Shown in pieces: positions 1 through 64,000 of a stretch of 64,000 bases of DNA. The stretch lies in assembly GCF_000010285.1 (NCBI RefSeq), contig NC_010617.1:2604001-2668000 (forward strand). The letters run 5' to 3'. The position numbers and the translations under genes are program-made. Position 1 is the first letter of the stretch; every line of letters begins with the position of its first letter. This stretch comes from Kocuria rhizophila DC2201 (GTDB taxonomy: Bacteria; Actinomycetota; Actinomycetes; Actinomycetales; Micrococcaceae). Under the pieces are notes generated by a model that was not told the DNA's origin, did not search any database, and saw only the letters and a program-made list of their open reading frames with translations.

Positions 1-200
1 ATGGAGTTCACCAGCCGCTCCCCAAACTCCTGGCGCTCGCTCCACGCGGCGTCCAGGTGCAGGGACTGCGTATTCATGGTGAGCGTGGTGAACAGGACGT
101 TGTCCGCCTCCGTGACGGTGCGCCCGGGGGCGTGCTTGTACACGGCGCCCACCTCGAACTCGTCGAAGTACAGCCCGCGCTGCTCGATGACCTTGGCCAT
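1..200 (-). CDS. MaoC-family enoyl-CoA hydratase (3' end outside window)
   Basis: Only the first 66 residues are visible. The start ATG (198-200) is preceded by GGAGGA. The N-terminus, beginning MAKVIEQRGLYFDEFEVGA and continuing through TVTEADNVLFTTLT, is typical of MaoC/hot-dog dehydratases that sit beside acyl-CoA carboxylase operons. The catalytic Asp/His of the hydratase loop would lie outside the window. It is the fourth gene of the minus-strand operon with the carboxylase and dehydrogenase, 80 bp after the dehydrogenase stop. The order carboxylase beta, alpha, FadE19-like dehydrogenase, MaoC matches accD1-accA1-fadE19-Rv2499c of Mycobacterium tuberculosis. A role in leucine or branched acyl-CoA degradation is therefore inferred from context. 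Confidence 0.85.
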   Translation of the reverse strand, partial: MAKVIEQRGLYFDEFEVGAVYKHAPGRTVTEADNVLFTTLTMNTQSLHLDAAWSERQEFGERLVNS

Positions 201-280
201 GCGGTCCTCCTTGCCGGTGCGCCCCGCAAAGGGGCGGCGCGTTCGGTCGTGCTCGGGTGACGTGGTGCCGGGAGCCCCGG

Positions 281-1462
281 TCACAGCCCCAGTTCGCGGG
301 CGATCAGCATGAGCTGGACCTCCGTGGTGCCCTCCCCGACCTCCAGGATCTTGGAGTCGCGGTAGTGGCGGGCCACGCGGAACTCGTTGATGAACCCGTA
401 GCCGCCGAACACCTGGGTGGCGTCCCGGGCGTTGTCCATCGCGGCCTCACCGGCCACCAGCTTGGCGATCGCGGCCTCCGTCTTGAACGGCTTGCCCTTG
501 AGCATGCGGGACGCGGCGTCGTAGTAGGCCAGGCGGGCCTGGTGCACGCGGGCGCGCATCCGGGCGATCTTGAACGCCACGGCCTGGTTCTTGCCGATCG
601 AGCGGCCGAACTGCTCACGCTCGGTGGCGTAGCGGATGGCCTCCTCCAAACAGCCCTGCGCGGCACCCGTGGCGAGGGCGGCAATTGCGATGCGGCCCTC
701 GTCCAGGATCCGCAGGAAGTTCGCGTAGCCGCGGCCCCGCTCGCCCAGCAGGTTGGCCTCCGGGACGGTGACGTCCTCGAACGTCAGCGGGTGGGTGTCC
801 GAGGCGTTCCAGCCCACCTTGTTGTACGCCTTCTGCGCGGTGAAACCGGGGGTGTCCGTGGGCACCAGGATGGTGGAGATCTCCTTCTTCTCCCGCCCGT
901 CCGCCGTGGTGGTGGTGCCCGTGACCGCGGTGACGGTGACGAGCTTGGTGATGTCCGTGCCGGAGTTGGTGATGAACTCCTTGCTGCCGTTGATCACCCA
1001 GTTGCCGTCCGTGAGCGCCGCGCGGGTGCGGGTGCCGCCGGCGTCGGAGCCGGCCTCCGGCTCGGTGAGCCCGAAGCCCGCGAGCGCCTGGCCGCTGGCC
1101 AGCTGGGGCAGCCACTGCTGCTTCTGCTCCTCGGTGCCGAACAGGTACACGGGCATGGCGCCCAGCGAGACGCCGGCCTCCAGGGTGATGGCCACGGACT
1201 GGTCCACGCGGGCGATCTGCTCCAGGGCCAGGCACAGCGCGAAGTAGTCCCCGCCCTGTCCCCCGTACTCCTCCGGGAAGGGAAGCCCGAACAGACCCAT
1301 CTCCGCCATCTGGGACTGGATCTCGTACGGGAACGAGTGCTCCTCGTCGTGCTTGGCGGAGACCGGGGCGATCTCCTCGTCCGCGAACTCGCGCACGGCG
1401 TCCGAGAGCGCCTGGTACTCCTCGGACAGTTCGAACGTGTTCAGCTCGGTGTTATCGCTCAT
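281..1462 (-). CDS. Acyl-CoA dehydrogenase, isovaleryl/FadE19-like
   Basis: A 393-residue FAD flavoprotein that introduces the 2,3-double bond into an acyl-CoA, passing electrons to ETF in the cytoplasm. Family signatures are present: the FAD/substrate segment GFGLTEPEAGSDA (about residues 130-142), the C-terminal motif DATQVFGGYGFINEF, and EVGEGTTEVQ near the end. The Glu of GEGT (about residue 377) sits at the usual catalytic-base position of short/medium-chain family members. Length is normal. It lies 133 bp downstream of the carboxylase alpha gene in the same operon, so isovaleryl-CoA or another branched acyl-CoA is the likely substrate. The class assignment is firm; the substrate is inference from the M. 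tuberculosis fadE19 parallel. Confidence 0.92.
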   Translation of the reverse strand: MSDNTELNTFELSEEYQALSDAVREFADEEIAPVSAKHDEEHSFPYEIQSQMAEMGLFGLPFPEEYGGQGGDYFALCLALEQIARVDQSVAITLEAGVSLGAMPVYLFGTEEQKQQWLPQLASGQALAGFGLTEPEAGSDAGGTRTRAALTDGNWVINGSKEFITNSGTDITKLVTVTAVTGTTTTADGREKKEISTILVPTDTPGFTAQKAYNKVGWNASDTHPLTFEDVTVPEANLLGERGRGYANFLRILDEGRIAIAALATGAAQGCLEEAIRYATEREQFGRSIGKNQAVAFKIARMRARVHQARLAYYDAASRMLKGKPFKTEAAIAKLVAGEAAMDNARDATQVFGGYGFINEFRVARHYRDSKILEVGEGTTEVQLMLIARELGL

Positions 1463-1595
1463 GTCGGTTCCTCCGTGTGGTCGGTCGAGCGGTGCTCGTC
1501 CGGTGGGGTCGTCGGTGTCGTCGTGGGCCCGGGTGCCGGGGCGTCCGGGGCTCTGCTGGGTGTCGCGGGCTCTGCGCGATGTCGCGCGGGGCCGG

Positions 1596-3665
1596 CTAGG
1601 CGGCGGGGGCCTCGCCGTCCGCGTCCCCGGTGTCGTCCGTCTCGATCGTGGCGACCACCTGGTCCACCTTCACGCGGTCCCCCACACCCACCAGCACGGT
1701 GACGGTCCCGGGCAGGGTGGCGGTGATCGGGTGCTCCATTTTCATGGCCTCCACGGAGACCACTGTGCGGCCCTCCGCCACGTGCTCGCCGCTCTCCGCG
1801 AGCACGGCCACCACGGTGCCCGGCATGGGCGAGCGCAGCTCCGGTCCGCCCGCGGTGGTCTCCCGCTCGATCTGTGCCAGCTGCGCCTGCAGCGCCCCGG
1901 TGCGGGTCCGCACGGGGATCTCGAACGACGCCGCCCCCTCGCTCACGTGCACCGTGCGGCCTTCCGCGGTGTCCGGGTTCCCGGCACCCACGGCGGTCAC
2001 GACGGCGCGCGAGGGGTCTTCCTCGAACGACGCCGGTCCGGGCAGGGCCGCGGTGGCGGAGAAGCCGTCCGCGCGCCACGCGGTGCCGCCGATCCGGCGT
2101 GCGGCCAGCCGGTCCCGGTGCGCGGCGGTGTCGGAGGCGGTGCGGCGCTCGGCGCCATGGTGCCCGTCGGCTCCGGGGTCGGCCACGGGGTCCGTGCCGG
2201 CCCCGGCATCGGGGGCGTCCGGCAGGGAACCCGCGCGGGCGGCGTCGTCGTCCCGGGAGCCCAGGACCACGTGGGCGGCGAGCGCCTCCAGGTAGGCGTC
2301 CGGCTGGGCGAACTGCAGCTGCGGGAGCTTGCGCTCGATGAGGCCGGTGTCCATGCGCCCGGCCACCACGTCCTCGTCCGTGAGCAGCATGTGCAGGTAC
2401 TCCACGTTGGTGCCCACGCCCAGGATCACGGTGTCCTCGAGCGCGGCGCGCAGCCGCTGCAGTGCAGTGCGGCGATCCGGGCCGTGCGCGATGACCTTGG
2501 CGAGCATGGGGTCGTAGTCCAGGCCCACGCGCTGGCCCGCCATGATCCCGGAGTCCACGCGGACGCCCGGTCCGGAGGCGTCCCGCAGGGCCACCACGGT
2601 GCCCTCGGTGGGCAGGAAGCCGCGCGCGGGATTCTCCGCGTAGACGCGCGCCTCCACGGCGTGGCCGTCCAGGTGGACGTCCTCCTGGGTGAGCGTGAGG
2701 TGCTCGCCGTCCGCGATCCGCACCTGCCACTCCACCAGGTCAACGCCCGTGACCATCTCGGTCACGGGGTGCTCCACCTGCAGGCGGGTGTTCATCTCCA
2801 TGAAGTAGAAGGTGTCAGGCTCGCGGTCCGAGACCAGGAACTCCACGGTCCCGGCACCCACGTAGTCCACGGCCTTCGCGGCGGCCACGGCGGCCTCCCC
2901 GATGCGTGCACGGGTGGCGGCATCCAGCAGGGCGGACGGGGCCTCCTCAATCACCTTCTGGTGGCGGCGCTGCAGCGAGCACTCGCGCTCCCCCAGGTGG
3001 ATCACGTGGCCGTGGGTGTCCGCGAGGACCTGCACCTCGATGTGGCGCGGGGTGGCCACGAGCTGCTCGATCAGCAGGGTGTCGTCCCCGAAGCTCTGCT
3101 TCGCCACGCGGCGCGCGGCGGGCAGCGCCTCGGCGAGGTCCTCGTAGCGCTCGACCACGTGCATGCCCTTGCCGCCACCACCGGCGGACGGCTTGATGAG
3201 CACGGGGAACGGCATGTCCGCGGCGGCCGCCACGAGCTGCTCGTCCGTGAGACCGGGCTCGGAGACCCCCTGCACCAGGGGGACCCCGTGCTCGGCCACC
3301 TGCAGCTTGGAGGCGATCTTGTCCCCCATGATCTCCAGCGCACACTCCCGCGGGCCGATGAACGCGATCCCCGCCGCGGCGCACGCGCGGGCGAAGTCCA
3401 CGTTCTCGGCGAGGAAGCCGTAGCCGGGATGGACGGCCTCCGCGCCGGTCTCCCGTGCGGCGGCCACGACGGCGTCGATGTCCAGGTAGCTCTCGGCGGC
3501 GGCCGCGGGACCGATCCGCACGGCCACGTCCGCCTCCTTCACGTGGCGGGCGCCGGCATCGGCGTCCGAGTAGACGGCCACGGAGCGGATGCCCATGGCG
3601 CGCAGGGTGCGCATCACGCGCACGGCGATCTCGCCTCGGTTGGCGACGAGCACGGTGGAGAACAT
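1596..3665 (-). CDS. Acyl-CoA carboxylase alpha subunit (biotin carboxylase plus biotin carrier), methylcrotonyl-type
   Basis: A 689-residue protein starting at ATG 3663-3665 with [19 protein letters not shown], the standard biotin-carboxylase N-terminus. Upstream in-frame codons are shadow sequence. The ATP-grasp region carries [14 protein letters not shown] and [14 protein letters not shown]. The biotin carrier domain ends the protein with [10 protein letters not shown], the biotinylated Lys being about residue 642. It forms biotin-dependent carboxylase with the neighbouring beta subunit, 11 bp upstream, and probably acts on 3-methylcrotonyl-CoA in leucine breakdown. The linker around residues 470-560 is low-complexity and contains a copy of the dispersed GACGACGCCGC repeat (2239-2249), read as Asp-Asp-Ala-Ala. 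Propionyl- or geranyl-CoA carboxylase are alternatives. Confidence 0.9.
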
Positions 3666-3676
3666 GGAGAGGGCTC

Positions 3677-5284
3677 CTACATCCGGAAGAGGCCGAAGCC
3701 CGGGTCGGGAAGGGGTTGCAGGGACGCCGCGGCCAGCGCCATGGCCAGCACGCGGCGGGTGTCCGCGGGCTCGATCACGCCGTCGTCCCACAGCCGGGCC
3801 GTGGAGTAGTACGGGTTTCCCTGGGACTCGAACTGCTCACGGATGGGGGCCTCGAAGCGCTCCTGCTCCTGCGGGTCCATCTGCTCGCCACGCGCCGCCA
3901 GCTGGTCCTTCTTGACCGTGGACAGCACCGACGCCGCCTGCGGACCGCCCATCACGGAGATCCGGGCGTTGGGCCACATGAACAGGAACCGCGGGGAGTA
4001 CGCGCGCCCGCACATGGAGTAGTTGCCGGCGCCGAAGGAGCCGCCCACCACCACGGTGAACTTCGGCACCCGGGTGGAGGCCACCGCGGTGACCATCTTG
4101 GCGCCGTTCTTGGCAATGCCACCGGCCTCCGCGTCCCGGCCCACCATGAAACCTGTGATGTTCTGCAGGAACACCAGGGGCACGCCGCGCTGGTCGCACA
4201 GCTCGATGAAGTGCGCGCCCTTGAGCGCTGCCTCGGAGAACAGGATGCCGTTGTTCGCCACGATCCCCACGGGGTGGCCGTCGATGTGGGCGAAGCCCGT
4301 GACCAGCGTGGTGCCGTAGTCCTTCTTGAACTCGTGGAACTCGCTGCCGTCCACGATCCGCCCGATGACCTCCCGCACGTCGTAGGAGCCGTTGACGTCC
4401 GCGGGGACGATCCCGTCCAGGTCCGCCACGCTCAGGTCCGGCTCCCGGGCGGCGATCACGTCCCACGCCACGGTCTTCTGCTCGGGGAGGGTGGCCACGA
4501 TGTCCCGGATGATCTCCAGGGCGTGCTCGTCGTTCTCCGCGAGGTGGTCGGTCACCCCGGAGGTGAGGGTGTGCAGCTCTCCACCGCCCAGCTCCTCCGG
4601 GGTCACTTCCTCCCCGATGGCCGCCTTCACGAGCGGCGGGCCCCCCAGGAAGATGGTGCCCTGGTGTCGCACGATCACGGTCTCGTCGCTCATCGCGGGC
4701 ACGTACGCGCCACCCGCGGTGCACGAGCCCAGCACGGCGGAGATCTGCGGGATCCCGCGGGCGGAGAGGTTCGCCTGGTTGTAGAAGATCCGCCCGAAGT
4801 GGTCCCGGTCCGGGAACACCTCGTCCTGCATCGGCAGGAACGCCCCGCCGGAGTCCACCAGGTACACGCACGGCAGCCGGTTCTCGGCGGCGATCTCCTG
4901 CGCCCGCAGGTGCTTCTTGACCGTCATGGGGTAGTAGGCGCCGCCCTTCACGGTGGCGTCGTTGCACACCACCACCGCCAGGCGGCCCCGGACCATCCCG
5001 ATCCCGGCGATGACCCCCGCGGCCGGGCACGCGCCGTCGTACATGTCCTCCGCGGCCAGGGCGCCGATCTCCAGGAACGGCGAGCCCTCGTCCAGCAGCC
5101 GGGCCACGCGCTCGCGCGGCAGCAGCTTGCCGCGGGAGCGGTGGCGCTCACGGCTCTTCTCGGGGCCACCCAGGGCGGCCCTGGCCGTGCGCTCACGCAG
5201 CTCGTCCCGCAGCCGCGCGTTGGTCTCGCTGTTCGTGCGGAACGCGGCGGAGCTGCGGTCCAGCTCGCTCGTGAGGAATGCCAT
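3677..5284 (-). CDS. Acyl-CoA carboxylase beta (carboxyltransferase) subunit, methylcrotonyl-type
   Basis: A 535-residue crotonase-fold carboxyltransferase that moves the carboxyl group from biotin to an acyl-CoA. The start is ATG 5282-5284 ([16 protein letters not shown]), preceded by GAAGGGA. The N-terminal CT half contains [13 protein letters not shown] and [16 protein letters not shown]. The C-terminal half contains [20 protein letters not shown] and [16 protein letters not shown]. These match methylcrotonyl-CoA carboxylase beta subunits (LiuB/AccD1) more than AccD4-6 types. It is the first gene of the minus-strand operon and is divergent from a TetR gene, which is the natural candidate to control it. 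Confidence 0.92.
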
Positions 5285-5306
5285 GTCGTCCCTTCGGGAA
5301 ACTTCA

Positions 5307-5322
5307 GTTAATACTCGATAAC
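5307..5322. promoter_or_regulatory. Possible TetR operator between divergent operons
   Basis: The 126 bp between the carboxylase beta start and the TetR start contain a local AT-rich stretch. It holds GTTA-N8-TAAC (5307-5322) and a TATAGT hexamer (5333-5338). The half-sites are only 4 bp, so this is a weak candidate based mostly on position between two divergent acyl-CoA operons. Confidence 0.3.
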
Positions 5323-5410
5323 CAAGATGGACTATAGTGACCTGCATCACGGTTGTCCACGCCCGCCCGCGCCGCTGTCCGGCGGGCCCGGCGCCCTGCA
5401 AGGAGGTCGC

Positions 5411-6022
5411 GTGTCGGTGACGCCCCGCGAGCAAGCCAAGACCGAGCGTCGTCGTCGGATTCTCGACGCCGCCGCCGAACTGTTCGCGCGCCACGGCTAC
5501 CAGGCCGTGTCCCTGCAGAGCGTCGGGGAGCAGGCTGGGATCTCCGGACCCGGCGTGTACCGGCACTTCAAGAGCAAGCAGGACATCCTCAGCGAGCTGC
5601 TCGTGGAGATCTCCCAGCGCCTGCTCACGGGCGGCCGTGCGATCCGCGAGCGCCACGGGGACAGCCCCCGTGCCCTGGCGGAGCTGATCTCCTTCCACGT
5701 GGACTTCGCCCTCGCGGACTCCGCGCTGATCCGCGTGCACGAACGCGATTTCGGGTCCCTGGAGCAGCACACCCGGCGCGCCGTGCGGAACATCCAGCGG
5801 CAGTACCTGGCGCAGTGGCGCGAGGTGCTGCACACTCTGGACCCCGAGCGCCCCCTGCAGGACCAGACCACGCGCGCGTTCGCCGTGATCGGCCTGATCA
5901 ACTCCACCGCGTACTCGCGCGCCCGGACCGAGAGCCCGGACGCCCAGGTCAGCGCGGTCCTCAAGGAGATGTCCCGGCTCGCGCTGGGCCTCCCCGCCGA
6001 GCCCGTCCCCAGCGAAAGGTGA
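5411..6022 (+). CDS. TetR-family transcriptional regulator of acyl-CoA genes
   Basis: The GTG start at 5411 is chosen because CAAGGAGG lies just upstream; an earlier in-frame ATG at 5327 has no ribosome site and adds non-conserved residues. The 203-residue protein has a TetR DNA-binding domain at its N-terminus ([15 protein letters not shown], then [17 protein letters not shown]) and a ligand-binding helical domain. It is divergent from the carboxylase operon and 4 bp ahead of an acyl-CoA dehydrogenase, like Rv2506 in M. tuberculosis. Repression of both operons with release by an acyl-CoA is inference. Confidence 0.88.
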
Positions 6023-6026
6023 CCCC

Positions 6027-7196
6027 ATGATCCACGGTTTCTACGACGAGGAGCACGACGAGTTCCGCTCCGTGGCCCGCGAGTTCAACGAGCGCGAGGT
6101 GGCCCCGCACTACGCCCAGTGGCACGCCGAGCACATGATGGACCGCGGCGTGTGGAACCGGGCGGCGGAGGCCGGGCTGCTGGGCCTGGCCGTGCCAGAG
6201 CGCTACGAGGGCATGGGGCTCACCGACTACCGCTTCCGCGCCGTGATGGACGAGGAGTTCGTGCGCGCGGGCCACCTGGCCCTGGGGCTTGCGTTCCACC
6301 TGCAGGACGACTGGGTGCTGCCGCATCTGCTCGCGTACGGCACGGACGAGCAGAAGCAGCGCTGGCTGCCCGCGATCCTGGGCGGGGAGATGGTCACGAG
6401 CGTCGCGTTCACCGAACCGGGCGCGGGCTCCGACCTGCGCGGGGTGCGCACCAGGGCCGTGCGCGACGGCGAGGAGTACGTGCTCAACGGCCAGAAGACG
6501 TTCATCGGCAACGGCATCTCCGGCGACGCCGCCCTGGTCCTGGCCCGCACGGACGGCGGCACCTCCCCGCGCGGGAACCGGGACAGCTTCAGCCTGTTCC
6601 TGGTGGAGAAGAAGGACCACGCGGGCTACACCACGGGCAAGCAGCTGGACAAGATGGGCCTGCAGGCCTCGGACACCGCGGAGCTGTTCTTCGACGACGT
6701 CCGGGTGCCCGCCGCCAACCTCGTGGGCGAGGAGGGCAGGGGGCTGGACCAGATCACGGAGCAGCTGCCACAGGGCCGGCTGGGCGTGGCCGTGGCCGCG
6801 ATGGCCGTTGCCGAGGGCGTGCTGGGCGAGACCGTGGAGTTCGTCTCCACCCGCAACGTGTTCGGCGAGCGCGTGCTGGACTTCCAGAACACGCAGTTCG
6901 AGCTTGCCGAGCTGAGCGCGCAGCTGGAGGCGTCCCAGGCGTACGTGGCGCACTGCGTGGAGCTGTTCAACCGGGGCCAGCTGGATCTCATCGCGGCCTC
7001 GAAGATCAAGCTGCAGGCCACCGGCACGGTCAAGGACCTGGTGGACCGATGCCTGCAGCTGCACGGCGGGTTCGGATACATCCTGGAGTCCTCCGTGGCG
7101 CAGGCGTACACGGCCGTGCGGCTGCTCACGATCTTCGGCGGCACGGACGAGATCCTCAAGGCCACCGTGGGCCACCACATCGCGGCCGCGAACTGA
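6027..7196 (+). CDS. Acyl-CoA dehydrogenase-family protein with both catalytic Glu positions substituted
   Basis: A 389-residue acyl-CoA dehydrogenase fold with [17 protein letters not shown] and [10 protein letters not shown], so FAD and substrate sites look kept. The two known positions for the catalytic base are changed. The C-terminal motif is FGGTDEI, with Gly where YEGT has Glu. The helix-G motif is [10 protein letters not shown], with Gly where long-chain and isovaleryl enzymes have Glu (LPQERL). It is translated directly after TetR (4 bp gap) and before an acyl-CoA ligase. It may use another base, act on an unusual substrate, or have a non-dehydrogenase role. The family call is firm; activity is open. 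Confidence 0.85.
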
Positions 7197-7274
7197 GCCC
7201 ACCACCCCACCTCGAGACACCCGCCGGCCCCGGTCCCTGCTGACCCTCCCGGCACCCGACCAAGGAGACACCCG

Positions 7275-8897
7275 ATGACCGATCCCACGCCGTCGTACGC
7301 CGCCGGGCCCACCGATCAGCCCCTGCTGGAACAGACCATCGGCGAGAACCTGCACGAGACCGCCGAGCGGTTCCCTGACCACGAGGCCCTCGTGGACGTG
7401 GCTGCTGGAAAACGGTGGACCTACCGCGAGTTCCTGCACGACGTCCGGTCCCTTGCCACGGGCCTGGACCGGCTGGGCGTACGCACGGGGGACCGGGTCG
7501 GAATCTGGGGGCCCAACTCGTGGGAGTGGGTGCTCATGCAGTACGCGTCCGCGGAGCTCGGCGCGATCCTGGTGAACATCAACCCGTCCTACCGCCAGCA
7601 CGAGGTGGACTTCGCGCTCGCGCAGGCCGGGATCTCCACGGTGGTCAGCAGTCCCGCGTTCAAGAACAGCGACTACGCGGGGATGCTGGAGGCCGCCCGC
7701 CCCCACGCCCCGGAGCTGCAGAACGTGGTGCTCATGGGCAGCCCCGAGTGGGACGCCCTGTTCGTGGAGCCCGACGACGCCCGGCTCGCCTCGGTCGCCA
7801 CGGGCCTGCACGCCGACGACGCCGTGAACATCCAGTACACGTCCGGCACCACGGGGCGCCCCAAGGGAGCCACCCTCAGCCACCGGAACATCCTCAACAA
7901 CGGGTACTTCATCGGGGAGCTGCTGCACTACACCGCCGAGGACCGGATCGTGGTGGTCCCCCCGCTGTACCACTGCTTCGGCATGGTGATCGGGAACCTC
8001 GCGGCCACGTCCCACGGCTGCGCGATCATCCTGTCCGGGCCGGGTTTCGACCCGCGGGCCGCGCTGCGCGCCGTCGCCCAGGAGAGGGCGACCAGCCTGT
8101 ACGGGGTGCCCACCATGTTCATCGCGGAGCTAGAGCTGCCGGACTTCGGGGACTACGACCTCTCCACCCTGCGCACCGGGGTGATGGCGGGGTCCCCGTG
8201 CCCCATGGAGGTCATGCGCAAGGTCATCTCCGAGATGCACATGAGCGAGGTGGCCATCTGCTACGGCATGACCGAGACCTCCCCCGTGAGCTTCCAGACC
8301 CGCTCGGACGACTCCCTGGACCGCCGCGTGGGCACCGTGGGGCGGGTGCACCCGCACGTGGAGGTCAAGATCGTGGACCCCTCCACGGGCGAGACCGTGC
8401 CCCGCGGGCAGGCCGGCGAGTTCTGCACCCGCGGCTACTCGGTGATGAAGGGCTACTGGGGCCAGGAGGAGAAGACCCGCGAGGCCATCGACCCCGAGGG
8501 CTGGCTGCACACCGGGGACATCGCCGTGATGGACGAGGACGGCTACGCGCAGATCACCGGGCGCATCAAGGACATGGTGATCCGCGGCGGGGAGAACATC
8601 TACCCGCGCGAGGTGGAGGAGTTCCTCTACACCCACCCGGACGTCGTCGATGCCCAGGTGATCGGCGTGCCCAGCGAGAAGTACGGCGAGGAGCTCATGG
8701 TGTGGCTGCGGCTGCGCGACGGCGCTCCCGCCCTCACCGCCGAGGCCATCCTGGAGTTCGCGGACGGGAAGATCTCCCGCCACAAGATCCCCCGCTACGT
8801 GCACGTGGTGGAGGAGTTCCCCATGACCGTGACCGGCAAGGTCCGCAAGGTGGAGATGCGCGAGGAGGCGTTGAAACTGCTGGACCTGGAGGGGTGA
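7275..8897 (+). CDS. Fatty-acyl-CoA ligase (AMP-binding, FadD-type)
   Basis: A 540-residue adenylate-forming ligase that activates a carboxylic acid to its CoA thioester using ATP. The P-loop YTSGTTGRPKG is at about residues 186-196, followed by the CYGMTETSPVSF adenine motif. The hinge and C-terminal lid are HTGDIAVMDEDGYAQITGR, RGGENIYPREVEE, and the catalytic Lys in TVTGKVRK near the end. The start has AAGGAGA 6-8 bp upstream. It is last in the TetR/dehydrogenase operon and matches the position of fadD35 in M. tuberculosis. The substrate is probably a medium or branched fatty acid (inference). Confidence 0.92.
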   Translation: MTDPTPSYAAGPTDQPLLEQTIGENLHETAERFPDHEALVDVAAGKRWTYREFLHDVRSLATGLDRLGVRTGDRVGIWGPNSWEWVLMQYASAELGAILVNINPSYRQHEVDFALAQAGISTVVSSPAFKNSDYAGMLEAARPHAPELQNVVLMGSPEWDALFVEPDDARLASVATGLHADDAVNIQYTSGTTGRPKGATLSHRNILNNGYFIGELLHYTAEDRIVVVPPLYHCFGMVIGNLAATSHGCAIILSGPGFDPRAALRAVAQERATSLYGVPTMFIAELELPDFGDYDLSTLRTGVMAGSPCPMEVMRKVISEMHMSEVAICYGMTETSPVSFQTRSDDSLDRRVGTVGRVHPHVEVKIVDPSTGETVPRGQAGEFCTRGYSVMKGYWGQEEKTREAIDPEGWLHTGDIAVMDEDGYAQITGRIKDMVIRGGENIYPREVEEFLYTHPDVVDAQVIGVPSEKYGEELMVWLRLRDGAPALTAEAILEFADGKISRHKIPRYVHVVEEFPMTVTGKVRKVEMREEALKLLDLEG

Positions 8898-8911
8898 GAC
8901 CACCGGTTGTT

Positions 8912-8923
8912 CATTTATAAGTG
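8912..8923. promoter_or_regulatory. Near-palindrome upstream of the excisionase-type gene
   Basis: CATTTATAAGTG is palindromic except for one mismatched pair, in an unusually AT-rich patch 58 bp before the next start codon. Its position fits autoregulation by the downstream DNA-binding protein. No functional evidence beyond that. Confidence 0.35.
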
Positions 8924-8980
8924 GAAATGCGTTACGTTGTCGCTGAACGAACAGTGACTACTGCGCTCCAGGAGCACGCC

Positions 8981-9412
8981 ATGACGACCACGGTTGAACG
9001 GATCAACATCTCAGCACAGACCGTGCGGGAGGCGCAGGCCCCGGCACAGCACGGCGCAAGCCTGGTTCTTCGCGATGCTGCAGGCAACGACGTGGCTCTC
9101 CCGGCGGAGGTGCAGAGAACACTTCTCCGCGCCCTGTCCGCCATCGCGGAACACGGCTCGGTGGACATCGCCCAGACGCCCGAGGAGCTGACGAGCACCG
9201 TGGCCGCCAATCTCCTGGGCGTCTCCCGCCCCACACTCCTGCGGTGGGCCCGGGAGGGGCAGATCGAATCGTTCAAGGTCGGATCCCATGCGCGGTTCCG
9301 GCGTGCTGACGTGCTTCAGCTGCGCCAGCAGCGCGAAATGGCACGGCGTGCCGCATGTCAGGAGCTGCGGGAGGTGGATGCTGAGAACGACTTCGAATTT
9401 TTCGCAGATTAG
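8981..9412 (+). CDS. Excisionase/antitoxin-type DNA-binding protein without a recognisable toxin
   Basis: The start at ATG 8981 has CCAGGAGC upstream, giving 143 residues; the earlier in-frame ATG at 8921 lacks a ribosome site. The C-terminal half holds an excisionase (MerR-like) helix-turn-helix: AANLLGVSRPTLLRWAREG followed by FKVGSHARFRRADV. Such proteins commonly act as antitoxins upstream of a PIN-domain toxin. Here the next 230 bp (9413-9642) hold no PIN motif and no ORF I can recognise, so the partner is missing. A stand-alone regulator is the alternative. Confidence 0.75.
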   Translation: MTTTVERINISAQTVREAQAPAQHGASLVLRDAAGNDVALPAEVQRTLLRALSAIAEHGSVDIAQTPEELTSTVAANLLGVSRPTLLRWAREGQIESFKVGSHARFRRADVLQLRQQREMARRAACQELREVDAENDFEFFAD

Positions 9413-9642
9413 CGGCTCGCGGTGCGCGGCCCCATGGGCGGTGTCCGCGTCCTTCGCCGGGAACACCTTTCGCACCCCGCCTGTCTGATTCCCATGGTGC
9501 GCAAACAGCTGAGCTACTGGGGTGCCAGGGCAAACCATGTGCAGCTGGGCGAGGCATTCTCTCGTGCCGGTTGCCCCCAGTTCGCGAGGAGAGTGCGACG
9601 GACGCTCTCCCAGATCGCCCGTATGCCGTGAGAGGAGTGGAC

Positions 9643-10371
9643 ATGCTGACACTCGAGGAGATCTTTCCTCCGTTCGGACTGCGCATCACGTGCGGGGACC
9701 TGGAGCTGCGCGTGCTGCGGGACGAGGACTTCCCGGAGCTGGTGGAACTCGTCCAGGGCGGGATCTCCGTGGCGGGTCTGCCCATGCCGTTTCTACGCGC
9801 CTGGCACGAGGAACCGTTCGCGCCGGGGACACCCGACGGCTTCCCGACCACATCGCTGTCCTGGTGGTGGACTCAGCGCTCCACGTTCGCACCGCAGCAC
9901 TGGAACCTGGCGCTGGCCGTCCGGTCCCGGGGCGGGCTGGTGGGGGTGCAGGACCTCACGGCACGGGATTTCCCCGTGGCACGCTCGGTCAGTTCGGGCT
10001 CGTGGCTCGGGCGCGCGCACCACGGGCAGGGCATGGGCACTCTCATGCGCCAGATGGCCGTGGGGTTCGCGTTCGACGAGTTGGACGCCCTCGCGTGCCA
10101 CTCGGAGTACGTGGTGGGCAACCACGCCTCCGCCGCAGTGAGCCGCAAGACCGGCTACATGGACAACGGCAGGGCCCGCATTGCCCAGAACACCCGCGAC
10201 GGCTCCATGGGCGTGGAGGAGCAGCGCGTCGTCGTCACCCCGGGGACGTACGTGCGCCCGGAGACACCGGTGACCTGCGAGGGCACGGAGGCCCTGCGCC
10301 GGTTTTTCGGGGTCGAGCGCCCGTGCGATGGTGCGCACCACCCCATGCCGCCCCATGCCGCCCCATCCTGA
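9643..10371 (+). CDS. GNAT-family N-acetyltransferase
   Basis: A 242-residue protein starting at ATG 9643 behind GAGAGGAG. It carries the acetyl-CoA pyrophosphate loop HHGQGMGTLMRQM at about residues 125-137, preceded by the beta-bulge strand of the RimJ/RimL-like group. The region after it (NHASAAVSRKTGYMDNG) is the usual GNAT motif in which the acceptor site is completed. It presumably acetylates an amine, perhaps a protein N-terminus, but no substrate can be assigned. The C-terminus is extended by a short Pro/His-rich tail encoded by a CCCCATGCCG tandem repeat (10341-10366). Confidence 0.85.
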   Translation: MLTLEEIFPPFGLRITCGDLELRVLRDEDFPELVELVQGGISVAGLPMPFLRAWHEEPFAPGTPDGFPTTSLSWWWTQRSTFAPQHWNLALAVRSRGGLVGVQDLTARDFPVARSVSSGSWLGRAHHGQGMGTLMRQMAVGFAFDELDALACHSEYVVGNHASAAVSRKTGYMDNGRARIAQNTRDGSMGVEEQRVVVTPGTYVRPETPVTCEGTEALRRFFGVERPCDGAHHPMPPHAAPS

Positions 10372-10384
10372 CGGCGGGTGAAAC

Positions 10385-10400
10385 TGACTACCTGTAGTCA
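10385..10400. promoter_or_regulatory. Perfect palindrome, likely antitoxin operator
   Basis: TGACTAC-CT-GTAGTCA is a perfect 7-2-7 inverted repeat 28 bp before the ribbon-helix-helix antitoxin start. Such proteins usually bind palindromes of this size to repress their own operon, so autoregulation is the likely role. Confidence 0.6.
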
Positions 10401-10427
10401 ATCCACCCCTGAAAGGGGGGTGACGCC

Positions 10428-10661
10428 ATGACCGTGACCGCCTCCGTGAATCTGTCCCACGAAATCGGGGCCAAGCTGGAGCGCTCGGCGGCCCGCACCG
10501 GGCGCTCGAAGTCCTACTACCTGCGCGAGGCCGTGGAAACACACATCGACCAGCTGGTCCGCGACTACGAGATCCTGGAAGGCGCACAGAATGTGCGCGC
10601 CGGCCGTGAACGCACCCACTCGCTGGCCGAGGTGGAGGACATTCTTGACCTGGGCGCTTGA
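10428..10661 (+). CDS. Ribbon-helix-helix RelB-type antitoxin
   Basis: A 77-residue protein. The N-terminal beta strand TVTASVNLSHEIGAKLERSA and the helix TGRSKSYYLREAVETHI are a typical ribbon-helix-helix DNA-binding fold of RelB/CopG antitoxins. The C-terminal tail would bind and neutralise a RelE toxin. Ribosome site AAAGGGGGG is just upstream. The toxin reading frame begins inside its 3' end (10644) but is truncated, so the antitoxin appears to survive without a working partner. Confidence 0.85.
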   Translation: MTVTASVNLSHEIGAKLERSAARTGRSKSYYLREAVETHIDQLVRDYEILEGAQNVRAGRERTHSLAEVEDILDLGA

Positions 10662-10758
10662 GTTCCCCGGAACGTCGTTGCGAGCCCTGAGGAAGATCGA
10701 CCACCCCGACCTGGCACCGGCGATCAGCCCAGCCAGTCCTCGAACCGTGTGGCCGTGA
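10644..10758 (+). pseudogene. RelE-type toxin remnant (3' truncated)
   Basis: A TTG-started frame overlaps the antitoxin end by 18 bp. It reads LTWALEFPGTSLRALRKID and then HPDLAPAI, the first helices of RelE toxins (compare TWxIEFxxxALKxLRKLD). Recognisable sequence stops at about residue 26, where the opposing pseudogene ends (10724). The frame closes at 10758 after non-homologous residues. The catalytic C-terminal half is absent. This is too short for most gene callers. Confidence 0.65.
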
Positions 10759-11275
10759 CGAACGCGTCCCGCGGGATCAGCCCTCCATTGGCGATGCCGC
10801 GCCCCAGGTAGGGCGCCTCCTTGATCGTGGGCGGGCGCTGGCCGCCCAGGTCCCCACCCGCGGCGAGGATGCGGCGGGCGAAGTTCGCGATGGTGTCCAT
10901 CTCCGGGCCGCGGACGGCGAGGATCTCGTGACGGGCCTCGCGCGGTGCGGTGGCGGCGTCGGCCACGACGTCCGCGACCTCCTCACGCAGGGCGGGCGCC
11001 ATGAGCATGGTGGGTGCGAGCGCCACCAGGCCCCGGCTGACCATGCCCACGGTCGCGGGCACGAAGTCGAATTACTGGGTGGAGCGCACCGTGACGGACG
11101 GGACCGGGGACTGCTGGTAGATGCTCTGCTGCACGGCCTTGCCCTTGTAGTAGCCGTACCCGGAGTTCACGCGCGGGTCCTCGGCGCCGGCGATGGACAG
11201 GCACACGATCCGGCCCACGCCCTGCTCGTGCGCCGCCGCCGCGATGTTCGACGCCGGGTCCGTCCCGGTCAACGA
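10724..11275 (-). pseudogene. NAD(P)-binding oxidoreductase (NmrA-like) pseudogene
   Basis: The minus strand encodes the C-terminal two thirds of an NmrA/SDR-type protein: GVGRIVCLSIAGAEDP, SGYGYYKGKAVQQ, VRSTQ, then FDFVPATVGMVSRGLV, to DAFVTATRFEDWLG. The GxxGxxG nucleotide-binding N-terminus is missing. An in-frame TAA (11069-11071) also interrupts it, standing where relatives have an aromatic residue after STQ. Both the 5' truncation and the nonsense codon mark it as decayed. Two dispersed-repeat cores (11271 and 11298) sit exactly at the truncated 5' edge. Confidence 0.7.
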
Positions 11276-11393
11276 CGCCGCGCGGTCTGCTCTGGCCCAC
11301 GACGCCGCTCGGCGCGGGGCCACCCGGGGCCGGCGCGCGGGCGGCCCTCGTCGGGGCTCGTTCCCGCCACATGCTCGGCCCCGCGGCCGCCCC

Positions 11394-12719
11394 TCACAGG
11401 CTCTTGAACAGCTCCAGCGCGTGCGCCCGGGACTCCTTGAGGTCCACGATGGGCTCCACGCCCTCCTGCCGCCCGTTCCAGCGGTCCACGTAGACGAAGT
11501 CGGGGTCGAACTTCTTCTGCTGCGTCTCCGCGTTGAAGATCCGGAAGTAGGGCGCGGCGTCCGTGCCGCAGCCGGCCACCCACTGCCAGTTGTGCGGGTT
11601 GCTCGCGGGGTCCGCGTCCACCAGGGTGTCCCAGAACCACTGTTCGCCCAGGCGCCAGTCGATCAGCAGGTTCTTGGCCAGCAGGGACGCCACGACCATG
11701 CGCACCCGGTTCTGCATGGCGCCGGTCTCCCACAGCTCGTGCATCCCGGCGTCCACCAGGGGGATCCCGGTGCGCCCCATCTGCCACGCCGCGAGCACGT
11801 CCTCGTCCAGCGGCGGCCACGGGAAGGCGTCGAACTTCGGGTTGATGTTCTCGGTGGCCATGTCCGGGTGGACGTAGAGGTTGTACCAGGAGAACTCGCG
11901 CCACCCCACTTCGGTGAGGAACTTCCCGGGGTTCTCCGCACGCTCCAGGGCGGTGTGCCACACGGTGTACGGGCTGATCTCGCCCCAGCGCAGGTGCGGG
12001 GACAGCCCGGACGTGGCGGGCCTGGCGGGCACGTCCCGGTCCTGGGTGTAGCGGGGCAACCGCTCGTCCAGGAACTCGTCCAGCCGTTCGTGCGCCGCCC
12101 GCTCCCCCACGGTCCACGTGCGCGCCAGGCCCCCGGACCAGTCCGGGTGCGTGGGCAGCAGCTCCCAGTCGACCAGGTCCTCGGAGGCCGGTGCCGGGTC
12201 CGCGTGGTCGATCGACGACGGCGCCGGGTACGGTTCCCGGGGCGGCGGCCCGCTGGTGCACGCCCGCCAGAACGGCGTGAACACCCGGTACGGATCCCCG
12301 TTCTGGGTGGAGACGGTCCACGGCTCGAACATGAGCGATCCGGCATACGAGTGGGCCTCCACACCGTTCTCCCCGGCCCACTCCTTGAGCCCGGCATCCA
12401 CCGCGCGCTCCGGCCCGCCGTAGCGGCGGTTCCACAGCAGCCGGTCCGCGCCGGTCTCGCGCACGACGTGGGGCACCACCTTCCCTGCCGGACCGCGCCG
12501 CAGCGTGAGGGGCACCCCCAGCTCCGACAGATCCGAGGCGAGCGAGGTCAGGGAGTGGTGCAGCCACCACTTGGCCGCACCGCCGAGCGGGCGGACCCCC
12601 TCGGACTCCTCGTCCAGGACGTAGAGGCACACCACGGGCTCCCCGTGGGAGACGGCCTCGTGCAGGGCGGGGTGGTCGGTGACCCGGAGGTCGTCGCGGA
12701 ACAGCACCACGGTGGTCAT
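11394..12719 (-). CDS. phr: Deoxyribodipyrimidine photolyase
   Basis: A 441-residue class I photolyase/cryptochrome that repairs UV cyclobutane dimers using FADH- and light. The N-terminal antenna domain begins TTVVLFRDDLRVTDHPAL. The FAD-binding helical domain contains GWREFSWYNLYVHPDMA, MHELWETGAMQNRVRMVVAS and WQWVAGCGTDAAPYFRIFN, the last including the conserved tryptophans and the N/D site near the flavin. Length is normal for CPD photolyases. It is a single gene; a strong hairpin (12755-12783) separates it from the upstream transporter. Confidence 0.93.
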   Translation of the reverse strand: MTTVVLFRDDLRVTDHPALHEAVSHGEPVVCLYVLDEESEGVRPLGGAAKWWLHHSLTSLASDLSELGVPLTLRRGPAGKVVPHVVRETGADRLLWNRRYGGPERAVDAGLKEWAGENGVEAHSYAGSLMFEPWTVSTQNGDPYRVFTPFWRACTSGPPPREPYPAPSSIDHADPAPASEDLVDWELLPTHPDWSGGLARTWTVGERAAHERLDEFLDERLPRYTQDRDVPARPATSGLSPHLRWGEISPYTVWHTALERAENPGKFLTEVGWREFSWYNLYVHPDMATENINPKFDAFPWPPLDEDVLAAWQMGRTGIPLVDAGMHELWETGAMQNRVRMVVASLLAKNLLIDWRLGEQWFWDTLVDADPASNPHNWQWVAGCGTDAAPYFRIFNAETQQKKFDPDFVYVDRWNGRQEGVEPIVDLKESRAHALELFKSL

Positions 12720-12754
12720 CTGGGCTCCTCACCCGTTCGGTCGGTGGTGTGCAA

Positions 12755-12783
12755 CGACCCCCGCTGCGCAGCAGCGGGGGTCG
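12755..12783. terminator. Strong hairpin between transporter and photolyase
   Basis: CGACCCCCGCTGC, a 3-base loop and its exact complement form a perfect 13 bp stem. It lies downstream of the minus-strand transporter (stop 12923) and upstream of the photolyase start, so it probably ends transporter transcription. No T-run follows, which is common in high-GC genomes. Confidence 0.65.
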
Positions 12784-12874
12784 CGGCCTCGGTCACGGCC
12801 AATCTACACAGCGGGACCGCACCGGACCCGGGAGGGGGGCCCGCAGCGGTCTGCACCACGGCACCGGCGGCCGG

Positions 12875-12907
12875 GCGCGGACCCGGCCCAGCGGCGTCGT
12901 CCTCCGG
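12875..12907. repeat. Dispersed GACGACGCCGC repeat, long copy
   Basis: The plus strand reads GCGCGGACCCGGCC, two bases, GCGGCGTCGTC, one base, TCCGG. The same 33 bp occur at 17695-17727 with three differences. Both are intergenic. The core on the complementary strand is GACGACGCCGC. Confidence 0.75.
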
Positions 12908-12922
12908 CCGTGACGTGGGGCG

Positions 12923-14257
12923 TCAGGAGATCAGGCCGTAGATGATGCCGCTGACCGCCACGAGACCGGCCACGGTGACGAACACGTTGGAGATCCTGCC
13001 CCGGTAGGGCTCCAGCGCCGGCAGCTTGCGGATCGCGTACATGGGCATGAGATAGAGGATCACGGCGATCACCGGCCCCGCGAGGGACTCGATGAGCGAG
13101 AGGATGCTGGGGTTCAGGATGGCCACGAGCCACGTGGTCACGAAGATGAACACGGCCACAGCGGTCTTGAGGGCCCTGTCGCTGATCTTCGTGCCTTTGG
13201 GGTCCACGGTGGAGCGCACAATGCCCACGGCACCCTCCGCCGCGCCCATGTAGTGGCCGAAGAACGAGGAGGCGATCGCGGCGAGTGCCACCGCCGGGCC
13301 CAGGTAGGCGATGAACGGGCTGCCGTTCTCGTTGGCCAGGTAGGACAGCACGGGCAGGTTCTGGTCCTTGGCGCCCCGCAGCCCGGTGGGACCCAGGGAC
13401 AGCACGCAGGACCACACGAAGCCCATGGTGAAGATGACCAGCAGCAGGGTGGAGCGCTTGAGCACCACGGAGGCGCGCTCGCTCGCGCGGTCCCCGTACC
13501 CGTGCTTCATGGCCACGGAGAACTGCGAGATGGCGGGTGAGTGGTTGAACGCGAACACGAGCACCGGGATGATCATCCACACGGACATCAGGAAGTCCCC
13601 GGCGGAGGGCACGCCCCGGAACGCACTGAAGTCCCACGTGGGGATCAGGAACAGGGTCACGCCCAGCAGGATGAGGATCAGCGGGTACACGAGCCACTGG
13701 GTGACGATCAGCATGATCCGCTGCCCCGTGAACATCACGAGCATCAGCAGCGCCACCAGCACGCCCGAGAGCAGCCAGCGCGGCGGAGAGGCCAGGTGGA
13801 ACTGGTTGACCAGCAGGCTGTCCACGGTGTTGGTGATGCCCACGCCGTAGATCAGCACGATCGGGTAGATCGCCAGGAAGTAGACGATGGTGATCAGCCG
13901 GCCCAGGCCCTCGCCGAAGGCCTTGCGGGCCACGCCGGTGATGTCCTCGTCCGGCACGGGGGACGCGCACACGAAGCGGGACAGCGCCCGGTGGGAGAGG
14001 TACGTCATGGGCCCGATCAGCACCGTGACGATCAGCAGCGGCCACAGACCGCCCAGGCCCGCGTTGATGGGCAGGAACAGCACCCCCGCGCCCACGGCGG
14101 TGCCGAAGAGGGAGATCGCCCAGTTGGTCTCGAACCGGCGGTTGGCGTGGCCCGGGGCGGGGCTCCCCGAGTGGGGCCGCGCGGCGGTGGCGGTGGCGGT
14201 GGCGACCGAGGATCCCCCGGCGGGCGTGGACGTGCGGTCGTGGTCGTGTTCCGGCAC
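12923..14257 (-). CDS. Serine/threonine-type transporter of the HAAAP (SdaC) family
   Basis: A 444-residue inner-membrane permease with about 11 hydrophobic segments. After a 45-residue Ser/Thr/Ala-rich cytoplasmic N-tail comes NWAISLFGTAVGAGVLFLP, the first half-helix signature of HAAAP-family H+/amino-acid symporters. The central ISVW-like region is VLVFAFNHSPAISQFS, which in SdaC lies at the substrate site. No metabolic gene is adjacent, so serine is only the family-typical substrate. Expression probably comes from the promoter at 14326-14354, whose -35 box is covered by a palindrome. Confidence 0.85.
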   Translation of the reverse strand: MPEHDHDRTSTPAGGSSVATATATAARPHSGSPAPGHANRRFETNWAISLFGTAVGAGVLFLPINAGLGGLWPLLIVTVLIGPMTYLSHRALSRFVCASPVPDEDITGVARKAFGEGLGRLITIVYFLAIYPIVLIYGVGITNTVDSLLVNQFHLASPPRWLLSGVLVALLMLVMFTGQRIMLIVTQWLVYPLILILLGVTLFLIPTWDFSAFRGVPSAGDFLMSVWMIIPVLVFAFNHSPAISQFSVAMKHGYGDRASERASVVLKRSTLLLVIFTMGFVWSCVLSLGPTGLRGAKDQNLPVLSYLANENGSPFIAYLGPAVALAAIASSFFGHYMGAAEGAVGIVRSTVDPKGTKISDRALKTAVAVFIFVTTWLVAILNPSILSLIESLAGPVIAVILYLMPMYAIRKLPALEPYRGRISNVFVTVAGLVAVSGIIYGLIS

Positions 14258-14325
14258 CGGGGTCTCCGTGCTGTTGGGGAAAGGGAAGAGCGGAAGGATG
14301 CGGACACCCTGTGAGCCGGGCCATA

Positions 14326-14358
14326 GTTATACGCGACTCGCCCCCGTTGTTCAACAAC
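14326..14358 (-). promoter_or_regulatory. Promoter of the SdaC-type gene with overlapping palindromic operator
   Basis: Read on the minus strand: TTGAAC (14354-14349), 17 bp spacer, TATAAC (14331-14326), close to the sigma70-type consensus. The -35 box is embedded in a perfect 6-1-6 palindrome, GTTGTT-G-AACAAC (14346-14358). A repressor bound there would block the promoter. The neighbouring MarR gene is a candidate, but this is inference. Confidence 0.65.
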
Positions 14359-14479
14359 CCCGGCCGTGACGGGCGCGCCCCCTGACCCCCGCCCCGCGTG
14401 GTGGGCACGCCTTCAGTCCGCGCGCCCCGAGCGTCACCGCACGTCATCCCGGAAATGCGCCTCCCGTACCATGGTGGGC

Positions 14480-14902
14480 ATGGATCCCGAGTTCCGCCTG
14501 GACACGCAGCTGTGCTTCGCGCTGTACACCGCCTCGCGCAAGGTGACCAGCGCGTACCGTGAACCTCTCAAGGCCATCGGGCTGACCTACCCGCAGTACC
14601 TGGTGATGCTTGTGCTATGGGAGCAGGACCACCGCTCGGTCCGCCAGCTGGGCGAGACCCTCGCCCTGGACAGCGGCACCCTCTCCCCACTGCTGCGCCG
14701 CGTGGAGGCGGCGGGCTTCGTGACCCGCCGCCGCAGCGAGCAGGACGAACGCTCCGTGGTCATCTCCCTCACGGACGCCGGGCGTGCCCTGCAGGAACCG
14801 GCCGCGGGGATGCAGCGCGAGCTGCTGGACGAGCTGGACATGTCCCCCAGGGACAGGAAGACCCTGCACAGGCTGGCCCAGAAGCTGTGCCACGTGCTGT
14901 GA
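14480..14902 (+). CDS. MarR-family regulator, OhrR-like
   Basis: A 140-residue winged-helix protein. Its N-terminus, DTQLCFALYTASRKV, contains the Cys that in OhrR senses organic peroxides. The wing region is SGTLSPLLRRVEAAGFVTRRRSEQDERSV. Two in-frame ATGs (14471 and 14480) are possible; 14480 fits the family length. OhrR usually adjoins the peroxidase gene ohr, but none is in this window. Its neighbours are the SdaC-type transporter (divergent) and oleate hydratase (convergent). The peroxide-sensing role is inferred from the Cys. Confidence 0.8.
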   Translation: MDPEFRLDTQLCFALYTASRKVTSAYREPLKAIGLTYPQYLVMLVLWEQDHRSVRQLGETLALDSGTLSPLLRRVEAAGFVTRRRSEQDERSVVISLTDAGRALQEPAAGMQRELLDELDMSPRDRKTLHRLAQKLCHVL

Positions 14903-14950
14903 CGGCTTCCGGGTGCACCCGTGCAGGGTCCGCTCAGCAGGCGCTGAGGA

Positions 14951-16708
14951 TCACAGCACGCCGTACTCCTCGAGCAGCTCGCCCACCTCGCCGTCCTCCA
15001 GCCGACGACGCAGCCGCTTGCGCAGCGGTTCCGGCCCGGGGATCCGGACCTTCTCGCCGTCCCGCAGCCGGGTGAGGCCCTCCAGCAGCACCCGCACGTC
15101 ATAGGTGCTGCCCCACGTCTCGGGAACGCCGCGCTCCACCCCCATGAGCTGGTACACGGCCTCCATGCCGGTGCGCACCGAGTACTCGGTGGTGAAGATG
15201 CAGTCGCGGCCGGTCTCGGCGAACTGGCCGATGAACGCGAAGTTGCGGGCGCCCTCGGGCACCACCTGGGGGCGGTCGCCCGCGTGGCGGGGCATGAAGA
15301 AGCTGGTCACGTACGGCATCATCACGGGCACCGTCTTGGCGCCGGTGGCAGCGAGCTCCGGGATCTCCTCCACGGGAACGCCCATGTGGTAGAGCCACTC
15401 CTGGGTGATCTCCTCGCCCGTGCACTCGGCCATGGTCTTCTTCACGAAGTCGCCGGGGGTGTCCACGAACAGCGAGTAGACCCACACCACGATCTGGTCC
15501 TTCGGCTGCTTCTTGAAGTGCGGCTGGCGGTTCACGGTCCAGCTGAGCAGCCACGAGGAGTCCTCCGCCGTGACGATCCCGCCCGTGACCACGCGGCCGC
15601 TGAACGGGTCCCGCTGCGCGATCTTGCGGATGTACTCGGGAATCCGCTCGTCCAGGGTGGTGACGGTGGCGGACTCCCACTTGGTCTCGTCGATCGAGGA
15701 GCAGAACACCTCGGGGCGCCCGAAGGAGGGGTCCTTGGCGGCGATCCGCTTCCACAGGTCCCAGGCCGAGGCGGGGCCGCGGTCGAGCTCCGCGGGGGTG
15801 GCGTGGTCGCCGTCGTTCGAGTTGTCCACGAGGGAGCCGATGGTGGTGAACACGAGGTCGTGCTCACCGAGCTCCTGGGTCTCGGTGGCGCCCTCGCGCA
15901 CCCAGTGGATCGCGGTGGCGCGGATCTCGCCGTTGCGGTGGGAGAAGTCGATGTCGCGGACGTCGGTGTCGTACTGGAAGGTGACGCCGCGCTCGGTGAG
16001 GTAGGAAATCAGGGGCAGCACGAAGGACTCGTACTGGTTGTACTTGGAGAACTTCAGCGCAGAGAAGTCCGGCAGCCCGCCGATGTGGTGCACGAAGCGG
16101 TGAAGGTAGAGCTTGAACTCCAGCGCGGAGTGCCACTCCTCGAACGCGAACATGGTGCGCCAGTACATCCAGAACGGGGAGGCCAGGAACTCCTTGCTCA
16201 TCACGTCCTGGATCTTCTTGCCCTCCATCTCCTCGCGCGTGGCCAGGAAGATGTGCAGGAGGTCCTTCTGGGCGCGCTGCGGGAGGTCGAACTTGCCTTC
16301 GTGGCCCGCGTCCTGGCCCTGCTTCACGGTGGCGCGGCGCAGGGAGTAGTTGGGGTCGTCCCGGTTGAGCCACGCGAACTCGTCCAGCACGGACGCGCCC
16401 TCGATCTCCAGGGACGGCACGGAGCGCATCATGTCCCACAGGCACTCCATGTGGTTCTCGAGCTCACGCCCGCCGCGGATCACGAACCCCTTCTCGGGCA
16501 CGTCCAGCCCATCCAGGGCACCGCCGGGCAGCCGGCCCTTCTCCACCACAGTCACGTTCTCGCCGGGCACGCCGGCGTCCCGGACCAGGAACACCGCCGC
16601 CGCGAGTCCGGCGAGACCGGATCCCACGATCCACGCGCGGGTGTCCTGCGCGTGCTCCGCCGGGCGGGGCCGCATGAAGGCCTCGTAGTTGCCTGCTGTG
16701 AACTGCAT
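14951..16708 (-). CDS. ohyA: Oleate hydratase
   Basis: A 585-residue FAD-dependent hydratase (MCRA family) that adds water to oleate or other cis-9 fatty acids to give 10-hydroxy acids, thought to detoxify host or environmental fatty acids. The FAD Rossmann motif is AWIVGSGLAGLAAAVFLVRD (about residues 25-44), and the family motif VIRGGRELENHMECLWDMM follows. Further blocks are ALEFKLYLHRFVHHIGGL and GGIVTAEDSSWLLSWTVNRQ. A strong ribosome site (AAGGAGGAA) precedes ATG 16706-16708. It is divergent from a TetR gene, with a perfect palindrome between them. Confidence 0.94.
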   Translation of the reverse strand: MQFTAGNYEAFMRPRPAEHAQDTRAWIVGSGLAGLAAAVFLVRDAGVPGENVTVVEKGRLPGGALDGLDVPEKGFVIRGGRELENHMECLWDMMRSVPSLEIEGASVLDEFAWLNRDDPNYSLRRATVKQGQDAGHEGKFDLPQRAQKDLLHIFLATREEMEGKKIQDVMSKEFLASPFWMYWRTMFAFEEWHSALEFKLYLHRFVHHIGGLPDFSALKFSKYNQYESFVLPLISYLTERGVTFQYDTDVRDIDFSHRNGEIRATAIHWVREGATETQELGEHDLVFTTIGSLVDNSNDGDHATPAELDRGPASAWDLWKRIAAKDPSFGRPEVFCSSIDETKWESATVTTLDERIPEYIRKIAQRDPFSGRVVTGGIVTAEDSSWLLSWTVNRQPHFKKQPKDQIVVWVYSLFVDTPGDFVKKTMAECTGEEITQEWLYHMGVPVEEIPELAATGAKTVPVMMPYVTSFFMPRHAGDRPQVVPEGARNFAFIGQFAETGRDCIFTTEYSVRTGMEAVYQLMGVERGVPETWGSTYDVRVLLEGLTRLRDGEKVRIPGPEPLRKRLRRRLEDGEVGELLEEYGVL

Positions 16709-16757
16709 GTCGTTCCTCCTTCCGCGGGGGCGTCACCTTGGCGCTCCCTGCGTTCAT

Positions 16758-16780
16758 AATTGAGCCTACTCAATTTTGAG
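16758..16780. promoter_or_regulatory. TetR operator between oleate hydratase and its regulator
   Basis: AATTGAG-CCTA-CTCAATT (16758-16775) is a perfect 7-4-7 palindrome. It overlaps a second one, CTCAA-TT-TTGAG (16769-16780). Both lie in a rare AT-rich stretch between divergent genes. A TACAAT -10-like box at 16786-16791 for the TetR gene lies just beyond. This is a typical site for a fatty-acid-responsive TetR repressor. Confidence 0.75.
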
Positions 16781-16797
16781 TGCAATACAATTATCTG

Positions 16798-17544
16798 GTG
16801 GAGAAAATTCAGAACCTGACGCCCCGCGGCAGAACACGCCCCCTGGAGCACGTGGCCTCCCGCGTGAGCCCGCGCGGCCCCGGGCGCCGCGAGATCGCCA
16901 AGGCGAAGAAGCGCGCCCGCATCCTGGCCGCCGCCCGCTCGCTCATGAGCGAGAAGGGCTACGCGCAGATGTCCATGAGCGAGGTCGCCTCCCGCGCGGA
17001 CGTGGCCGCGGGCACCGTGTTCCAGTACGCCGCCACCAAGGCGGAGCTGCTGATGATGGTCACCGAGAACATCTGGGCGGACCACGTCAACGACATCCTG
17101 GACGCCACCCCCGACCCCGGCCACCGCTCCCCCGCTGCGGTGGTGGACGCCATCATGGACTCACTCGCCCCGGTCTTCGACATGGCCGTGCACTGGCCGG
17201 AGACCACCGTGTGGATCGCACGCGAGATTCTCTTCGGCGAGGACCTCCCTCACCGCCGCGAGGTGCTGGTGCTGGTGGAGAAGCTCGAGAACCACATCGC
17301 GCGGATGCTCGCGGGCTGCCGTTCCGCCGCGCACGCCGGCACTACACCTCTGGACGTGGGCGCACGGATGATCGTGACCAGCGGGCTCGCGGAGCTCAAC
17401 CGCGCCCGCCAGGGCCGCGCCGAGCTGCGCCTGGTGCTCGAGCGAATGCGGGAGATCGTCGCCCTCGTGGCCGCGGGCGTGGACAGTGCACTTCCTCCCG
17501 CGCACGACGCCGCTGTCCCCGCGTCCCCGGCGACCGCCCGGTAG
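16798..17544 (+). CDS. TetR-family regulator, probably of oleate hydratase
   Basis: TetR DNA-binding domain at the N-terminus: KKRARILAAARSLMSEKGY, then DVAAGTVFQYAATKAELL. The rest is a helical ligand domain of about 170 residues. The start is uncertain. GTG 16798 falls about 7 bp after a TACAAT box, so the mRNA may be leaderless (248 residues); GTG 16852 (after GGAG) and GTG 16864 are also possible. Divergence from oleate hydratase across a perfect palindrome makes autoregulation and fatty-acid-responsive control of ohyA likely (inference). The C-terminal tail contains a one-mismatch copy of the dispersed repeat (17503-17513). Confidence 0.85.
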   Translation: MEKIQNLTPRGRTRPLEHVASRVSPRGPGRREIAKAKKRARILAAARSLMSEKGYAQMSMSEVASRADVAAGTVFQYAATKAELLMMVTENIWADHVNDILDATPDPGHRSPAAVVDAIMDSLAPVFDMAVHWPETTVWIAREILFGEDLPHRREVLVLVEKLENHIARMLAGCRSAAHAGTTPLDVGARMIVTSGLAELNRARQGRAELRLVLERMREIVALVAAGVDSALPPAHDAAVPASPATAR

Positions 17545-17694
17545 CCCGCCGAGGCACCACGCCGCTGCGCCCCCGCCTCTTGACAACCCCGGGCGGCCCA
17601 TCCGGGAATCACGGAGCGCCTCCAGCGCGCCATGGGCAGGGCCGCCCGGCGTCAGCGGGGACGAACCCGTGACCTGCGCGGCGCGTGACGGAGC

Positions 17695-17727
17695 GCGCGG
17701 ACCCGGCCGTGCGGCGTCGTCGTCCGG
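17695..17727. repeat. Dispersed GACGACGCCGC repeat, long copy
   Basis: Differs from the copy at 12875-12907 at only three of 33 positions. It lies in the 235 bp gap between the convergent TetR and permease genes, immediately before a terminator hairpin. Confidence 0.75.
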
Positions 17728-17736
17728 GCATGGGAA

Positions 17737-17764
17737 AGCCCCGGCTCGCGAACGGGCCGGGGCT
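17737..17764. terminator. Bidirectional hairpin between convergent genes
   Basis: AGCCCCGGC and GCCGGGGCT pair around a 10-base loop, 16 bp from the permease stop codon and downstream of the converging TetR gene. It could terminate both transcripts. Confidence 0.6.
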
Positions 17765-17779
17765 CTCAGCAGGCGGGGA

Positions 17780-19234
17780 TCAGCTGCGGGGCAGGGTGAT
17801 CAGCGCGGTGTGGTCGTCCAGCGGCGGGCGGTGGCGGCCGCTGCCCCGGACGAACAGCGCGTAGCCCACGCCCAGGAGCACGAGCCACACGACGCCCACG
17901 ATCAGCGCCACGCGGGTGTCCGGGAACCAGCCGAGCAGCACGATCACGAACAGGATGCCGACGGTCGCGGCCCACGAGGCCACGGGCCAGAACGGGACCT
18001 TGAACTCGGACTCGGGGCGGTTCTTGCGCTCGATCTCCCGCCTCATGGCGATGTGCGAGAGCAGGATCATGAGCCACACCCACACGGTGGCGAACGTGGC
18101 AATCGAGGCGATGATGAGGAACACGTCCTCGGGGATCACAGCGTTGAGGACCGCGCCGATGCCCAGGGCGATGCCCATGACCACCACGGTGAGCCACGGG
18201 ACGCCGTTGCGGGAGACCTTGGTGAAGGCCCGGGGCGCCTGGCCCTGCTCCGCGAGGCCGAAGAGCATGCGGCCCGCGCCGAAGGTGTCGGCGTTGATCG
18301 CGGAGATGGCGGCGACGATGACCACCACGTTGAGGATGGATGCCGCAGCGGGAATACCCAGGGCGGAGAAGATCTGCACGAACGGGCTGGCCTCGCCGGT
18401 GATCTCGGTCCACGGCACCAGGGACATCAGCACCACCATGGTGCCCACGTAGAACAGCAGGATGCGGGCGGGCACGGCGTTGACGGCCTTGGGGATGGAG
18501 CGGGCCGGATCACCGGCTTCACCGGCGGTGATGCCGATGGTCTCGATGCCGCCGAACGCGAAGACCACCACGGACAGTGCGGCCAGCAGGCCACCCACGC
18601 CGTTGGGCAGGAAGCCGCCGTGGTCCACCAGGTTCTGCACGCCCACGGGCTCGCCGGGGGCGTAGGAGACGCCGATCACCATGAGCACGATGCCGCCCAC
18701 GATCATCGCCAGGATGGCACCCACCTTGATGATGGTCAGCCAGAACTCGAGCTCACCGAAGATCTTCACGTTGCGCGTGTTGATGGCGGCGATGAACAGG
18801 ATCACCGCGGCCACCCAGATCCAGCGGGGCGTGTCCGGGAACCAGAAGCCCATGTACACGCCGAACGCGGTGACGTCCGCAATGGCCACCACGATCATCT
18901 CGAACACGAACGTCCAGCCCGTAACGAAGCCCGCGAACGGGCCCAGGTAGCGCGCGGCGTACTGGCCGAACGAACCGGGGACGGGGTGGCGCACGGCCAT
19001 CTCGCCGAGGGCGCGCATGACCATGTAGACCACCGCTCCGGCGATCAGGTACGCGAGGATCACGGACGGCCCGGCCGCCTGGATGGCGGTGGCCGAGCCG
19101 TAGAACAGCCCGGTGCCGATCGCCGAGCCCAGCGCGATGAACTGGATGTGGCGCATGCTCAGACCGCGGGACAGGGTGTGGTTCTCCTGCGGGGACCCCT
19201 GTGGAGCGGGTTGCTGCGGGGTGGAACTGCTCAT
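17780..19234 (-). CDS. APC-family amino acid permease, probable histidine uptake
   Basis: A 484-residue, 12-segment permease. The first helices ([20 protein letters not shown]) and [17 protein letters not shown] are hallmarks of the AAT subgroup of amino-acid/H+ symporters. Start ATG 19232-19234 overlaps the hutG stop codon (ATGA), so the two are translationally coupled. Operon membership with hutG points to histidine as substrate, as for HutT-like permeases. Proline or aromatic amino acids remain possible on sequence alone. Confidence 0.88.
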
Positions 19235-20391
19235 CGGTGATCTCCCGTGGTGTTCCCGGCGAGGCCGGTGGGTGGGGTCGGTGCGGGGCGGGCGGTTGAT
19301 GCGGTGGTCGCCGCCCCGGGGGACGACGTCGCGGCGGCGCCCCCGGCGCGCGGGGAGGACGACGTCGCGGCGGCGCCTCCCGCGTGCGGGGACGTGCCCG
19401 CGGAGGCCGGGCGCGGTGTCGTCGTGCTCAGGGCGTCGTGGGCCAGGGTGGTGATGAGGCGCGCGGCGGCGCGGGCGGTGCGACCGTCCACGTCCATCCG
19501 CGGCAGCAGCTCCACCACGTCCACGAGCACCAGTTTGCCGCTGCGGGCCACGCGGTGGCACACGGCCTGGATGGTCTCCAGGGGAACACCGTATCCGGCC
19601 GGGGCGCTCACGCCGGGCGCCACGGCGGCGGGCAGGACGTCCAGGTCGATGCTCAGGTGGATGGCGTCCACACGCTTGACGAGACGGTCCACGACCTCCA
19701 GGACGGCGTCGAGGTGGCTCGGCTGGCACTGCTCGTCCGTGAGGTAATCCACGCCCAGCTCGTCCGCGGTGCGGAACAGGACGCCGGTGTTGTTGGGCTC
19801 GCTGATGCCCAGCACGGTGTAGTCGAACGTGCGGCCCGCCTCCTGGTCCGCGCGGGCCATCTGCAGGAACGGGGTGCCGGAGGAGGGCTCGTCCGCCTGG
19901 CGCAGGTCGAAGTGGGCGTCCAGGTTCAGCACGCCCACGCGCTTGTCCCGCAGGCGCTCACTGCGGGTGCGGCCCAGGTAGCTGCCCCACGCGGTGTCGT
20001 GGCCGCCACCCAGGACGATCACGGGGTTGCCGGTGTCCAGGAGGCGTGCGACGTGCTGCCCCAGGGTGTCTTGGCCGTCCTCCAGGTCGCGGTCCGGGAC
20101 CACCACGGTGCCGGCGTCGTGGATGCCGAAGTTGGCATGCATCGCCAGAGGGGCGAGTGCACCGCGCAGGGCGTCCGGACCCTCGGAGGCGCCCACGCGG
20201 CCCTTGTTGCGGCGCACGCCCTCGTCGCAGGAGAAGCCGATGAGCTCGACGGCGGCGGCCTCGGTGGCGCTGCCCTGGTCGCCTGATTCTGGGCGCACCT
20301 TCTGGTGCCAGCGCAGGTGCTCGGGGGTGCCCCCGTCCGTTCGTCCGCTCCAGACGGAGTCGTCCGGTGGAATGATCCGGGTGGGATTCAT
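19231..20391 (-). CDS. hutG: Formimidoylglutamase
   Basis: A 386-residue ureohydrolase-fold Mn enzyme that hydrolyses N-formimidoyl-glutamate to glutamate plus formamide, the last step of histidine breakdown. Metal-binding motifs are in order: [23 protein letters not shown] and [14 protein letters not shown] 20389-20391 is chosen because the conserved region starts soon after. The last 50 or so residues form a low-complexity Ala/Ser/Thr/Pro tail with an internal duplication of AGGAAATSS, encoded by a 36-bp-period DNA repeat; this tail is not part of the family. It is the first gene of the minus-strand operon with the permease and is divergent from the IclR regulator. Confidence 0.93.
19321..19377. 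repeat. Direct repeat encoding the hutG C-terminal tail
   Basis: GGACGACGTCGCGGCGGCGC occurs at 19321 and again at 19357, a 36 bp period, inside the 3' end of hutG. It keeps the reading frame. Its sequence resembles the dispersed GACGACGCCGC element and may derive from it. Confidence 0.6.
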
Positions 20392-20522
20392 GGAACGCCC
20401 TTTCCTGCGGTGCCTGCCCCCAGCGTGGCACGGTGCCGGGAGCCCGCGAGTGTGATCTGAATTACGCTGCCCCCAGCCAATCCCACCACGGGGCACGGCG
20501 ACGAGGGCGCACACCAGATATC

Positions 20523-20538
20523 GTCTGGTATTCCAGAC
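20523..20538. promoter_or_regulatory. HutR operator, hutG/hutR divergent region
   Basis: GTCTGG-TATT-CCAGAC is a perfect 6-4-6 palindrome. CCAGA at 20514-20518 adds a further half-site facing TCTGG. The same palindrome with one central variation precedes hutU (21981-21996), so both hut promoters share one site. Confidence 0.82.
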
Positions 20539-20585
20539 ACGCAGATCGTACGACACACCGGACCGGGGGCACGCGCGGTGGCCGC

Positions 20586-20596
20586 GCGGCGTCGTC
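20586..20596. repeat. Dispersed GACGACGCCGC repeat, core copy
   Basis: Exact core on the minus strand, 30 bp before the IclR start codon. Flanks resemble the consensus on the GGCC side but are degenerate. Confidence 0.6.
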
Positions 20597-20625
20597 GCCC
20601 ACCGCTGCTCAACGGAGGAGATGCC

Positions 20626-21411
20626 ATGCCGGGACCCAAGGTGCCTGCCGCCCAGAGCACGCTGCGGATCCTGCGGTTCCTGGCCTCTCGGAAGGGGCCG
20701 GTGGCGGCGTCGTCGATTGCGACGGCGCTGGAGCTGCCGCGGTCCAGCGTGTACCACCTGCTGGCGGTGATGACGGAGCAGGGGTTCGTGGTGCACCTGC
20801 CCGAGGAGCGGCTGTACGGGCTGGGGATCGCGGCGTTCGAGCTGTCCTCGGCGTACACGCGGCAGGATCCGATGGCGCGGCTGGGTGAGCCGCTGCTGCG
20901 CGCACTCGTGGACGCGGTGGGCGAGAACGCGCACCTGGCGGTGATGCACGGGCGGGACGTGGTCTACGTGGTGGAGGAGCGGGCGCCGTACAAGCCGTCG
21001 CTGGTGACGAACGTGGGTGTGCGCATCCCGGCGCACCTCACGGCGAGCGGGCGGTCGATGCTCGCGGGCCTGCCCGCCGCACAGGTGCGGGCGCTGTACC
21101 CGGACCGGGCGTCGTTCGCGTCCCGGTGGGAGAGCACGGCGATCACGACGCCAGGGCAGCTGCGCGCCGAGCTTTCGCGGACCCGGGAGCGCGGCTGGGC
21201 CGTGGAGGAGGGTGACGTGACGCCGAACTTCGCGTCCGTGGCGGTCGCGGCCCACGACCATCGGGGACTGCCGGTGGCGGGGGTGGCGCTCACGTTCCTA
21301 GGGCACAAGATCGACGACGAGCGGCGGGCAGAGCTGGTGGGGCACGTGCGGCGGACGGCGGAGGCGCTGACTCGGCGCTTGCACGGGGCGGTGCCGGGGG
21401 TTGGGGCCTGA
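20626..21411 (+). CDS. IclR-family regulator of histidine utilisation (HutR-like)
   Basis: A 261-residue protein starting at ATG 20626 behind GGAGGAG. The N-terminal winged helix contains STLRILRFLASRKG and LELPRSSVYHLLAVMTEQG. The C-terminal IclR effector domain contains RIPAHLTASGRSMLAGLP and FASVAVAAHDHRGLPVAGVALTF. It is divergent from hutG and upstream of hutU. The two GTCTGG-N4-CCAGAC palindromes in front of hutG/hutR and hutU fit its binding sites. I recall an IclR-type HutR with similar TCTG...CCAGA sites in Corynebacterium. The ligand is probably histidine or urocanate (inference). Confidence 0.88.
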   Translation: MPGPKVPAAQSTLRILRFLASRKGPVAASSIATALELPRSSVYHLLAVMTEQGFVVHLPEERLYGLGIAAFELSSAYTRQDPMARLGEPLLRALVDAVGENAHLAVMHGRDVVYVVEERAPYKPSLVTNVGVRIPAHLTASGRSMLAGLPAAQVRALYPDRASFASRWESTAITTPGQLRAELSRTRERGWAVEEGDVTPNFASVAVAAHDHRGLPVAGVALTFLGHKIDDERRAELVGHVRRTAEALTRRLHGAVPGVGA

Positions 21412-21550
21412 AAGTCAAGGCGTCCCGCGCCGGGCTTAGATCCGTCACCGAGGGGCCCCTGCTGTTTCAGTCGGCCCCGACCCCTGTCAACAACGTCAGG
21501 CCCTCCTACACCTGCAGGAAGACGCGACGTCGTTGACGCGGACCCCACCA

Positions 21551-21820
21551 TTACGCCACGAGCCGGGTGTACCGCTGCCGAGCGGCCTCACCGGTCGTTC
21601 CGACGAAAGTGTCGATTGCAGCCCATGACATGCCCGCGTGGCGAGCCGTGCGCACGGCGTCGATGACATGACGTTCCGCAACAGACTGTTCCGCAACGGC
21701 CTCGCGCAGAGCCGTGATTGCATCCACGTCCAGCTCGTCCTCAGGCCACTGCTCGTACTGCTCGAAGCGCGCGGCCAGCTCATCGGCGTGCGCGAGGATC
21801 TCCTCCACAGTTCGGGGCAT
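21551..21820 (-). CDS. Small hypothetical protein with HTH-like C-terminus
   Basis: An 89-residue protein (ATG 21818-21820, preceded by TGAGGTG). The N-terminal half is acidic and helical (PRTVEEILAHADELAARFE). The C-terminal half, MSWAAIDTFVGTTGEAARQR, resembles the helix-turn-helix of short actinobacterial proteins of unknown function that recognise DNA or pair with toxins. No partner gene is adjacent: the IclR gene converges from the left and hutU reads away on the right. I cannot assign a function. Confidence 0.6.
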   Translation of the reverse strand: MPRTVEEILAHADELAARFEQYEQWPEDELDVDAITALREAVAEQSVAERHVIDAVRTARHAGMSWAAIDTFVGTTGEAARQRYTRLVA

Positions 21821-21980
21821 GGTCAGCACCTCAGATATTTCCGACGGGCAGGCATGGCGTGGAGAATGTCAGCCTCCGCGATTCCGTGCTTCAACGCTGA
21901 TGGCGCGATGATCGGCTCATCCACACTTACAAGTCATCTTGCATTGCAGTAGAGCTACAAGGGTTTTGCCCCGCGCCTCT

Positions 21981-21996
21981 GTCTGGCATCCCAGAC
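21981..21996. promoter_or_regulatory. HutR operator upstream of hutU
   Basis: GTCTGG-CATC-CCAGAC, a perfect 6-4-6 palindrome followed by the same AC as the hutG-side copy, 110 bp before the hutU start. The match to the site at 20523 outside the conserved arms (AT in the centre, AC after) argues for one regulator. Confidence 0.82.
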
Positions 21997-22106
21997 ACAA
22001 CCCCCTCCGGAACCCGTGACCCCCGTCACCGTCCGTGGTCCCATGGACTCATTCCCCGTCCGCAGCCTTATCCGCCCCGGACCGACCCGCACCAGGAGGA
22101 CCATTC

Positions 22107-23821
<1,715 letters not shown>

Positions 23822-23825
<4 letters not shown>

Positions 23826-24997
23826 GCGAGCTCATCACCGGCATCGGCGAGCTGCACACCGTGGACCCCGCCCGGGGTGCGGACTCCGTGCTCAGGGACG
23901 CGGCCGTCGTCGTCGAGAACGGGCTGATCGCGTGGATGGGCCGCGCCTCCGAGGCCCCCGCTGCGGACCGCGCCGTGGACGTGGAGGGGCGCGCGGCGCT
24001 GCCCGGCTGGGTGGACTCGCACACGCACCTGGTGTTCGCCGGGGACCGTGGTGAGGAATTCGCCGCGCGTATGGCCGGTGAGGCATACGCGGCGGGTGGC
24101 ATCGGCGTGACCACGAACGCCACCCGGGAAGCCAGTGACGAGACCCTGCGCGGGCTCGTGGCCGGGCGCGTGCGGGATGCCGTGGCCGGTGGCACCACCT
24201 ACCTGGAGACGAAGACGGGCTACGGCCTGGACGTCGAGCAGGAGCTGCGCGCGGCGAAGATCGCTGCGGGCGCCGCGGACGAGGTCACGTTCCTGGGCGC
24301 CCACCTGGTGCCCGAGGGCGTGGACGCGGACGAGTACGTGGAGACGGTGTGCGGGCCCATGCTCGAGGCCGTGACCCCGTACGTGCAGTGGGCGGACGTG
24401 TTCTGCGAGCGCGGGGCGTTCAACCCGGAGCAGTCCCGCCGCGTGCTCGAGGCCTGCCGGGACGCGGGGCTCGGGCTGCGGGTGCACGGCAACCAGATCG
24501 GTCCCGGTGAGGGTGTGTCCCTCGCCGTGGAGCTGGGGGCGGCATCCGTGGACCACTGCAACTTCCTCTCGGACGAGGACGTGGCGGCGCTGGCCGGCTC
24601 GGACACCGTGGCCACCGTGCTGCCGGCGTGCGACCTGTCCACCCGTGCCCCGCTGGCCCCGGCCCGTGAGCTGCTGGACGCGGGAGCCACCGCGGCGATC
24701 GCGTCCAACTGCAACCCCGGCACCAGCTACACCACGTCCATGAACTTCTGCGTGGCCACCGCGGTGCTGCAGATGAAGCTCACGGTGGACGAGGCCATCC
24801 GTGCGGCCACGCTCGGCGGTGCGAAGGCGCTGCGTCGTGACGTCTCCACCCCGGGCCGGCCCGCCGTGGGCCACCTCGCCGTGGGAACGCGCGCGGACCT
24901 GCACGTGCTGGACGCCCCGCAGGCCGTGCACCTGGCCTACCGCCCCGGCATGCCCCTCACGTGGGGCGTGTGGCGGGCGGGCCGCCGGGAGATCTGA
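23822..24997 (+). CDS. hutI: Imidazolonepropionase
   Basis: A 391-residue amidohydrolase that opens the imidazolone ring to N-formimidoyl-glutamate. GTG 23822-23824 overlaps the hutU stop (GTGA), so translation is coupled. Metal and substrate motifs are [20 protein letters not shown] (His-x-His), [23 protein letters not shown], and [15 protein letters not shown] near the C-terminus. Its product feeds HutG, encoded divergently upstream. A strong hairpin follows its stop codon. Confidence 0.94.
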
Positions 24998-24999
24998 GC

Positions 25000-25031
25000 G
25001 GGAGGCCCTGCGGTGTGCCGCGGGGCCTCCC
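25000..25031 (+). terminator. Hairpin after hutI
   Basis: GGGAGGCCCTGCGG, TGTG loop, CCGCGGGGCCTCCC: a 14 bp stem with one G-T pair, starting at the hutI stop. It would end or reduce transcription before the YjiH-type gene and hutH, which share the strand. Confidence 0.6.
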
Positions 25032-25110
25032 GGATCGAACCCCGCCCGGCACTGCCGCACTCCGCGGCACACGACCACCACCCACGATTCACCCGTCACG
25101 AGGATGTGAA

Positions 25111-26430
25111 ATGAGCACGCTCCAGGAACCCGCGCGCACCAACCGCGCCGATGTGCTGCGCTTCGTGCTCTACAGCGCCATCGGCATCTTCATGTTCTTC
25201 GTGCCCGTCACCATCGGCGGCAAGAGCACCATCCCGTTGGACCACATCGTCACGTGGCTCCGGGAGAACGTGGGTGCCGCCGTGCCGTACTACGCGCTGG
25301 CAGTGATTCTGGCGGGCACGGTGTTCCCGTTCGTCACGGGTTCCTGGCGGGCATCCCCGGTGAAGATGGTGTTCGCCTTCCTGAACATCCTGGGTCTGGT
25401 GGTCGGCTGCGCCCTGGTGTTCAGCGTGGGCCCGGACTGGCTCATGGCCAAGGACATGGGCCCGTTCCTCTTCAACTCCCTGGTGATCCCGGTGGGGCTG
25501 ATCGTGCCCATCGGCGCCGTGTTCCTGGCACTGCTCATCGGGTACGGGCTCATGGAGTTCATCGGGGTGTTCCTGCAGCCGGTCATGCGCCCGGTGTGGC
25601 GCACCCCGGGCCGCTCGGCCATCGACGCCGTGGCGTCCTTCGTGGGCAGCTACTCCCTGGCGCTGCTGCTCACCGACCGCGTCTACCGGGAGGGCCGCTA
25701 CACGGCGCGGGAAGCCGCCGTCATTGCCACGGGCTTCTCCACGGTGTCCGCGAGCTTCATGGTGATCGTGGCCAAGGCCCTGGACCTCATGGACCACTGG
25801 CTGCTCTACTTCTGGCTGGCCCTGGTGGTCACCTTCCTGGTCACCGCCATCACCGTGCGGATCCCGCCGCTGAGCCGCATCCCGGACGACCCCTACCCCG
25901 GCGTGGAGCACCAGCCGGAGAAGCTGGTCACCGGCCGTCGCTTCCACCACGCGTGGGCCGAGGCGCGCGGGGCCCTGCACGCCGCCCCCAGCCTGGGCCG
26001 CAACGTGTGGGACAACCTCCGGGACGGCCTGCGCATGGCCATGTCCATCCTCCCGTCGATCCTCTCGATCGGTCTGATCGGACTGGTGCTGGCCCGCTAC
26101 ACCCCGATCTTCGACTGGCTGGGGTACCTCTTCGTGCCGTTCGCGTGGGTCGTGGGCCTGCCGGAGCCGCTGCTGGCGGGCAAGGCGTCGGCCACGGGCA
26201 TCGCGGAGATGTTCCTCCCCGCCACCCTGGTGGCCGGGCAGGACTCGCTCGTCCTGCGCCTGGTGATCGCGATTGTCTGCGTCTCCGCGATCATCTTCTT
26301 CTCCGCTCTCGTGCCGTCCATCCTGGCCACCGAGATCCCGGTCTCCATCCGCTCGCTGGTGGTCATCTGGTTCGAGCGCGTGGCGCTCACCATCCTCATC
26401 GCCACCCCGCTGGTGCGGCTGCTCACCTAG
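25111..26430 (+). CDS. YjiH-family membrane protein within the hut cluster
   Basis: A 439-residue integral membrane protein with about 11 hydrophobic segments and two nucleoside-recognition (Gate)-like halves, as in YjiH. The N-terminus is FVLYSAIGIFMFFVPVTIGG and a conserved loop is ATGFSTVSASFMVIVAKAL. The start has GAGGATG upstream. It lies between hutI and hutH in the same orientation, so transport of histidine or export of a pathway product is likely. No YjiH substrate is firmly known to me. Confidence 0.82.
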   Translation: MSTLQEPARTNRADVLRFVLYSAIGIFMFFVPVTIGGKSTIPLDHIVTWLRENVGAAVPYYALAVILAGTVFPFVTGSWRASPVKMVFAFLNILGLVVGCALVFSVGPDWLMAKDMGPFLFNSLVIPVGLIVPIGAVFLALLIGYGLMEFIGVFLQPVMRPVWRTPGRSAIDAVASFVGSYSLALLLTDRVYREGRYTAREAAVIATGFSTVSASFMVIVAKALDLMDHWLLYFWLALVVTFLVTAITVRIPPLSRIPDDPYPGVEHQPEKLVTGRRFHHAWAEARGALHAAPSLGRNVWDNLRDGLRMAMSILPSILSIGLIGLVLARYTPIFDWLGYLFVPFAWVVGLPEPLLAGKASATGIAEMFLPATLVAGQDSLVLRLVIAIVCVSAIIFFSALVPSILATEIPVSIRSLVVIWFERVALTILIATPLVRLLT

Positions 26431-26513
26431 CGCGTAGCACCCCCGGCGCACGTGCACTGCACCGCCCTGACCCACTTCTCCCGAACCACTCCCGACCGGA
26501 AGGACCCTTCCCC

Positions 26514-28076
26514 ATGACCCTCTTCGACACCGACCTCCCCACCACCGTGCAGCTGGGATCCTCCGGCGTGACGGTGGGTGACGTCATCGCCGTCGCCCGC
26601 CACGACGCCCGCGTGGAGCTGACCGACGAGGCCCGCGAGCGCGTGGCCAAGGTGCGCCGCCACATCGACGAGCTGGCGGCGTCGGACGTGCCCGCGTACG
26701 GGATCTCCACGGGCTTCGGGGCGCTGGCCAACAAGCACATCCCGCTGGAGAAGCGCACGCGGCTGCAGAAGTCCCTGGTGCGCTCCCACGCCGCGGGCAC
26801 CGGGCCCACCGTGGAGCGGGAGGTGGTGCGGGCGCTGATGTTCCTGCGCGCCAAGACCCTGGCCTCCGGGCACACGGGCATCCGCGTGGAGACCCTGGAG
26901 ACCATGCTCGCCGTGCTCAACGCGGGCATCACCCCGGTGGTGCACGAGTTCGGCTCGCTGGGCTGCTCGGGTGACCTGGCCCCGCTCGCCCACTGCGCGC
27001 TCGTGCTCATGGGCGAGGGCCGCGCCGTCGGACCCGACGGCACCGAGCGTCCCGTGCCCGAGCTGCTCGCCGAGGCCGGGATCGAGCCCGTGACCCTCGC
27101 CGAGAAGGAGGGCCTGGCGCTGATCAACGGCACGGACGGCATGCTGGGCCAGCTCATCATGGCGCTGGCGGACCTGCAGAACCTGCTCACCGCCGCAGAC
27201 ATCACCGCCGCGTTCTCCGTGGAGGGTCTGCTGGGCACGGACCGCGTGTTCGTCCCCGAGCTGCACGAGCCGCTGCGCCCCCACCCGGGCCAGAAGTATG
27301 CCGCCGCGAACATGCTCAAGGTGCTGGAGGGCTCCGGCATCGTGGCCTCCCACCGCGTGGGCGACGACCGCGTGCAGGACGCCTACTCCCTGCGCTGCGC
27401 CCCCCAGGTGGCGGGCGGCAGCCGGGACACCGCCCGCTACGCGCTGACCGTCGCGCAGCAGGAGCTCGCCGCCGCCGTGGACAACCCCGTGGTCCTGGAC
27501 GACGGCACCGTGAGCTCCAACGGCAACTTCCACGGCGCCCCTGTGGCCTACGTGCTGGACTTCCTGGCCATCCCCATCGCGGACCTCGCGTCGATGTCCG
27601 AGCGGCGCACCGACCGCATGCTCGACCCTGCCCGTTCCCACGGCCTGCCCCCGTTCCTCGCGGAGGACCCGGGCACGGACTCCGGGCTGATGATCGCGCA
27701 GTACACCCAGGCCGGGCTGGTCTCGGACATGAAGCGCCTGGCCGCGCCGGCGTCCGTGGACTCGATCCCCAGCTCCGCGATGCAGGAGGACCACGTGTCC
27801 ATGGGCTGGCACGCCGCCCGCAAGCTGCGCCAGGCCGTGCTGAACCTGCGCCGCGTGCTCGCCATCGAGCTGCTGACCTCCACGCGCGCGATTGCCCTGC
27901 GCGCGCCCCTGGAACCGGGCGCGGCGGCGTCGGCGGTCATTGCGGACCTGGACGGCCGCGTGGGCGCGCCCGGCGAGGACCGCTTCATGGCACCGGAGAT
28001 CGAGGCGGCCGAGGAGTACGTGGCCTCGGGGCGCCTGGTGCGCACGGTCGAGTCCGCGGTGGGCCCGCTGAACTGA
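26514..28076 (+). CDS. hutH: Histidine ammonia-lyase
   Basis: A 520-residue lyase that converts histidine to urocanate and ammonia using the autocatalytic MIO cofactor. The MIO loop reads GSLGCSGDLAPLAH, so the cofactor would form from Cys-Ser-Gly instead of the textbook Ala-Ser-Gly; I believe this is seen in other actinobacterial enzymes. Other blocks are YGISTGFGALANKHIP near the N-terminus, GLALINGTDGMLGQL, QDAYSLRCAPQV, and VSSNGNFHGAPVA. Start ATG 26514 follows GGAAGGAC. It is the last gene of the plus-strand hut series; a 21 bp hairpin lies downstream. Confidence 0.95.
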   Translation: MTLFDTDLPTTVQLGSSGVTVGDVIAVARHDARVELTDEARERVAKVRRHIDELAASDVPAYGISTGFGALANKHIPLEKRTRLQKSLVRSHAAGTGPTVEREVVRALMFLRAKTLASGHTGIRVETLETMLAVLNAGITPVVHEFGSLGCSGDLAPLAHCALVLMGEGRAVGPDGTERPVPELLAEAGIEPVTLAEKEGLALINGTDGMLGQLIMALADLQNLLTAADITAAFSVEGLLGTDRVFVPELHEPLRPHPGQKYAAANMLKVLEGSGIVASHRVGDDRVQDAYSLRCAPQVAGGSRDTARYALTVAQQELAAAVDNPVVLDDGTVSSNGNFHGAPVAYVLDFLAIPIADLASMSERRTDRMLDPARSHGLPPFLAEDPGTDSGLMIAQYTQAGLVSDMKRLAAPASVDSIPSSAMQEDHVSMGWHAARKLRQAVLNLRRVLAIELLTSTRAIALRAPLEPGAAASAVIADLDGRVGAPGEDRFMAPEIEAAEEYVASGRLVRTVESAVGPLN

Positions 28077-28154
28077 CCGGCGCGCGCGGAGGCGGGGCAC
28101 GACGTCGCCCGCGTGCCTCCTCCGAGCACGGCCAGTTCGCGAGGGGCGGGGCGT

Positions 28155-28215
28155 GTGAGGAGAGGTTCTGCCCCCGGAAAGTGCATTTCCGGGGGCAGAA
28201 CCTCTCCCTGCGCGT
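28155..28215. terminator. 21 bp perfect hairpin after hutH; member of a hairpin repeat family
   Basis: The stem runs 28160-28180 and 28186-28206, around a GTGCA loop, with every base paired. It lies 83 bp after hutH. The arms GAGGAGAG.TTCTGCC and GGCAGAAC plus the outer CGCGTC recur at 36812-36866, so it is also a dispersed repeat. Confidence 0.75.
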
Positions 28216-28298
28216 CGCGCCACCCACCCCGAGCGGTCGGGCCTGTCCCCTCCGCAGACCGGGTTGTATCGTGGCTCACACGCCTGAAGGGAGCGTCC

Positions 28299-28592
28299 AT
28301 GCCCGTCTACGAGTTCCGGTGCGAGGCCTGCGGGCCGTTCGACGCCCACCACGCCATGGCGCAGGTGCCGCGCTCCCAGGTCTGCCCCGCGTGCGGCGCG
28401 GACGCACGGCGCGTGTTCTCCGCGGTGGGCCTGTCCCGCGCGAACTCTCCCCGGGCACGCGCGATCGACGACGCCGCCCGCACGGCTGACGCGCCCGACG
28501 TCGTCCGATCCCTGCCCCGCCAGCCCGGCGCCCCCGGAGCGGCCCCTGCCGTGACCCGGGACCCCCGGCACGCGAAGCTGCCGCGGCCGTAG
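28299..28592 (+). CDS. FmdB-family zinc-ribbon protein
   Basis: A 97-residue protein: MPVYEFRCEACGPFDAHHAM opens with the first CxxC, and QVCPACGADARRVFSA has the second. Together they make the FmdB/CxxC zinc ribbon. The C-terminal half is disordered (Ala/Pro/Arg-rich) and carries an exact repeat core (28467-28477). FmdB proteins accompany formamidase or acetamidase genes and are called regulators, though their mechanism is not clear. It lies 58 bp ahead of the formamidase, presumably in one operon. Confidence 0.88.
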   Translation: MPVYEFRCEACGPFDAHHAMAQVPRSQVCPACGADARRVFSAVGLSRANSPRARAIDDAARTADAPDVVRSLPRQPGAPGAAPAVTRDPRHAKLPRP

Positions 28593-28650
28593 CTTCCCCG
28601 CACTGCCGCGCGGGAACCGCCCGCGGGGCTCTCCAGAAAGGTCACGGACC

Positions 28651-29907
28651 ATGCCAGAAGTGATTTTCCCGCTGGACTCCACCAAGCCCTTCACCGAGCA
28701 GAAGCTGACCGGTCACAACCGCTGGCACCCGGAGATCCCGCCCGTCGCCACGCTCAAGCGCGGCGAGAGCTACCGCATCGACTGCCGCGAGTGGTTCGAC
28801 GGCGCCATCAAGAACGACGACTCCGCGGACGACATCCGGGACGCCCCGCTGAACCGGGTGCACGCACTGTCCGGGCCGTTCCGGATCGAGGGCGCGGAGC
28901 CCGGCGACCTGCTGATCGTGGACATCCTGGACGTGGGTCCCATCCCGCAGGAGGAGGGCCCGCTGGCCGGTCAGGGCTGGGGCTACACGGGGATCTTCGC
29001 GCAGAAGAACGGCGGCAGCTTCCTGGTGGACCAGTTCCCGGACGCCTACAAGGCCGTGTGGGACTTCCGCGGCGGCGAGTGCACGTCCCGGCACATCCCC
29101 GGCGTGAAGTTCACGGGCATGGTCCACCCCGGTCTCATGGGCACCGCGCCGTCCTCCGAGCTGCTGAAAACGTGGAACAAGCGCGAGGGCGATCTGATCG
29201 CCACCGATCCGCAGCGCGTGCCCCCGCTGGCTCTGCCACCCGAACCCGACGCCGCGATCCTGGGTTCGCTGACCGGCGCAGACTTCGACCGCGTGGCCGG
29301 CGAGGGCGCCCGCACGGCTCCCCCGCGCGAGAACGGCGGCAACCAGGACATCAAGAACTTCACCAAGGGCTCGCGCGTGTTCTACCCGGTGTACGTGTCC
29401 GGGGCGAACCTCTCCATGGGGGACCTGCACTTCTCCCAGGGGGACGGTGAGATCACGTTCTGCGGCGGCATCGAGATGGGCGGTTTCATCGACATCCACG
29501 TGGACGTGATCAAGGGCGGCATGGACACCTACGGCGTAAGCGAGAACGCCATCTTCATGCCCGGGCGCAACGGTCCCGTGTACTCGGAGTGGCTGGCGTT
29601 CTCGGGCACGTCCGTGACGCTCGACGGCGAGCAGCGTTACCTGGACTCGCACCTGTCCTACCAGCGCGCGATCCTGCACGCGATCGACTACCTCGCCAAG
29701 TTCGGCTGGTCCAAGGAGCAGGCGTACCTGCTGCTGGGCGCCGCGCCCATCGAGGGCCGCTTCTCCGGGGTGGTGGACATCCCCAACTCGTGCGCCACGG
29801 TGTACCTGCCCACGGAGATCTTCGACGTGGACATCCGTCCCTCCGCCAGCGGCCCCATGCAGGTGGACCCGGGCATGGGCGCCCCGCGTGCGATGAACCC
29901 AGGCTGA
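28651..29907 (+). CDS. fmdA: Formamidase
   Basis: A 418-residue FmdA/AmdA-family amidohydrolase that splits formamide to formate and ammonia. Signatures are MPEVIFPLDSTKPFTEQ at the N-terminus, NRVHALSGPFRIEGAEPGD, HPGLMGTAPSSELL, FSQGDGEITFCGGIEMGG (containing the conserved catalytic-region Cys), and VVDIPNSCATVYLPTEIFD. Start ATG 28651 has AAAGGT upstream. It directly follows the hut genes, so it can recycle the formamide made by HutG; this link is inference but chemically direct. Confidence 0.94.
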   Translation: MPEVIFPLDSTKPFTEQKLTGHNRWHPEIPPVATLKRGESYRIDCREWFDGAIKNDDSADDIRDAPLNRVHALSGPFRIEGAEPGDLLIVDILDVGPIPQEEGPLAGQGWGYTGIFAQKNGGSFLVDQFPDAYKAVWDFRGGECTSRHIPGVKFTGMVHPGLMGTAPSSELLKTWNKREGDLIATDPQRVPPLALPPEPDAAILGSLTGADFDRVAGEGARTAPPRENGGNQDIKNFTKGSRVFYPVYVSGANLSMGDLHFSQGDGEITFCGGIEMGGFIDIHVDVIKGGMDTYGVSENAIFMPGRNGPVYSEWLAFSGTSVTLDGEQRYLDSHLSYQRAILHAIDYLAKFGWSKEQAYLLLGAAPIEGRFSGVVDIPNSCATVYLPTEIFDVDIRPSASGPMQVDPGMGAPRAMNPG

Positions 29908-29927
29908 TTCCGCCACGGCCCCGCGCG

Positions 29928-29938
29928 GACGACGCCGC
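29928..29938. repeat. Dispersed GACGACGCCGC repeat, core copy
   Basis: Exact core followed by T and GGG, 21 bp after the formamidase stop, in the gap between convergent genes. Confidence 0.6.
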
Positions 29939-29957
29939 TGGGTTGCCTCTCGCAGGT

Positions 29958-30009
29958 GAGTGCAGTTCCGCCTCGGGAACCTAAGTTTCCCGCCGGTGGA
30001 AGTGCACTC
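29958..30009. terminator. Long imperfect hairpin between convergent genes
   Basis: GAGTGCAGTTCCGCC...CGGGAA pairs with TTTCCCG...GGTGGAAGTGCACTC with a few mismatches. It ends 23 bp before the stop of the minus-strand hydrolase and 51 bp after the formamidase, so it probably serves both. Confidence 0.55.
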
Positions 30010-30031
30010 GTATGTCTAATGGGAGACCCCC

Positions 30032-30910
30032 TCAGTTTTGTGCAGCGGCCGCCAGGTGCTCCTGGATCTCCGCCAGCACCTCGTCCGGGCGCTCTTCCAC
30101 CATGAAGTGCCCGGTGGGAACCGCCCGACCGGTGATCCGCGGCAGCCACGGCCGCCACGCCTCCAGCGGATCCGTCTGGGCACCCACCACGCCGTCGTCG
30201 CCCCAGAGCAGCAGGGCGGGGAGGTTGCGGGAGGTGCCGCGGTCGGCGTCATCGTGCTCCCGGTCCACCCCGGCGGCCGCGGCGTAGTCCGCGCACCACG
30301 CGGCCACCACCGACGGGTTCTGGGCGGCGGCCTCGTAGGCAGCGAGCGCCTCGGGGTCGAACGTGTCCAGGGAACCGGGAGTGCCACTGAGTCCCCCGAG
30401 GGCCGCGTGCAGGAACGTGAGGGGCCCGGCGCTGATGAGCCCCTGCGGCATGGGTGCTGGCTGGGCCAGGAACAGCCAGTGGTAGTACCGGATGGCCAGC
30501 CAGTCGTCCATGAGCTCCCACACGGTGGGGGTGGGGAGGATGTCCAGCAGCGCCACGGAGCGCACGGCGTCCGGGGCGTCCAGAGTCATGCGGTGGGCGG
30601 TGCGGGCGCCGCGGTCGTGGGCCACCACGTGGAAGGACTCGTGGCCCAGGTGGCGCATCACGGCCACCATGTCCGCGGCCATGGCCCGGAAGCTGAAGTC
30701 CTCACTGTCTGCGGTGGATTCTCCGTAGCCGCGCAGGTCCGCGACGACCATGCGGTGGTCCCGCGCGAGGGCCGGACCCAGGCGGTGCCACATGGCGTGG
30801 GTCTGCGGGAAGCCGTGCAGCAGCAGGAGCGGCTCGCCCCGCCCGCCGGTCCGCACGTGGATGGTCGCCCCGGGGACCGGGATGCGGTGGGTCTCGAAGT
30901 TCTCGAACAT
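30032..30910 (-). CDS. Alpha/beta hydrolase, haloacetate dehalogenase-like
   Basis: A 292-residue alpha/beta hydrolase. The nucleophile elbow AHDRGARTAHR has the Asp, Arg and Arg of fluoroacetate dehalogenases (DRGAR). The cap contains YYHWLFLAQPAPMPQGLI, which includes the halide-stabilising His-Trp pair. The C-terminal His lies in TGHFMVEERPDEV. These match haloacetate dehalogenases, which replace the halogen of fluoro- or chloroacetate with hydroxyl; an epoxide hydrolase role is the alternative. ATG 30908-30910 is chosen since MFENFETHRIPVPGATIH is the family N-terminus. It stands alone. Confidence 0.85.
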   Translation of the reverse strand: MFENFETHRIPVPGATIHVRTGGRGEPLLLLHGFPQTHAMWHRLGPALARDHRMVVADLRGYGESTADSEDFSFRAMAADMVAVMRHLGHESFHVVAHDRGARTAHRMTLDAPDAVRSVALLDILPTPTVWELMDDWLAIRYYHWLFLAQPAPMPQGLISAGPLTFLHAALGGLSGTPGSLDTFDPEALAAYEAAAQNPSVVAAWCADYAAAAGVDREHDDADRGTSRNLPALLLWGDDGVVGAQTDPLEAWRPWLPRITGRAVPTGHFMVEERPDEVLAEIQEHLAAAAQN

Positions 30911-31003
30911 GGGGCCATTGTGCGCGCCCCGGGGACCGCCGGGCGCTTCAGGCCCCTGGGAGGCGCCCCAAGCGCCTGCTCCCGCGACTCGTAAACTTGC
31001 CCC

Positions 31004-33442
31004 ATGCGCGGACAGGTGACTGAAGTTCTCAAGGTGTACGGGATGCAGGAGCGGCAGCTGGTGATCCCCGTGTACCAGCGCAACTACGACTGGGGGCTGA
31101 AACAGTGCCAGCAGCTGCTGGAAGACCTCGTCAACGTCATCCAGCAAGGCCGGCCCAAGCATTTCTTCGGGGCCGTGGTGGGCCAGCCGGAGGGTTCATG
31201 GCGGTGGGTGGTGATCGACGGTCAGCAACGACTCACCACGGTCAGTCTGCTCATGCTGGCCCTTGCGGACCTCCTGGACGAGGGCACCCTCGAGTCGCGC
31301 GATCCAGGACTCGCCCACAGGATTCGCACCAGCTTCCTGCTGCTCAACGAGCAGCAGGACACACCCCGGTTCAAGCTCAAGCCCGTCAAGCATGATGCGG
31401 ACGCCTACGCCTTGCTGTTCAGGTCTGACTCGGATCACATCGACACGTCCTCGGTGACCGCCAACTACCGTTTCTTCAAGGATCAGATCCCCCGACTGCC
31501 CATCGATGGGGACGACCTGTGGGCCGCGGTAGAGCGCCTCGAGGTCATGCATCTGGACCTGGAGCAGCACGACGATGCACAGCGCATCTTCGAATCGCTC
31601 AACTCCACGGGGCTGGCTCTGAGCGAAGCGGACAAGGTGCGGAACCTGGTTCTGATGGGCCTGGACGTCCACGAGCAGGAACGCGTCTACACCGACTACT
31701 GGAACCGTATTGAGGTCAACGTCGGCTATGACACCGGGGCATTCCTGCGCTGGTACCTGGTGACTCGCACCTCGCGCATCCCCCGCCAGGACCAGGTTTA
31801 CGAGTCCTTCAAGAAGTACATCACCGAGACGGGGCTTCGAGGCGCTGAGCTGCTGGACGGGGTCCGGAAGTACTCCACCTACTACCGCCAGATCCGCACC
31901 GCCACCACCGGAAGCTCAAAGATCGACCTGCGTCTTCGCCGGCTCAACCTCTTGAAGACCGATGTCGTGCTCCCCCTGCTCATGCCCCTCTTCGAGTCGC
32001 GGGAGACCGGCGAGATCACGGACCTCGATCTTGCCGAGTGCATCCGCACCGTGGAGTCGTATATTTTCCGTCGCTACATTGCAGAAGTTCCGACGAATGC
32101 GCTGAACAAGGTGTTTGCCACGGTCTACAGGGACGTGAAGCGCATCCGCCCCGAAAACCGTTCCTTCGCCGAAGTCCTGGGGTACTCGCTGCGGAAGCGC
32201 TCCGGCTCCGGAGCCTTCCCCGATGACGCTGAGTTCATCAGCAGTCTTGAGGTGAAGAACCTGTACAACTTCAAGGGCGAGCGTCGGAAGTACCTGTTCG
32301 AGTGCTTGGAGAACCTGGATTCCAACGACACCAGAGACATCGCCAACGGCATTGAGGACGGGTCTCTCACCATTGAGCACGTCATGCCGCAGACGCTCAC
32401 GCAGGCATGGCACGACGAACTGGGTGATGAGGCCCAGCGCATCCACGAGCAGTGGTTGAACCGGCTCGGCAACCTGACCGTGACCGGGTACAACTCCTCC
32501 TACTCGAACTCTTCGTACTCCACGAAACGCACCATGAAGCACGGATTCATGGAGTCCCCGTTCCGGTTGAACCTGGAGATGCGCAGCGCCGAACACTGGG
32601 GCGAGGACCAGCTGGCGGCACGGACCCGCCGTCTCTGCGCAGATGCGCTCACCTACTGGATCTATCCCGAGAGCGACTTCGAACCGGCCCGACCGCAGCT
32701 GCCCACGGAAGCACTGGGAACGGACACCAACTTCACGGGCAGGGCTGCTGTGTCCTTCACGTGGAACGAGCACCACGCCACGGTGGCCAACTGGCGGGAC
32801 CTGACGACCCGGGTATTCACGATCCTTCTGGTTGAGCACCGGGACGAGTTCCTCCAGTGGGCCCGGACCTCCGACTGGTTCCGCGTAGGCGCGGCCTACG
32901 ACCCGGACGAGAACGGCGTGTACCGCCTGGACGACAGCATCGGCTGGAACGCATCGTCGAGCACCTGGACAAAGGTCTCCCTGATGCGCAGGGTTTTTTC
33001 CCACCTGGAGCTGGACCCCGAAGAGCTGATCATCACCCTGCGTTCGGACGAGACCGCGGAGCGGGGACAGGAAACCGCAGAAACTGCCGAGGGCGAGAAC
33101 TTCCCCTACCTGGAAATCGTGAAGTTCCTGCCCCGCCTCGTTGAGCTCGAGGGCATGGCCACGGACGACCCCCTGGTGCAGGAAACGGTGGAGGAGTTCA
33201 TGCAGTCCTTCCACCCGTTTCGGGACGAGCAGCCACTCAAGACCCTGGGGACCAGCGTGCGGAAGTTCTGCGCCGATCCGGAACGACGCGCCGCCGCGAC
33301 TGCGGAGGAAACCATTGCCCTCATCTCCTCCAAGGTGGACGAGACGGAGCACGTGGATCCGGATGCCCTGGCCGAGGCAGCCGTGGGGGGCACCCTGTCC
33401 CTGTGGGTGGGGCGCCTGCGGGAAACGAGTCCCAGCACCTGA
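31004..33442 (+). CDS. GmrSD-type (DUF262/DUF1524) fused restriction nuclease, candidate phage defence
   Basis: An 812-residue protein. The N-terminal DUF262 (ParB-like nucleotidase) domain has IPVYQRNYDW (about 21-30) and VIDGQQRLTT (about 69-78), the conserved DGQQR motif. The DUF1524 HNH-like nuclease part has TIEHVMPQTL (about 456) and NRLGNLTVTGYNSSYSNSSY. A C-terminal region of about 250 residues (ATVANWRDLTTRVFTILLVE onward) resembles the extra domain of many DUF262 proteins. GmrSD and SspE relatives cut modified phage DNA or nick DNA. There is no ribosome site; a TAAACT box at 30992-30997 suggests a leaderless mRNA. It is followed after 66 bp by a helicase gene. Target modification is unknown. 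Confidence 0.87.
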   Translation: MRGQVTEVLKVYGMQERQLVIPVYQRNYDWGLKQCQQLLEDLVNVIQQGRPKHFFGAVVGQPEGSWRWVVIDGQQRLTTVSLLMLALADLLDEGTLESRDPGLAHRIRTSFLLLNEQQDTPRFKLKPVKHDADAYALLFRSDSDHIDTSSVTANYRFFKDQIPRLPIDGDDLWAAVERLEVMHLDLEQHDDAQRIFESLNSTGLALSEADKVRNLVLMGLDVHEQERVYTDYWNRIEVNVGYDTGAFLRWYLVTRTSRIPRQDQVYESFKKYITETGLRGAELLDGVRKYSTYYRQIRTATTGSSKIDLRLRRLNLLKTDVVLPLLMPLFESRETGEITDLDLAECIRTVESYIFRRYIAEVPTNALNKVFATVYRDVKRIRPENRSFAEVLGYSLRKRSGSGAFPDDAEFISSLEVKNLYNFKGERRKYLFECLENLDSNDTRDIANGIEDGSLTIEHVMPQTLTQAWHDELGDEAQRIHEQWLNRLGNLTVTGYNSSYSNSSYSTKRTMKHGFMESPFRLNLEMRSAEHWGEDQLAARTRRLCADALTYWIYPESDFEPARPQLPTEALGTDTNFTGRAAVSFTWNEHHATVANWRDLTTRVFTILLVEHRDEFLQWARTSDWFRVGAAYDPDENGVYRLDDSIGWNASSSTWTKVSLMRRVFSHLELDPEELIITLRSDETAERGQETAETAEGENFPYLEIVKFLPRLVELEGMATDDPLVQETVEEFMQSFHPFRDEQPLKTLGTSVRKFCADPERRAAATAEETIALISSKVDETEHVDPDALAEAAVGGTLSLWVGRLRETSPST

Positions 33443-33508
33443 GATCTCGGACCGTCTCCTTCCGAGGCGCGCCCCAGAAGTGGCCACCGGCTGAGGCAGG
33501 ATGGGGAA

Positions 33509-36500
33509 ATGGCGATGTCTCAGATGAGTCCCGCGCAGCAGCGCATTCTGGACTACTGGTGGATGCTGGAGCTGTTCAGTCCGCAGCCGCTCCCCAAACT
33601 GACGCCCCGGTCAACACGGCCCGAGGACCGGCAGGTCGTGGCCTGGACATCCGATGCGCCCCTCCCGTGGGATTCACTGCCCGAGCCTCGACCTATGGGA
33701 AATACCCCGCGGGAGTGGCGGCATACGGTCTATCTCGGTGTTTACAAGGTGGAGGACACCTACGAGGTCATGCACTGGGTGTTCGCGGACGATCCGGACG
33801 CCTACGACGAGCGCCCCGGCGGTCGGAGCGCCTGCGCGGGGGTTCTGGTGGGCCACGACGGAAAGCTGATCGGGGACACCGCCACGCTCTCGTCCTGTCT
33901 CTGGGCGGTGGGCCGCCTCCTCCACCCGGGCCCGCGGGATCCGTCGTGGATGTCCGGTTTTGAGGCGGCGCAGGAATCCTTCGTGGAAGCCCTCGACGAG
34001 CTGGGGGGCCGTCGTCTGGAGCAGGAGAACTCGCACGAGGTTCCCCGGCTGGGCGAGGCGTATCTGAACGACATTCTGCGGGCCGCACACGCCGGCGCCG
34101 GCGTCCAGGGCCGCGAGGATCTCGCCACCCACCAGATCGTCATCGAAAGTCGAGTGGTCGCCGTACGCCCGCACGACAGCGTCAGCGTCAGCGACATGGA
34201 CTTCCTCAACAGCTTCTACCTGCAGGATCTGGGCACCGTACGGCAGGCAGCGGCAGCGGGACGCAGCGGAACCGCCCTACTTGAGTACCTGACCGAGGAC
34301 GGGAAGGAGACGTCCGCTGGACGAGTGGACGTCATCCAGCACCCCGAGGCAGTCGATGCCCGGACCCGTGTGGACCAGCTGCCCTTGGGCCGCTGGCCTT
34401 CGAACCCCGAGCACCCGCTTGCCCTGAGCCAGCAGTTCGCGGTGAACCGCGCCCTCAACGACCTGCGCCAGAACCTCGGCGTCATGGGCGTCAACGGCCC
34501 GCCGGGCACCGGCAAGACCACGATGCTACGGGATGTGCTGGCGGGCAACGTGGTGGAACGAGCCCGCCGACTCGCAGCTCTCAACGATCCGTCCCGTGCC
34601 TTCACCGGATCAATGCACCGCTGGACGTCGGCGTCCGGGTACAGCAGATCGGTGCCGCAGCTCATTCCCGAGCTCACGGGGTTCGAGATGGTCGTGGCAT
34701 CGGCGAACAACGCCGCTGTGGAGAACGTGGCGGTCGAAATCCCTTCTGCGGATGCGATTTCTTCGCCGTGGGAGAAGTCTGCCGACTACTTCAAGGACAT
34801 TGCGACGGCGACTCTGCGGGCGGCCGCCGGAAAATCAGCAGCCGACGAGGCGGACACTCCAGGCTGGGGACTGGTGGCAGCCAGACTGGGCAAGAAGTCC
34901 AACCGCATGGCTTTCCAGAGCGCTCTCTGGTTCGACGAAAAAGCGTCGCGGGACCGATCCACCGGGTCCGACGGCGCTCCGTCCCACAGCGGCGGGAGGA
35001 CCTCGCCCCGGGTGGAGAGGGAGGGTCTCGACACCATTCTCAAGCACTGGGCCGAGGGCACCCGGCCGAAGCGCACCTGGGGAGAAGCCCAAGCAGTGTT
35101 CCAGCGTGCGCTGGAGCGCGTGGAGAACCTGATGGGGCAGCGCCAGGCCGCTGAAGGACGACGGGAAGAAGTCCAGTTACTGGTGCGTAAGATCGCCCGC
35201 CGGGAAGAACACCTGCGCACTCTCCGGGCGGAAGAAGGCCGGGCGCGCGAGATCCATCGCGCGCAGGTCCTGAGAGCCGGTGACCTGCAGAACGAGCTGG
35301 ACACCGCGGCCGCCGCCTACCAGCAGCACATGGGCGAGAAGCCAGGCATCCTGGAAACCATCTTCACCCTGGGCGCCGCGCCACGTGAGTGGCGAACGCA
35401 CCTGAGCCCGCTGAGCACGGCACTGGAGACCGCCCGGCAACGGTCCGCGTCCCACGTGGCCGAAATCGACCGCGTCCAGCGCCATCTGGCCAGTGTCCGG
35501 CAGGAGGCGGAGACAGCTGAACGGGATCTGGCAATGAAGACGTCGCGCAGGCGTTCCCTCGAGGCCCAGTGCGCCCAGGACCGCACGAGATACGGCAAGC
35601 ACCACCCGGATGCCCACGCGTCCGTCGAGGACCGGGAGTTGCACGCCCCGTGGCTCGACCACGATCTCAGCAAGGCGCATTCCGATCTCTTCCTCGCTGC
35701 CCTGCAGCTGCACCAGGACTTCATGGCCGCCACTGCCACCACCATGAGACAGGGACTGAGAGCAGCTTGCGAAGTGGTGGCGGGAGACCACCCGCGGAAA
35801 CTGGAGCGGGAGAAACTGCGCACCGCATGGCAGCTGTTCTTCCTGGTGGTGCCGCTGGTGTCATCAACCTTTGCGTCGCTGGGGCGAATGTTCGGTGACG
35901 TAGGCCCCGAAGCATTCGGGTGGCTCCTCATCGACGAGGCAGGACAGGCATGTCCCCAGTTCGCGGTGGGAGCCATCTGGCGCGCACAGCGCGTTCTCGC
36001 GGTCGGCGATCCCCTGCAGCTGCAGCCGGTGGTCACGATTCCCCCGAAATCGCGGCGAGACATCGCTGCGGCGTACGGCGTCTCTGCGACGTGGATACCG
36101 CCCCGCGCCTCCGTTCAGACCCTTGCCGACCGAATCTCTCCCTACGGCACCGTTCTTCCGCAGGGCGAGCAGGACGTGTGGGTCAGCGCCCCGCTCAAGG
36201 TGCACCGGCGCTGCGACGACCCCATGTTCTCCCTGTGCAACCGCATTGCCTACAACGGGATCATGGTGAACGGGGTTCCAAAGCCCCGCGCCAAGGACGC
36301 AGCCGTCGACCCCTTCGAGGACACGGGGACGGGGCCGGCAGTCGCGTGGAGCTACTGGGCGGATGAGCCCGCGACCACCCCCGGAACACACCTGCAGATG
36401 GGGCAGGTCAAGCGGCTGGAGAAGGCGCTTGAGTATCTGGACGAGAAGGGCGTGGACCCGTCACGAGTGATTGCCATATCCCCGTTCCGTGATGTGTCGA

Positions 36501-36769
36501 ACCATCTGCGGCAGCTCGTGGACCGCAAGAAGTATCCCGGTCTGCAGGCGGGCACGATCCACACGGCTCAGGGCCGAGAGGCGGATGTCGTCATCCTGGT
36601 TCTGGGAGGAGATCCCGCAAGCCCGGGGGCCAAGGCCTGGGCGGCGTCAACCGTGAATCTGGTGAACGTCGCGGCCAGCCGCGCCAGGCGCCGGCTGTAC
36701 GTCATTGGTGACCGTTCGGAGTGGTCCGGTCACCGATACTTCTCGGACCTGTCCGATGCCCTGAAGTGA
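33509..36769 (+). CDS. Upf1-like SF1 helicase with coiled-coil insertion, candidate defence partner
   Basis: A 1086-residue protein. Residues 1-300 have no domain I recognise (MSPAQQRILDYWWMLELFSP onward). Walker A is VNGPPGTGKTTMLRDV at about residues 329-344, followed by EMVVASANNAAVENVAVEI (motif Ia). A coiled-coil, charged insertion of about 470 residues then precedes motif II, LLIDEAGQACPQFAVG (about 805). Motif III is AVGDPLQLQPV; motifs V and VI are TIHTAQGREADVVILVLG and NVAASRARRRLYVIGD. DEAGQA is typical of Upf1/SMUBP2-type SF1B helicases acting on RNA or DNA. Same orientation and a 66 bp gap to the GmrSD gene suggest one functional unit. Confidence 0.88.
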   Translation: MAMSQMSPAQQRILDYWWMLELFSPQPLPKLTPRSTRPEDRQVVAWTSDAPLPWDSLPEPRPMGNTPREWRHTVYLGVYKVEDTYEVMHWVFADDPDAYDERPGGRSACAGVLVGHDGKLIGDTATLSSCLWAVGRLLHPGPRDPSWMSGFEAAQESFVEALDELGGRRLEQENSHEVPRLGEAYLNDILRAAHAGAGVQGREDLATHQIVIESRVVAVRPHDSVSVSDMDFLNSFYLQDLGTVRQAAAAGRSGTALLEYLTEDGKETSAGRVDVIQHPEAVDARTRVDQLPLGRWPSNPEHPLALSQQFAVNRALNDLRQNLGVMGVNGPPGTGKTTMLRDVLAGNVVERARRLAALNDPSRAFTGSMHRWTSASGYSRSVPQLIPELTGFEMVVASANNAAVENVAVEIPSADAISSPWEKSADYFKDIATATLRAAAGKSAADEADTPGWGLVAARLGKKSNRMAFQSALWFDEKASRDRSTGSDGAPSHSGGRTSPRVEREGLDTILKHWAEGTRPKRTWGEAQAVFQRALERVENLMGQRQAAEGRREEVQLLVRKIARREEHLRTLRAEEGRAREIHRAQVLRAGDLQNELDTAAAAYQQHMGEKPGILETIFTLGAAPREWRTHLSPLSTALETARQRSASHVAEIDRVQRHLASVRQEAETAERDLAMKTSRRRSLEAQCAQDRTRYGKHHPDAHASVEDRELHAPWLDHDLSKAHSDLFLAALQLHQDFMAATATTMRQGLRAACEVVAGDHPRKLEREKLRTAWQLFFLVVPLVSSTFASLGRMFGDVGPEAFGWLLIDEAGQACPQFAVGAIWRAQRVLAVGDPLQLQPVVTIPPKSRRDIAAAYGVSATWIPPRASVQTLADRISPYGTVLPQGEQDVWVSAPLKVHRRCDDPMFSLCNRIAYNGIMVNGVPKPRAKDAAVDPFEDTGTGPAVAWSYWADEPATTPGTHLQMGQVKRLEKALEYLDEKGVDPSRVIAISPFRDVSNHLRQLVDRKKYPGLQAGTIHTAQGREADVVILVLGGDPASPGAKAWAASTVNLVNVAASRARRRLYVIGDRSEWSGHRYFSDLSDALK

Positions 36770-36811
36770 GCATCTGAACGGTCCCGGAGGAGGGCCAAGG
36801 CCACCGCGTCC

Positions 36812-36866
36812 GAGGAGAGCTTCTGCCACCGAAAGGCGCGCTGTCGGTGGCAGAACTTCCCCTGAC
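36812..36866. repeat. Second copy of the hairpin repeat family
   Basis: TTCTGCCACCGA (36821-36832) pairs with TCGGTGGCAGAA (36844-36855) around an 11-base loop. Arms and outer flanks (GAGGAGAG, CGCGTC) match the hairpin at 28155-28215. It lies between the convergent helicase and DUF3349 genes and probably works as a terminator. Confidence 0.7.
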
Positions 36867-36951
36867 GCGTCAGGCGCCTGTTGCGGGGCACCGCCGCAGG
36901 GTAGAACCCGCCCTCCGCAGTTCGGCTCGGTCCCCACCCGCGGAGCCGCCC

Positions 36952-37515
36952 CTACTCCCCCTCGAACGGCCAGCCGTGGGCCTCGAGCATCGCGCGGATG
37001 CGTGCGAGCTCCTCGGGCTTGGGCTCGTCCTCCGTGGCGCGCTGGATGGCGGCGCGGGCGTCCGCCTCGGAGGGCGCCACCCCCTGCTCGCGGGCGTCGT
37101 GGGCGAGCTGGTCTGCGATCGCGGCCATGTCCTCGTCGTTGAGCTGCGGGCGCAGCACCGCGAGCACGGGCAGGTAGTCCTGGGCGGGCACCCCGTTGGG
37201 GTAGTCGGCGCGCAACCAGTTCATCACCCGGGCCACGTAGCCCGGCTGCCGGGGTGGTTCGTCCTGGCTCGCACCCGCGAGAGGCCACCCGGCGCGCGCG
37301 AGCTCCGCGGCGACGTCGCCCAGCTGTTCCGCGGAGGCCGCGGCGGGCCCCAGGAGGTCTCCCGCCGGGATGTCCAGGGTCTCGAGCAGCCGCTCGGTGC
37401 GGTGAGGGCCCACCGTGCGGGCCAGCAGCTCCGCGAGCGCCACGTGCTGCTCCGGGGGAACACCGTGGGGGTAGGCGGCGCGAATGTGGTCGAGTGCCGC
37501 ATCGAAGGTCATCAT
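36952..37515 (-). CDS. DUF3349 protein with duplicated domain
   Basis: A 187-residue cytoplasmic protein. DUF3349-like blocks occur twice: FDAALDHIRAAYPHGVPPEQ at the N-terminus and VARVMNWLRADYPNGVPAQD in the middle. Each is followed by a short helical bundle. The start ATG 37513-37515 overlaps the stop of the upstream membrane-protein gene (ATGA). DUF3349 proteins are small actinobacterial proteins of unknown function (Rv0543c type). The operon with a phosphate transporter is the only clue to its role. Confidence 0.82.
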   Translation of the reverse strand: MMTFDAALDHIRAAYPHGVPPEQHVALAELLARTVGPHRTERLLETLDIPAGDLLGPAAASAEQLGDVAAELARAGWPLAGASQDEPPRQPGYVARVMNWLRADYPNGVPAQDYLPVLAVLRPQLNDEDMAAIADQLAHDAREQGVAPSEADARAAIQRATEDEPKPEELARIRAMLEAHGWPFEGE

Positions 37516-37784
37516 CCGAACACCGAGATCCCTAGGTAGTGGTCCAAGCTCTTGCGGGTGATCCACAGGACCCCGATCACCACGGCAGCGAGCACGATCG
37601 CAAAGCAGAGTACCGCCCCGGCGAGCGCCAAGGGTTTGCGGCGGGCAACGCCGTCCGGGCCGGGCTCGGGGGTGGCCCGGCTCCACAGGGTGATGCCCAC
37701 CGTGAACAGCGCGGGCAGTCCCGCCCCGAAGCACAGCCCGGCGAGCAGCACGGCGAGGACAGATCGGGCCATCTCGACAATCAT
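37512..37784 (-). CDS. Small two-segment membrane protein in the phosphate-transport operon
   Basis: A 90-residue protein with two hydrophobic helices: SVLAVLLAGLCFGAGLPALF (about 8-27) and AGAVLCFAIVLAAVVIGVLW (about 54-73). A polar loop lies between them. Both ends overlap neighbours by ATGA (with the transporter upstream and DUF3349 downstream), so the three genes are co-translated. Its function is unknown; it may be an accessory subunit of the transporter. Confidence 0.78.
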   Translation of the reverse strand: MIVEMARSVLAVLLAGLCFGAGLPALFTVGITLWSRATPEPGPDGVARRKPLALAGAVLCFAIVLAAVVIGVLWITRKSLDHYLGISVFG

Positions 37785-39007
37785 GAGCGGGCCACCTCCG
37801 GGGCGTCGGCGCGGTCGGAGTCGGCGGGGACCACGGAGTGCGTGTCCTCGTCCCAGTCAGCGTTCACGTTGTGGCGGTCCACCTTCTGGTGCCGGGACCG
37901 CGCGAAGATCACGGCGGAGGCCACCACCAGCAGCAGGAAGATCACCACGGCGCCGGACAGCCCGCCCACGGCCCGAGCGATGATGAAGCACACCGCGCCC
38001 ACCACGGCCGCGGCGGGCAGGGTGAGCAGCCACCCCACGACCATGCGCCCGGCCACACCCCACCGCACGCGCGCGCCGGGCTTGCCCACGCCCGAACCCA
38101 GGATGGAACCGGTGGCCACGTGCGTGGTGGACAGCGCCATGCCGAAGTGGCTGGAGGTCAGGATGATGGCCGCCGAGGACGCCTCGGCCGCCATGCCCTG
38201 CGGCGGTTCGATCTCCACAAGGCCCTTGCCGAGCGTGCGGATCACGCGCCAGCCGCCCAGGTACGTGCCCAGGGCGATGGCCACCGCGCAGCTCACGATG
38301 ATCCACACCGGCAGCCCGCTGCTCTCGATTCCCTGGACGCTGAGGCTGCCGTGGGCGATCAGCGCCAGGGCAATCACGCCCATGGTCTTCTGCGCGTCAC
38401 CGGTGCCGTGGGCCAGGGACACCAGCGACGCCGTTCCCACCTGTCCCCAGCGGAACCCCCGGTCCCGGTGCGCCTGGGACGCCGCGCGGCCGATGAGGTA
38501 GACCAGGGCGGTGCCCACGGCGGCCACGCACCCGGCGATGAACGGCGCCAGCGCGGCCGGGACGAGGATCTTCTGGACCACACCGGCCCAGTTCACGCCG
38601 GCCACGCCCAGGGAGGCGAGCCCGGCCCCAATCAGCCCGCCGAACAGCGCGTGGGAGGAGCTGGAGGGCAACCCGAACAGCCACGTGGCAAGGTTCCAGA
38701 GGATGCCCCCGATCAGCCCGGAGAAGATGAGGGTCAGGGCAATGGTGGGGTCCAGCCCGGAGACGAGTCCGCCGTCCTTGGTCTGGATGAGCAGCACGTC
38801 CTTGGTGACCGTGGTGGCCACTTCCACCGACAGGAACGCGCCCACCAGGTTCAGCACCGCGGACAGGGCCACCGCGGTGCGGGGCGTGAGCGCCCCGGTG
38901 GCGATGGAGGTGGCCATCGCGTTGCCGGTGTCGTGGAATCCGTTGGTGAAGTCGAAGGCCAGAGCGGTCACGACCACCAGGCCCAGGATCACCAGTTCAG
39001 CTGTCAT
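37781..39007 (-). CDS. pit: PiT-family inorganic phosphate transporter
   Basis: A 408-residue, about 10-segment permease that takes up phosphate, usually as a metal-phosphate complex with H+. The two PiT signature repeats are present: FDFTNGFHDTGNAMATSIATG near the N-terminus, and LAHGTGDAQKTMGVIALAL after the middle loop. GLPSSSSHALFGGLIGAG lies between them. The C-terminal tail is hydrophilic (HNVNADWDEDTHSVVP). ATG 39005-39007 gives the usual PiT N-terminus. It is first of three overlapping genes. Confidence 0.93.
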   Translation of the reverse strand: MTAELVILGLVVVTALAFDFTNGFHDTGNAMATSIATGALTPRTAVALSAVLNLVGAFLSVEVATTVTKDVLLIQTKDGGLVSGLDPTIALTLIFSGLIGGILWNLATWLFGLPSSSSHALFGGLIGAGLASLGVAGVNWAGVVQKILVPAALAPFIAGCVAAVGTALVYLIGRAASQAHRDRGFRWGQVGTASLVSLAHGTGDAQKTMGVIALALIAHGSLSVQGIESSGLPVWIIVSCAVAIALGTYLGGWRVIRTLGKGLVEIEPPQGMAAEASSAAIILTSSHFGMALSTTHVATGSILGSGVGKPGARVRWGVAGRMVVGWLLTLPAAAVVGAVCFIIARAVGGLSGAVVIFLLLVVASAVIFARSRHQKVDRHNVNADWDEDTHSVVPADSDRADAPEVARS

Positions 39008-39145
39008 GGTCCCAGGATGACGGCCCCGGGCGCCGCACACCAAACTCGCCCCCAGGACGGCCCCGAGGAGCATGCGACGGGCAACCAGTTCATGCACACG
39101 AACAGGAGCGTTGGGCGCGTCTGAACCCGAGAGCATACTCTCCCC

Positions 39146-40711
39146 ATGACCTCTGACTCCCACCACGGACCGGGCTCCGGCGAGACCTGGCACGAGCGCT
39201 CCCCGGCCACGGGAACCGGCGAGCTGCCCATCCTCAGCCCGCGTCCGGATCCCCAGACCCACCGGGGCTACGCCCACGGCACGGATCCGCGGCGGTGGCG
39301 GATCCTGGCGGTGCTGCTCGTGGCCATCTTCATGTCCCTGGTGGCTGTGAGCATCATCAACGTGGGGCTGCCCTCCATCCAGGAGGGGCTGGGCGCCTCC
39401 GAGTCCCAGCTGCAGTGGATCCTCTCCGGCTACGCGCTGACCTTCGGGGTGGTGCTGGTGGCGGGTGGCCGCGCCGGGGACGTGTTCGGGCGCGGGTTCC
39501 TGTGGATGCTCGGGGTGGCCATCTTCACGCTGTCCTCGATCGCCGCGGGCCTGGCCCCGGATCCCACCATGCTGATCGTGGCGCGCTTCGTGCAGGGGGT
39601 GGGCTCCGGGCTGCTCAACCCTCAGGGCGTGGCCATGATCCAGCAGTACTTCAAGGGAGCGGAGCGCGGGAAGGCGTTCGGCATGCTGGGCAGCGCCGTG
39701 GGTGTCTCCGTGGCCATCGGCCCGGTCCTGGGAGGTCTGCTGATCCAGACGGGCGGCGCGTCCGAGGGGTGGCGGTGGCTGTTCGTGGTGAACGTCCCCG
39801 TGGGCGTCGTCGCGCTTGTGCTCGCGTTCCTGTGGTTCCCCCGCCCGCTGCTGCGCGGGCCCGAGGGCACCACCATCCGCCACGCCCTGCGGGAGATGGA
39901 CCCCACGGGTGCGGTGCTCCTGGGCATCGCGCTGCTCGCCACCCTGCTTCCGTTCATCGAGGCCGGCTCCCCCGGCACGAGCCCGTGGGTGTGGGCCCTG
40001 CTCGCGGTCGCCGCCATGTTCCTGGCCCTGTGGATCGCGTGGGAGAAGCACTTCAAGGCCTCTGGGCACCAGCCCATGGTGGACCTGAACATCTTCAGGG
40101 TCAGCAGTTTCCTCAACGGCACCCTGCTGATCTCGCTGTACTTCCTGGGCATCACGAGCGTGTGGGTGCTTGTCACCCTCTACATGCAGAAGGGGCTCGG
40201 CCACACCGCGCTGGCCGCCGGTTGCGTGGGCCTGCTCAACGCCCTCGCGAGCGCGGTGGCCTCCAACCTTGCCGGCAGCCGCGTGAACCGGATGGGCCGC
40301 AAGATCGTGGTGCTCGGCATGCTCAGCGTGGTCGTGGGCCTGCTGCTGAGCATGGCGGTGATCCTGCTGCACGACTCATGGCACATCAGCGAGTGGTGGC
40401 TCGTGCTCACCCTGGGCTTCGTGGGTTTCGGCCAGGGCGCCGTGGTGAGCCCCAACCAGACACTCACGCTCGCGGAGGTGCCGCTCGAGTACGCGGGCAG
40501 CGCCGGTGGTGTGATGCAGACCGGCCAGCGCGTGGGCACCGCCGTGGGCATCGCCATGATCACCGCGGTGGCGTACGGAGTGATCGCCGACCAGGGCTGG
40601 TCCGTGGGCATCGCGGCGGGACTGGGCGTTGTGGTGCTCGTGGTGCTCGTCGCCCTGGCCGTGGCCCTGCGGGACATGCGCCACCGCGCCCGGCAGGACT
40701 CCCGCGCCTGA
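39146..40711 (+). CDS. MFS drug efflux transporter, DHA2 (14-helix) type
   Basis: A 521-residue permease with about 14 hydrophobic segments after a 50-residue hydrophilic N-tail. Motif A-like GGRAGDVFGRGFLWMLG and the antiporter motif C-like GSAVGVSVAIGPVLGG identify EmrB/QacA-type H+ antiporters. No ribosome site precedes ATG 39146; a TACTCT box at 39136-39141 suggests a leaderless mRNA. It is divergent from the phosphate transporter with 138 bp between. No regulator is adjacent, and the substrate is unknown. Confidence 0.88.
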   Translation: MTSDSHHGPGSGETWHERSPATGTGELPILSPRPDPQTHRGYAHGTDPRRWRILAVLLVAIFMSLVAVSIINVGLPSIQEGLGASESQLQWILSGYALTFGVVLVAGGRAGDVFGRGFLWMLGVAIFTLSSIAAGLAPDPTMLIVARFVQGVGSGLLNPQGVAMIQQYFKGAERGKAFGMLGSAVGVSVAIGPVLGGLLIQTGGASEGWRWLFVVNVPVGVVALVLAFLWFPRPLLRGPEGTTIRHALREMDPTGAVLLGIALLATLLPFIEAGSPGTSPWVWALLAVAAMFLALWIAWEKHFKASGHQPMVDLNIFRVSSFLNGTLLISLYFLGITSVWVLVTLYMQKGLGHTALAAGCVGLLNALASAVASNLAGSRVNRMGRKIVVLGMLSVVVGLLLSMAVILLHDSWHISEWWLVLTLGFVGFGQGAVVSPNQTLTLAEVPLEYAGSAGGVMQTGQRVGTAVGIAMITAVAYGVIADQGWSVGIAAGLGVVVLVVLVALAVALRDMRHRARQDSRA

Positions 40712-40730
40712 GTCACGGCGCGCACACCAC

Positions 40731-40870
40731 GACGACGCCGGAGCGCTCACCCCCCCCGGGGGGCCGCGCTCCGCACTCTCCCGGTGGTACGACGACGCCG
40801 CCGCGCCCTCCCAGCCCCGGCCCCCGGCAGGCGGGAGCGTGGGGCGCAGAGGTGGCGCGGCGGCGTCGTG
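40731..40870. repeat. Cluster of three dispersed repeats around a terminator hairpin
   Basis: Cores lie at 40731-40740 (one mismatch), 40791-40801 (exact) and, inverted, 40860-40870 (one mismatch). The hairpin GGAGCGC...CCCCCC/GGGGGG...GCGCTCC (40740-40772) lies among them. This fills the whole gap between the converging efflux and thiosulfate-transporter genes. Confidence 0.7.
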
Positions 40871-40889
40871 AACCGGGATGCCTGCCGGG

Positions 40890-42344
40890 TCAGCCCTTCT
40901 TCAGGGTGATCTGCCAGCTGGCGTCGCCCTTCTCCACGAAGTCGGTGACCTCGTGGCCGTCCGTGGCTGCCCACTGCGGGATGGCCTCGGTGGCCTGGGT
41001 GCAGTCGAAGTCGATCACCAGGTGGTCGCCGGTCTGCAGGGTCTGCATGACGTCCTTGGCCTCGATCAGCGGGAACGGGCACACGGCACCGAGCGAGTCC
41101 AGAGCGTAGTAGCCGTCGCCCAGGCCCGTGAGCTTCTTCGACGGTGCACCTGCCGGGTCCTTGACCATGAGCGCGGTGGGTGCCGCGGCGAAGCCCGAGA
41201 ACACGTTCGCACCCGCGGTGCGGGGAGCGCCCGCGGTGGGGGCGGCGTCGATCGAGTTGTCGTCCGGTGCGGTGGCGTCCACCGTGTGGTCCAGGCTCTG
41301 GGCGGTGGAGTAGGTGCCGTCTTCGCCGGTGGCGGGCTGCGTGACGGTGGGCTTGAGCCAGATCTTCGTGGCCACGGCCACGCCCAGGGCGATGAACAGC
41401 AGCGCGATCCAGCCCTGGAACGTGAACAGGCTGGTCTGGACCATGCCGTTGCCCACGGTGCAGCCACCGGCCAGGGCCGCGCCCACACCCATGAGCAGGC
41501 CGCCCGCGATGGAGCGCACCGTGGTGGTGGCGTCCGGGACGCGCACGCGGAACTCACCCGTGGACTTGGCGGCGATGAACGAGCCCACCAGGATGCCGAG
41601 CACGAGCATCACGCCCCAGTCCAGCTTCCCGTCCGCTCCGGTGACCAGGAAGTTCAGCAGGTTGGCGGTGGGAGTGGTGATGCCCAACCCGTCATTGCGG
41701 CCGGTTGCGGCGGACAGCGGCCACGCGATGACGCCGATCAGACCCACGAGCGCGCCGGCGGTGTAGACGTGCAGGGGCTTCTTCCATGCGGGACGGCCGT
41801 TCAGCCGTGCGGGATTCACGGTGTTCTTCTCGCGGTTGAGGAAGTGGCGCACCATCACACCGGTGACCGCGGCCAGGACGATCACGAACAGCCACGGGGA
41901 GACGCCCAGGGCACTGGGGATGGTGGTGAGCCCGGTGTCCCACTGCTTCATGCCGGAGTTGAAGTCCTTGAGCACGCCGGTCTTCATGGCGGACGCGGAC
42001 AGCGCGTACATGGCCAGCGCGATCCACGAGCCCACGAGGCCCTCGCCGGAGCGGTACCACGTGCCGGAGGCGCACCCGCCGGCCAGGATGATGCCCACCC
42101 CGAACATGAACCCGCCCACGACCACGGCCAACGGCATGAACGAGGGGTAGTCGGGGGAGATCACCCCGAGGGTGGTGAGCGCAGCGAGCCCCACGGCGTG
42201 CACCGTGATCACCACGAGCAGAGCCGTGAACGTGCGCCACGAGCGCTGCAGGAAGATATCCCGCAGCATGCCCGTCACGCAGAAGCGCCCGCGCTGCATC
42301 ACGATGCCGAGCACGGCACCGAGGACGAGTCCGGAAAGGATCAT
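40890..42344 (-). CDS. Thiosulfate-type (YeeE/YedE, TsuA-like) transporter fused to a TusA domain
   Basis: A 484-residue fusion. The membrane part (about 1-350) has the YeeE/YedE Cys motifs: MQRGRFCVTGMLRD, LAGGCASGTWYRSGEG and LAGGCTVGNGMVQT. These cysteines relay thiosulfate in TsuA. A Ala/Thr/Asp-rich linker leads to a C-terminal TusA/SirA domain, ALDSLGAVCPFPLIEAKDVM, with the CPFP sulfur-carrier Cys. In other bacteria transporter and TusA-like protein (TsuB) are separate genes, so uptake and sulfur transfer are joined here. ATG 42342-42344 is chosen at MILSGLVLGAVLGIVMQ. Confidence 0.88.
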   Translation of the reverse strand: MILSGLVLGAVLGIVMQRGRFCVTGMLRDIFLQRSWRTFTALLVVITVHAVGLAALTTLGVISPDYPSFMPLAVVVGGFMFGVGIILAGGCASGTWYRSGEGLVGSWIALAMYALSASAMKTGVLKDFNSGMKQWDTGLTTIPSALGVSPWLFVIVLAAVTGVMVRHFLNREKNTVNPARLNGRPAWKKPLHVYTAGALVGLIGVIAWPLSAATGRNDGLGITTPTANLLNFLVTGADGKLDWGVMLVLGILVGSFIAAKSTGEFRVRVPDATTTVRSIAGGLLMGVGAALAGGCTVGNGMVQTSLFTFQGWIALLFIALGVAVATKIWLKPTVTQPATGEDGTYSTAQSLDHTVDATAPDDNSIDAAPTAGAPRTAGANVFSGFAAAPTALMVKDPAGAPSKKLTGLGDGYYALDSLGAVCPFPLIEAKDVMQTLQTGDHLVIDFDCTQATEAIPQWAATDGHEVTDFVEKGDASWQITLKKG

Positions 42345-42691
42345 GAGTGTGTACCTGGTTCCTGTGCGCCCGGGAGAGCGCACGTGTCAGAAATGGTTGA
42401 CGGGGGAAGGACCACTACTGAACTACGCTCGGGCGCCGAGGTCCAGGGAGGTGTCACACGGCGCAACAGTGGGCCCAAGTTTGCTGCCCGAGTCAATGTT
42501 CCAGACTGAGGTATGCAGTCCACCCCCGCACCACCCCCGAGCAGGCTCCCGGCGACCACAACGGCGTCGTGATCCCCGCGGACACGCATTTTGGGATCAG
42601 ATGCACCGGCGGGCCCACCGCGCCCGCGTGGTCCGGGGCGTGTGCCAACAACTGTGCCACCCAGCTGATCGGGGGAGATGACTCAAGCCGA
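42345..42691. other. 347 bp intergenic region, no gene recognised
   Basis: It lies upstream of the thiosulfate transporter and downstream of the minus-strand hypothetical gene. No conserved ORF in any frame and no riboswitch fold that I recognise. A TGATCCC...GGGATCA inverted repeat (42570-42599) near the hypothetical gene's stop may be its terminator, and a degenerate dispersed-repeat core overlaps 42561-42571. The transporter promoter must be here but no clear -35/-10 pair stands out. Confidence 0.5.
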
Positions 42692-43174
42692 TCACCCGGA
42701 GCAAAACTGAGGTTTTGTCGGCCATGATGAGAGGCCCCTGCTCAACACCGCCTTGAGCGCCTCCCCCACCCGCCCCACCGACATCGGCACCTGCCCGAAC
42801 ACCGCTCTGGGGATCGGGCAGCGGCACAACTCCGCCGTGCGAGACTCGTCCCAGTCCACGTAGACGTACCAGCCGCCCTCGTTGTCGCCTCGGACCTCCG
42901 CGGGGTCGACCTCCACACCGTCCACCTCGAACGCCGTCCGCCGCACCCTCCCCACCGCGCACAGCTCCTGCCGTTTGGACAGGTATGCCCAGATCACGTC
43001 TCCCGCCTTCATGGTGCGGAAGCCCGTGCGCAGGCACCAGCGGTCGATGGGCTGCGAACGCCCGATGGCCTGCCACACCTCGGTGGCGTCCTCCCGGGTG
43101 CGCCAGTCCGCGGGCATGTGCTCCGCGTGGGCGGCGGGGTTGATCGGCAGGAACCAGTGGACGTCCTCGCTCAT
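42692..43174 (-). CDS. Hypothetical protein, possible EVE/PUA-like fold
   Basis: A 160-residue protein with start ATG 43172-43174 overlapping the stop of the upstream epimerase gene (ATGA), so it is co-translated. It begins MSEDVHWFLPINPAAHAEHM. The middle, TMKAGDVIWAYLSKRQELCA followed by VGRVRRTAFEVDG, resembles the beta-rich core of EVE/PUA-like domains that bind modified bases. The match is by eye and weak. It has no membrane segment or signal. Confidence 0.65.
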   Translation of the reverse strand: MSEDVHWFLPINPAAHAEHMPADWRTREDATEVWQAIGRSQPIDRWCLRTGFRTMKAGDVIWAYLSKRQELCAVGRVRRTAFEVDGVEVDPAEVRGDNEGGWYVYVDWDESRTAELCRCPIPRAVFGQVPMSVGRVGEALKAVLSRGLSSWPTKPQFCSG

Positions 43175-44160
43175 CCTCGCCCCACCCACGAGTCCGCGGG
43201 CCCGTCCGCCAGCAGCGCGTCGTACCCCTCCCGGAACGTGGGGTACCGCCACTCCTCGCGGGGCACCAGGGCGTGCACCAGCTCCCCGTCCACGACCTTC
43301 CCGAGCGGCCCCTCCCCCGGCCCGGAGTCGTCCGGGGGCACGGGCACACCCAGCCGGTGCGCGAGGTGCGCGGCCACGTCACCCAGCAGAGCGGCGTCGT
43401 GGTCCACGGCGTGCAGCAGCCGCGGGAGCCGGGAAGCAGCCGACGACGCCGCCGGGCCGCCTCCCCCCGCGACCGTCCCGTTCTGCGGGACGTCCGTTCG
43501 CTCACTCTCTGCAGCACCGCCCCCACCGGTGGTCAACGCCCGCTCGCCCGCCACGGTGCCGCGCTCCAGCAGCGTGGCCAGGACCGTCACGAGGTCGTCC
43601 CGGTGGATGCGGTTGGTCACCCGCCGGTGGGCCAGGGGCGCCCCGCGGCGCACGCGCTCGACCATGGACGTGCGCCCCGGACCGTAGATGCCCGCGGGCC
43701 GCACGATCACGCGGTCCGGGAACAGCTCCGCCGCCAGCTCCTCCGCCGCGAGCAGCACGTGGGCGGTGGGCCGCTGCGGATCGGGCGGGGTGTCCTCGGT
43801 GACGCGTTCGCCGTCGCCACCGCCCAGCACGCCCGTGGAGGACACCAGGACCACGAGCGGCTCCTGCTCCCCGAGCGCGCGCCGCAGCCCACGCAGGCCG
43901 CCCAGGTAGGTGTGCTCGTAGCCGGCGACGTCGTGGCCGTCCGACGTGAGGGTCACCACCACCGCGTCGACCGCAGGAAGCAGCGTGTCCCCGGGCTCGG
44001 TGAGGTCCAGCGAGAGGCCGGTGAGCGGCGCGGGCAGCCGGTCCGAGTGGCGGCGCACGCCCGTGGCCGCCCACCCCCGCTCCACCAGTCGCAGGCCCAG
44101 CGCGGTTCCCACGTCCCCGCAACCGGCCAGCAGAACGCGTCGTGATTTCGTCCCAGTCAT
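43171..44160 (-). CDS. NAD-dependent epimerase/dehydratase-family protein (YeeZ-like)
   Basis: A 329-residue Rossmann-fold protein. Nucleotide-binding motif RRVLLAGCGDVGTALGLRL is at residues 7-25, VVLVSSTGVLGGGDG in the middle, and VRPAGIYGPGR is the extended-SDR motif. Around residues 220-240 an insertion, VAGGGGPAASSAASRLPRL, is encoded by an exact dispersed-repeat core (43442-43452). Relatives of similar type act on nucleotide sugars or unknown substrates; no substrate is assigned. It is first gene of a two-gene minus operon. Confidence 0.82.
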   Translation of the reverse strand: MTGTKSRRVLLAGCGDVGTALGLRLVERGWAATGVRRHSDRLPAPLTGLSLDLTEPGDTLLPAVDAVVVTLTSDGHDVAGYEHTYLGGLRGLRRALGEQEPLVVLVSSTGVLGGGDGERVTEDTPPDPQRPTAHVLLAAEELAAELFPDRVIVRPAGIYGPGRTSMVERVRRGAPLAHRRVTNRIHRDDLVTVLATLLERGTVAGERALTTGGGGAAESERTDVPQNGTVAGGGGPAASSAASRLPRLLHAVDHDAALLGDVAAHLAHRLGVPVPPDDSGPGEGPLGKVVDGELVHALVPREEWRYPTFREGYDALLADGPADSWVGRG

Positions 44161-44319
44161 GCCCCCACCCTGCCACGCGGCTCCGCGCGGACCACACCGC
44201 AGGGTGTCGAACAAAATGTCGTCACCCCACTTATCACCGCTCCGGGAACGGGCTACGCTGAGAAATCCCAAGCCTCGCATCACCTCGTCGGCCCTCCGGG
44301 CCTGAATGGAGATCGCACC

Positions 44320-44556
44320 ATGATCATGAAGACTCTGCACGATGTCGGCATCCGCTCCGAGTACGCCTACGCTGCGGGCATGGGCTCGATCGCCTTGTCC
44401 TTCGTGTCGTGGGGAATCTCGCGTCTCAAGAGCGACGACTCCAAGGCCCAGTCGGACCGCTGGGGCATCTTCGTGGGCCACTGGGCGCCCACCTTCATGA
44501 GCGTGGGCCTGGCTCTCGCCCAGTACGAGCAGACCCTCGAGAACAAGAAGAAGTAG
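44320..44556 (+). CDS. Small single-span membrane protein
   Basis: A 78-residue protein (ATG 44320, GGAGAT upstream; ATG 44326 also possible). It has a hydrophobic stretch YAAGMGSIALSFVSWGISRL, a polar middle (KSDDSKAQSDRWG), a second weakly hydrophobic stretch HWAPTFMSVGLALAQYEQ, and a Lys-rich end. A strong terminator hairpin follows its stop by 30 bp, which supports it being a real transcribed gene. Its function is unknown. Confidence 0.7.
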   Translation: MIMKTLHDVGIRSEYAYAAGMGSIALSFVSWGISRLKSDDSKAQSDRWGIFVGHWAPTFMSVGLALAQYEQTLENKKK

Positions 44557-44586
44557 CCACCGACCCCGCAGCCACTCGGCGCAGAA

Positions 44587-44621
44587 GAACCGCCCCGCAC
44601 CTTCGTGGTGCGGGGCGGTTC
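44587..44621. terminator. Perfect 15 bp terminator hairpin
   Basis: GAACCGCCCCGCACC, TTCGT loop, and the exact complement. It lies 30 bp after the small membrane-protein gene and 28 bp after (in minus orientation) the 53-residue gene, so it can serve both convergent transcripts. Confidence 0.8.
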
Positions 44622-44649
44622 GCCTGTCAGCGGCTGCCCGGTGCGGTGC

Positions 44650-44811
44650 TCAGTGCCCGTAGCCCTGGGACTGCTCCTCCGTGCCGGCCTGCTCCTCGAA
44701 GAACTCCTGCTGCTCCTGGGTGTTCGCCTGCTCGGCGGCCTTCTGGCGCTGCTCGTCAGTGTTCACCTGGCTGACCGACTCGGTGTTCTCGTCCTGCGGG
44801 TTCTTGCCCAT
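44650..44811 (-). CDS. 53-residue Glu/Gln-rich hydrophilic protein
   Basis: Start ATG 44809-44811 has GAAGGAGCG upstream, a good ribosome site. The product opens MGKNPQDENTESVSQVNTD and continues KAAEQANTQEQQEFFEEQAG, ending QSQGYGH. It is strongly acidic, with no hydrophobic core, like small stress or spore-type disordered proteins. A terminator hairpin follows. It is not related to anything I can name, but codon use and the ribosome site make it a credible gene too short for usual ORF cut-offs. Confidence 0.7.
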   Translation of the reverse strand: MGKNPQDENTESVSQVNTDEQRQKAAEQANTQEQQEFFEEQAGTEEQSQGYGH

Positions 44812-44895
44812 GGCTGCGCTCCTTCGCGGTTGCGTGGTGCGCCGCCCCGAGCTCCGCGGCCCGGACGACGGCGCCGTGCCCCGAGCATCCTCACC

Positions 44896-47340
44896 TCACC
44901 GGGTCGTGTCAATGGGGGCGATGCCGCCCGTTCGCCACGGGGCGTCCGCGAGCGCGCGCTGCACCCACACCGTCACGGGCCCAGGGGCCCACGCACCCAC
45001 ACCGTGGATCTCCCCCACGGGCCGGGCACCCCGCAGGGCGTTGGTCACAAACACCTCCGACGCCCCAGCGATGTCCGTGAGAGTGATGTCTTGTTCACGG
45101 ACCTCGTACCCGGCGGCCCGCAGGGTCGGGAGCACCCGGGCGCGCATCGCCCCGGGCAGGATCCGGCCGTCAACGGGCGGGGTGGTGACCACGCCAGCGC
45201 GCACCACGAACACATTTGCACGCCCGGTCTCCAGCACCGTGCCGTCCTGGTCCACCAGCAGCGGATCGCACACCGGGGACCACGGACCGGGTGTCGTGTC
45301 CAGGGCGCGGCGGTCCGCCCACTTGTGGCGGCCCCACCCGCCGGGCACCACCACCGGGTGCAGCACCCACGGATCCACGGGAGGGGCCGCGCCGGGAGGG
45401 TTCAGCGGGGCGTGGGTCATCTCGAGACACAGACTCCCAGCGTCCGGAACTGCCGTGACCCGCAGCCGGTGCGGGCCATCCAATCCGGCGGCACGCTGGA
45501 GGACCTGCTCTGCGAGCGCGCCCGGCAGCTCATGGGAGAAGCACGCCCGCACGCTGCTCCCGAGCCTTGCCAGGTGCTCCACCAGCTGCTCGGGACGCCC
45601 CTCGCGGACGAGCATCGTGGTGAAGACCCCCAGGGAGGGGTCGGGGGTCGAGCGGATCACGGGCGCGTCCCTCAGCGAGGCTGCCGCGCGCGACGGCGCC
45701 CCACCGCCTCCCACGCACGCCGGGGTCGCCACCTCCGAGGACTCCGCGTGCTCACGCCACTCCCGGGACAGCTCGGGCCCGAAGCGGGCGCCGACCGCAT
45801 CCAGCAGCGGGGCGGCCTTCACGAGGGTCTCGAACGCCTCCCCGTCCGGGTCCGAGTCGGCGACGATCCCGCCACCCACACCCAGGCGCACCGTGGCGCC
45901 CGAGAACTCGAACGTACGGATGGCCACGTTCATGGCCAGCCCCGCCACGGGACTCGCGTACCCGATCCCACCGGTGTAGACGCCCCGCGCGGTGGTCTCC
46001 AGGGCGTTGATGATCTCGGTGGCCCTGACCTTCGGCGCCCCCGTGCACGAACCGGGCGGGAACGTGGAGCGCAGGAGGGCGGCGTCGTCGAGCCCGGGGC
46101 GCAGCGTGCCGTGGACATCCGCGACCAGGTGGTGGACGCCCGTGTGCGGCTCCACGCGCGGCACGGCGGGGCTCAGGACGGAGCCGGGGACGCACACGCG
46201 GGAGAGGTCGTTGCGCATGAGGTCCACGATCATCACGTTCTCCGCGCGGTTCTTGACGGAGGCGTGCAGCTCGCGGGGGTCCGAGTCCGCGGGCGCGGTG
46301 CCCTTGATCGGGGAGGTCAGCACGTCGCGGCCGGTGCGGCGCAGGTAGAGCTCGGGCGAGAAGCTGGCCACCGCGCCGCCCGGCACGCGCAGGAACGCGG
46401 CGAAGCGCGGGCGCAGCCGCTCGTGGCCCGCGCAGAACAGGTCCAGCGGGTCTCCGTCGAAGCCCGCCGTGAGCTCGCGGCAGATGTTCGCCTGGAAGAT
46501 GTCCCCGTCCCGGATGTGCTCCAGCGCGCGCCGCACGGCCTCGGCGTGGGCCTCGCCGGTCACGGCGGCTTCGAACGGCCCGCACCGGTACGGGCGCGGG
46601 GCGCACACCCCGGATGACGACGCCGCGGGGCCGGGCACCGCAGGCCCGTCCGGTTCCGGAGGGGAGCCCTTCGTGCCGCCCAGGGTGGCGTCCCTCGGGG
46701 GTGGGGCGGCATCCAGGGGCGGCGCCGGAAGGTCGTGCCCCGCGGCCGCCGTCGAGGGACCCTCGCCGGCGAGCGTCCGTTGCACCGCGGCCATCGTCTC
46801 GGCCACCCGGGCAGGGTCCGCTCCGGGAAGGGACTCGCAGAACCAGCGGTCCGCGGCGTCGTCGTGCACCAGGACGTGGTCATAGTGCGCGAGGTGGTGC
46901 TCCGGCAGGCCGCCCGAGCGCGGAGGGGCGGGCGGGAGCGACTCGAGGCGACGCGAGAGCTGGTAGCCGAGGTAGCCGATCCACCCGCCGCCGAACCGGG
47001 CGGGATCTTCGGCGGCGCGGCCGAGGGCTGGGGGGCCGAGGCCGCTTGCACCTGGTGTGGCGGGGGCACAGAGGGCGTGGGCGGGAGCGTCGAGATCGTG
47101 CCGGTTCCTGCCCGCGCTGGGCGGTGCGGCGCCCTCCGCGGTGCGCACGGCGTCGTCGTCCCCGGAACCCAGTGCGGCGAACGGGTCCTCGTCCGCACCC
47201 ACCACGCGCGTGGGCCGGACGCCGATTACCGCGTCCCCGTGCGCCCAGTCGCCGAGCAGCGCCGCGAGTCCGGGCTCGTCGCGCAGCGCGCGCAGCATCT
47301 GCACGGGACTCACGCGGTGCGGCAGGGCGGTGCGGGGCAC
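44896..47340 (-). CDS. Aminodeoxychorismate synthase/lyase fusion (PabB-PabC)
   Basis: An 814-residue fusion for p-aminobenzoate (folate) synthesis. GTG 47338-47340 is chosen because GAGGAAC precedes it. PabB core: EHIRDGDIFQANICRELTAG, SPELYLRRTGRDVLTSPIKG followed by Thr (the PIKGT form of PabB), and STFPPGSCTGAPKVRATEI. PabC part, from about residue 545: SLGVFTTMLVREGRPEQLVE, GRHKWADRRAL with the PLP Lys, and LETGRANVFVV. There is no PabA glutaminase domain, so it needs one in trans. The first 280 residues have Ala/Pro/Gly-rich linkers containing repeat cores at 46616, 46853 and 47147; another is at 46079. Confidence 0.9.
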   Translation of the reverse strand: MPRTALPHRVSPVQMLRALRDEPGLAALLGDWAHGDAVIGVRPTRVVGADEDPFAALGSGDDDAVRTAEGAAPPSAGRNRHDLDAPAHALCAPATPGASGLGPPALGRAAEDPARFGGGWIGYLGYQLSRRLESLPPAPPRSGGLPEHHLAHYDHVLVHDDAADRWFCESLPGADPARVAETMAAVQRTLAGEGPSTAAAGHDLPAPPLDAAPPPRDATLGGTKGSPPEPDGPAVPGPAASSSGVCAPRPYRCGPFEAAVTGEAHAEAVRRALEHIRDGDIFQANICRELTAGFDGDPLDLFCAGHERLRPRFAAFLRVPGGAVASFSPELYLRRTGRDVLTSPIKGTAPADSDPRELHASVKNRAENVMIVDLMRNDLSRVCVPGSVLSPAVPRVEPHTGVHHLVADVHGTLRPGLDDAALLRSTFPPGSCTGAPKVRATEIINALETTARGVYTGGIGYASPVAGLAMNVAIRTFEFSGATVRLGVGGGIVADSDPDGEAFETLVKAAPLLDAVGARFGPELSREWREHAESSEVATPACVGGGGAPSRAAASLRDAPVIRSTPDPSLGVFTTMLVREGRPEQLVEHLARLGSSVRACFSHELPGALAEQVLQRAAGLDGPHRLRVTAVPDAGSLCLEMTHAPLNPPGAAPPVDPWVLHPVVVPGGWGRHKWADRRALDTTPGPWSPVCDPLLVDQDGTVLETGRANVFVVRAGVVTTPPVDGRILPGAMRARVLPTLRAAGYEVREQDITLTDIAGASEVFVTNALRGARPVGEIHGVGAWAPGPVTVWVQRALADAPWRTGGIAPIDTTR

Positions 47341-47480
47341 GGGTTCCTCTCGAGGGCGGGGCTGGTCGAGCCCATGATACGAACCCACCGCCCCGCGCGG
47401 GTGCGCGGAGCGGCGGGTTCGACGAGGCAGGGGCGGGTGGCAGCGGCGTCGCCGTCCCGGGGGGGGCACCCGCGGGGCAC

Positions 47481-47491
47481 GACGACGCCGC
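47481..47491. repeat. Dispersed GACGACGCCGC repeat, core copy
   Basis: Exact core 4 bp beyond the stop codon of the HVA1/DUF2945 gene, in the 155 bp gap before the PabB-PabC gene. Confidence 0.6.
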
Positions 47492-47495
47492 GCGC

Positions 47496-47708
47496 TCAGT
47501 CCTCGGGCGCGGCCTCCAGGGCAGAGGCGTGGTGCGCGGCCTGCGAGCCGGTCTTCTCCGACTCGACCTCGTGCACCGGATCGTCGTCCGTGGCCTTGAA
47601 CGTCTGACCCTTGAACTCGAACTCGTCCGTGTGCGTGGACCGGACCGTCCCCTGGGTGGGCCCCTGCGGGGTGTTCCACTGGACGCGGTCGCCCGTGCTG
47701 AACGCCAT
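47496..47708 (-). CDS. HVA1/DUF2945 (hypervirulence-associated, TUDOR-like) protein
   Basis: A 70-residue protein with a short SH3/TUDOR-like fold: FSTGDRVQWNTPQGPTQGTV, then THTDEFEFKGQTFKATDDDP. The domain is common in small soil-bacterial proteins of unknown role; the family name comes from a fungal gene. The ribosome site GAGGAGAGG is strong. It lies 30 bp downstream of the NADP oxidoreductase stop in the same direction, so they may be co-transcribed. Confidence 0.82.
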   Translation of the reverse strand: MAFSTGDRVQWNTPQGPTQGTVRSTHTDEFEFKGQTFKATDDDPVHEVESEKTGSQAAHHASALEAAPED

Positions 47709-47738
47709 GGTGTGCCTCTCCTCAGTGGTGCGCGGTGA

Positions 47739-48758
47739 TCAGATCTTCACGACCATCTTGCCGGTGTTCGCGCCCTTCATCATGTCGATGAAGGCGTCCA
47801 CGGCGTGGTCCAGGCCCTCCACCACGGTCTCGTCGTAGGCGATCTTCCCGGAGGTGAACCACTCGGTCATCCGGGAGGTGTACTCCTCGGTGACGTCCCA
47901 GTGGTCACCCATGGTGAAGCCTTCGAGCATGAGCGAGTTCTTGATGATGTTGCCCATGTTGTCCGGGCCGCAGGGGCGCTCGGTGGAGTTGTACTGGCTG
48001 ATCGCGCCGCACACCGCCACCCGGCCGTGCCGGTTCAGCACGTCGAGGGCCGCCTCGAGGTGGTCGCCGCCCACGTTGTCGTAGTAGACGTCCACGCCGT
48101 CCTCGCCCACGGCCTTCGCGAGCTGCTCACGGATGGGGGCGTCCTTGTAGTTGAGCACCGCGTCGAAGCCGTACTTCTCGGTCAGCAGCTTGGCCTTCTC
48201 GTCCGAACCGGCGGAGCCGATCACGTACGAGGCGCCCAGCTGCTTGGCGATCTGACCGGCCGCGGAGCCCACGGCACCGGCAGCACCGGAGACGAACACG
48301 CGGTCGCCCTCCTTCAGCCCGGCAATGCGGGTGAGCCCGGTGTAGGCGGTCATGCCCGTCATCCCCAGGATGCCCAGGTACACGGACAGCGGGGTGTCCG
48401 GGAGCTCCTGGATGGCGGTGAACTCGTCCGCGGAGCCCTGTGCGAGGTCCCGCCAACCGTACTGGTGCAGCACGGGGGTGCCCTCGGGCAGCTTCTCGGA
48501 GCGGGACTCGACCACGCGGCCCACGGCGCCGCCGGTCATGGTCTCGTTCAGCGCGAACGGCGGCACGTAGCTCTTCTCGTCCCGCATGCGGCCGCGCATG
48601 TAGGGGTCCACGGAGATGAACTCGTTGCGCACGCGCACCTGGCCGTCCTGCAGCTCGGGCAGCTCCACGGTCTCGGTGCGGAAGTTCTCGGGCTCGGGCC
48701 ACCCCTCCGGGCGGGAGACGAGCTGGATCTGTGTGCTGATGGAATCGTTGGTAGCCAT
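47739..48758 (-). CDS. NADP-dependent oxidoreductase (MDR, CurA/PTGR-type)
   Basis: A 339-residue zinc-free medium-chain reductase that reduces activated C=C bonds with NADPH. Signatures are NEFISVDPYMRGRMRDEKSY in the N-terminal catalytic domain, GDRVFVSGAAGAVGSAAGQI (the AxxGxxG nucleotide motif), and VDVYYDNVGGDHLEAALDVL. RPCGPDNMGNIIKNSLMLEG is typical of the prostaglandin-reductase/CurA group. The likely role is detoxification of enones or enals; the substrate is unassigned. Confidence 0.92.
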   Translation of the reverse strand: MATNDSISTQIQLVSRPEGWPEPENFRTETVELPELQDGQVRVRNEFISVDPYMRGRMRDEKSYVPPFALNETMTGGAVGRVVESRSEKLPEGTPVLHQYGWRDLAQGSADEFTAIQELPDTPLSVYLGILGMTGMTAYTGLTRIAGLKEGDRVFVSGAAGAVGSAAGQIAKQLGASYVIGSAGSDEKAKLLTEKYGFDAVLNYKDAPIREQLAKAVGEDGVDVYYDNVGGDHLEAALDVLNRHGRVAVCGAISQYNSTERPCGPDNMGNIIKNSLMLEGFTMGDHWDVTEEYTSRMTEWFTSGKIAYDETVVEGLDHAVDAFIDMMKGANTGKMVVKI

Positions 48759-48923
48759 GTATGCATCGTGGCACGCCCGGACGCTTGCCGCAGCAAGGAT
48801 TCGCGCCCAGCGGACGTTGCCCCCGGTTGCTCGTCACATGGGGCAGCCCAGGAGTAATTTACGCGCCCCACGGTGATTGCCGGCCCCGCACGGACCGGCT
48901 CCCGGGGGCACCCCGCGCGCGGC

Positions 48924-49046
48924 TCAGCCCTGACGAGCCTTCATGCGCGGGTTCTTCTTGTTGATCACGTAGGTCTTGCCCCGGCGGCGGACCACCTGCG
49001 AGCCGGGGATCTGCTTGAGGGAGCGGAGCGAGGTGCGGACCTTCAC
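48924..49046 (-). CDS. ykgO: 50S ribosomal protein L36, zinc-independent (C-minus) paralogue
   Basis: A 40-residue protein from GTG 49044-49046: [19 protein letters not shown], then [20 protein letters not shown]. It lacks the Cys residues that bind zinc in standard L36. C-minus paralogues replace the zinc form under zinc shortage and are usually repressed by Zur. A Zur-like box (49064-49076) is just upstream. It was too short for an ORF cut-off but the family match is clear. Confidence 0.92.
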
Positions 49047-49063
49047 GGAGCTTCCTTTTTGCG

Positions 49064-49085
49064 AATAATTCTCATTCAGGAGAAT
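49064..49085 (-). promoter_or_regulatory. Zur-like box upstream of the L36 paralogue
   Basis: On the minus strand AATGAGAATTATT matches the actinobacterial Zur core AATGATAATCATT at 11 of 13 positions. It overlaps a perfect 6-6-6 inverted repeat, ATTCTC-ATTCAG-GAGAAT (49068-49085). It lies 18 bp ahead of the GTG start and inside the 3' end of the histidine-kinase gene. Confidence 0.7.
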
Positions 49086-50661
49086 AGCACGGCGGGCCGG
49101 CATCCACGGCCCGCTGCACCGGTTCGCCCTGCTGGGTCGTCAGGGGGAGATCCAGCGTGACGGTGGTGCCTTCCCCCTCCACCGACTCCAGGGCCACGGA
49201 CCCCCCGTGCTGCTCCACGATGGTGCGCATGATTACGAGCCCCAGTCCCGTTCCGGGCACCTGCTGGGCCGTGGCGTTGGAGGCCCGGGTGAAGCTCGTG
49301 AAGAGGGACCCCACCTCTTTCTCGGGAATGCCCATCCCGGTGTCCGTGCACGTCAGGCGGACTCCCGTGCCACCGGAGGTGCGTTCCAGCGTCAGCGTGA
49401 CCGCGCCGTGGGGCGGGGTGAACTTGATGGCGTTGCCCACCACGTTGGTGACGGCCCGCTCCAGACGGTCCCGGTCCCCGGACACGGGCCATGAACCGTC
49501 CGTGTCCGCGTGGACGGTCACCTCGCCCGCCGCGGCCTGGGGAACGAGATTGGTGACCACCCCGGACACGCACTCTGCGAGGTCCAGCACACGGTGGCGC
49601 GCCGAGCGGTTCTCCTGGTCCTGGTCCAGCTTGTTGATCAGCAGCAGGTCCTCGATCAGCAGCCGCAGCCGTTCCGTGTTGCGCCGCACCACTTCCAGCA
49701 CGCGGGCCTGTTCCGGGCCGACACTGCCGAAGTCCCCGTCCTGGAGCATCTCCACATAGCCGCTGATGGACGTGAGCGGGGTTCGCAGCTCGTGGTTGGT
49801 GGTGGAGACGAACACGGATTTCTGGCGGTTGAGCTCCGTGAGCTGCTCCAGGGTGCGCTCCCGCTGCTCCACCACGTCCCGGGCCTCGCGGGTGAAGGCG
49901 TTGAAGGACGCGGCGAGGCCCACCACTTCAAGAGCGCCGTGGGAGGTTTCCGCGACGGCGTCATGATCGCCCGCACGCTGCCTCGCCACCGTGCGCTGCA
50001 GCGCGAGCAGCGGCGCCCCGAGGGCGCGGTCCGCGCGGCCCAGGGCGAGGAACGCCACCGCGATCGACAGCATCGCGGCAGTCACCACGGCGGCCGCGGC
50101 CAGGGTCATGGACCGGTTCAGATCCGCTCTGCGCTGCTCCCGCAGGCGGGAGGCGTCCGCCCGGACGTCCTCCAGTGTGCCGAGGGCCCGGTCCATGGCG
50201 GATGTCGTGAGGGGGAGGTCCAGAGATCTCCGCGGGGTGTCCCTCCCTGGTTCCCGGGTGAGGCCGAGCCACGTGTCCACGGACTCGTTCAAGGACCGCA
50301 GCTGCGGCAGCCGCCCGGCCGCCACCTCACCCAGGACGTCCTGGGCCGCAGCGAGGTCCGCCGTGGCCTCCGCGTACTCCCGCGCAAAGGTCCGGTCTCC
50401 GCTGACCGCGTAGCCGCGCGCGGCCGTCTGGGCACGCAGCAGCGTGGCCTCCACCTGGTGCGTGGCATCCATCAGGGGTGTGATGGTGGTGCGCGTGGTG
50501 GCCACGTTCAGCTGCACCGTGTGCAGGCCCCACAGCGCGGTGGCGCCGGTGAAGAGCAGTGCGAGGCACAACAGGGCGAGCACCTGCAGGAGGATGGCGC
50601 GCACCCCGCGGTGGCGGACACCGTCCCGCACGCGGGTCACTGCCGGGAAGCGGGCGCTCAT
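49072..50661 (-). CDS. Membrane sensor histidine kinase with CHASE3-like input domain
   Basis: A 529-residue kinase. One N-terminal helix ([20 protein letters not shown]) is followed by an extracellular helical domain of about 135 residues of CHASE3 type ([20 protein letters not shown]). A second helix, a HAMP-like linker and a coiled coil come next. HisKA is [20 protein letters not shown] with the phospho-His; the ATPase has [25 protein letters not shown] and [21 protein letters not shown] 50659-50661 overlaps the glycosyltransferase stop (ATGA). It is last in an operon with a response regulator, a HEAT protein and a glycosyltransferase. Confidence 0.92.
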
Positions 50662-52103
50662 CCGTCCACCTCCGTGAAACCCGAACGGGTCATGGTGCCC
50701 CACTGCTGGCGGCGCCCCAGCAGGGAGGCCACCCAGCCCTCCATGCGCCACCACGCCGTGAGCTGGCGGTAGCCCAGGTTCTCCAGCACGACGGCCCACA
50801 GCGTGATCCCGAGGTCCCGCCAGCGGGGGTACTTGTGGTAGCTCAACTCCTCGATGGTCACGGCGGCAAGGGTCACGATCATGGCGTAGGCGTAGGCCAC
50901 GAGCATGAACAGCACGAAGTACTGCACCGTCACCAGGCCCAGGGCGAAACCGAGCGCGATGAGCACCAGTCCGGCCAGCTCCAGCAGGGGGGCGATGAGC
51001 TCGAAGAGCCAGTAGTAGGGCACGGCCACGAGCCCCAGCCGGCCGTAGCGGGGGTTGCCGAGCATGTCCCGGTAGGCCCACAGGGTCTCCCACAGACCCC
51101 GGTGCCAGCGGGCGCGCTGCCTGCGCAGCACGGGCAGGGTGCTGGGGACCTCTGTCCAGCAGATGGGCTCCGTGAGGAAGGTGACGCGGTAGGGCCGACG
51201 CTGTTTGCGGAACGTGCGGTGCAGGCGCATGACCAGTTCGAAGTCCTCACCGATGCTGCTGGCGTCCAGGCCTCCCACCGTCACGAGAGCATCCCGGCGG
51301 AAGACACCGAACGCGCCGCTGATGAGCAGCAGGGCGTTGATCCGGGACCAGCCTGCGCGCCCCAGGTGGAAGGCCCGCAGGTACTCCATCACCTGGATGT
51401 CCGCCAGGGGGTTGCCGGGCATCCGGACCTCCAGCACGCGCCCGCCCTTCACGCGGCACCCGTTGACGGCGCGGATCACTCCCCCGGCCGCCACCGTGGA
51501 GATCGGGTCCTCGATGAAGGGCCGGGACACCGCCAGCAGCGCCCCGGGGTCCAGGATGGAGTCCGAGTCCACGAACAGCACCAGGTCCTCGCGAGCCAGG
51601 TTGACGCCCACGTTGATGGAGTCGGAGCGGCCCGAGTTGCGCTTGCGCACCACGGTCAGCCGGGTCCGCCCGTCCCGTGGGACGTGGATGCTGGTGGGTG
51701 CCTCCCGCACCGGAACGTCCTCGGGCATCTGCCGGGACACCGGCACCAGGTCGAAGGCCCGGCGCAGCACCTCGAAGCCGTTGTCGGTGCTGCCGTCGTC
51801 CACCACGATCACTTCGTGGCGCGGGTGCTGCAGCGACAGGAAGGACTCCACGGCCACGCGGATGCCGACCTCCTCGTTGTGCATGGGTGCCACCACGCTG
51901 ATGCCGGGCATGGTGCGGGAGCGGATCAGCTCCTCCCGCCCCGCAAAGGGGATTCGGCGGCGGTGGGCCACGAAGTCCACCGCCGCCAGGACGATCATCA
52001 CCAGGTAGGACGTGTTGATCAGCAGGAAGTAGATCAGCACCGGCACCGCGATGAACGCCAGGATCGCGGCCACAGCGCCGCGCAGCAGCTCAAGCCACTC
52101 CAC
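50658..52103 (-). CDS. Processive family 2 glycosyltransferase, membrane (hyaluronan/cellulose-synthase-like)
   Basis: A 481-residue membrane enzyme. One or two N-terminal helices precede the GT-A domain: ISVVAPMHNEEVGIRVAV, EVIVVDDGSTDNGFEVL, LFVDSDSILDPGALLAV (DxD), GEDFELVMRL (ED base), and QRARWHRGLWETL, the Q(R/Q)xRW product-binding motif of processive synthases. About four C-terminal helices follow. This architecture matches polysaccharide synthases such as PgaC or hyaluronan synthase. It sits between HEAT protein and kinase genes with overlapping codons on both sides, so a signal-controlled exopolysaccharide is likely; the sugar is unknown. Confidence 0.9.
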   Translation of the reverse strand: MEWLELLRGAVAAILAFIAVPVLIYFLLINTSYLVMIVLAAVDFVAHRRRIPFAGREELIRSRTMPGISVVAPMHNEEVGIRVAVESFLSLQHPRHEVIVVDDGSTDNGFEVLRRAFDLVPVSRQMPEDVPVREAPTSIHVPRDGRTRLTVVRKRNSGRSDSINVGVNLAREDLVLFVDSDSILDPGALLAVSRPFIEDPISTVAAGGVIRAVNGCRVKGGRVLEVRMPGNPLADIQVMEYLRAFHLGRAGWSRINALLLISGAFGVFRRDALVTVGGLDASSIGEDFELVMRLHRTFRKQRRPYRVTFLTEPICWTEVPSTLPVLRRQRARWHRGLWETLWAYRDMLGNPRYGRLGLVAVPYYWLFELIAPLLELAGLVLIALGFALGLVTVQYFVLFMLVAYAYAMIVTLAAVTIEELSYHKYPRWRDLGITLWAVVLENLGYRQLTAWWRMEGWVASLLGRRQQWGTMTRSGFTEVDG

Positions 52104-53187
52104 GGCCGGCCCCTCTCATGGCGCTCAGCTGCAGCGCGTAGTGGGCGGGGTGCACGGCGGGGGTCTCCCCGTCCAGGGCGCCCAGCAGCCTCTCCCGCCC
52201 GGCAGGGCCCAGTTCGGTGAGTGCCACCGCGGCCCGCTCCGCCAGCCGGGGCCGGGTGTCCTCGACCAGGGGGGCCAGGGCCGCCGCGGAGGCGGGCAGG
52301 CCCAGCCGTTCGAGGGACTCCACGGCGGCGAGCGCCACGCTCTCGTCCCGGTGGCGGGCGAACTCGGACAGGACGGCGAGGTCCTGCGCTCCCCCCACCC
52401 ATCCCAGGGCGTCGACGAAGGCGGCGAGGGCACGGGGATCGGTCTCCTGCGCCAGGCGATCACGCACGACGGGAGCGGCACCCGGCACGGGGCGCACTCC
52501 GATCACGGTTGCCGCCACGTGGCGCACGGCGGGGTCCGGGTGCAGGGTGGCGTCCGCGATCACGGGTGCCGCGTCGTCGTCGAAGGCGCACAGGGACTCC
52601 ACGGCCACCCAGCTGGGCAGTCCGCGGGGACGACGCCGCGGGGCCACCGCGCGCAGCACGGCGCGCGCCGCGGAACCGTCGCCGAGCAGCGCCAGGGCAC
52701 GGGCGGCGGCAACCACCACGTCCGCGGAACGGTCCTGGAGCAGGGGCAGGAGCCGGGGCGCGGACTCGCGGGCGCGCATCAGGCCGAGGGTCCAGGCGGC
52801 GTGGGCGCGGCGCACTGCACTGTGGGAGGAGAGCCCCGCGAGGGCCCACTGGGCGCGCCCGTGGGCTTCGAGCACCCGGGCCAGGGCACGGGCGGGTTCC
52901 CCCCTGACCTTGGAGAGCATCGCGGAGACGGCGCGGTCCACCACCGGCACGCGGCGCCGGGGCACCGCGGTCAGGCGGCGCAGGGCGGAGGCGTCGTCGT
53001 CCTCACCAGATGCGACCTCGAGCATTGCGGGGCGCAGCTCACCGAGCAGCTTCGCGTCCCGGCGCTCACGCCACTGCCGGCCGGCACGCGATCCCAGGAC
53101 AGTCGCGAGGAGCAGGACCGCGGCCCACACCAGGACCCACAGCGCCCAGGACAGCAGCTGCGCGGAGACCACCGTGGGGGTCACCAC
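52090..53187 (-). CDS. Membrane-anchored HEAT-repeat protein
   Basis: A 365-residue protein. One N-terminal helix, LLSWALWVLVWAAVLLLATV, is followed by a cytoplasmic region of about seven HEAT-like helical repeats (for example RRAHAAWTLGLMRARESAP, ADVVVAAARALALLGDGSA, ESVALAAVESLERLGLPAS). Such solenoids bind other proteins. It starts with GTG 53185-53187 just after the response regulator and overlaps the glycosyltransferase start by 14 bp. It probably links signal input to the synthase. An exact repeat core (52629-52639) lies in the coding region. Confidence 0.85.
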   Translation of the reverse strand: MVTPTVVSAQLLSWALWVLVWAAVLLLATVLGSRAGRQWRERRDAKLLGELRPAMLEVASGEDDDASALRRLTAVPRRRVPVVDRAVSAMLSKVRGEPARALARVLEAHGRAQWALAGLSSHSAVRRAHAAWTLGLMRARESAPRLLPLLQDRSADVVVAAARALALLGDGSAARAVLRAVAPRRRPRGLPSWVAVESLCAFDDDAAPVIADATLHPDPAVRHVAATVIGVRPVPGAAPVVRDRLAQETDPRALAAFVDALGWVGGAQDLAVLSEFARHRDESVALAAVESLERLGLPASAAALAPLVEDTRPRLAERAAVALTELGPAGRERLLGALDGETPAVHPAHYALQLSAMRGAGRGVA

Positions 53188-53194
53188 CGCGGGG

Positions 53195-53578
53195 TCACCG
53201 GCCCCGGCCGAGGAGGCTGTTCACACGGTGCAGCAGCTCACGGGGACTGAAGGGTTTGGTGACGTACTCGTCCGCGCCGGTGCTGTACCCGTCGTCCACG
53301 TCCGTGTCACGGGCGCGGGCGGTCAGCAGGAGCACCTTGACGCTGCTCAGCCGCTCCGTGGCGCGGATCTGGCGCAGCACGTCCAGTCCGCTGAGACCGG
53401 GCATCATGACGTCCAGCACCACGAGGTCCGGGATGGCGTCCTCCAGCGCGCCCAGCGCAGCGGTGCCGTCCTCCACCGCCCGGACCTCGTATCCCGCCTG
53501 CTGCAGTTTGAAGACCACGAGGTCGCGGATGTCGGGGTCGTCGTCCGCAACGAGGACGGACGGGTGTTCAGGGCTCAC
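53195..53578 (-). CDS. Stand-alone CheY-like response regulator
   Basis: A 127-residue receiver domain with no output domain. GTG 53576-53578 is chosen because GGAG lies 7 bp upstream; the longer frame adds unlike residues. Conserved sites are the acidic pocket in SVLVADDDPDIRDLV, the phospho-Asp in DLVVLDVMMPGLSG, Thr in VLLLTARARD and Lys in YVTKPFSPREL. It is first in the operon with the HEAT protein, glycosyltransferase and kinase, so it probably acts by protein contact and not by DNA binding. Confidence 0.92.
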   Translation of the reverse strand: MSPEHPSVLVADDDPDIRDLVVFKLQQAGYEVRAVEDGTAALGALEDAIPDLVVLDVMMPGLSGLDVLRQIRATERLSSVKVLLLTARARDTDVDDGYSTGADEYVTKPFSPRELLHRVNSLLGRGR

Positions 53579-53699
53579 GAGGGCGCTCCGTGTGTCTGGG
53601 GGGATGGACACGCTCCGGGTCCGCGGCAGCGGAGGAGATGAGGCCAAGAGTATTCGAATACATGCAGGTTGGTGGGAGGTGACACTTCGCGCGGTGGAA

Positions 53700-54338
53700 T
53701 CAGCCGCGGGGCTTCATCTCCTTCTCCACGACCCACTTGTGGTTGGTCATGGTCATGCCGTCCGCCTTGTAGTCCACCATGTAGACGGTCTGGGTGGTGG
53801 AGGAGGCAACGGTGCCCGTGGCGCCCTTCATGCCGGGCATGTGGTCTGCCTCGATGGTGACCTCGGTGCCGTCCGCGAGGCGCTCGGAACCTGCGTCCTG
53901 GAGCTCCTCCTGGACCACCCACCTGTGGTTGGTGACCTCGGGCCCGCCGTCCGTGGGGGTGTAGTTCACGGCGTAGGCCACGGTCTTGTAGGCGCCCACC
54001 ACGGTCGCCGGGGCGCCCTCCATGCCCTCCATGTGGTCGGTGGTCAGTGTGACCTGTGTGCCCACGGGGTAGGTGGGCTTCTCCGCGGCGGCGATGCCCT
54101 CCGGGGCGGGGCCGCCGTCCATGGCGTGCATGTGCTCCTGCCCGTGCTCGTGCCCGCCCTGGCTCGCACTGGGCGTGCCACTCGCGGAGGACGACGTCGC
54201 CTGGCTCGTCGCGCTGGAGGTCGCGCTGGTCTCGTGGCCCTCGTGGGCGGAGTGGTCCGCGGAATCGGAACCGGCGGAGCAGGCGGTGGCGGTCACCAGG
54301 ATGGCGAGACCGGCGAGGGTGAGGGAAAGTCGACGCAT
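53700..54338 (-). CDS. YdhK-type lipoprotein with two DUF1541 domains
   Basis: A 212-residue exported lipoprotein. The signal peptide MRRLSLTLAGLAILVTATAC has a lipobox Cys at residue 20. A His/Met/Ser-rich linker (HEHGQEHMHAMDGG) may bind metal. It is followed by two DUF1541 repeats (VTLTTDHMEGMEGAPATVV and VTIEADHMPGMKGATGTVA), each ending in TNHxWVV. DUF1541 proteins are linked to copper/metal stress in Gram-positive bacteria. It lies 103 bp downstream of the DUF4396 gene, whose promoter carries a CsoR-like operator, so both are likely copper-induced. A GC hairpin lies between them (54360-54393). Confidence 0.88.
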   Translation of the reverse strand: MRRLSLTLAGLAILVTATACSAGSDSADHSAHEGHETSATSSATSQATSSSASGTPSASQGGHEHGQEHMHAMDGGPAPEGIAAAEKPTYPVGTQVTLTTDHMEGMEGAPATVVGAYKTVAYAVNYTPTDGGPEVTNHRWVVQEELQDAGSERLADGTEVTIEADHMPGMKGATGTVASSTTQTVYMVDYKADGMTMTNHKWVVEKEMKPRG

Positions 54339-54441
54339 GGGGAGGATCCTTTCTGCGGGCCCGCCCGGGTTGCTGGGCCCCGGTACGGGCGGGTTTCTGG
54401 TGGGAATGCGCGGTGGCAGCGGGCCCCGCTGCGGCGGTTCC

Positions 54442-55059
54442 CTACAGCAGGGTGCCGAGGGAGGCGACGAAGCCGCCCAGCATGAACGCGCTGATGCCGT
54501 ACGCCAGGGGGCGGTTGTCCATGGGGCCGCCGCCGGAGGCGTGGTGGGTGATGGCGTGGCCCTTGCCGCGGCGCAGCAGGGCCTTGTTCACGGGGTATGC
54601 CGCGAAGTACGCGATCACGAGGGACAGGGCCATGGAGCCCCAGAAGAGGGCGTCCAGCAGGCCGGCGTCCATGGCGCCGGGGACCAGCCACATGACGAGG
54701 TTGTCCACGACCTCCATGGTGAGGATGGAGACGGTGTCCGCGGCGAGCACGAGGCGCAGGGCCTGGCCCACACTGATGCCCGAGCGCAGCAGGGGCAGGG
54801 AGGACAGGGCGTAGCCGAACACGAAGGACAGGGCGATGGCCACGGCGGTGCCCGCCACGTTGTCCCAGCCGAACACGGTGGAGAGGATCAGCCCGGCGAT
54901 CTCACCGATGGAGCAGCCGGTGAGGCAGTGGAGGGTGGCGCTGGCGGCCATGGGGGACATGTCGTGGCCCGAGTGGTCGGAGGTGGTGTGGTCGTGCATG
55001 TCGCGACCCGCGTGGGGGTCGGGATGGTCGGTGGAGTGGGTGGTGGCGGACGTGTTCAT
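54442..55059 (-). CDS. DUF4396 membrane protein with His/Asp-rich N-terminus
   Basis: A 205-residue protein. Its N-terminus is His-rich (DHPDPHAGRDMHDHTTSDHS) and followed by ATLHCLTGCSIGEIAGLIL, with a CxxxC pair at the first membrane segment. About five helices follow. DUF4396 proteins are found near copper-handling genes. The operator ATACCC-N5-GGGTAT and a TATAGT -10 box lie directly upstream, and the predicted transcript starts at or within a couple of bases of ATG 55057-55059, so the mRNA is probably leaderless. A role in copper binding or export is inference. Confidence 0.83.
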   Translation of the reverse strand: MNTSATTHSTDHPDPHAGRDMHDHTTSDHSGHDMSPMAASATLHCLTGCSIGEIAGLILSTVFGWDNVAGTAVAIALSFVFGYALSSLPLLRSGISVGQALRLVLAADTVSILTMEVVDNLVMWLVPGAMDAGLLDALFWGSMALSLVIAYFAAYPVNKALLRRGKGHAITHHASGGGPMDNRPLAYGISAFMLGGFVASLGTLL

Positions 55060-55071
55060 ACCATCGACTAT

Positions 55072-55088
55072 ATACCCTATGGGGGTAT
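55072..55088 (-). promoter_or_regulatory. CsoR-like copper operator overlapping the DUF4396 promoter
   Basis: ATACCC-TATGG-GGGTAT is a perfect 6-5-6 inverted repeat with the G-run typical of CsoR/RcnR sites. On the minus strand it overlaps the TATATAGT -10 region (55074-55067), so a bound repressor would block initiation. Confidence 0.72.
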
Positions 55089-55199
55089 TGCGCCGCGGTC
55101 CTCTTCACGTGTGGGGATCGGGTACTGGCGCAATCATCTCTACACTGTGCATATCGCAATTGGCTGCATGAACCCACTCGTACCTCAAGGCGGTTTCAC

Positions 55200-56120
55200 A
55201 TGACATCCCCTAATGCTCGACCCACTGAAGTTCCCACGTGGCCGGAGCTCCTGAGGCCCGTTTTATCGGTCATGGCATCCGGGGAGAACCTGCACCGCAA
55301 AGACATATTTGATCGCGCCGCCGAGGCTGCCGGATTGAGTGACGTTGCCAAGAACGAACAGTTGAACACGGGTGGTCTTCGTTACGAACAGCGCATGCAG
55401 TGGGTATTGAGTCATTTATCTCGCGCCAACCTGGTAGACCGCCCCGCGCGGGGGTACTACCGGCTTAATGATGCGGGACGGGCATGGTCCGAAGAACATC
55501 CGAGGGGCATGACATTCAGAGAGGCCAACCAATACTTCAAGCCGTTCTGGAGCCCTGAGGTTTCGAAGCAGCCGGACACCACGACAGTGCCCGAGGCGGC
55601 AGAGCTGGACCCCCTTGAAAAAATCGATGAAGGGATTGACCAGATCACAGCCAAGACAGCAGAAGATCTCTTGGAACGCCTGCGCGGCACCCACCCCGAT
55701 TTCTTTGAGGAGGCGGTCGTGCAGGTGCTTTTGAAAATGGGGTACGGCGGGGTGGGCAAGCGGGGGCGTCGCATTGGCGGGTCTGGAGACGGAGGTGTAG
55801 ACGGGGTCATTGACCAGGACCCTTTGGGTCTCGATCAGATCTACATCCAAGCCAAGCGCTACGCAGAGAGGAACACCGTAGGCCGGGAGGCAATTCAAGC
55901 CTTCGTAGGGGCACTTCATGGTAAGGGCGCGACCAAAGGTATCTTTATCACCACGAGCACATTCACCGCGGGCGCAAAGGAGTACGCCGCAGCAGTCCCT
56001 TCTCGGCCTATTCTTATTGACGGCGTGCGCCTGGTGGCCTTGATGCTGAAGTACCGGGTGGGTGTACAGGTGAGGCAGACCTTCGACGTCTTAGCCGTTG
56101 ACGAGGATTTCTTCGCATAG
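55200..56120 (+). CDS. mrr: Mrr-type restriction endonuclease
   Basis: A 306-residue type IV restriction enzyme. The N-terminal Mrr_N winged-helix region includes GGLRYEQRMQWVLSHLSRAN and ARGYYRLNDAGRAW. The C-terminal PD-(D/E)xK domain has FFEEAVVQVLLKMGYGG, GGSGDGGVDGVI, and IYIQAKRYAERNTVG, giving the D...QAK catalytic set; FITTSTFTAGAKEYA follows. Mrr enzymes cut methylated DNA. Codon use is noticeably less GC-rich than its neighbours, which suggests transfer. It is convergent with a GIY-YIG gene. Confidence 0.93.
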   Translation: MTSPNARPTEVPTWPELLRPVLSVMASGENLHRKDIFDRAAEAAGLSDVAKNEQLNTGGLRYEQRMQWVLSHLSRANLVDRPARGYYRLNDAGRAWSEEHPRGMTFREANQYFKPFWSPEVSKQPDTTTVPEAAELDPLEKIDEGIDQITAKTAEDLLERLRGTHPDFFEEAVVQVLLKMGYGGVGKRGRRIGGSGDGGVDGVIDQDPLGLDQIYIQAKRYAERNTVGREAIQAFVGALHGKGATKGIFITTSTFTAGAKEYAAAVPSRPILIDGVRLVALMLKYRVGVQVRQTFDVLAVDEDFFA

Positions 56121-56202
56121 CGATCTCCGCACATCTGCCGCAACCCAAAGGCAGCACACGTCCAGCCTTCCGAACCTTCAATTACCACAACAGGCTCGGC
56201 GA

Positions 56203-57168
56203 TTAGCCGTCTTTACCCCCGCTCATAGATGCGAACACTGTATCGGCGAAAGCATCATTATGGAACCGTGAAAATGCACCCCGCCCTTTCCGCAGTTGGC
56301 CCAGCGCCAGTGATCGTGCAGCGCGCAGGACACCGGGGATCCGCAGCAACTCGGGGACGGCATGGAAACCCTCCAGTTCAACCGACCTCACCGTGCCCGC
56401 TGAGCGGTAACGCCCGTGGGTGGTGACGAGTGCGGTGATCTCGGCCGGCAGATCCCCGTGGGGCCCTATGTTGAGAACCGTGTAGGGCACCCACTCACCG
56501 GCATCGCCCCTCCACTCCCCCAGGAACAGCACTTCCACGCTGTGGATGCTGAGGGTGGCCAACCGTCGATTCCGTGGGCCCTTCGAGGTGTGTGGCATGG
56601 CCGTCAAGGTCCAGGACGTTCCCTCCCCCACATCCGGCGACGGGATGACCGCGCTGATATAAGCCGCCACGGTAGCCACCACGGCATCACCCTGAGGGTG
56701 ACACATGAGCTGGTCCAGCTTGTTCCGCGAACGCAACCTGCGGCGCGCAAGGGCGATTCTTTGCGGGTCGACGCGCAGTCCCGTGTAGTCCTCATCCGCT
56801 GTCAGCCACTCCGCCTGGGCCTGCTTGTCGATCAGCACGTCCAGACGTGAACTCCCGAGCGGCTGTGAGAGGAGCAAGAGGTTGCGTAGGAGGACCCCGT
56901 CAGCTTCTCGCGCGGACACGACGGCGCGTTCCATCCGGTCGAGATCCTCTGCAATAACCGGCGCGAACCTCACGGACACGATGTCCGACCACCGTCGGCG
57001 ATGGTCCATGAAGCGGCGAGGGAAATTCACCGTCTTGCCCACGTACTCCTCGCCATTGGCAAACACGAGGACATAGATTCCAGAGGTGAGCCCCGCGTCG
57101 AACAACGCAGAGGCCTTAACTCCGGTGGGGGCGTCCCACTCTTTGAAATGTAACGGCGAGGATTCCAT
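56203..57168 (-). CDS. GIY-YIG nuclease-domain protein
   Basis: A 321-residue protein. The N-terminal GIY-YIG domain reads LTSGIYVLVFANGEEYVGKT, followed by NFPRRFMDHRRRW (catalytic Arg region) and MERAVVSAREADG (the conserved Glu). The remaining 220 residues have no domain I recognise (beta-rich, with SLALGQLRKGRGAFSRFHND near the end). It converges with the mrr gene, making a small restriction patch. It could be a restriction, homing-type or repair nuclease. Promoter and ribosome site are weak. Confidence 0.8.
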   Translation of the reverse strand: MESSPLHFKEWDAPTGVKASALFDAGLTSGIYVLVFANGEEYVGKTVNFPRRFMDHRRRWSDIVSVRFAPVIAEDLDRMERAVVSAREADGVLLRNLLLLSQPLGSSRLDVLIDKQAQAEWLTADEDYTGLRVDPQRIALARRRLRSRNKLDQLMCHPQGDAVVATVAAYISAVIPSPDVGEGTSWTLTAMPHTSKGPRNRRLATLSIHSVEVLFLGEWRGDAGEWVPYTVLNIGPHGDLPAEITALVTTHGRYRSAGTVRSVELEGFHAVPELLRIPGVLRAARSLALGQLRKGRGAFSRFHNDAFADTVFASMSGGKDG

Positions 57169-57231
57169 GGATCGACTCTAAGAGAGGGCACCGCCCGGCG
57201 CAGAGGCAACGACGCACGCCCAACCGGCCCC

Positions 57232-57242
57232 ACGGCGTCGTC
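57232..57242. repeat. Dispersed repeat, one-mismatch core
   Basis: On the minus strand GACGACGCCGTGGGGCCGG matches the consensus GACGACGCCGCNGGGCCGG with one change. It lies between the MFS terminator and the GIY-YIG start. Confidence 0.6.
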
Positions 57243-57269
57243 GCCCCCGAAGCAGCCGCGCAACAGAAA

Positions 57270-57299
57270 GGGGGCCCGCGGCACACGCCACGAGCCCCC
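57270..57299 (-). terminator. Terminator of the MFS gene
   Basis: On the minus strand GGGGGCTCGTGGC pairs with GCCGCGGGCCCCC (two mismatches, 4-base loop), followed by TTTCTG. It is 15 bp after the MFS stop codon. Confidence 0.7.
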
Positions 57300-57313
57300 C
57301 AAAAGAGCGACCG

Positions 57314-58588
57314 TCAGTCCACCGCGAGCCGCCCCCGCTTCGCGTGCGGGTGCCGGCCGTGCACCGCGTGGTAGAGCAGCGCCGCCACGACCACCAGCAC
57401 CGCCAGCAACGTGTACATGGTGCCGAACCCGGTGGCGGAGAGCAGCAGGCCCAGGATCACGGGGCCGATGCCCACGCCCACGTCCATGAGCAGCAGCAGG
57501 GTGGAGATGCCGGTGCCCAGCTTGTGGGCGGGCACCGCGTTCACGGCGATGGCCTGCGCGGCTGGCATGAGCGTGCCGTAGCCCAGACCAGTCATGGCGC
57601 CGGCCACGACCACCTGCCAGTCCTGGTTCGCCACGGCCAGGATGCCCAGGGCCACCGCGAAGCAGATGAGGCCCAGGTAGACCACTACGTTGTCGCCGCG
57701 CTGGTCCTGCACCTTGCCCAGCACTAGGCGCATGATCAGCATGGCCACGGCGTACGCCACGAAGAACAGGGCCGCGCCGGTGGTGACTCCGCGGTCCTCG
57801 GCATAGGCGTTGAGGTAGGTGATCACGCCCGCGTAGCAGACGCCCACCACCAGCATGAAGGAGCCGATGGGCAGCACGGACGGGTGCGCGATGTCGCTCA
57901 GCGAGAACTTCGAGCGTTCCGCCTTCGCCTCCTGGTGCGCCAGCGGCTCCCGCAGGAAGATGCCCAGCACCAGGCCGAGCACCGCAGTGACCAGCGTGGT
58001 CCAGAACAGCCACGTGTAGTCCAGCGAGCCCACCAGGAACAGCCCCAGGGCGGGCCCGATCGCCGTCGCCAGCGTGGTGCCCAGTGCGAAGTACCCGGTG
58101 CCCTCGCCACGGCGGGAGTCCGGGATCACGGACTGCGCGATCGTCATCACGGCGGTGCTCGCGAACGCGTAGCCGAAGCCGTGGACCATGCGCACCGCGA
58201 TCAGCACCGGCAGCGATCCCGCGGGCAGGTACAGCGCGCACGCCACCGCCACGACCACCAGGGCGATCAGCAGCATCCGGCGCCGCCCCAGCGCGTCCAC
58301 CAGGTAGCCGGAGACCAGCCGCGCCAGGGTGGCACCCACCACGAACGCGCTGGACGCGAAGCCGCCCACCGCGTCCGACGCCGCGAAGCTCTTCACTGCG
58401 TACAGTGCCATGGTGGTGACCAGCATGTAGAAGGTCAGGTACTGCAGGAAGTTGACCACCCACGCCACCACGAACGTGGGCGTGACCAGCCGCTCGGGCC
58501 CCGCGGAGTGCGCCGGGCCGGACCTGCTGTGCTCCACGACCACGGGCAGCTGGCCGGTGGGTACGTGCTGCTGGGTGTCGACGGACAC
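57314..58588 (-). CDS. MFS transporter (12-helix)
   Basis: A 424-residue permease starting at GTG 58586-58588 behind AGGAGG. After a 35-residue hydrophilic N-tail come about 12 helices. The loop 2-3 motif is SGYLVDALGRRRMLLI, and GTTLATAIGPALGLFLVGSL is a motif C-like segment of drug antiporters. It is divergent from a MarR gene across two repeated palindromic sites, so expression is probably induced by a ligand of that regulator. The substrate is unknown; arabinose-efflux (DHA1) type drug export is most likely. Confidence 0.88.
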   Translation of the reverse strand: MSVDTQQHVPTGQLPVVVEHSRSGPAHSAGPERLVTPTFVVAWVVNFLQYLTFYMLVTTMALYAVKSFAASDAVGGFASSAFVVGATLARLVSGYLVDALGRRRMLLIALVVVAVACALYLPAGSLPVLIAVRMVHGFGYAFASTAVMTIAQSVIPDSRRGEGTGYFALGTTLATAIGPALGLFLVGSLDYTWLFWTTLVTAVLGLVLGIFLREPLAHQEAKAERSKFSLSDIAHPSVLPIGSFMLVVGVCYAGVITYLNAYAEDRGVTTGAALFFVAYAVAMLIMRLVLGKVQDQRGDNVVVYLGLICFAVALGILAVANQDWQVVVAGAMTGLGYGTLMPAAQAIAVNAVPAHKLGTGISTLLLLMDVGVGIGPVILGLLLSATGFGTMYTLLAVLVVVAALLYHAVHGRHPHAKRGRLAVD

Positions 58589-58612
58589 GGGCGCCTCCTG
58601 GGGGTCTCGGAT

Positions 58613-58654
58613 TTGTATAGTGCAAAATACTACTCAGGGATTTGTACAGTGCAA
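58613..58654. promoter_or_regulatory. Two MarR-type operator copies
   Basis: TTGTATAGTGCAA (58613-58625) and TTGTACAGTGCAA (58642-58654) differ at one base and are spaced 29 bp start to start. Each is a partial palindrome (TTG.A ... T.CAA). They lie in the divergent gap between the MFS and MarR genes and overlap TTGCAC -35-like boxes of the minus strand. Confidence 0.7.
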
Positions 58655-58794
58655 TTCCGGGGATCTGCGTCCCGTCCGTCCGTGACCCCCGTCTCCGTGT
58701 CCACCCCCGCCATGACGACGACGCCACCCCCACCCTGCGGCCCGCGCACCCCGCACGCGGACCGCCCACGAACGAGAGATGAAAGGATGGACCC

Positions 58795-59268
58795 GTGCAG
58801 AGCGAGGATTCCGTGAGCGAGCTGGTCTACGAGCACATGCTGCTCTCCCGATACGCCCTCCAGGGCGCGCCCCCGCAGTCACGCACCGAGGCGCTGGACC
58901 GCAGCTCCACCGTGCTCCTCGCCCGCCTGCAGGCCGGCGGCCCCATGAGCGTGGCCGAGCTCGCGCAGTCCTTCGGCCTGGACATCTCCACCGTCCACCG
59001 CCAGGTGGCCGCCGCCATGAAGAGCGGGCTGATTGAGCGCATCAAGGACCCCGAGGGCGGCGTGGCCCGCAAGCACCGCCCCACCGAGGAGGGCCTGCGC
59101 CGCCTCGAGGAGGAGTTCCACGCCCGCCGGGAGTCCTTCGAGCGCTTCACGCGGGACTGGTCCGCGGAGGACGTCGCCACCCTGGCCCACCTCACCCGCC
59201 GCTTCAACGAGAGCGTGGAGGCGAGCCTCGGCCACAGCTGGCCGCGCGACTACCCCACCGAGTCCTAG
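58795..59268 (+). CDS. MarR-family transcriptional regulator
   Basis: A 157-residue winged-helix protein from GTG 58795, with AAAGGA upstream. The DNA-binding core is MSVAELAQSFGLDISTVHRQ followed by the wing GLIERIKDPEGGVARKHRPT. It is divergent from the MFS exporter; the repeated TTGTAyAGTGCAA sites in between are the likely operators for both genes. The inducing ligand is unknown. Confidence 0.88.
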   Translation: MQSEDSVSELVYEHMLLSRYALQGAPPQSRTEALDRSSTVLLARLQAGGPMSVAELAQSFGLDISTVHRQVAAAMKSGLIERIKDPEGGVARKHRPTEEGLRRLEEEFHARRESFERFTRDWSAEDVATLAHLTRRFNESVEASLGHSWPRDYPTES

Positions 59269-59292
59269 CGCACGACGCCGCCCGGGCCGTCC

Positions 59293-61185
59293 TCAGCACC
59301 CCTCCACCTCCGCGATCAGCAGCGCCACGTGCAGGGACGTGCGCGACTCCGGATCGTCCAGCGACACCCCCAGCCTGCGTTCCAGCCGGGCCAGCCGCCC
59401 GTAGAGCGCCGGGCGGGAGAGGTGGATCCGCTGGGCCAGCAGGCTCTTGTTCCCCCCGCACGCCAGGAACTGTGTCAGCAGCTCACGGTCCTCGCGGCGC
59501 TCGGCGTCCAGGATGCTCCCGAGCTCCGCCCGCGCGAACATCTGCACGCGCTCGTCACCCCGCAGCATCGCGAGCAGCCCGCGCAGCCGCACGTCCCGCG
59601 CTCGGAAGCACCGCCGTCGTGGGGTGCCGGACCGGGCGGCGTCGTCCTGTGCCGGACGGTCCACCGCGGTCCCGTCCGGCGAGGAGCCGACATCGACAGA
59701 ACCGTCCCGTGCGAGCAGGGACACCGCGGCCTCCGCGATCATGCCTGCCTCGTCCAGTCGGGCGGCCGCGCCGATCATCCCCGACTCGAAATCGGAAACC
59801 CCCGCGAGCACCCGCCACGCTCCCCCCAGGCGCTGCTCCGCCACCGCAAGCACACGTTCCACCACGGCGTCCTGCGGGATGCGCGCGGCCAGCGGCACCA
59901 GCACGGCCACGGAGGCAGCGCCGAGACGGCCAGCGAGCGCCGCCGTGCCCTCCCGGCCCAGCGCCCACGCGAGCGCGTCGAGCACGGCGCCACCGCCCTG
60001 GTGCTCGCCCAGCGGGTCCGCCCCCGGGCGCTCCCAGCGCACGACCACCGGCAGCCACGCGGCCGGGGCCGCCTCGCTCAGCACCCCGTGGCGCAGCACG
60101 CCGATCCCGAGCTCGTGCGCGCGCCGCCGCGCGGAGTCCTCGTCCACGTTCCACGGGCGTCGCAGCTCGTGCAGCAGGGCGGTCTCCGCCTGCCGCTTCT
60201 CGTCCCGGCGGCTGCGCTCGGACAGCAGCGTGAGCGCCACCGCCTGCGCCGCCCGCTCCAGCACGGTGGCGCGCAGCGCGGGCCCGGCGCCCCGCGGCTC
60301 GGCGGACAGCCACCCGACCATCTCCCCCGCGACCACCACGGGAACGGTCCCCCCGTTGTCCCCCGGTGACGACGACGCCGCACGCCGCCACCACACGACC
60401 TCGGCGCCCAGCAGCCGCCCGGCTTCCGCCACGATCCGCTGGACCGGAGCGGCCTCCAGGGTCAGCTGGGTGAAGACCTCGTGGATGCGGCGGTCCGTCT
60501 CCAGCTGCTCGAGCTGACGTGCGGCGATCCGGCGATGTGCCTCCTGCGTGACGGCCACGAACCGTACCTGACGGCTCAACAGGTACACGGGCAGCTCCCG
60601 GTGGGCGGCCGCCGCGCGCAGCACCCGCACCACGGGCTCCCGCCCGGAGAGCACCTCGATCGCGAGCGCCACCGCCCCGGCCTTCTCGATCCCGTCGAGG
60701 AACGCGGCGGCGGCCTCGTCCCCGCGACCCTCGGCGAGCGCGGCGTCCAGGATCCGCACCGTGGAGAGCACGAACTCCCCGCCCTCCAGGAGCCCGGTGG
60801 CGTCGCTCGTCTCGATCACGTGCACCCACCGCACCGGCAGGCCCGTGGCAGCCGAGGCGCGTTCGGAGAGCAGCTGGGGATCGCCACGGCGGAACGGCTC
60901 CAGGGCGGCGACGCCCCCGACCGTGAGGGCGGCCGGATCGGAGCCGGTGGAGGCGGGGTGCACACCCGGGGCGGGGGCGGCGCGGTGCAAGTCGCGGGCG
61001 GGGGCGTGGCGAGGCGCTCCGGGACGGAGGGCGGCCTGGTCAGCAGGGGTCGCGGCGTCATCGACCGCAGAACGGCCGGTGAAGCCCAGGCCCGCGGTCG
61101 AGGAGGCGAGCTGCGCGCCCGGGGCGCGGTCGGCGTCGTCGTCCGGGGGCGGGCCCGGGACGCCCGGGCGGGAGGTGCGTGCCAT
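59293..61185 (-). CDS. PucR-family transcriptional regulator
   Basis: A 630-residue regulator (ATG 61183-61185; GTG 61189-61191 also in frame). After a disordered first 80 residues, the PucR N-terminal domain runs through ATGLPVRWVHVIETSDATGL and GGEFVLSTVRILDA. The C-terminal helix-turn-helix is LLTQFLACGGNKSLLAQRIH with LSRPALYGRLARLERRLGV. Three linkers carry repeat cores (61130, 60371, 59636). It is divergent from methylmalonate-semialdehyde dehydrogenase and a class III aminotransferase, so it probably activates amino-acid or pyrimidine-derived beta-alanine use (inference). Confidence 0.87.
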   Translation of the reverse strand: MARTSRPGVPGPPPDDDADRAPGAQLASSTAGLGFTGRSAVDDAATPADQAALRPGAPRHAPARDLHRAAPAPGVHPASTGSDPAALTVGGVAALEPFRRGDPQLLSERASAATGLPVRWVHVIETSDATGLLEGGEFVLSTVRILDAALAEGRGDEAAAAFLDGIEKAGAVALAIEVLSGREPVVRVLRAAAAHRELPVYLLSRQVRFVAVTQEAHRRIAARQLEQLETDRRIHEVFTQLTLEAAPVQRIVAEAGRLLGAEVVWWRRAASSSPGDNGGTVPVVVAGEMVGWLSAEPRGAGPALRATVLERAAQAVALTLLSERSRRDEKRQAETALLHELRRPWNVDEDSARRRAHELGIGVLRHGVLSEAAPAAWLPVVVRWERPGADPLGEHQGGGAVLDALAWALGREGTAALAGRLGAASVAVLVPLAARIPQDAVVERVLAVAEQRLGGAWRVLAGVSDFESGMIGAAARLDEAGMIAEAAVSLLARDGSVDVGSSPDGTAVDRPAQDDAARSGTPRRRCFRARDVRLRGLLAMLRGDERVQMFARAELGSILDAERREDRELLTQFLACGGNKSLLAQRIHLSRPALYGRLARLERRLGVSLDDPESRTSLHVALLIAEVEGC

Positions 61186-61212
61186 GGCCACAGCCTAGGC
61201 CGCGGAGGGCAA

Positions 61213-61243
61213 CACCCTGTCAAGAAGTCCAGGCCACAGGGTG
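61213..61243. promoter_or_regulatory. Inverted repeat in the PucR/mmsA divergent region
   Basis: CACCCTGT-N15-ACAGGGTG is a perfect 8 bp inverted repeat. It overlaps CTGTCA...TGACAG arms (61217-61247). The position between a regulator and its likely targets fits a PucR-type binding site. Confidence 0.55.
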
Positions 61244-61361
61244 ACAGATCGTCTCTGGTGGCCCACCCCTCTGCGCTCCAAGGATGGAGACAGACGCCCC
61301 ACGCCGGTGCCCTGCCGGGCGCCGCGGGGCCGGACAGCAGACCGCGAGGGAAGGACAGCCC

Positions 61362-62858
<1,497 letters not shown>

Positions 62859-62924
62859 GCCCGGCGCCACCCGCACCGTCCCATCCCTCCGCGCCGCCAC
62901 GGCGCGCACCGGAAAGAGATGATC

Positions 62925-64000
62925 ATGACCGACACCGTTGCCACCCCCGCCCGCCCGGCGCTCGAGCCCGCCACCCGGGACCCGAAGATCAGCGACGAGC
63001 TGCTCGACCAGGGCCGCGAGGCCTACCGCGTGGACCGCGAGCACGTGTTCCACTCATGGAGCGCGCAGCAGAAGATCACGCCCATGACGGTCGTCAGGGC
63101 CGAGGGCTCCCACCTGTGGGACGGCGAGGGGCGCAAGCTCATCGACTTCTCCTCGCAGATGGTCAACACGAACATCGGCCACTCCCACCCGGCCGTGGTC
63201 GCAGCCATCCAGGAGCAGGCCGCGAAGATCGCCACCATCGCGCCCTCCCACGCGAACGACGCCCGCTCCGAGGCCGCCCGGCTCATCTGCGAGCTCGCCC
63301 CCGCGGGCCTGGACCACGTGTTCTTCACCAACGGCGGCGCGGACGCCGTGGAGCACGCCATCCGCATGGCCCGCATCCACACGGGCAAGCACAAGGTGCT
63401 CTCCGCATACCGCTCCTACCACGGTGGAACGGACCTCGCCGTGAACGTCACGGGCGACACCCGGCGCTTCGACGCGGACCGCTCCAGCGCCGGCGTGGCC
63501 CGCTTCCTGCCGCCCTACCTCTACCGCAGCTACTTCCACGCGCAGGACGAGCAGCAGGAGTCCGAGCGCGCCCTGGAGCACCTGGAGCAGGTGATCCAGC
63601 TGGAGGGCGCCAAGAACATCGCCGCGATCATCCTGGAGACCGTGCCCGGCACCGCGGGGATCTACGCCCCGCCGCCCGGCTACCTGGCCGGGGTGCGGGA
63701 GCTGACCCGCAAGTACGGGCTGCTCATGATCGCCGACGAGGTCATGGCCGGCTTCGGCCGCACCGGGAAATGGTTTGCGTTCGAGCACTGGGACGTCACC
63801 CCGGACCTCATCACCTTCGCCAAGGGGGTGAACTCCGGGTACGTGCCGCTGGGCGGCGTGGTGATCTCGGACGAGGTCTACGGGACGTTCGCCGAGTACC
63901 CGTACCAGGGCGGGCTCACCTACTCCGGGCACCCCCTCGCGTGCGCGGCCGCCGTGGCCACCATCACCGCCATGCGGGACGAGCAGATGGTCGAGAACGC
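62925..64000 (+). CDS. Class III aminotransferase (omega-amino acid/beta-alanine type), 3' end outside window
   Basis: The first 358 residues are visible. PLP features are FFTNGGADAVEHAIRMARIH, the aspartate in LLMIADEVMAGFGRTGKW, and the Lys in LITFAKGVNSGYVPLGG. SSQMVNTNIGHSHPAVV and YSGHPLACAAAVATI are class III signatures. ATG 62925 is preferred (GGAAAG upstream); ATG 62919 is in frame. It lies 66 bp after mmsA, whose semialdehyde substrate would be its product, for example from beta-alanine and pyruvate. GABA or putrescine transamination are alternatives. Confidence 0.9.
   Translation, partial: MTDTVATPARPALEPATRDPKISDELLDQGREAYRVDREHVFHSWSAQQKITPMTVVRAEGSHLWDGEGRKLIDFSSQMVNTNIGHSHPAVVAAIQEQAAKIATIAPSHANDARSEAARLICELAPAGLDHVFFTNGGADAVEHAIRMARIHTGKHKVLSAYRSYHGGTDLAVNVTGDTRRFDADRSSAGVARFLPPYLYRSYFHAQDEQQESERALEHLEQVIQLEGAKNIAAIILETVPGTAGIYAPPPGYLAGVRELTRKYGLLMIADEVMAGFGRTGKWFAFEHWDVTPDLITFAKGVNSGYVPLGGVVISDEVYGTFAEYPYQGGLTYSGHPLACAAAVATITAMRDEQMVEN

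Follow-up and report, generated by a model that had tools for sequence, protein, structure and literature searches.

According to passages of a review (PMC10952713), restriction enzymes of the GmrSD, BrxU and SspE type detect modified DNA through a DUF262 domain, which links NTP turnover to the DUF1524 nuclease. Mutants of TgvAB bear on the GmrSD model and HEC-06 GmrSD-like proteins work independently, according to parts of one study (PMC11411939), and a portion of another states that helicases and type I restriction-modification genes are enriched near GmrSD (PMC4619093). As for helicases, an excerpt of PMC11090510 predicts RNA to be the target of the CoCoNuT type IV systems, a subset of which contain UPF1-like helicases. 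Here, we examine a locus of Kocuria rhizophila DC2201 at which a GmrSD-type gene (gene 1) and a UPF1-like helicase gene (gene 2) lie side by side, and which a sequence-only reading had proposed as a two-gene defence module. We conclude, with a probability of roughly 0.7, that the locus is a strain-specific cargo of ~5.9 kb whose two neighbouring immune-type genes act independently.

The window, by which we mean the whole stretch of 64,000 nucleotides analysed, covers bases 2604001-2668000 of the 2,697,540-base single-contig DC2201 genome, and its features are collected in the table below. BLAST comparison of the flanks shows that the insert is missing from two congeners, G016 and G012, in which the site is empty: window positions 29500-30933 and 36950 onward are separated by 133 bp in G016 (L202), and positions 29500-30933 and 36945 onward by 211 bp in G012 (L203). 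The distance between the hydrolase and DUF3349 flanks is accordingly 6044 bp here, 161 bp in G016 and 245 bp in G012, and it is 5845 bp in G025, where the site carries glucosamine-isomerase, amidohydrolase, PTS EIIC and aldo-keto-reductase genes. Since the site is empty in two congeners and holds metabolic genes in a third, its contents vary between species. By BLAST, homology to the left flank stops at 30933/30934 in both G016 and G012; the right break lies no later than 36797, since homology restarts at 36798 in G025 (L204) and at 36802 in G024. The G+C content of the insert is 65.0%, against 70.0% for the window, and only one of 117 overlapping windows of the same size, a set that includes windows overlapping the insert, has a lower value. 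The empty site and the low G+C support the gain of a small block by this strain, in a comparison of species representatives, and its two genes may have arrived jointly or separately. Six proteins of the flanks were scanned, five of which match other families (formamidase, alpha/beta hydrolase, DUF3349, phosphate transporter and MFS), while one small ORF matches none.

Table. Features of the insertion and its flanks (window positions).
Feature	Positions	Strand	Basis
Left flank, alpha/beta hydrolase	30032..30910	-	94-97% identity in G016, G012, G025; Pfam
Inserted block	~30934..36797 (~5.9 kb)	.	sole contents are genes 1 and 2
Gene 1, fused GmrSD-type (DUF262/DUF1524) type IV restriction enzyme, 812 aa	31004..33442	+	Pfam, PADLOC, motifs
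GmrSD_N/DUF262 domain, residues 12-216	31037..31651	+	Pfam; QR, DGQQR, FxxxN motifs
GmrSD_C/DUF1524 domain, residues 405-545	32216..32638	+	Pfam; EHVMP, candidate catalytic His459
Gene 1 C-terminal extension, residues 557-812	32672..33439	+	no Pfam domain above cut-off
Intergenic spacer, gene 1 to gene 2	33443..33508	+	66 bp
Gene 2, UPF1-like SF1B helicase, 1086 aa, MkoC-like core without PLD	33509..36769	+	Pfam, PADLOC, model
Gene 2 N-terminal region, residues 1-300	33509..34408	+	model of residues 1-303
Gene 2 Walker A, GPPGTGKTT (330-338)	34496..34522	+	motif
Gene 2 predicted coiled-coil hairpin, helices 524-608 and 623-698	35078..35602	+	AlphaFold model
Gene 2 motif II, DEAGQ (809-813)	35933..35947	+	motif
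Gene 2 motifs V and VI (1015-1063)	36551..36697	+	motif
Hairpin, right flank outside insert	36821..36855	.	arms 36821-36832 and 36844-36855
Right flank, DUF3349 protein	36952..37518	-	Pfam

The sequence-only reading had argued for acquisition as a unit on other grounds, namely hairpins bounding the stretch and an absence of dispersed repeats. The right-hand hairpin does fold better than its shuffles (z -2.63), but it sits in flank that is common to G025 and G024, and the hairpin at the left end folds no better than shuffles (z +0.63; 142 of 200 shuffles fold equally well). Similarly, the six 13-mers that occur at least four times in the window, all of them GC-rich words, are indeed absent from the insert, but they are also absent from 22 of the 32 two-kb blocks (the insert's own blocks counted), so that the repeat argument carries little weight. 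What stands of the argument is the gain of a block, which the empty sites and low G+C fit, and what falls is the support from hairpins at both ends.

Gene 1 encodes both GmrSD domains in one chain, each above the Pfam cut-off (whole-protein E of 2.4e-31 for GmrSD_N and 4.2e-26 for GmrSD_C), with intact QR (25-26), DGQQR (72-76), FxxxN (196-200), EHVMP (458-462) and GNLT (from 489) motifs, in agreement with its initial description as a fused DUF262/DUF1524 protein with DGQQR and HNH-type motifs. It resembles GmrSD, BrxU and HEC-06 in the fused DUF262-DUF1524 order and in its QR, DGQQR, FxxxN and His-Me motifs, and differs from them in its length of 812 aa with a 255-residue C-terminal extension, part of which is common to its closest relatives, whose matches run to residue 755 (G248) and 805 (H31). 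Its best solved chain by sequence is a DUF262 protein (9jfl, E 4e-12) that covers the N-terminal part only, and the match to an SspE structure chain is weak (E 0.003). By sequence, then, gene 1 is of a known kind, a type IV restriction enzyme like Orf5 and HEC-06 (PADLOC E of 5.3e-134 and 8.8e-58, respectively). Because gene 1 matches the PADLOC HEC-06 models, the independent action of HEC-06 proteins fits it, although its best HEC-06 score falls well below its Orf5 scores, which counts against this argument. Regarding possible targets, passages of PMC5711781 report 2.7e6 cfu per microgram when DC2201 is transformed with pKITE301, a shuttle plasmid constructed in E. coli JM109, which makes it probable that gene 1 does not act strongly on DNA with ordinary E. 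coli methylation.

Several lines of evidence bear out the assignment of gene 2 to the UPF1-like SF1B helicases: AAA_11 and AAA_12 exceed their Pfam cut-offs, the SF1 motifs, including motif III, are present, a UPF1-type core fold is modelled (AlphaFold pLDDT of 89.7 for the whole protein), and the best solved sequences are UPF1, IGHMBP2, SEN1 and DNA2. Gene 2 is ~17-21% identical to these four and differs from them by a long coiled-coil hairpin and an N-terminal domain of its own. The hairpin lies in the 470 residues that separate Walker A from DEAGQ, and the motif spacing together with the long modelled helices agrees with the coiled-coil insertion noted earlier, the sequence of this region giving weak matches to coiled-coil proteins. 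The N-terminal 300 residues, likewise noted as unassigned, keep that status, as residues 1-303 modelled alone (pLDDT 87.6) had no match in the PDB or BFVD at E <=0.001. In PADLOC, gene 2 matches MkoC of Mokosh type II (E 1.9e-56), with which it shares the SF1 helicase core over residues 298-1069; the match omits residues 1-297, and gene 2 lacks the PLD nuclease domain. By the description given in part of PMC11090510, it can also be likened to CnuH of CoCoNuT, a UPF1-like SF1 helicase that likewise occurs in a type IV restriction setting, whereas the McrB-type GTPase and coiled-coil nuclease of CoCoNuT types II and III were not found among the window neighbours scanned. Judged by its motifs and profile matches, gene 2 is an MkoC-like, UPF1-type helicase variant without a nuclease.

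The order of the genes was read correctly from the outset: both ORFs are confirmed, and the helicase lies 66 bp downstream of GmrSD on the same strand, a spacing that suggests co-transcription and so counts against independent action. The stretch around the spacer (33430-33520) folds no better than shuffles. Conserved co-localisation, which had been set beforehand as the test of a two-gene module, was not found across the genomes and loci sampled. Among 27 Kocuria genomes, the gene 1 query matches nine and the gene 2 query five, full-length in two (G000 and G019). Across 394 sampled genomes of the class, drawn from a larger group and scored for at most two candidates per genome, so that second copies can be missed, the helicase occurs in 12 (E <=1e-30) and GmrSD in 58 (E <=1e-15). 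Both families are found in two, against 1.8 expected (hypergeometric; P(2 or more) 0.55), these being the window genome and G097, where the helicase lies upstream of GmrSD at a distance of ~11.6 kb. For the helicase loci, taken as the best 80 of 435 confirmed relatives from GTDB contigs, a GmrSD-family gene is present within flanks of up to 8 kb (shorter where contigs end) in three and within 3 kb in two: ~6.5 kb upstream of the helicase in L112 (1.3e-45), ~2.6 kb upstream in L133 (1.8e-10) and ~1 kb downstream in L167 (9.4e-7). Three in 80 exceeds random placement, for which our own rough estimate is under 1, and some association therefore exists, as in defence islands generally. GmrSD directly upstream of the helicase was seen at none of the 80 loci, and no gene family was common to more than three of them within 3 kb (BLAST clustering of ORFs of at least 100 aa). 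Annotation and profile searches found no GmrSD-type gene in nine annotated plasmid stretches around helicase matches, nor did the profile find one where the helicase occurs in viral contigs and phages. In the reciprocal comparison, the gene 2 family adjoins none of 62 GmrSD loci, which comprise all 59 places in the class outside the window genome and three of the eight other matching Kocuria genomes.

These counts bear on whether the genes might still form a lineage-specific two-gene system, in which the helicase would unwind or sense invading nucleic acid and pass it to the GmrSD nuclease. Such a system would account for two adjacent, same-strand genes being the sole contents of the insertion, and it draws on the 6 of 62 GmrSD loci that have an SF1-UPF1 or SF2 helicase gene within ~0.85 kb, four of these genes preceding GmrSD in the same orientation and all six classed by Pfam and PADLOC as restriction or defence helicases (classes were called by regular expressions and one profile, with six SF1/SF2 and four UvrD genes checked with Pfam). 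The helicase next to GmrSD, however, changes family at each or almost each of these loci, and in most cases belongs to a recognised system. The neighbours include a ResIII helicase with an N6_N4 methylase on a Rhodococcus plasmid, an mREase_IV-type PLD-SF2 protein in G248 and G323 (L076, L230), DISARM/BREX-type helicases in G224 and G012 (L229, L270), a type I REase in G204 (L249) and, in G097, a Mokosh-like SF1-PLD protein, distinct from the gene 2 family, whose gene precedes GmrSD by 772 bp; UvrD-type helicases lie near GmrSD at L216, L222, L247 and L256, and no helicase was called at the other 52 loci. This variety agrees with the enrichment stated in part of PMC4619093, and implies that GmrSD resides in defence neighbourhoods without a fixed partner. 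In addition, G019, which holds the nearest Kocuria relative of gene 2 (55% identical), has no gene 1 match. With this arrangement absent from both sets of loci, we judge cooperation between the two genes unlikely. In line with the earlier reading, which did not recognise the pairing as a named system, PADLOC gave no exact match to one, and our literature search found no published description of the pair or of a lone-helicase system.

Other alternatives concern gene 2 itself, whose family is sparse and occurs in several phyla, on chromosomes, plasmids, viral contigs and phage. It could derive from Mokosh type II by loss of the PLD nuclease, and now be decaying or relying on a borrowed nuclease, as the MkoC profile matches all 45 aligned members (the window protein plus 44 loci taken from the 80; an N-terminal motif selected 38 of these, near-duplicates being dropped, and six were added by hand; the matched range is known for the window protein and one other). 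Pfam finds no PLD domain in gene 2, nor is there one among the 20 families listed for the 45 members at E 0.001. At 99 loci (the 80 plus 19 more from plasmids and other genomes, with L022/L100 and L078/L117 as duplicates and L023/L153 near-identical), the helicase ORFs contain no HKD motif. Motif VI was located in 84 of these ORFs, and in 83 it lies no more than 75 residues from the end of the ORF, L120 being the exception; a separate PLD-like ORF is present at two of the 99 (L074, L105). Intact SF1 motifs and N-terminal residues that are invariant across 41 sequences point to a stable family and not a truncated one, which makes a decayed Mokosh quite improbable. A different proposal is that gene 2 has no immune function and serves conjugative elements as an accessory for transfer or replication, leaving gene 1 to defend alone. 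Consistent with this, 609 of the 716 plasmid records that match the helicase at E <=1e-5 are predicted to be conjugative. In two IncFIB-type plasmids a single small gene separates the helicase gene from the preceding traH and traG, and in two others it lies within a few kb of mobH. The plasmid count is nevertheless dominated by 548 Klebsiella records, and 26 of the 716 reach at least 80% query coverage; the family also has chromosomal copies (for example L132, L140, L142 and L143), and the G019 copy has an Abi_2 gene as its neighbour, while genes for a serine recombinase and a phage-type integrase lie upstream. A role in conjugation thus appears to us an unlikely account. Some plasmid copies lie close behind same-strand genes, encoding hypothetical proteins or a DEAD-box helicase and a zinc-finger protein, making a partner for the helicase possible in some lineages.

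We therefore favour two immune-type genes acting independently, given the chance-level co-occurrence, the varied neighbours of both families and the independence of HEC-06 proteins described in part of PMC11411939; their pairing is probably an accident of the cargo site. By analogy with known GmrSD enzymes, gene 1 would be a modification-dependent, type IV restriction enzyme in which contact with modified DNA makes the DUF262 domain bind and hydrolyse NTP and so allow cleavage by the DUF1524 His-Me nuclease, and the C-terminal extension may help to recognise the target or to regulate the enzyme. Gene 2, from its fold and family, would be a UPF1-like motor that uses ATP to move along single-stranded DNA or RNA, and its coiled-coil arm and N-terminal domain may recognise or pry apart nucleoprotein intermediates of phages or plasmids, blocking them without a dedicated nuclease partner. 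Its putative role in defence rests on kinship and context. We tentatively suggest, as a possibility somewhat short of even odds, that gene 2 represents a single-gene immune family, a UPF1-like helicase that has no nuclease but carries a coiled-coil arm and a novel sensor domain at its N-terminus, found on chromosomes and conjugative plasmids, in which the motor alone stops phages or rival plasmids.

The probable chance pairing removes one candidate two-gene system from the list, and leaves gene 2 as the more interesting part, a member of a helicase family of several phyla, also found in plasmids, without a PLD and with an N-terminal domain that matches no solved structure. In Pseudomonas, the DUF262/DUF1524 protein PFLU4242 (in passages of PMC8544851) and horizontally acquired helicases such as PA1372 (in passages of PMC4410645) cause plasmid cost, which their loss relieves. 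By description, these are of the same broad kinds as genes 1 and 2, and those passages place the two in separate strains and do not present them as a pair. Gene 2 may bear on the plasmid cost that stems from horizontally acquired helicases in Pseudomonas and, should it have an immune role, would offer a test of cell defence by a motor protein that lacks a nuclease.

Two genomes were found in which the GmrSD gene is preceded on the same strand by a gene for an mREase_IV-type PLD + ResIII + DUF3427 protein, with gaps of 145 bp (L076) and 832 bp (L230) between them, and a third, partial homologue of this protein was seen at a further locus, L240. In genome G097, the gene 772 bp upstream of GmrSD encodes a Mokosh-like protein that combines an SF1 helicase, PLD and DUF5710, and a helicase of the gene 2 family lies on the same contig, ~11.6 kb away. 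Two IncFIB-type plasmids, found in E. coli and Klebsiella, carry a gene 2 relative shortly behind traH and traG, with one small gene intervening; such copies may perhaps account for many of the 548 helicase matches on Klebsiella plasmids.

Coordinates of neighbouring and related features
Feature	Locus	Position
mREase_IV-type protein upstream of GmrSD	L076	3840-9596
mREase_IV-type protein upstream of GmrSD	L230	2143-8706
Mokosh-like protein	L074 (G097)	14287-17358
GmrSD	L074 (G097)	18130-19989
Gene 2 relative, IncFIB-type plasmid	L208	5239-8580
Gene 2 relative, IncFIB-type plasmid	L210	5224-8580
Hairpin	window	28159-28207
Amino-sugar-type and aldo-keto-reductase genes	L204 (G025)	6536-11970

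A near-perfect hairpin in the window, whose arms contain GTTCTGCC and GGCAGAAC, has one other, weaker copy in the genome, and sequence resembling it occurs at the empty site of the congener G012 (L203). At the intergenic site equivalent to window 30934-36797, the congener G025 carries amino-sugar-type and aldo-keto-reductase genes in place of the window insert, and the cargo of this site therefore varies among Kocuria species.
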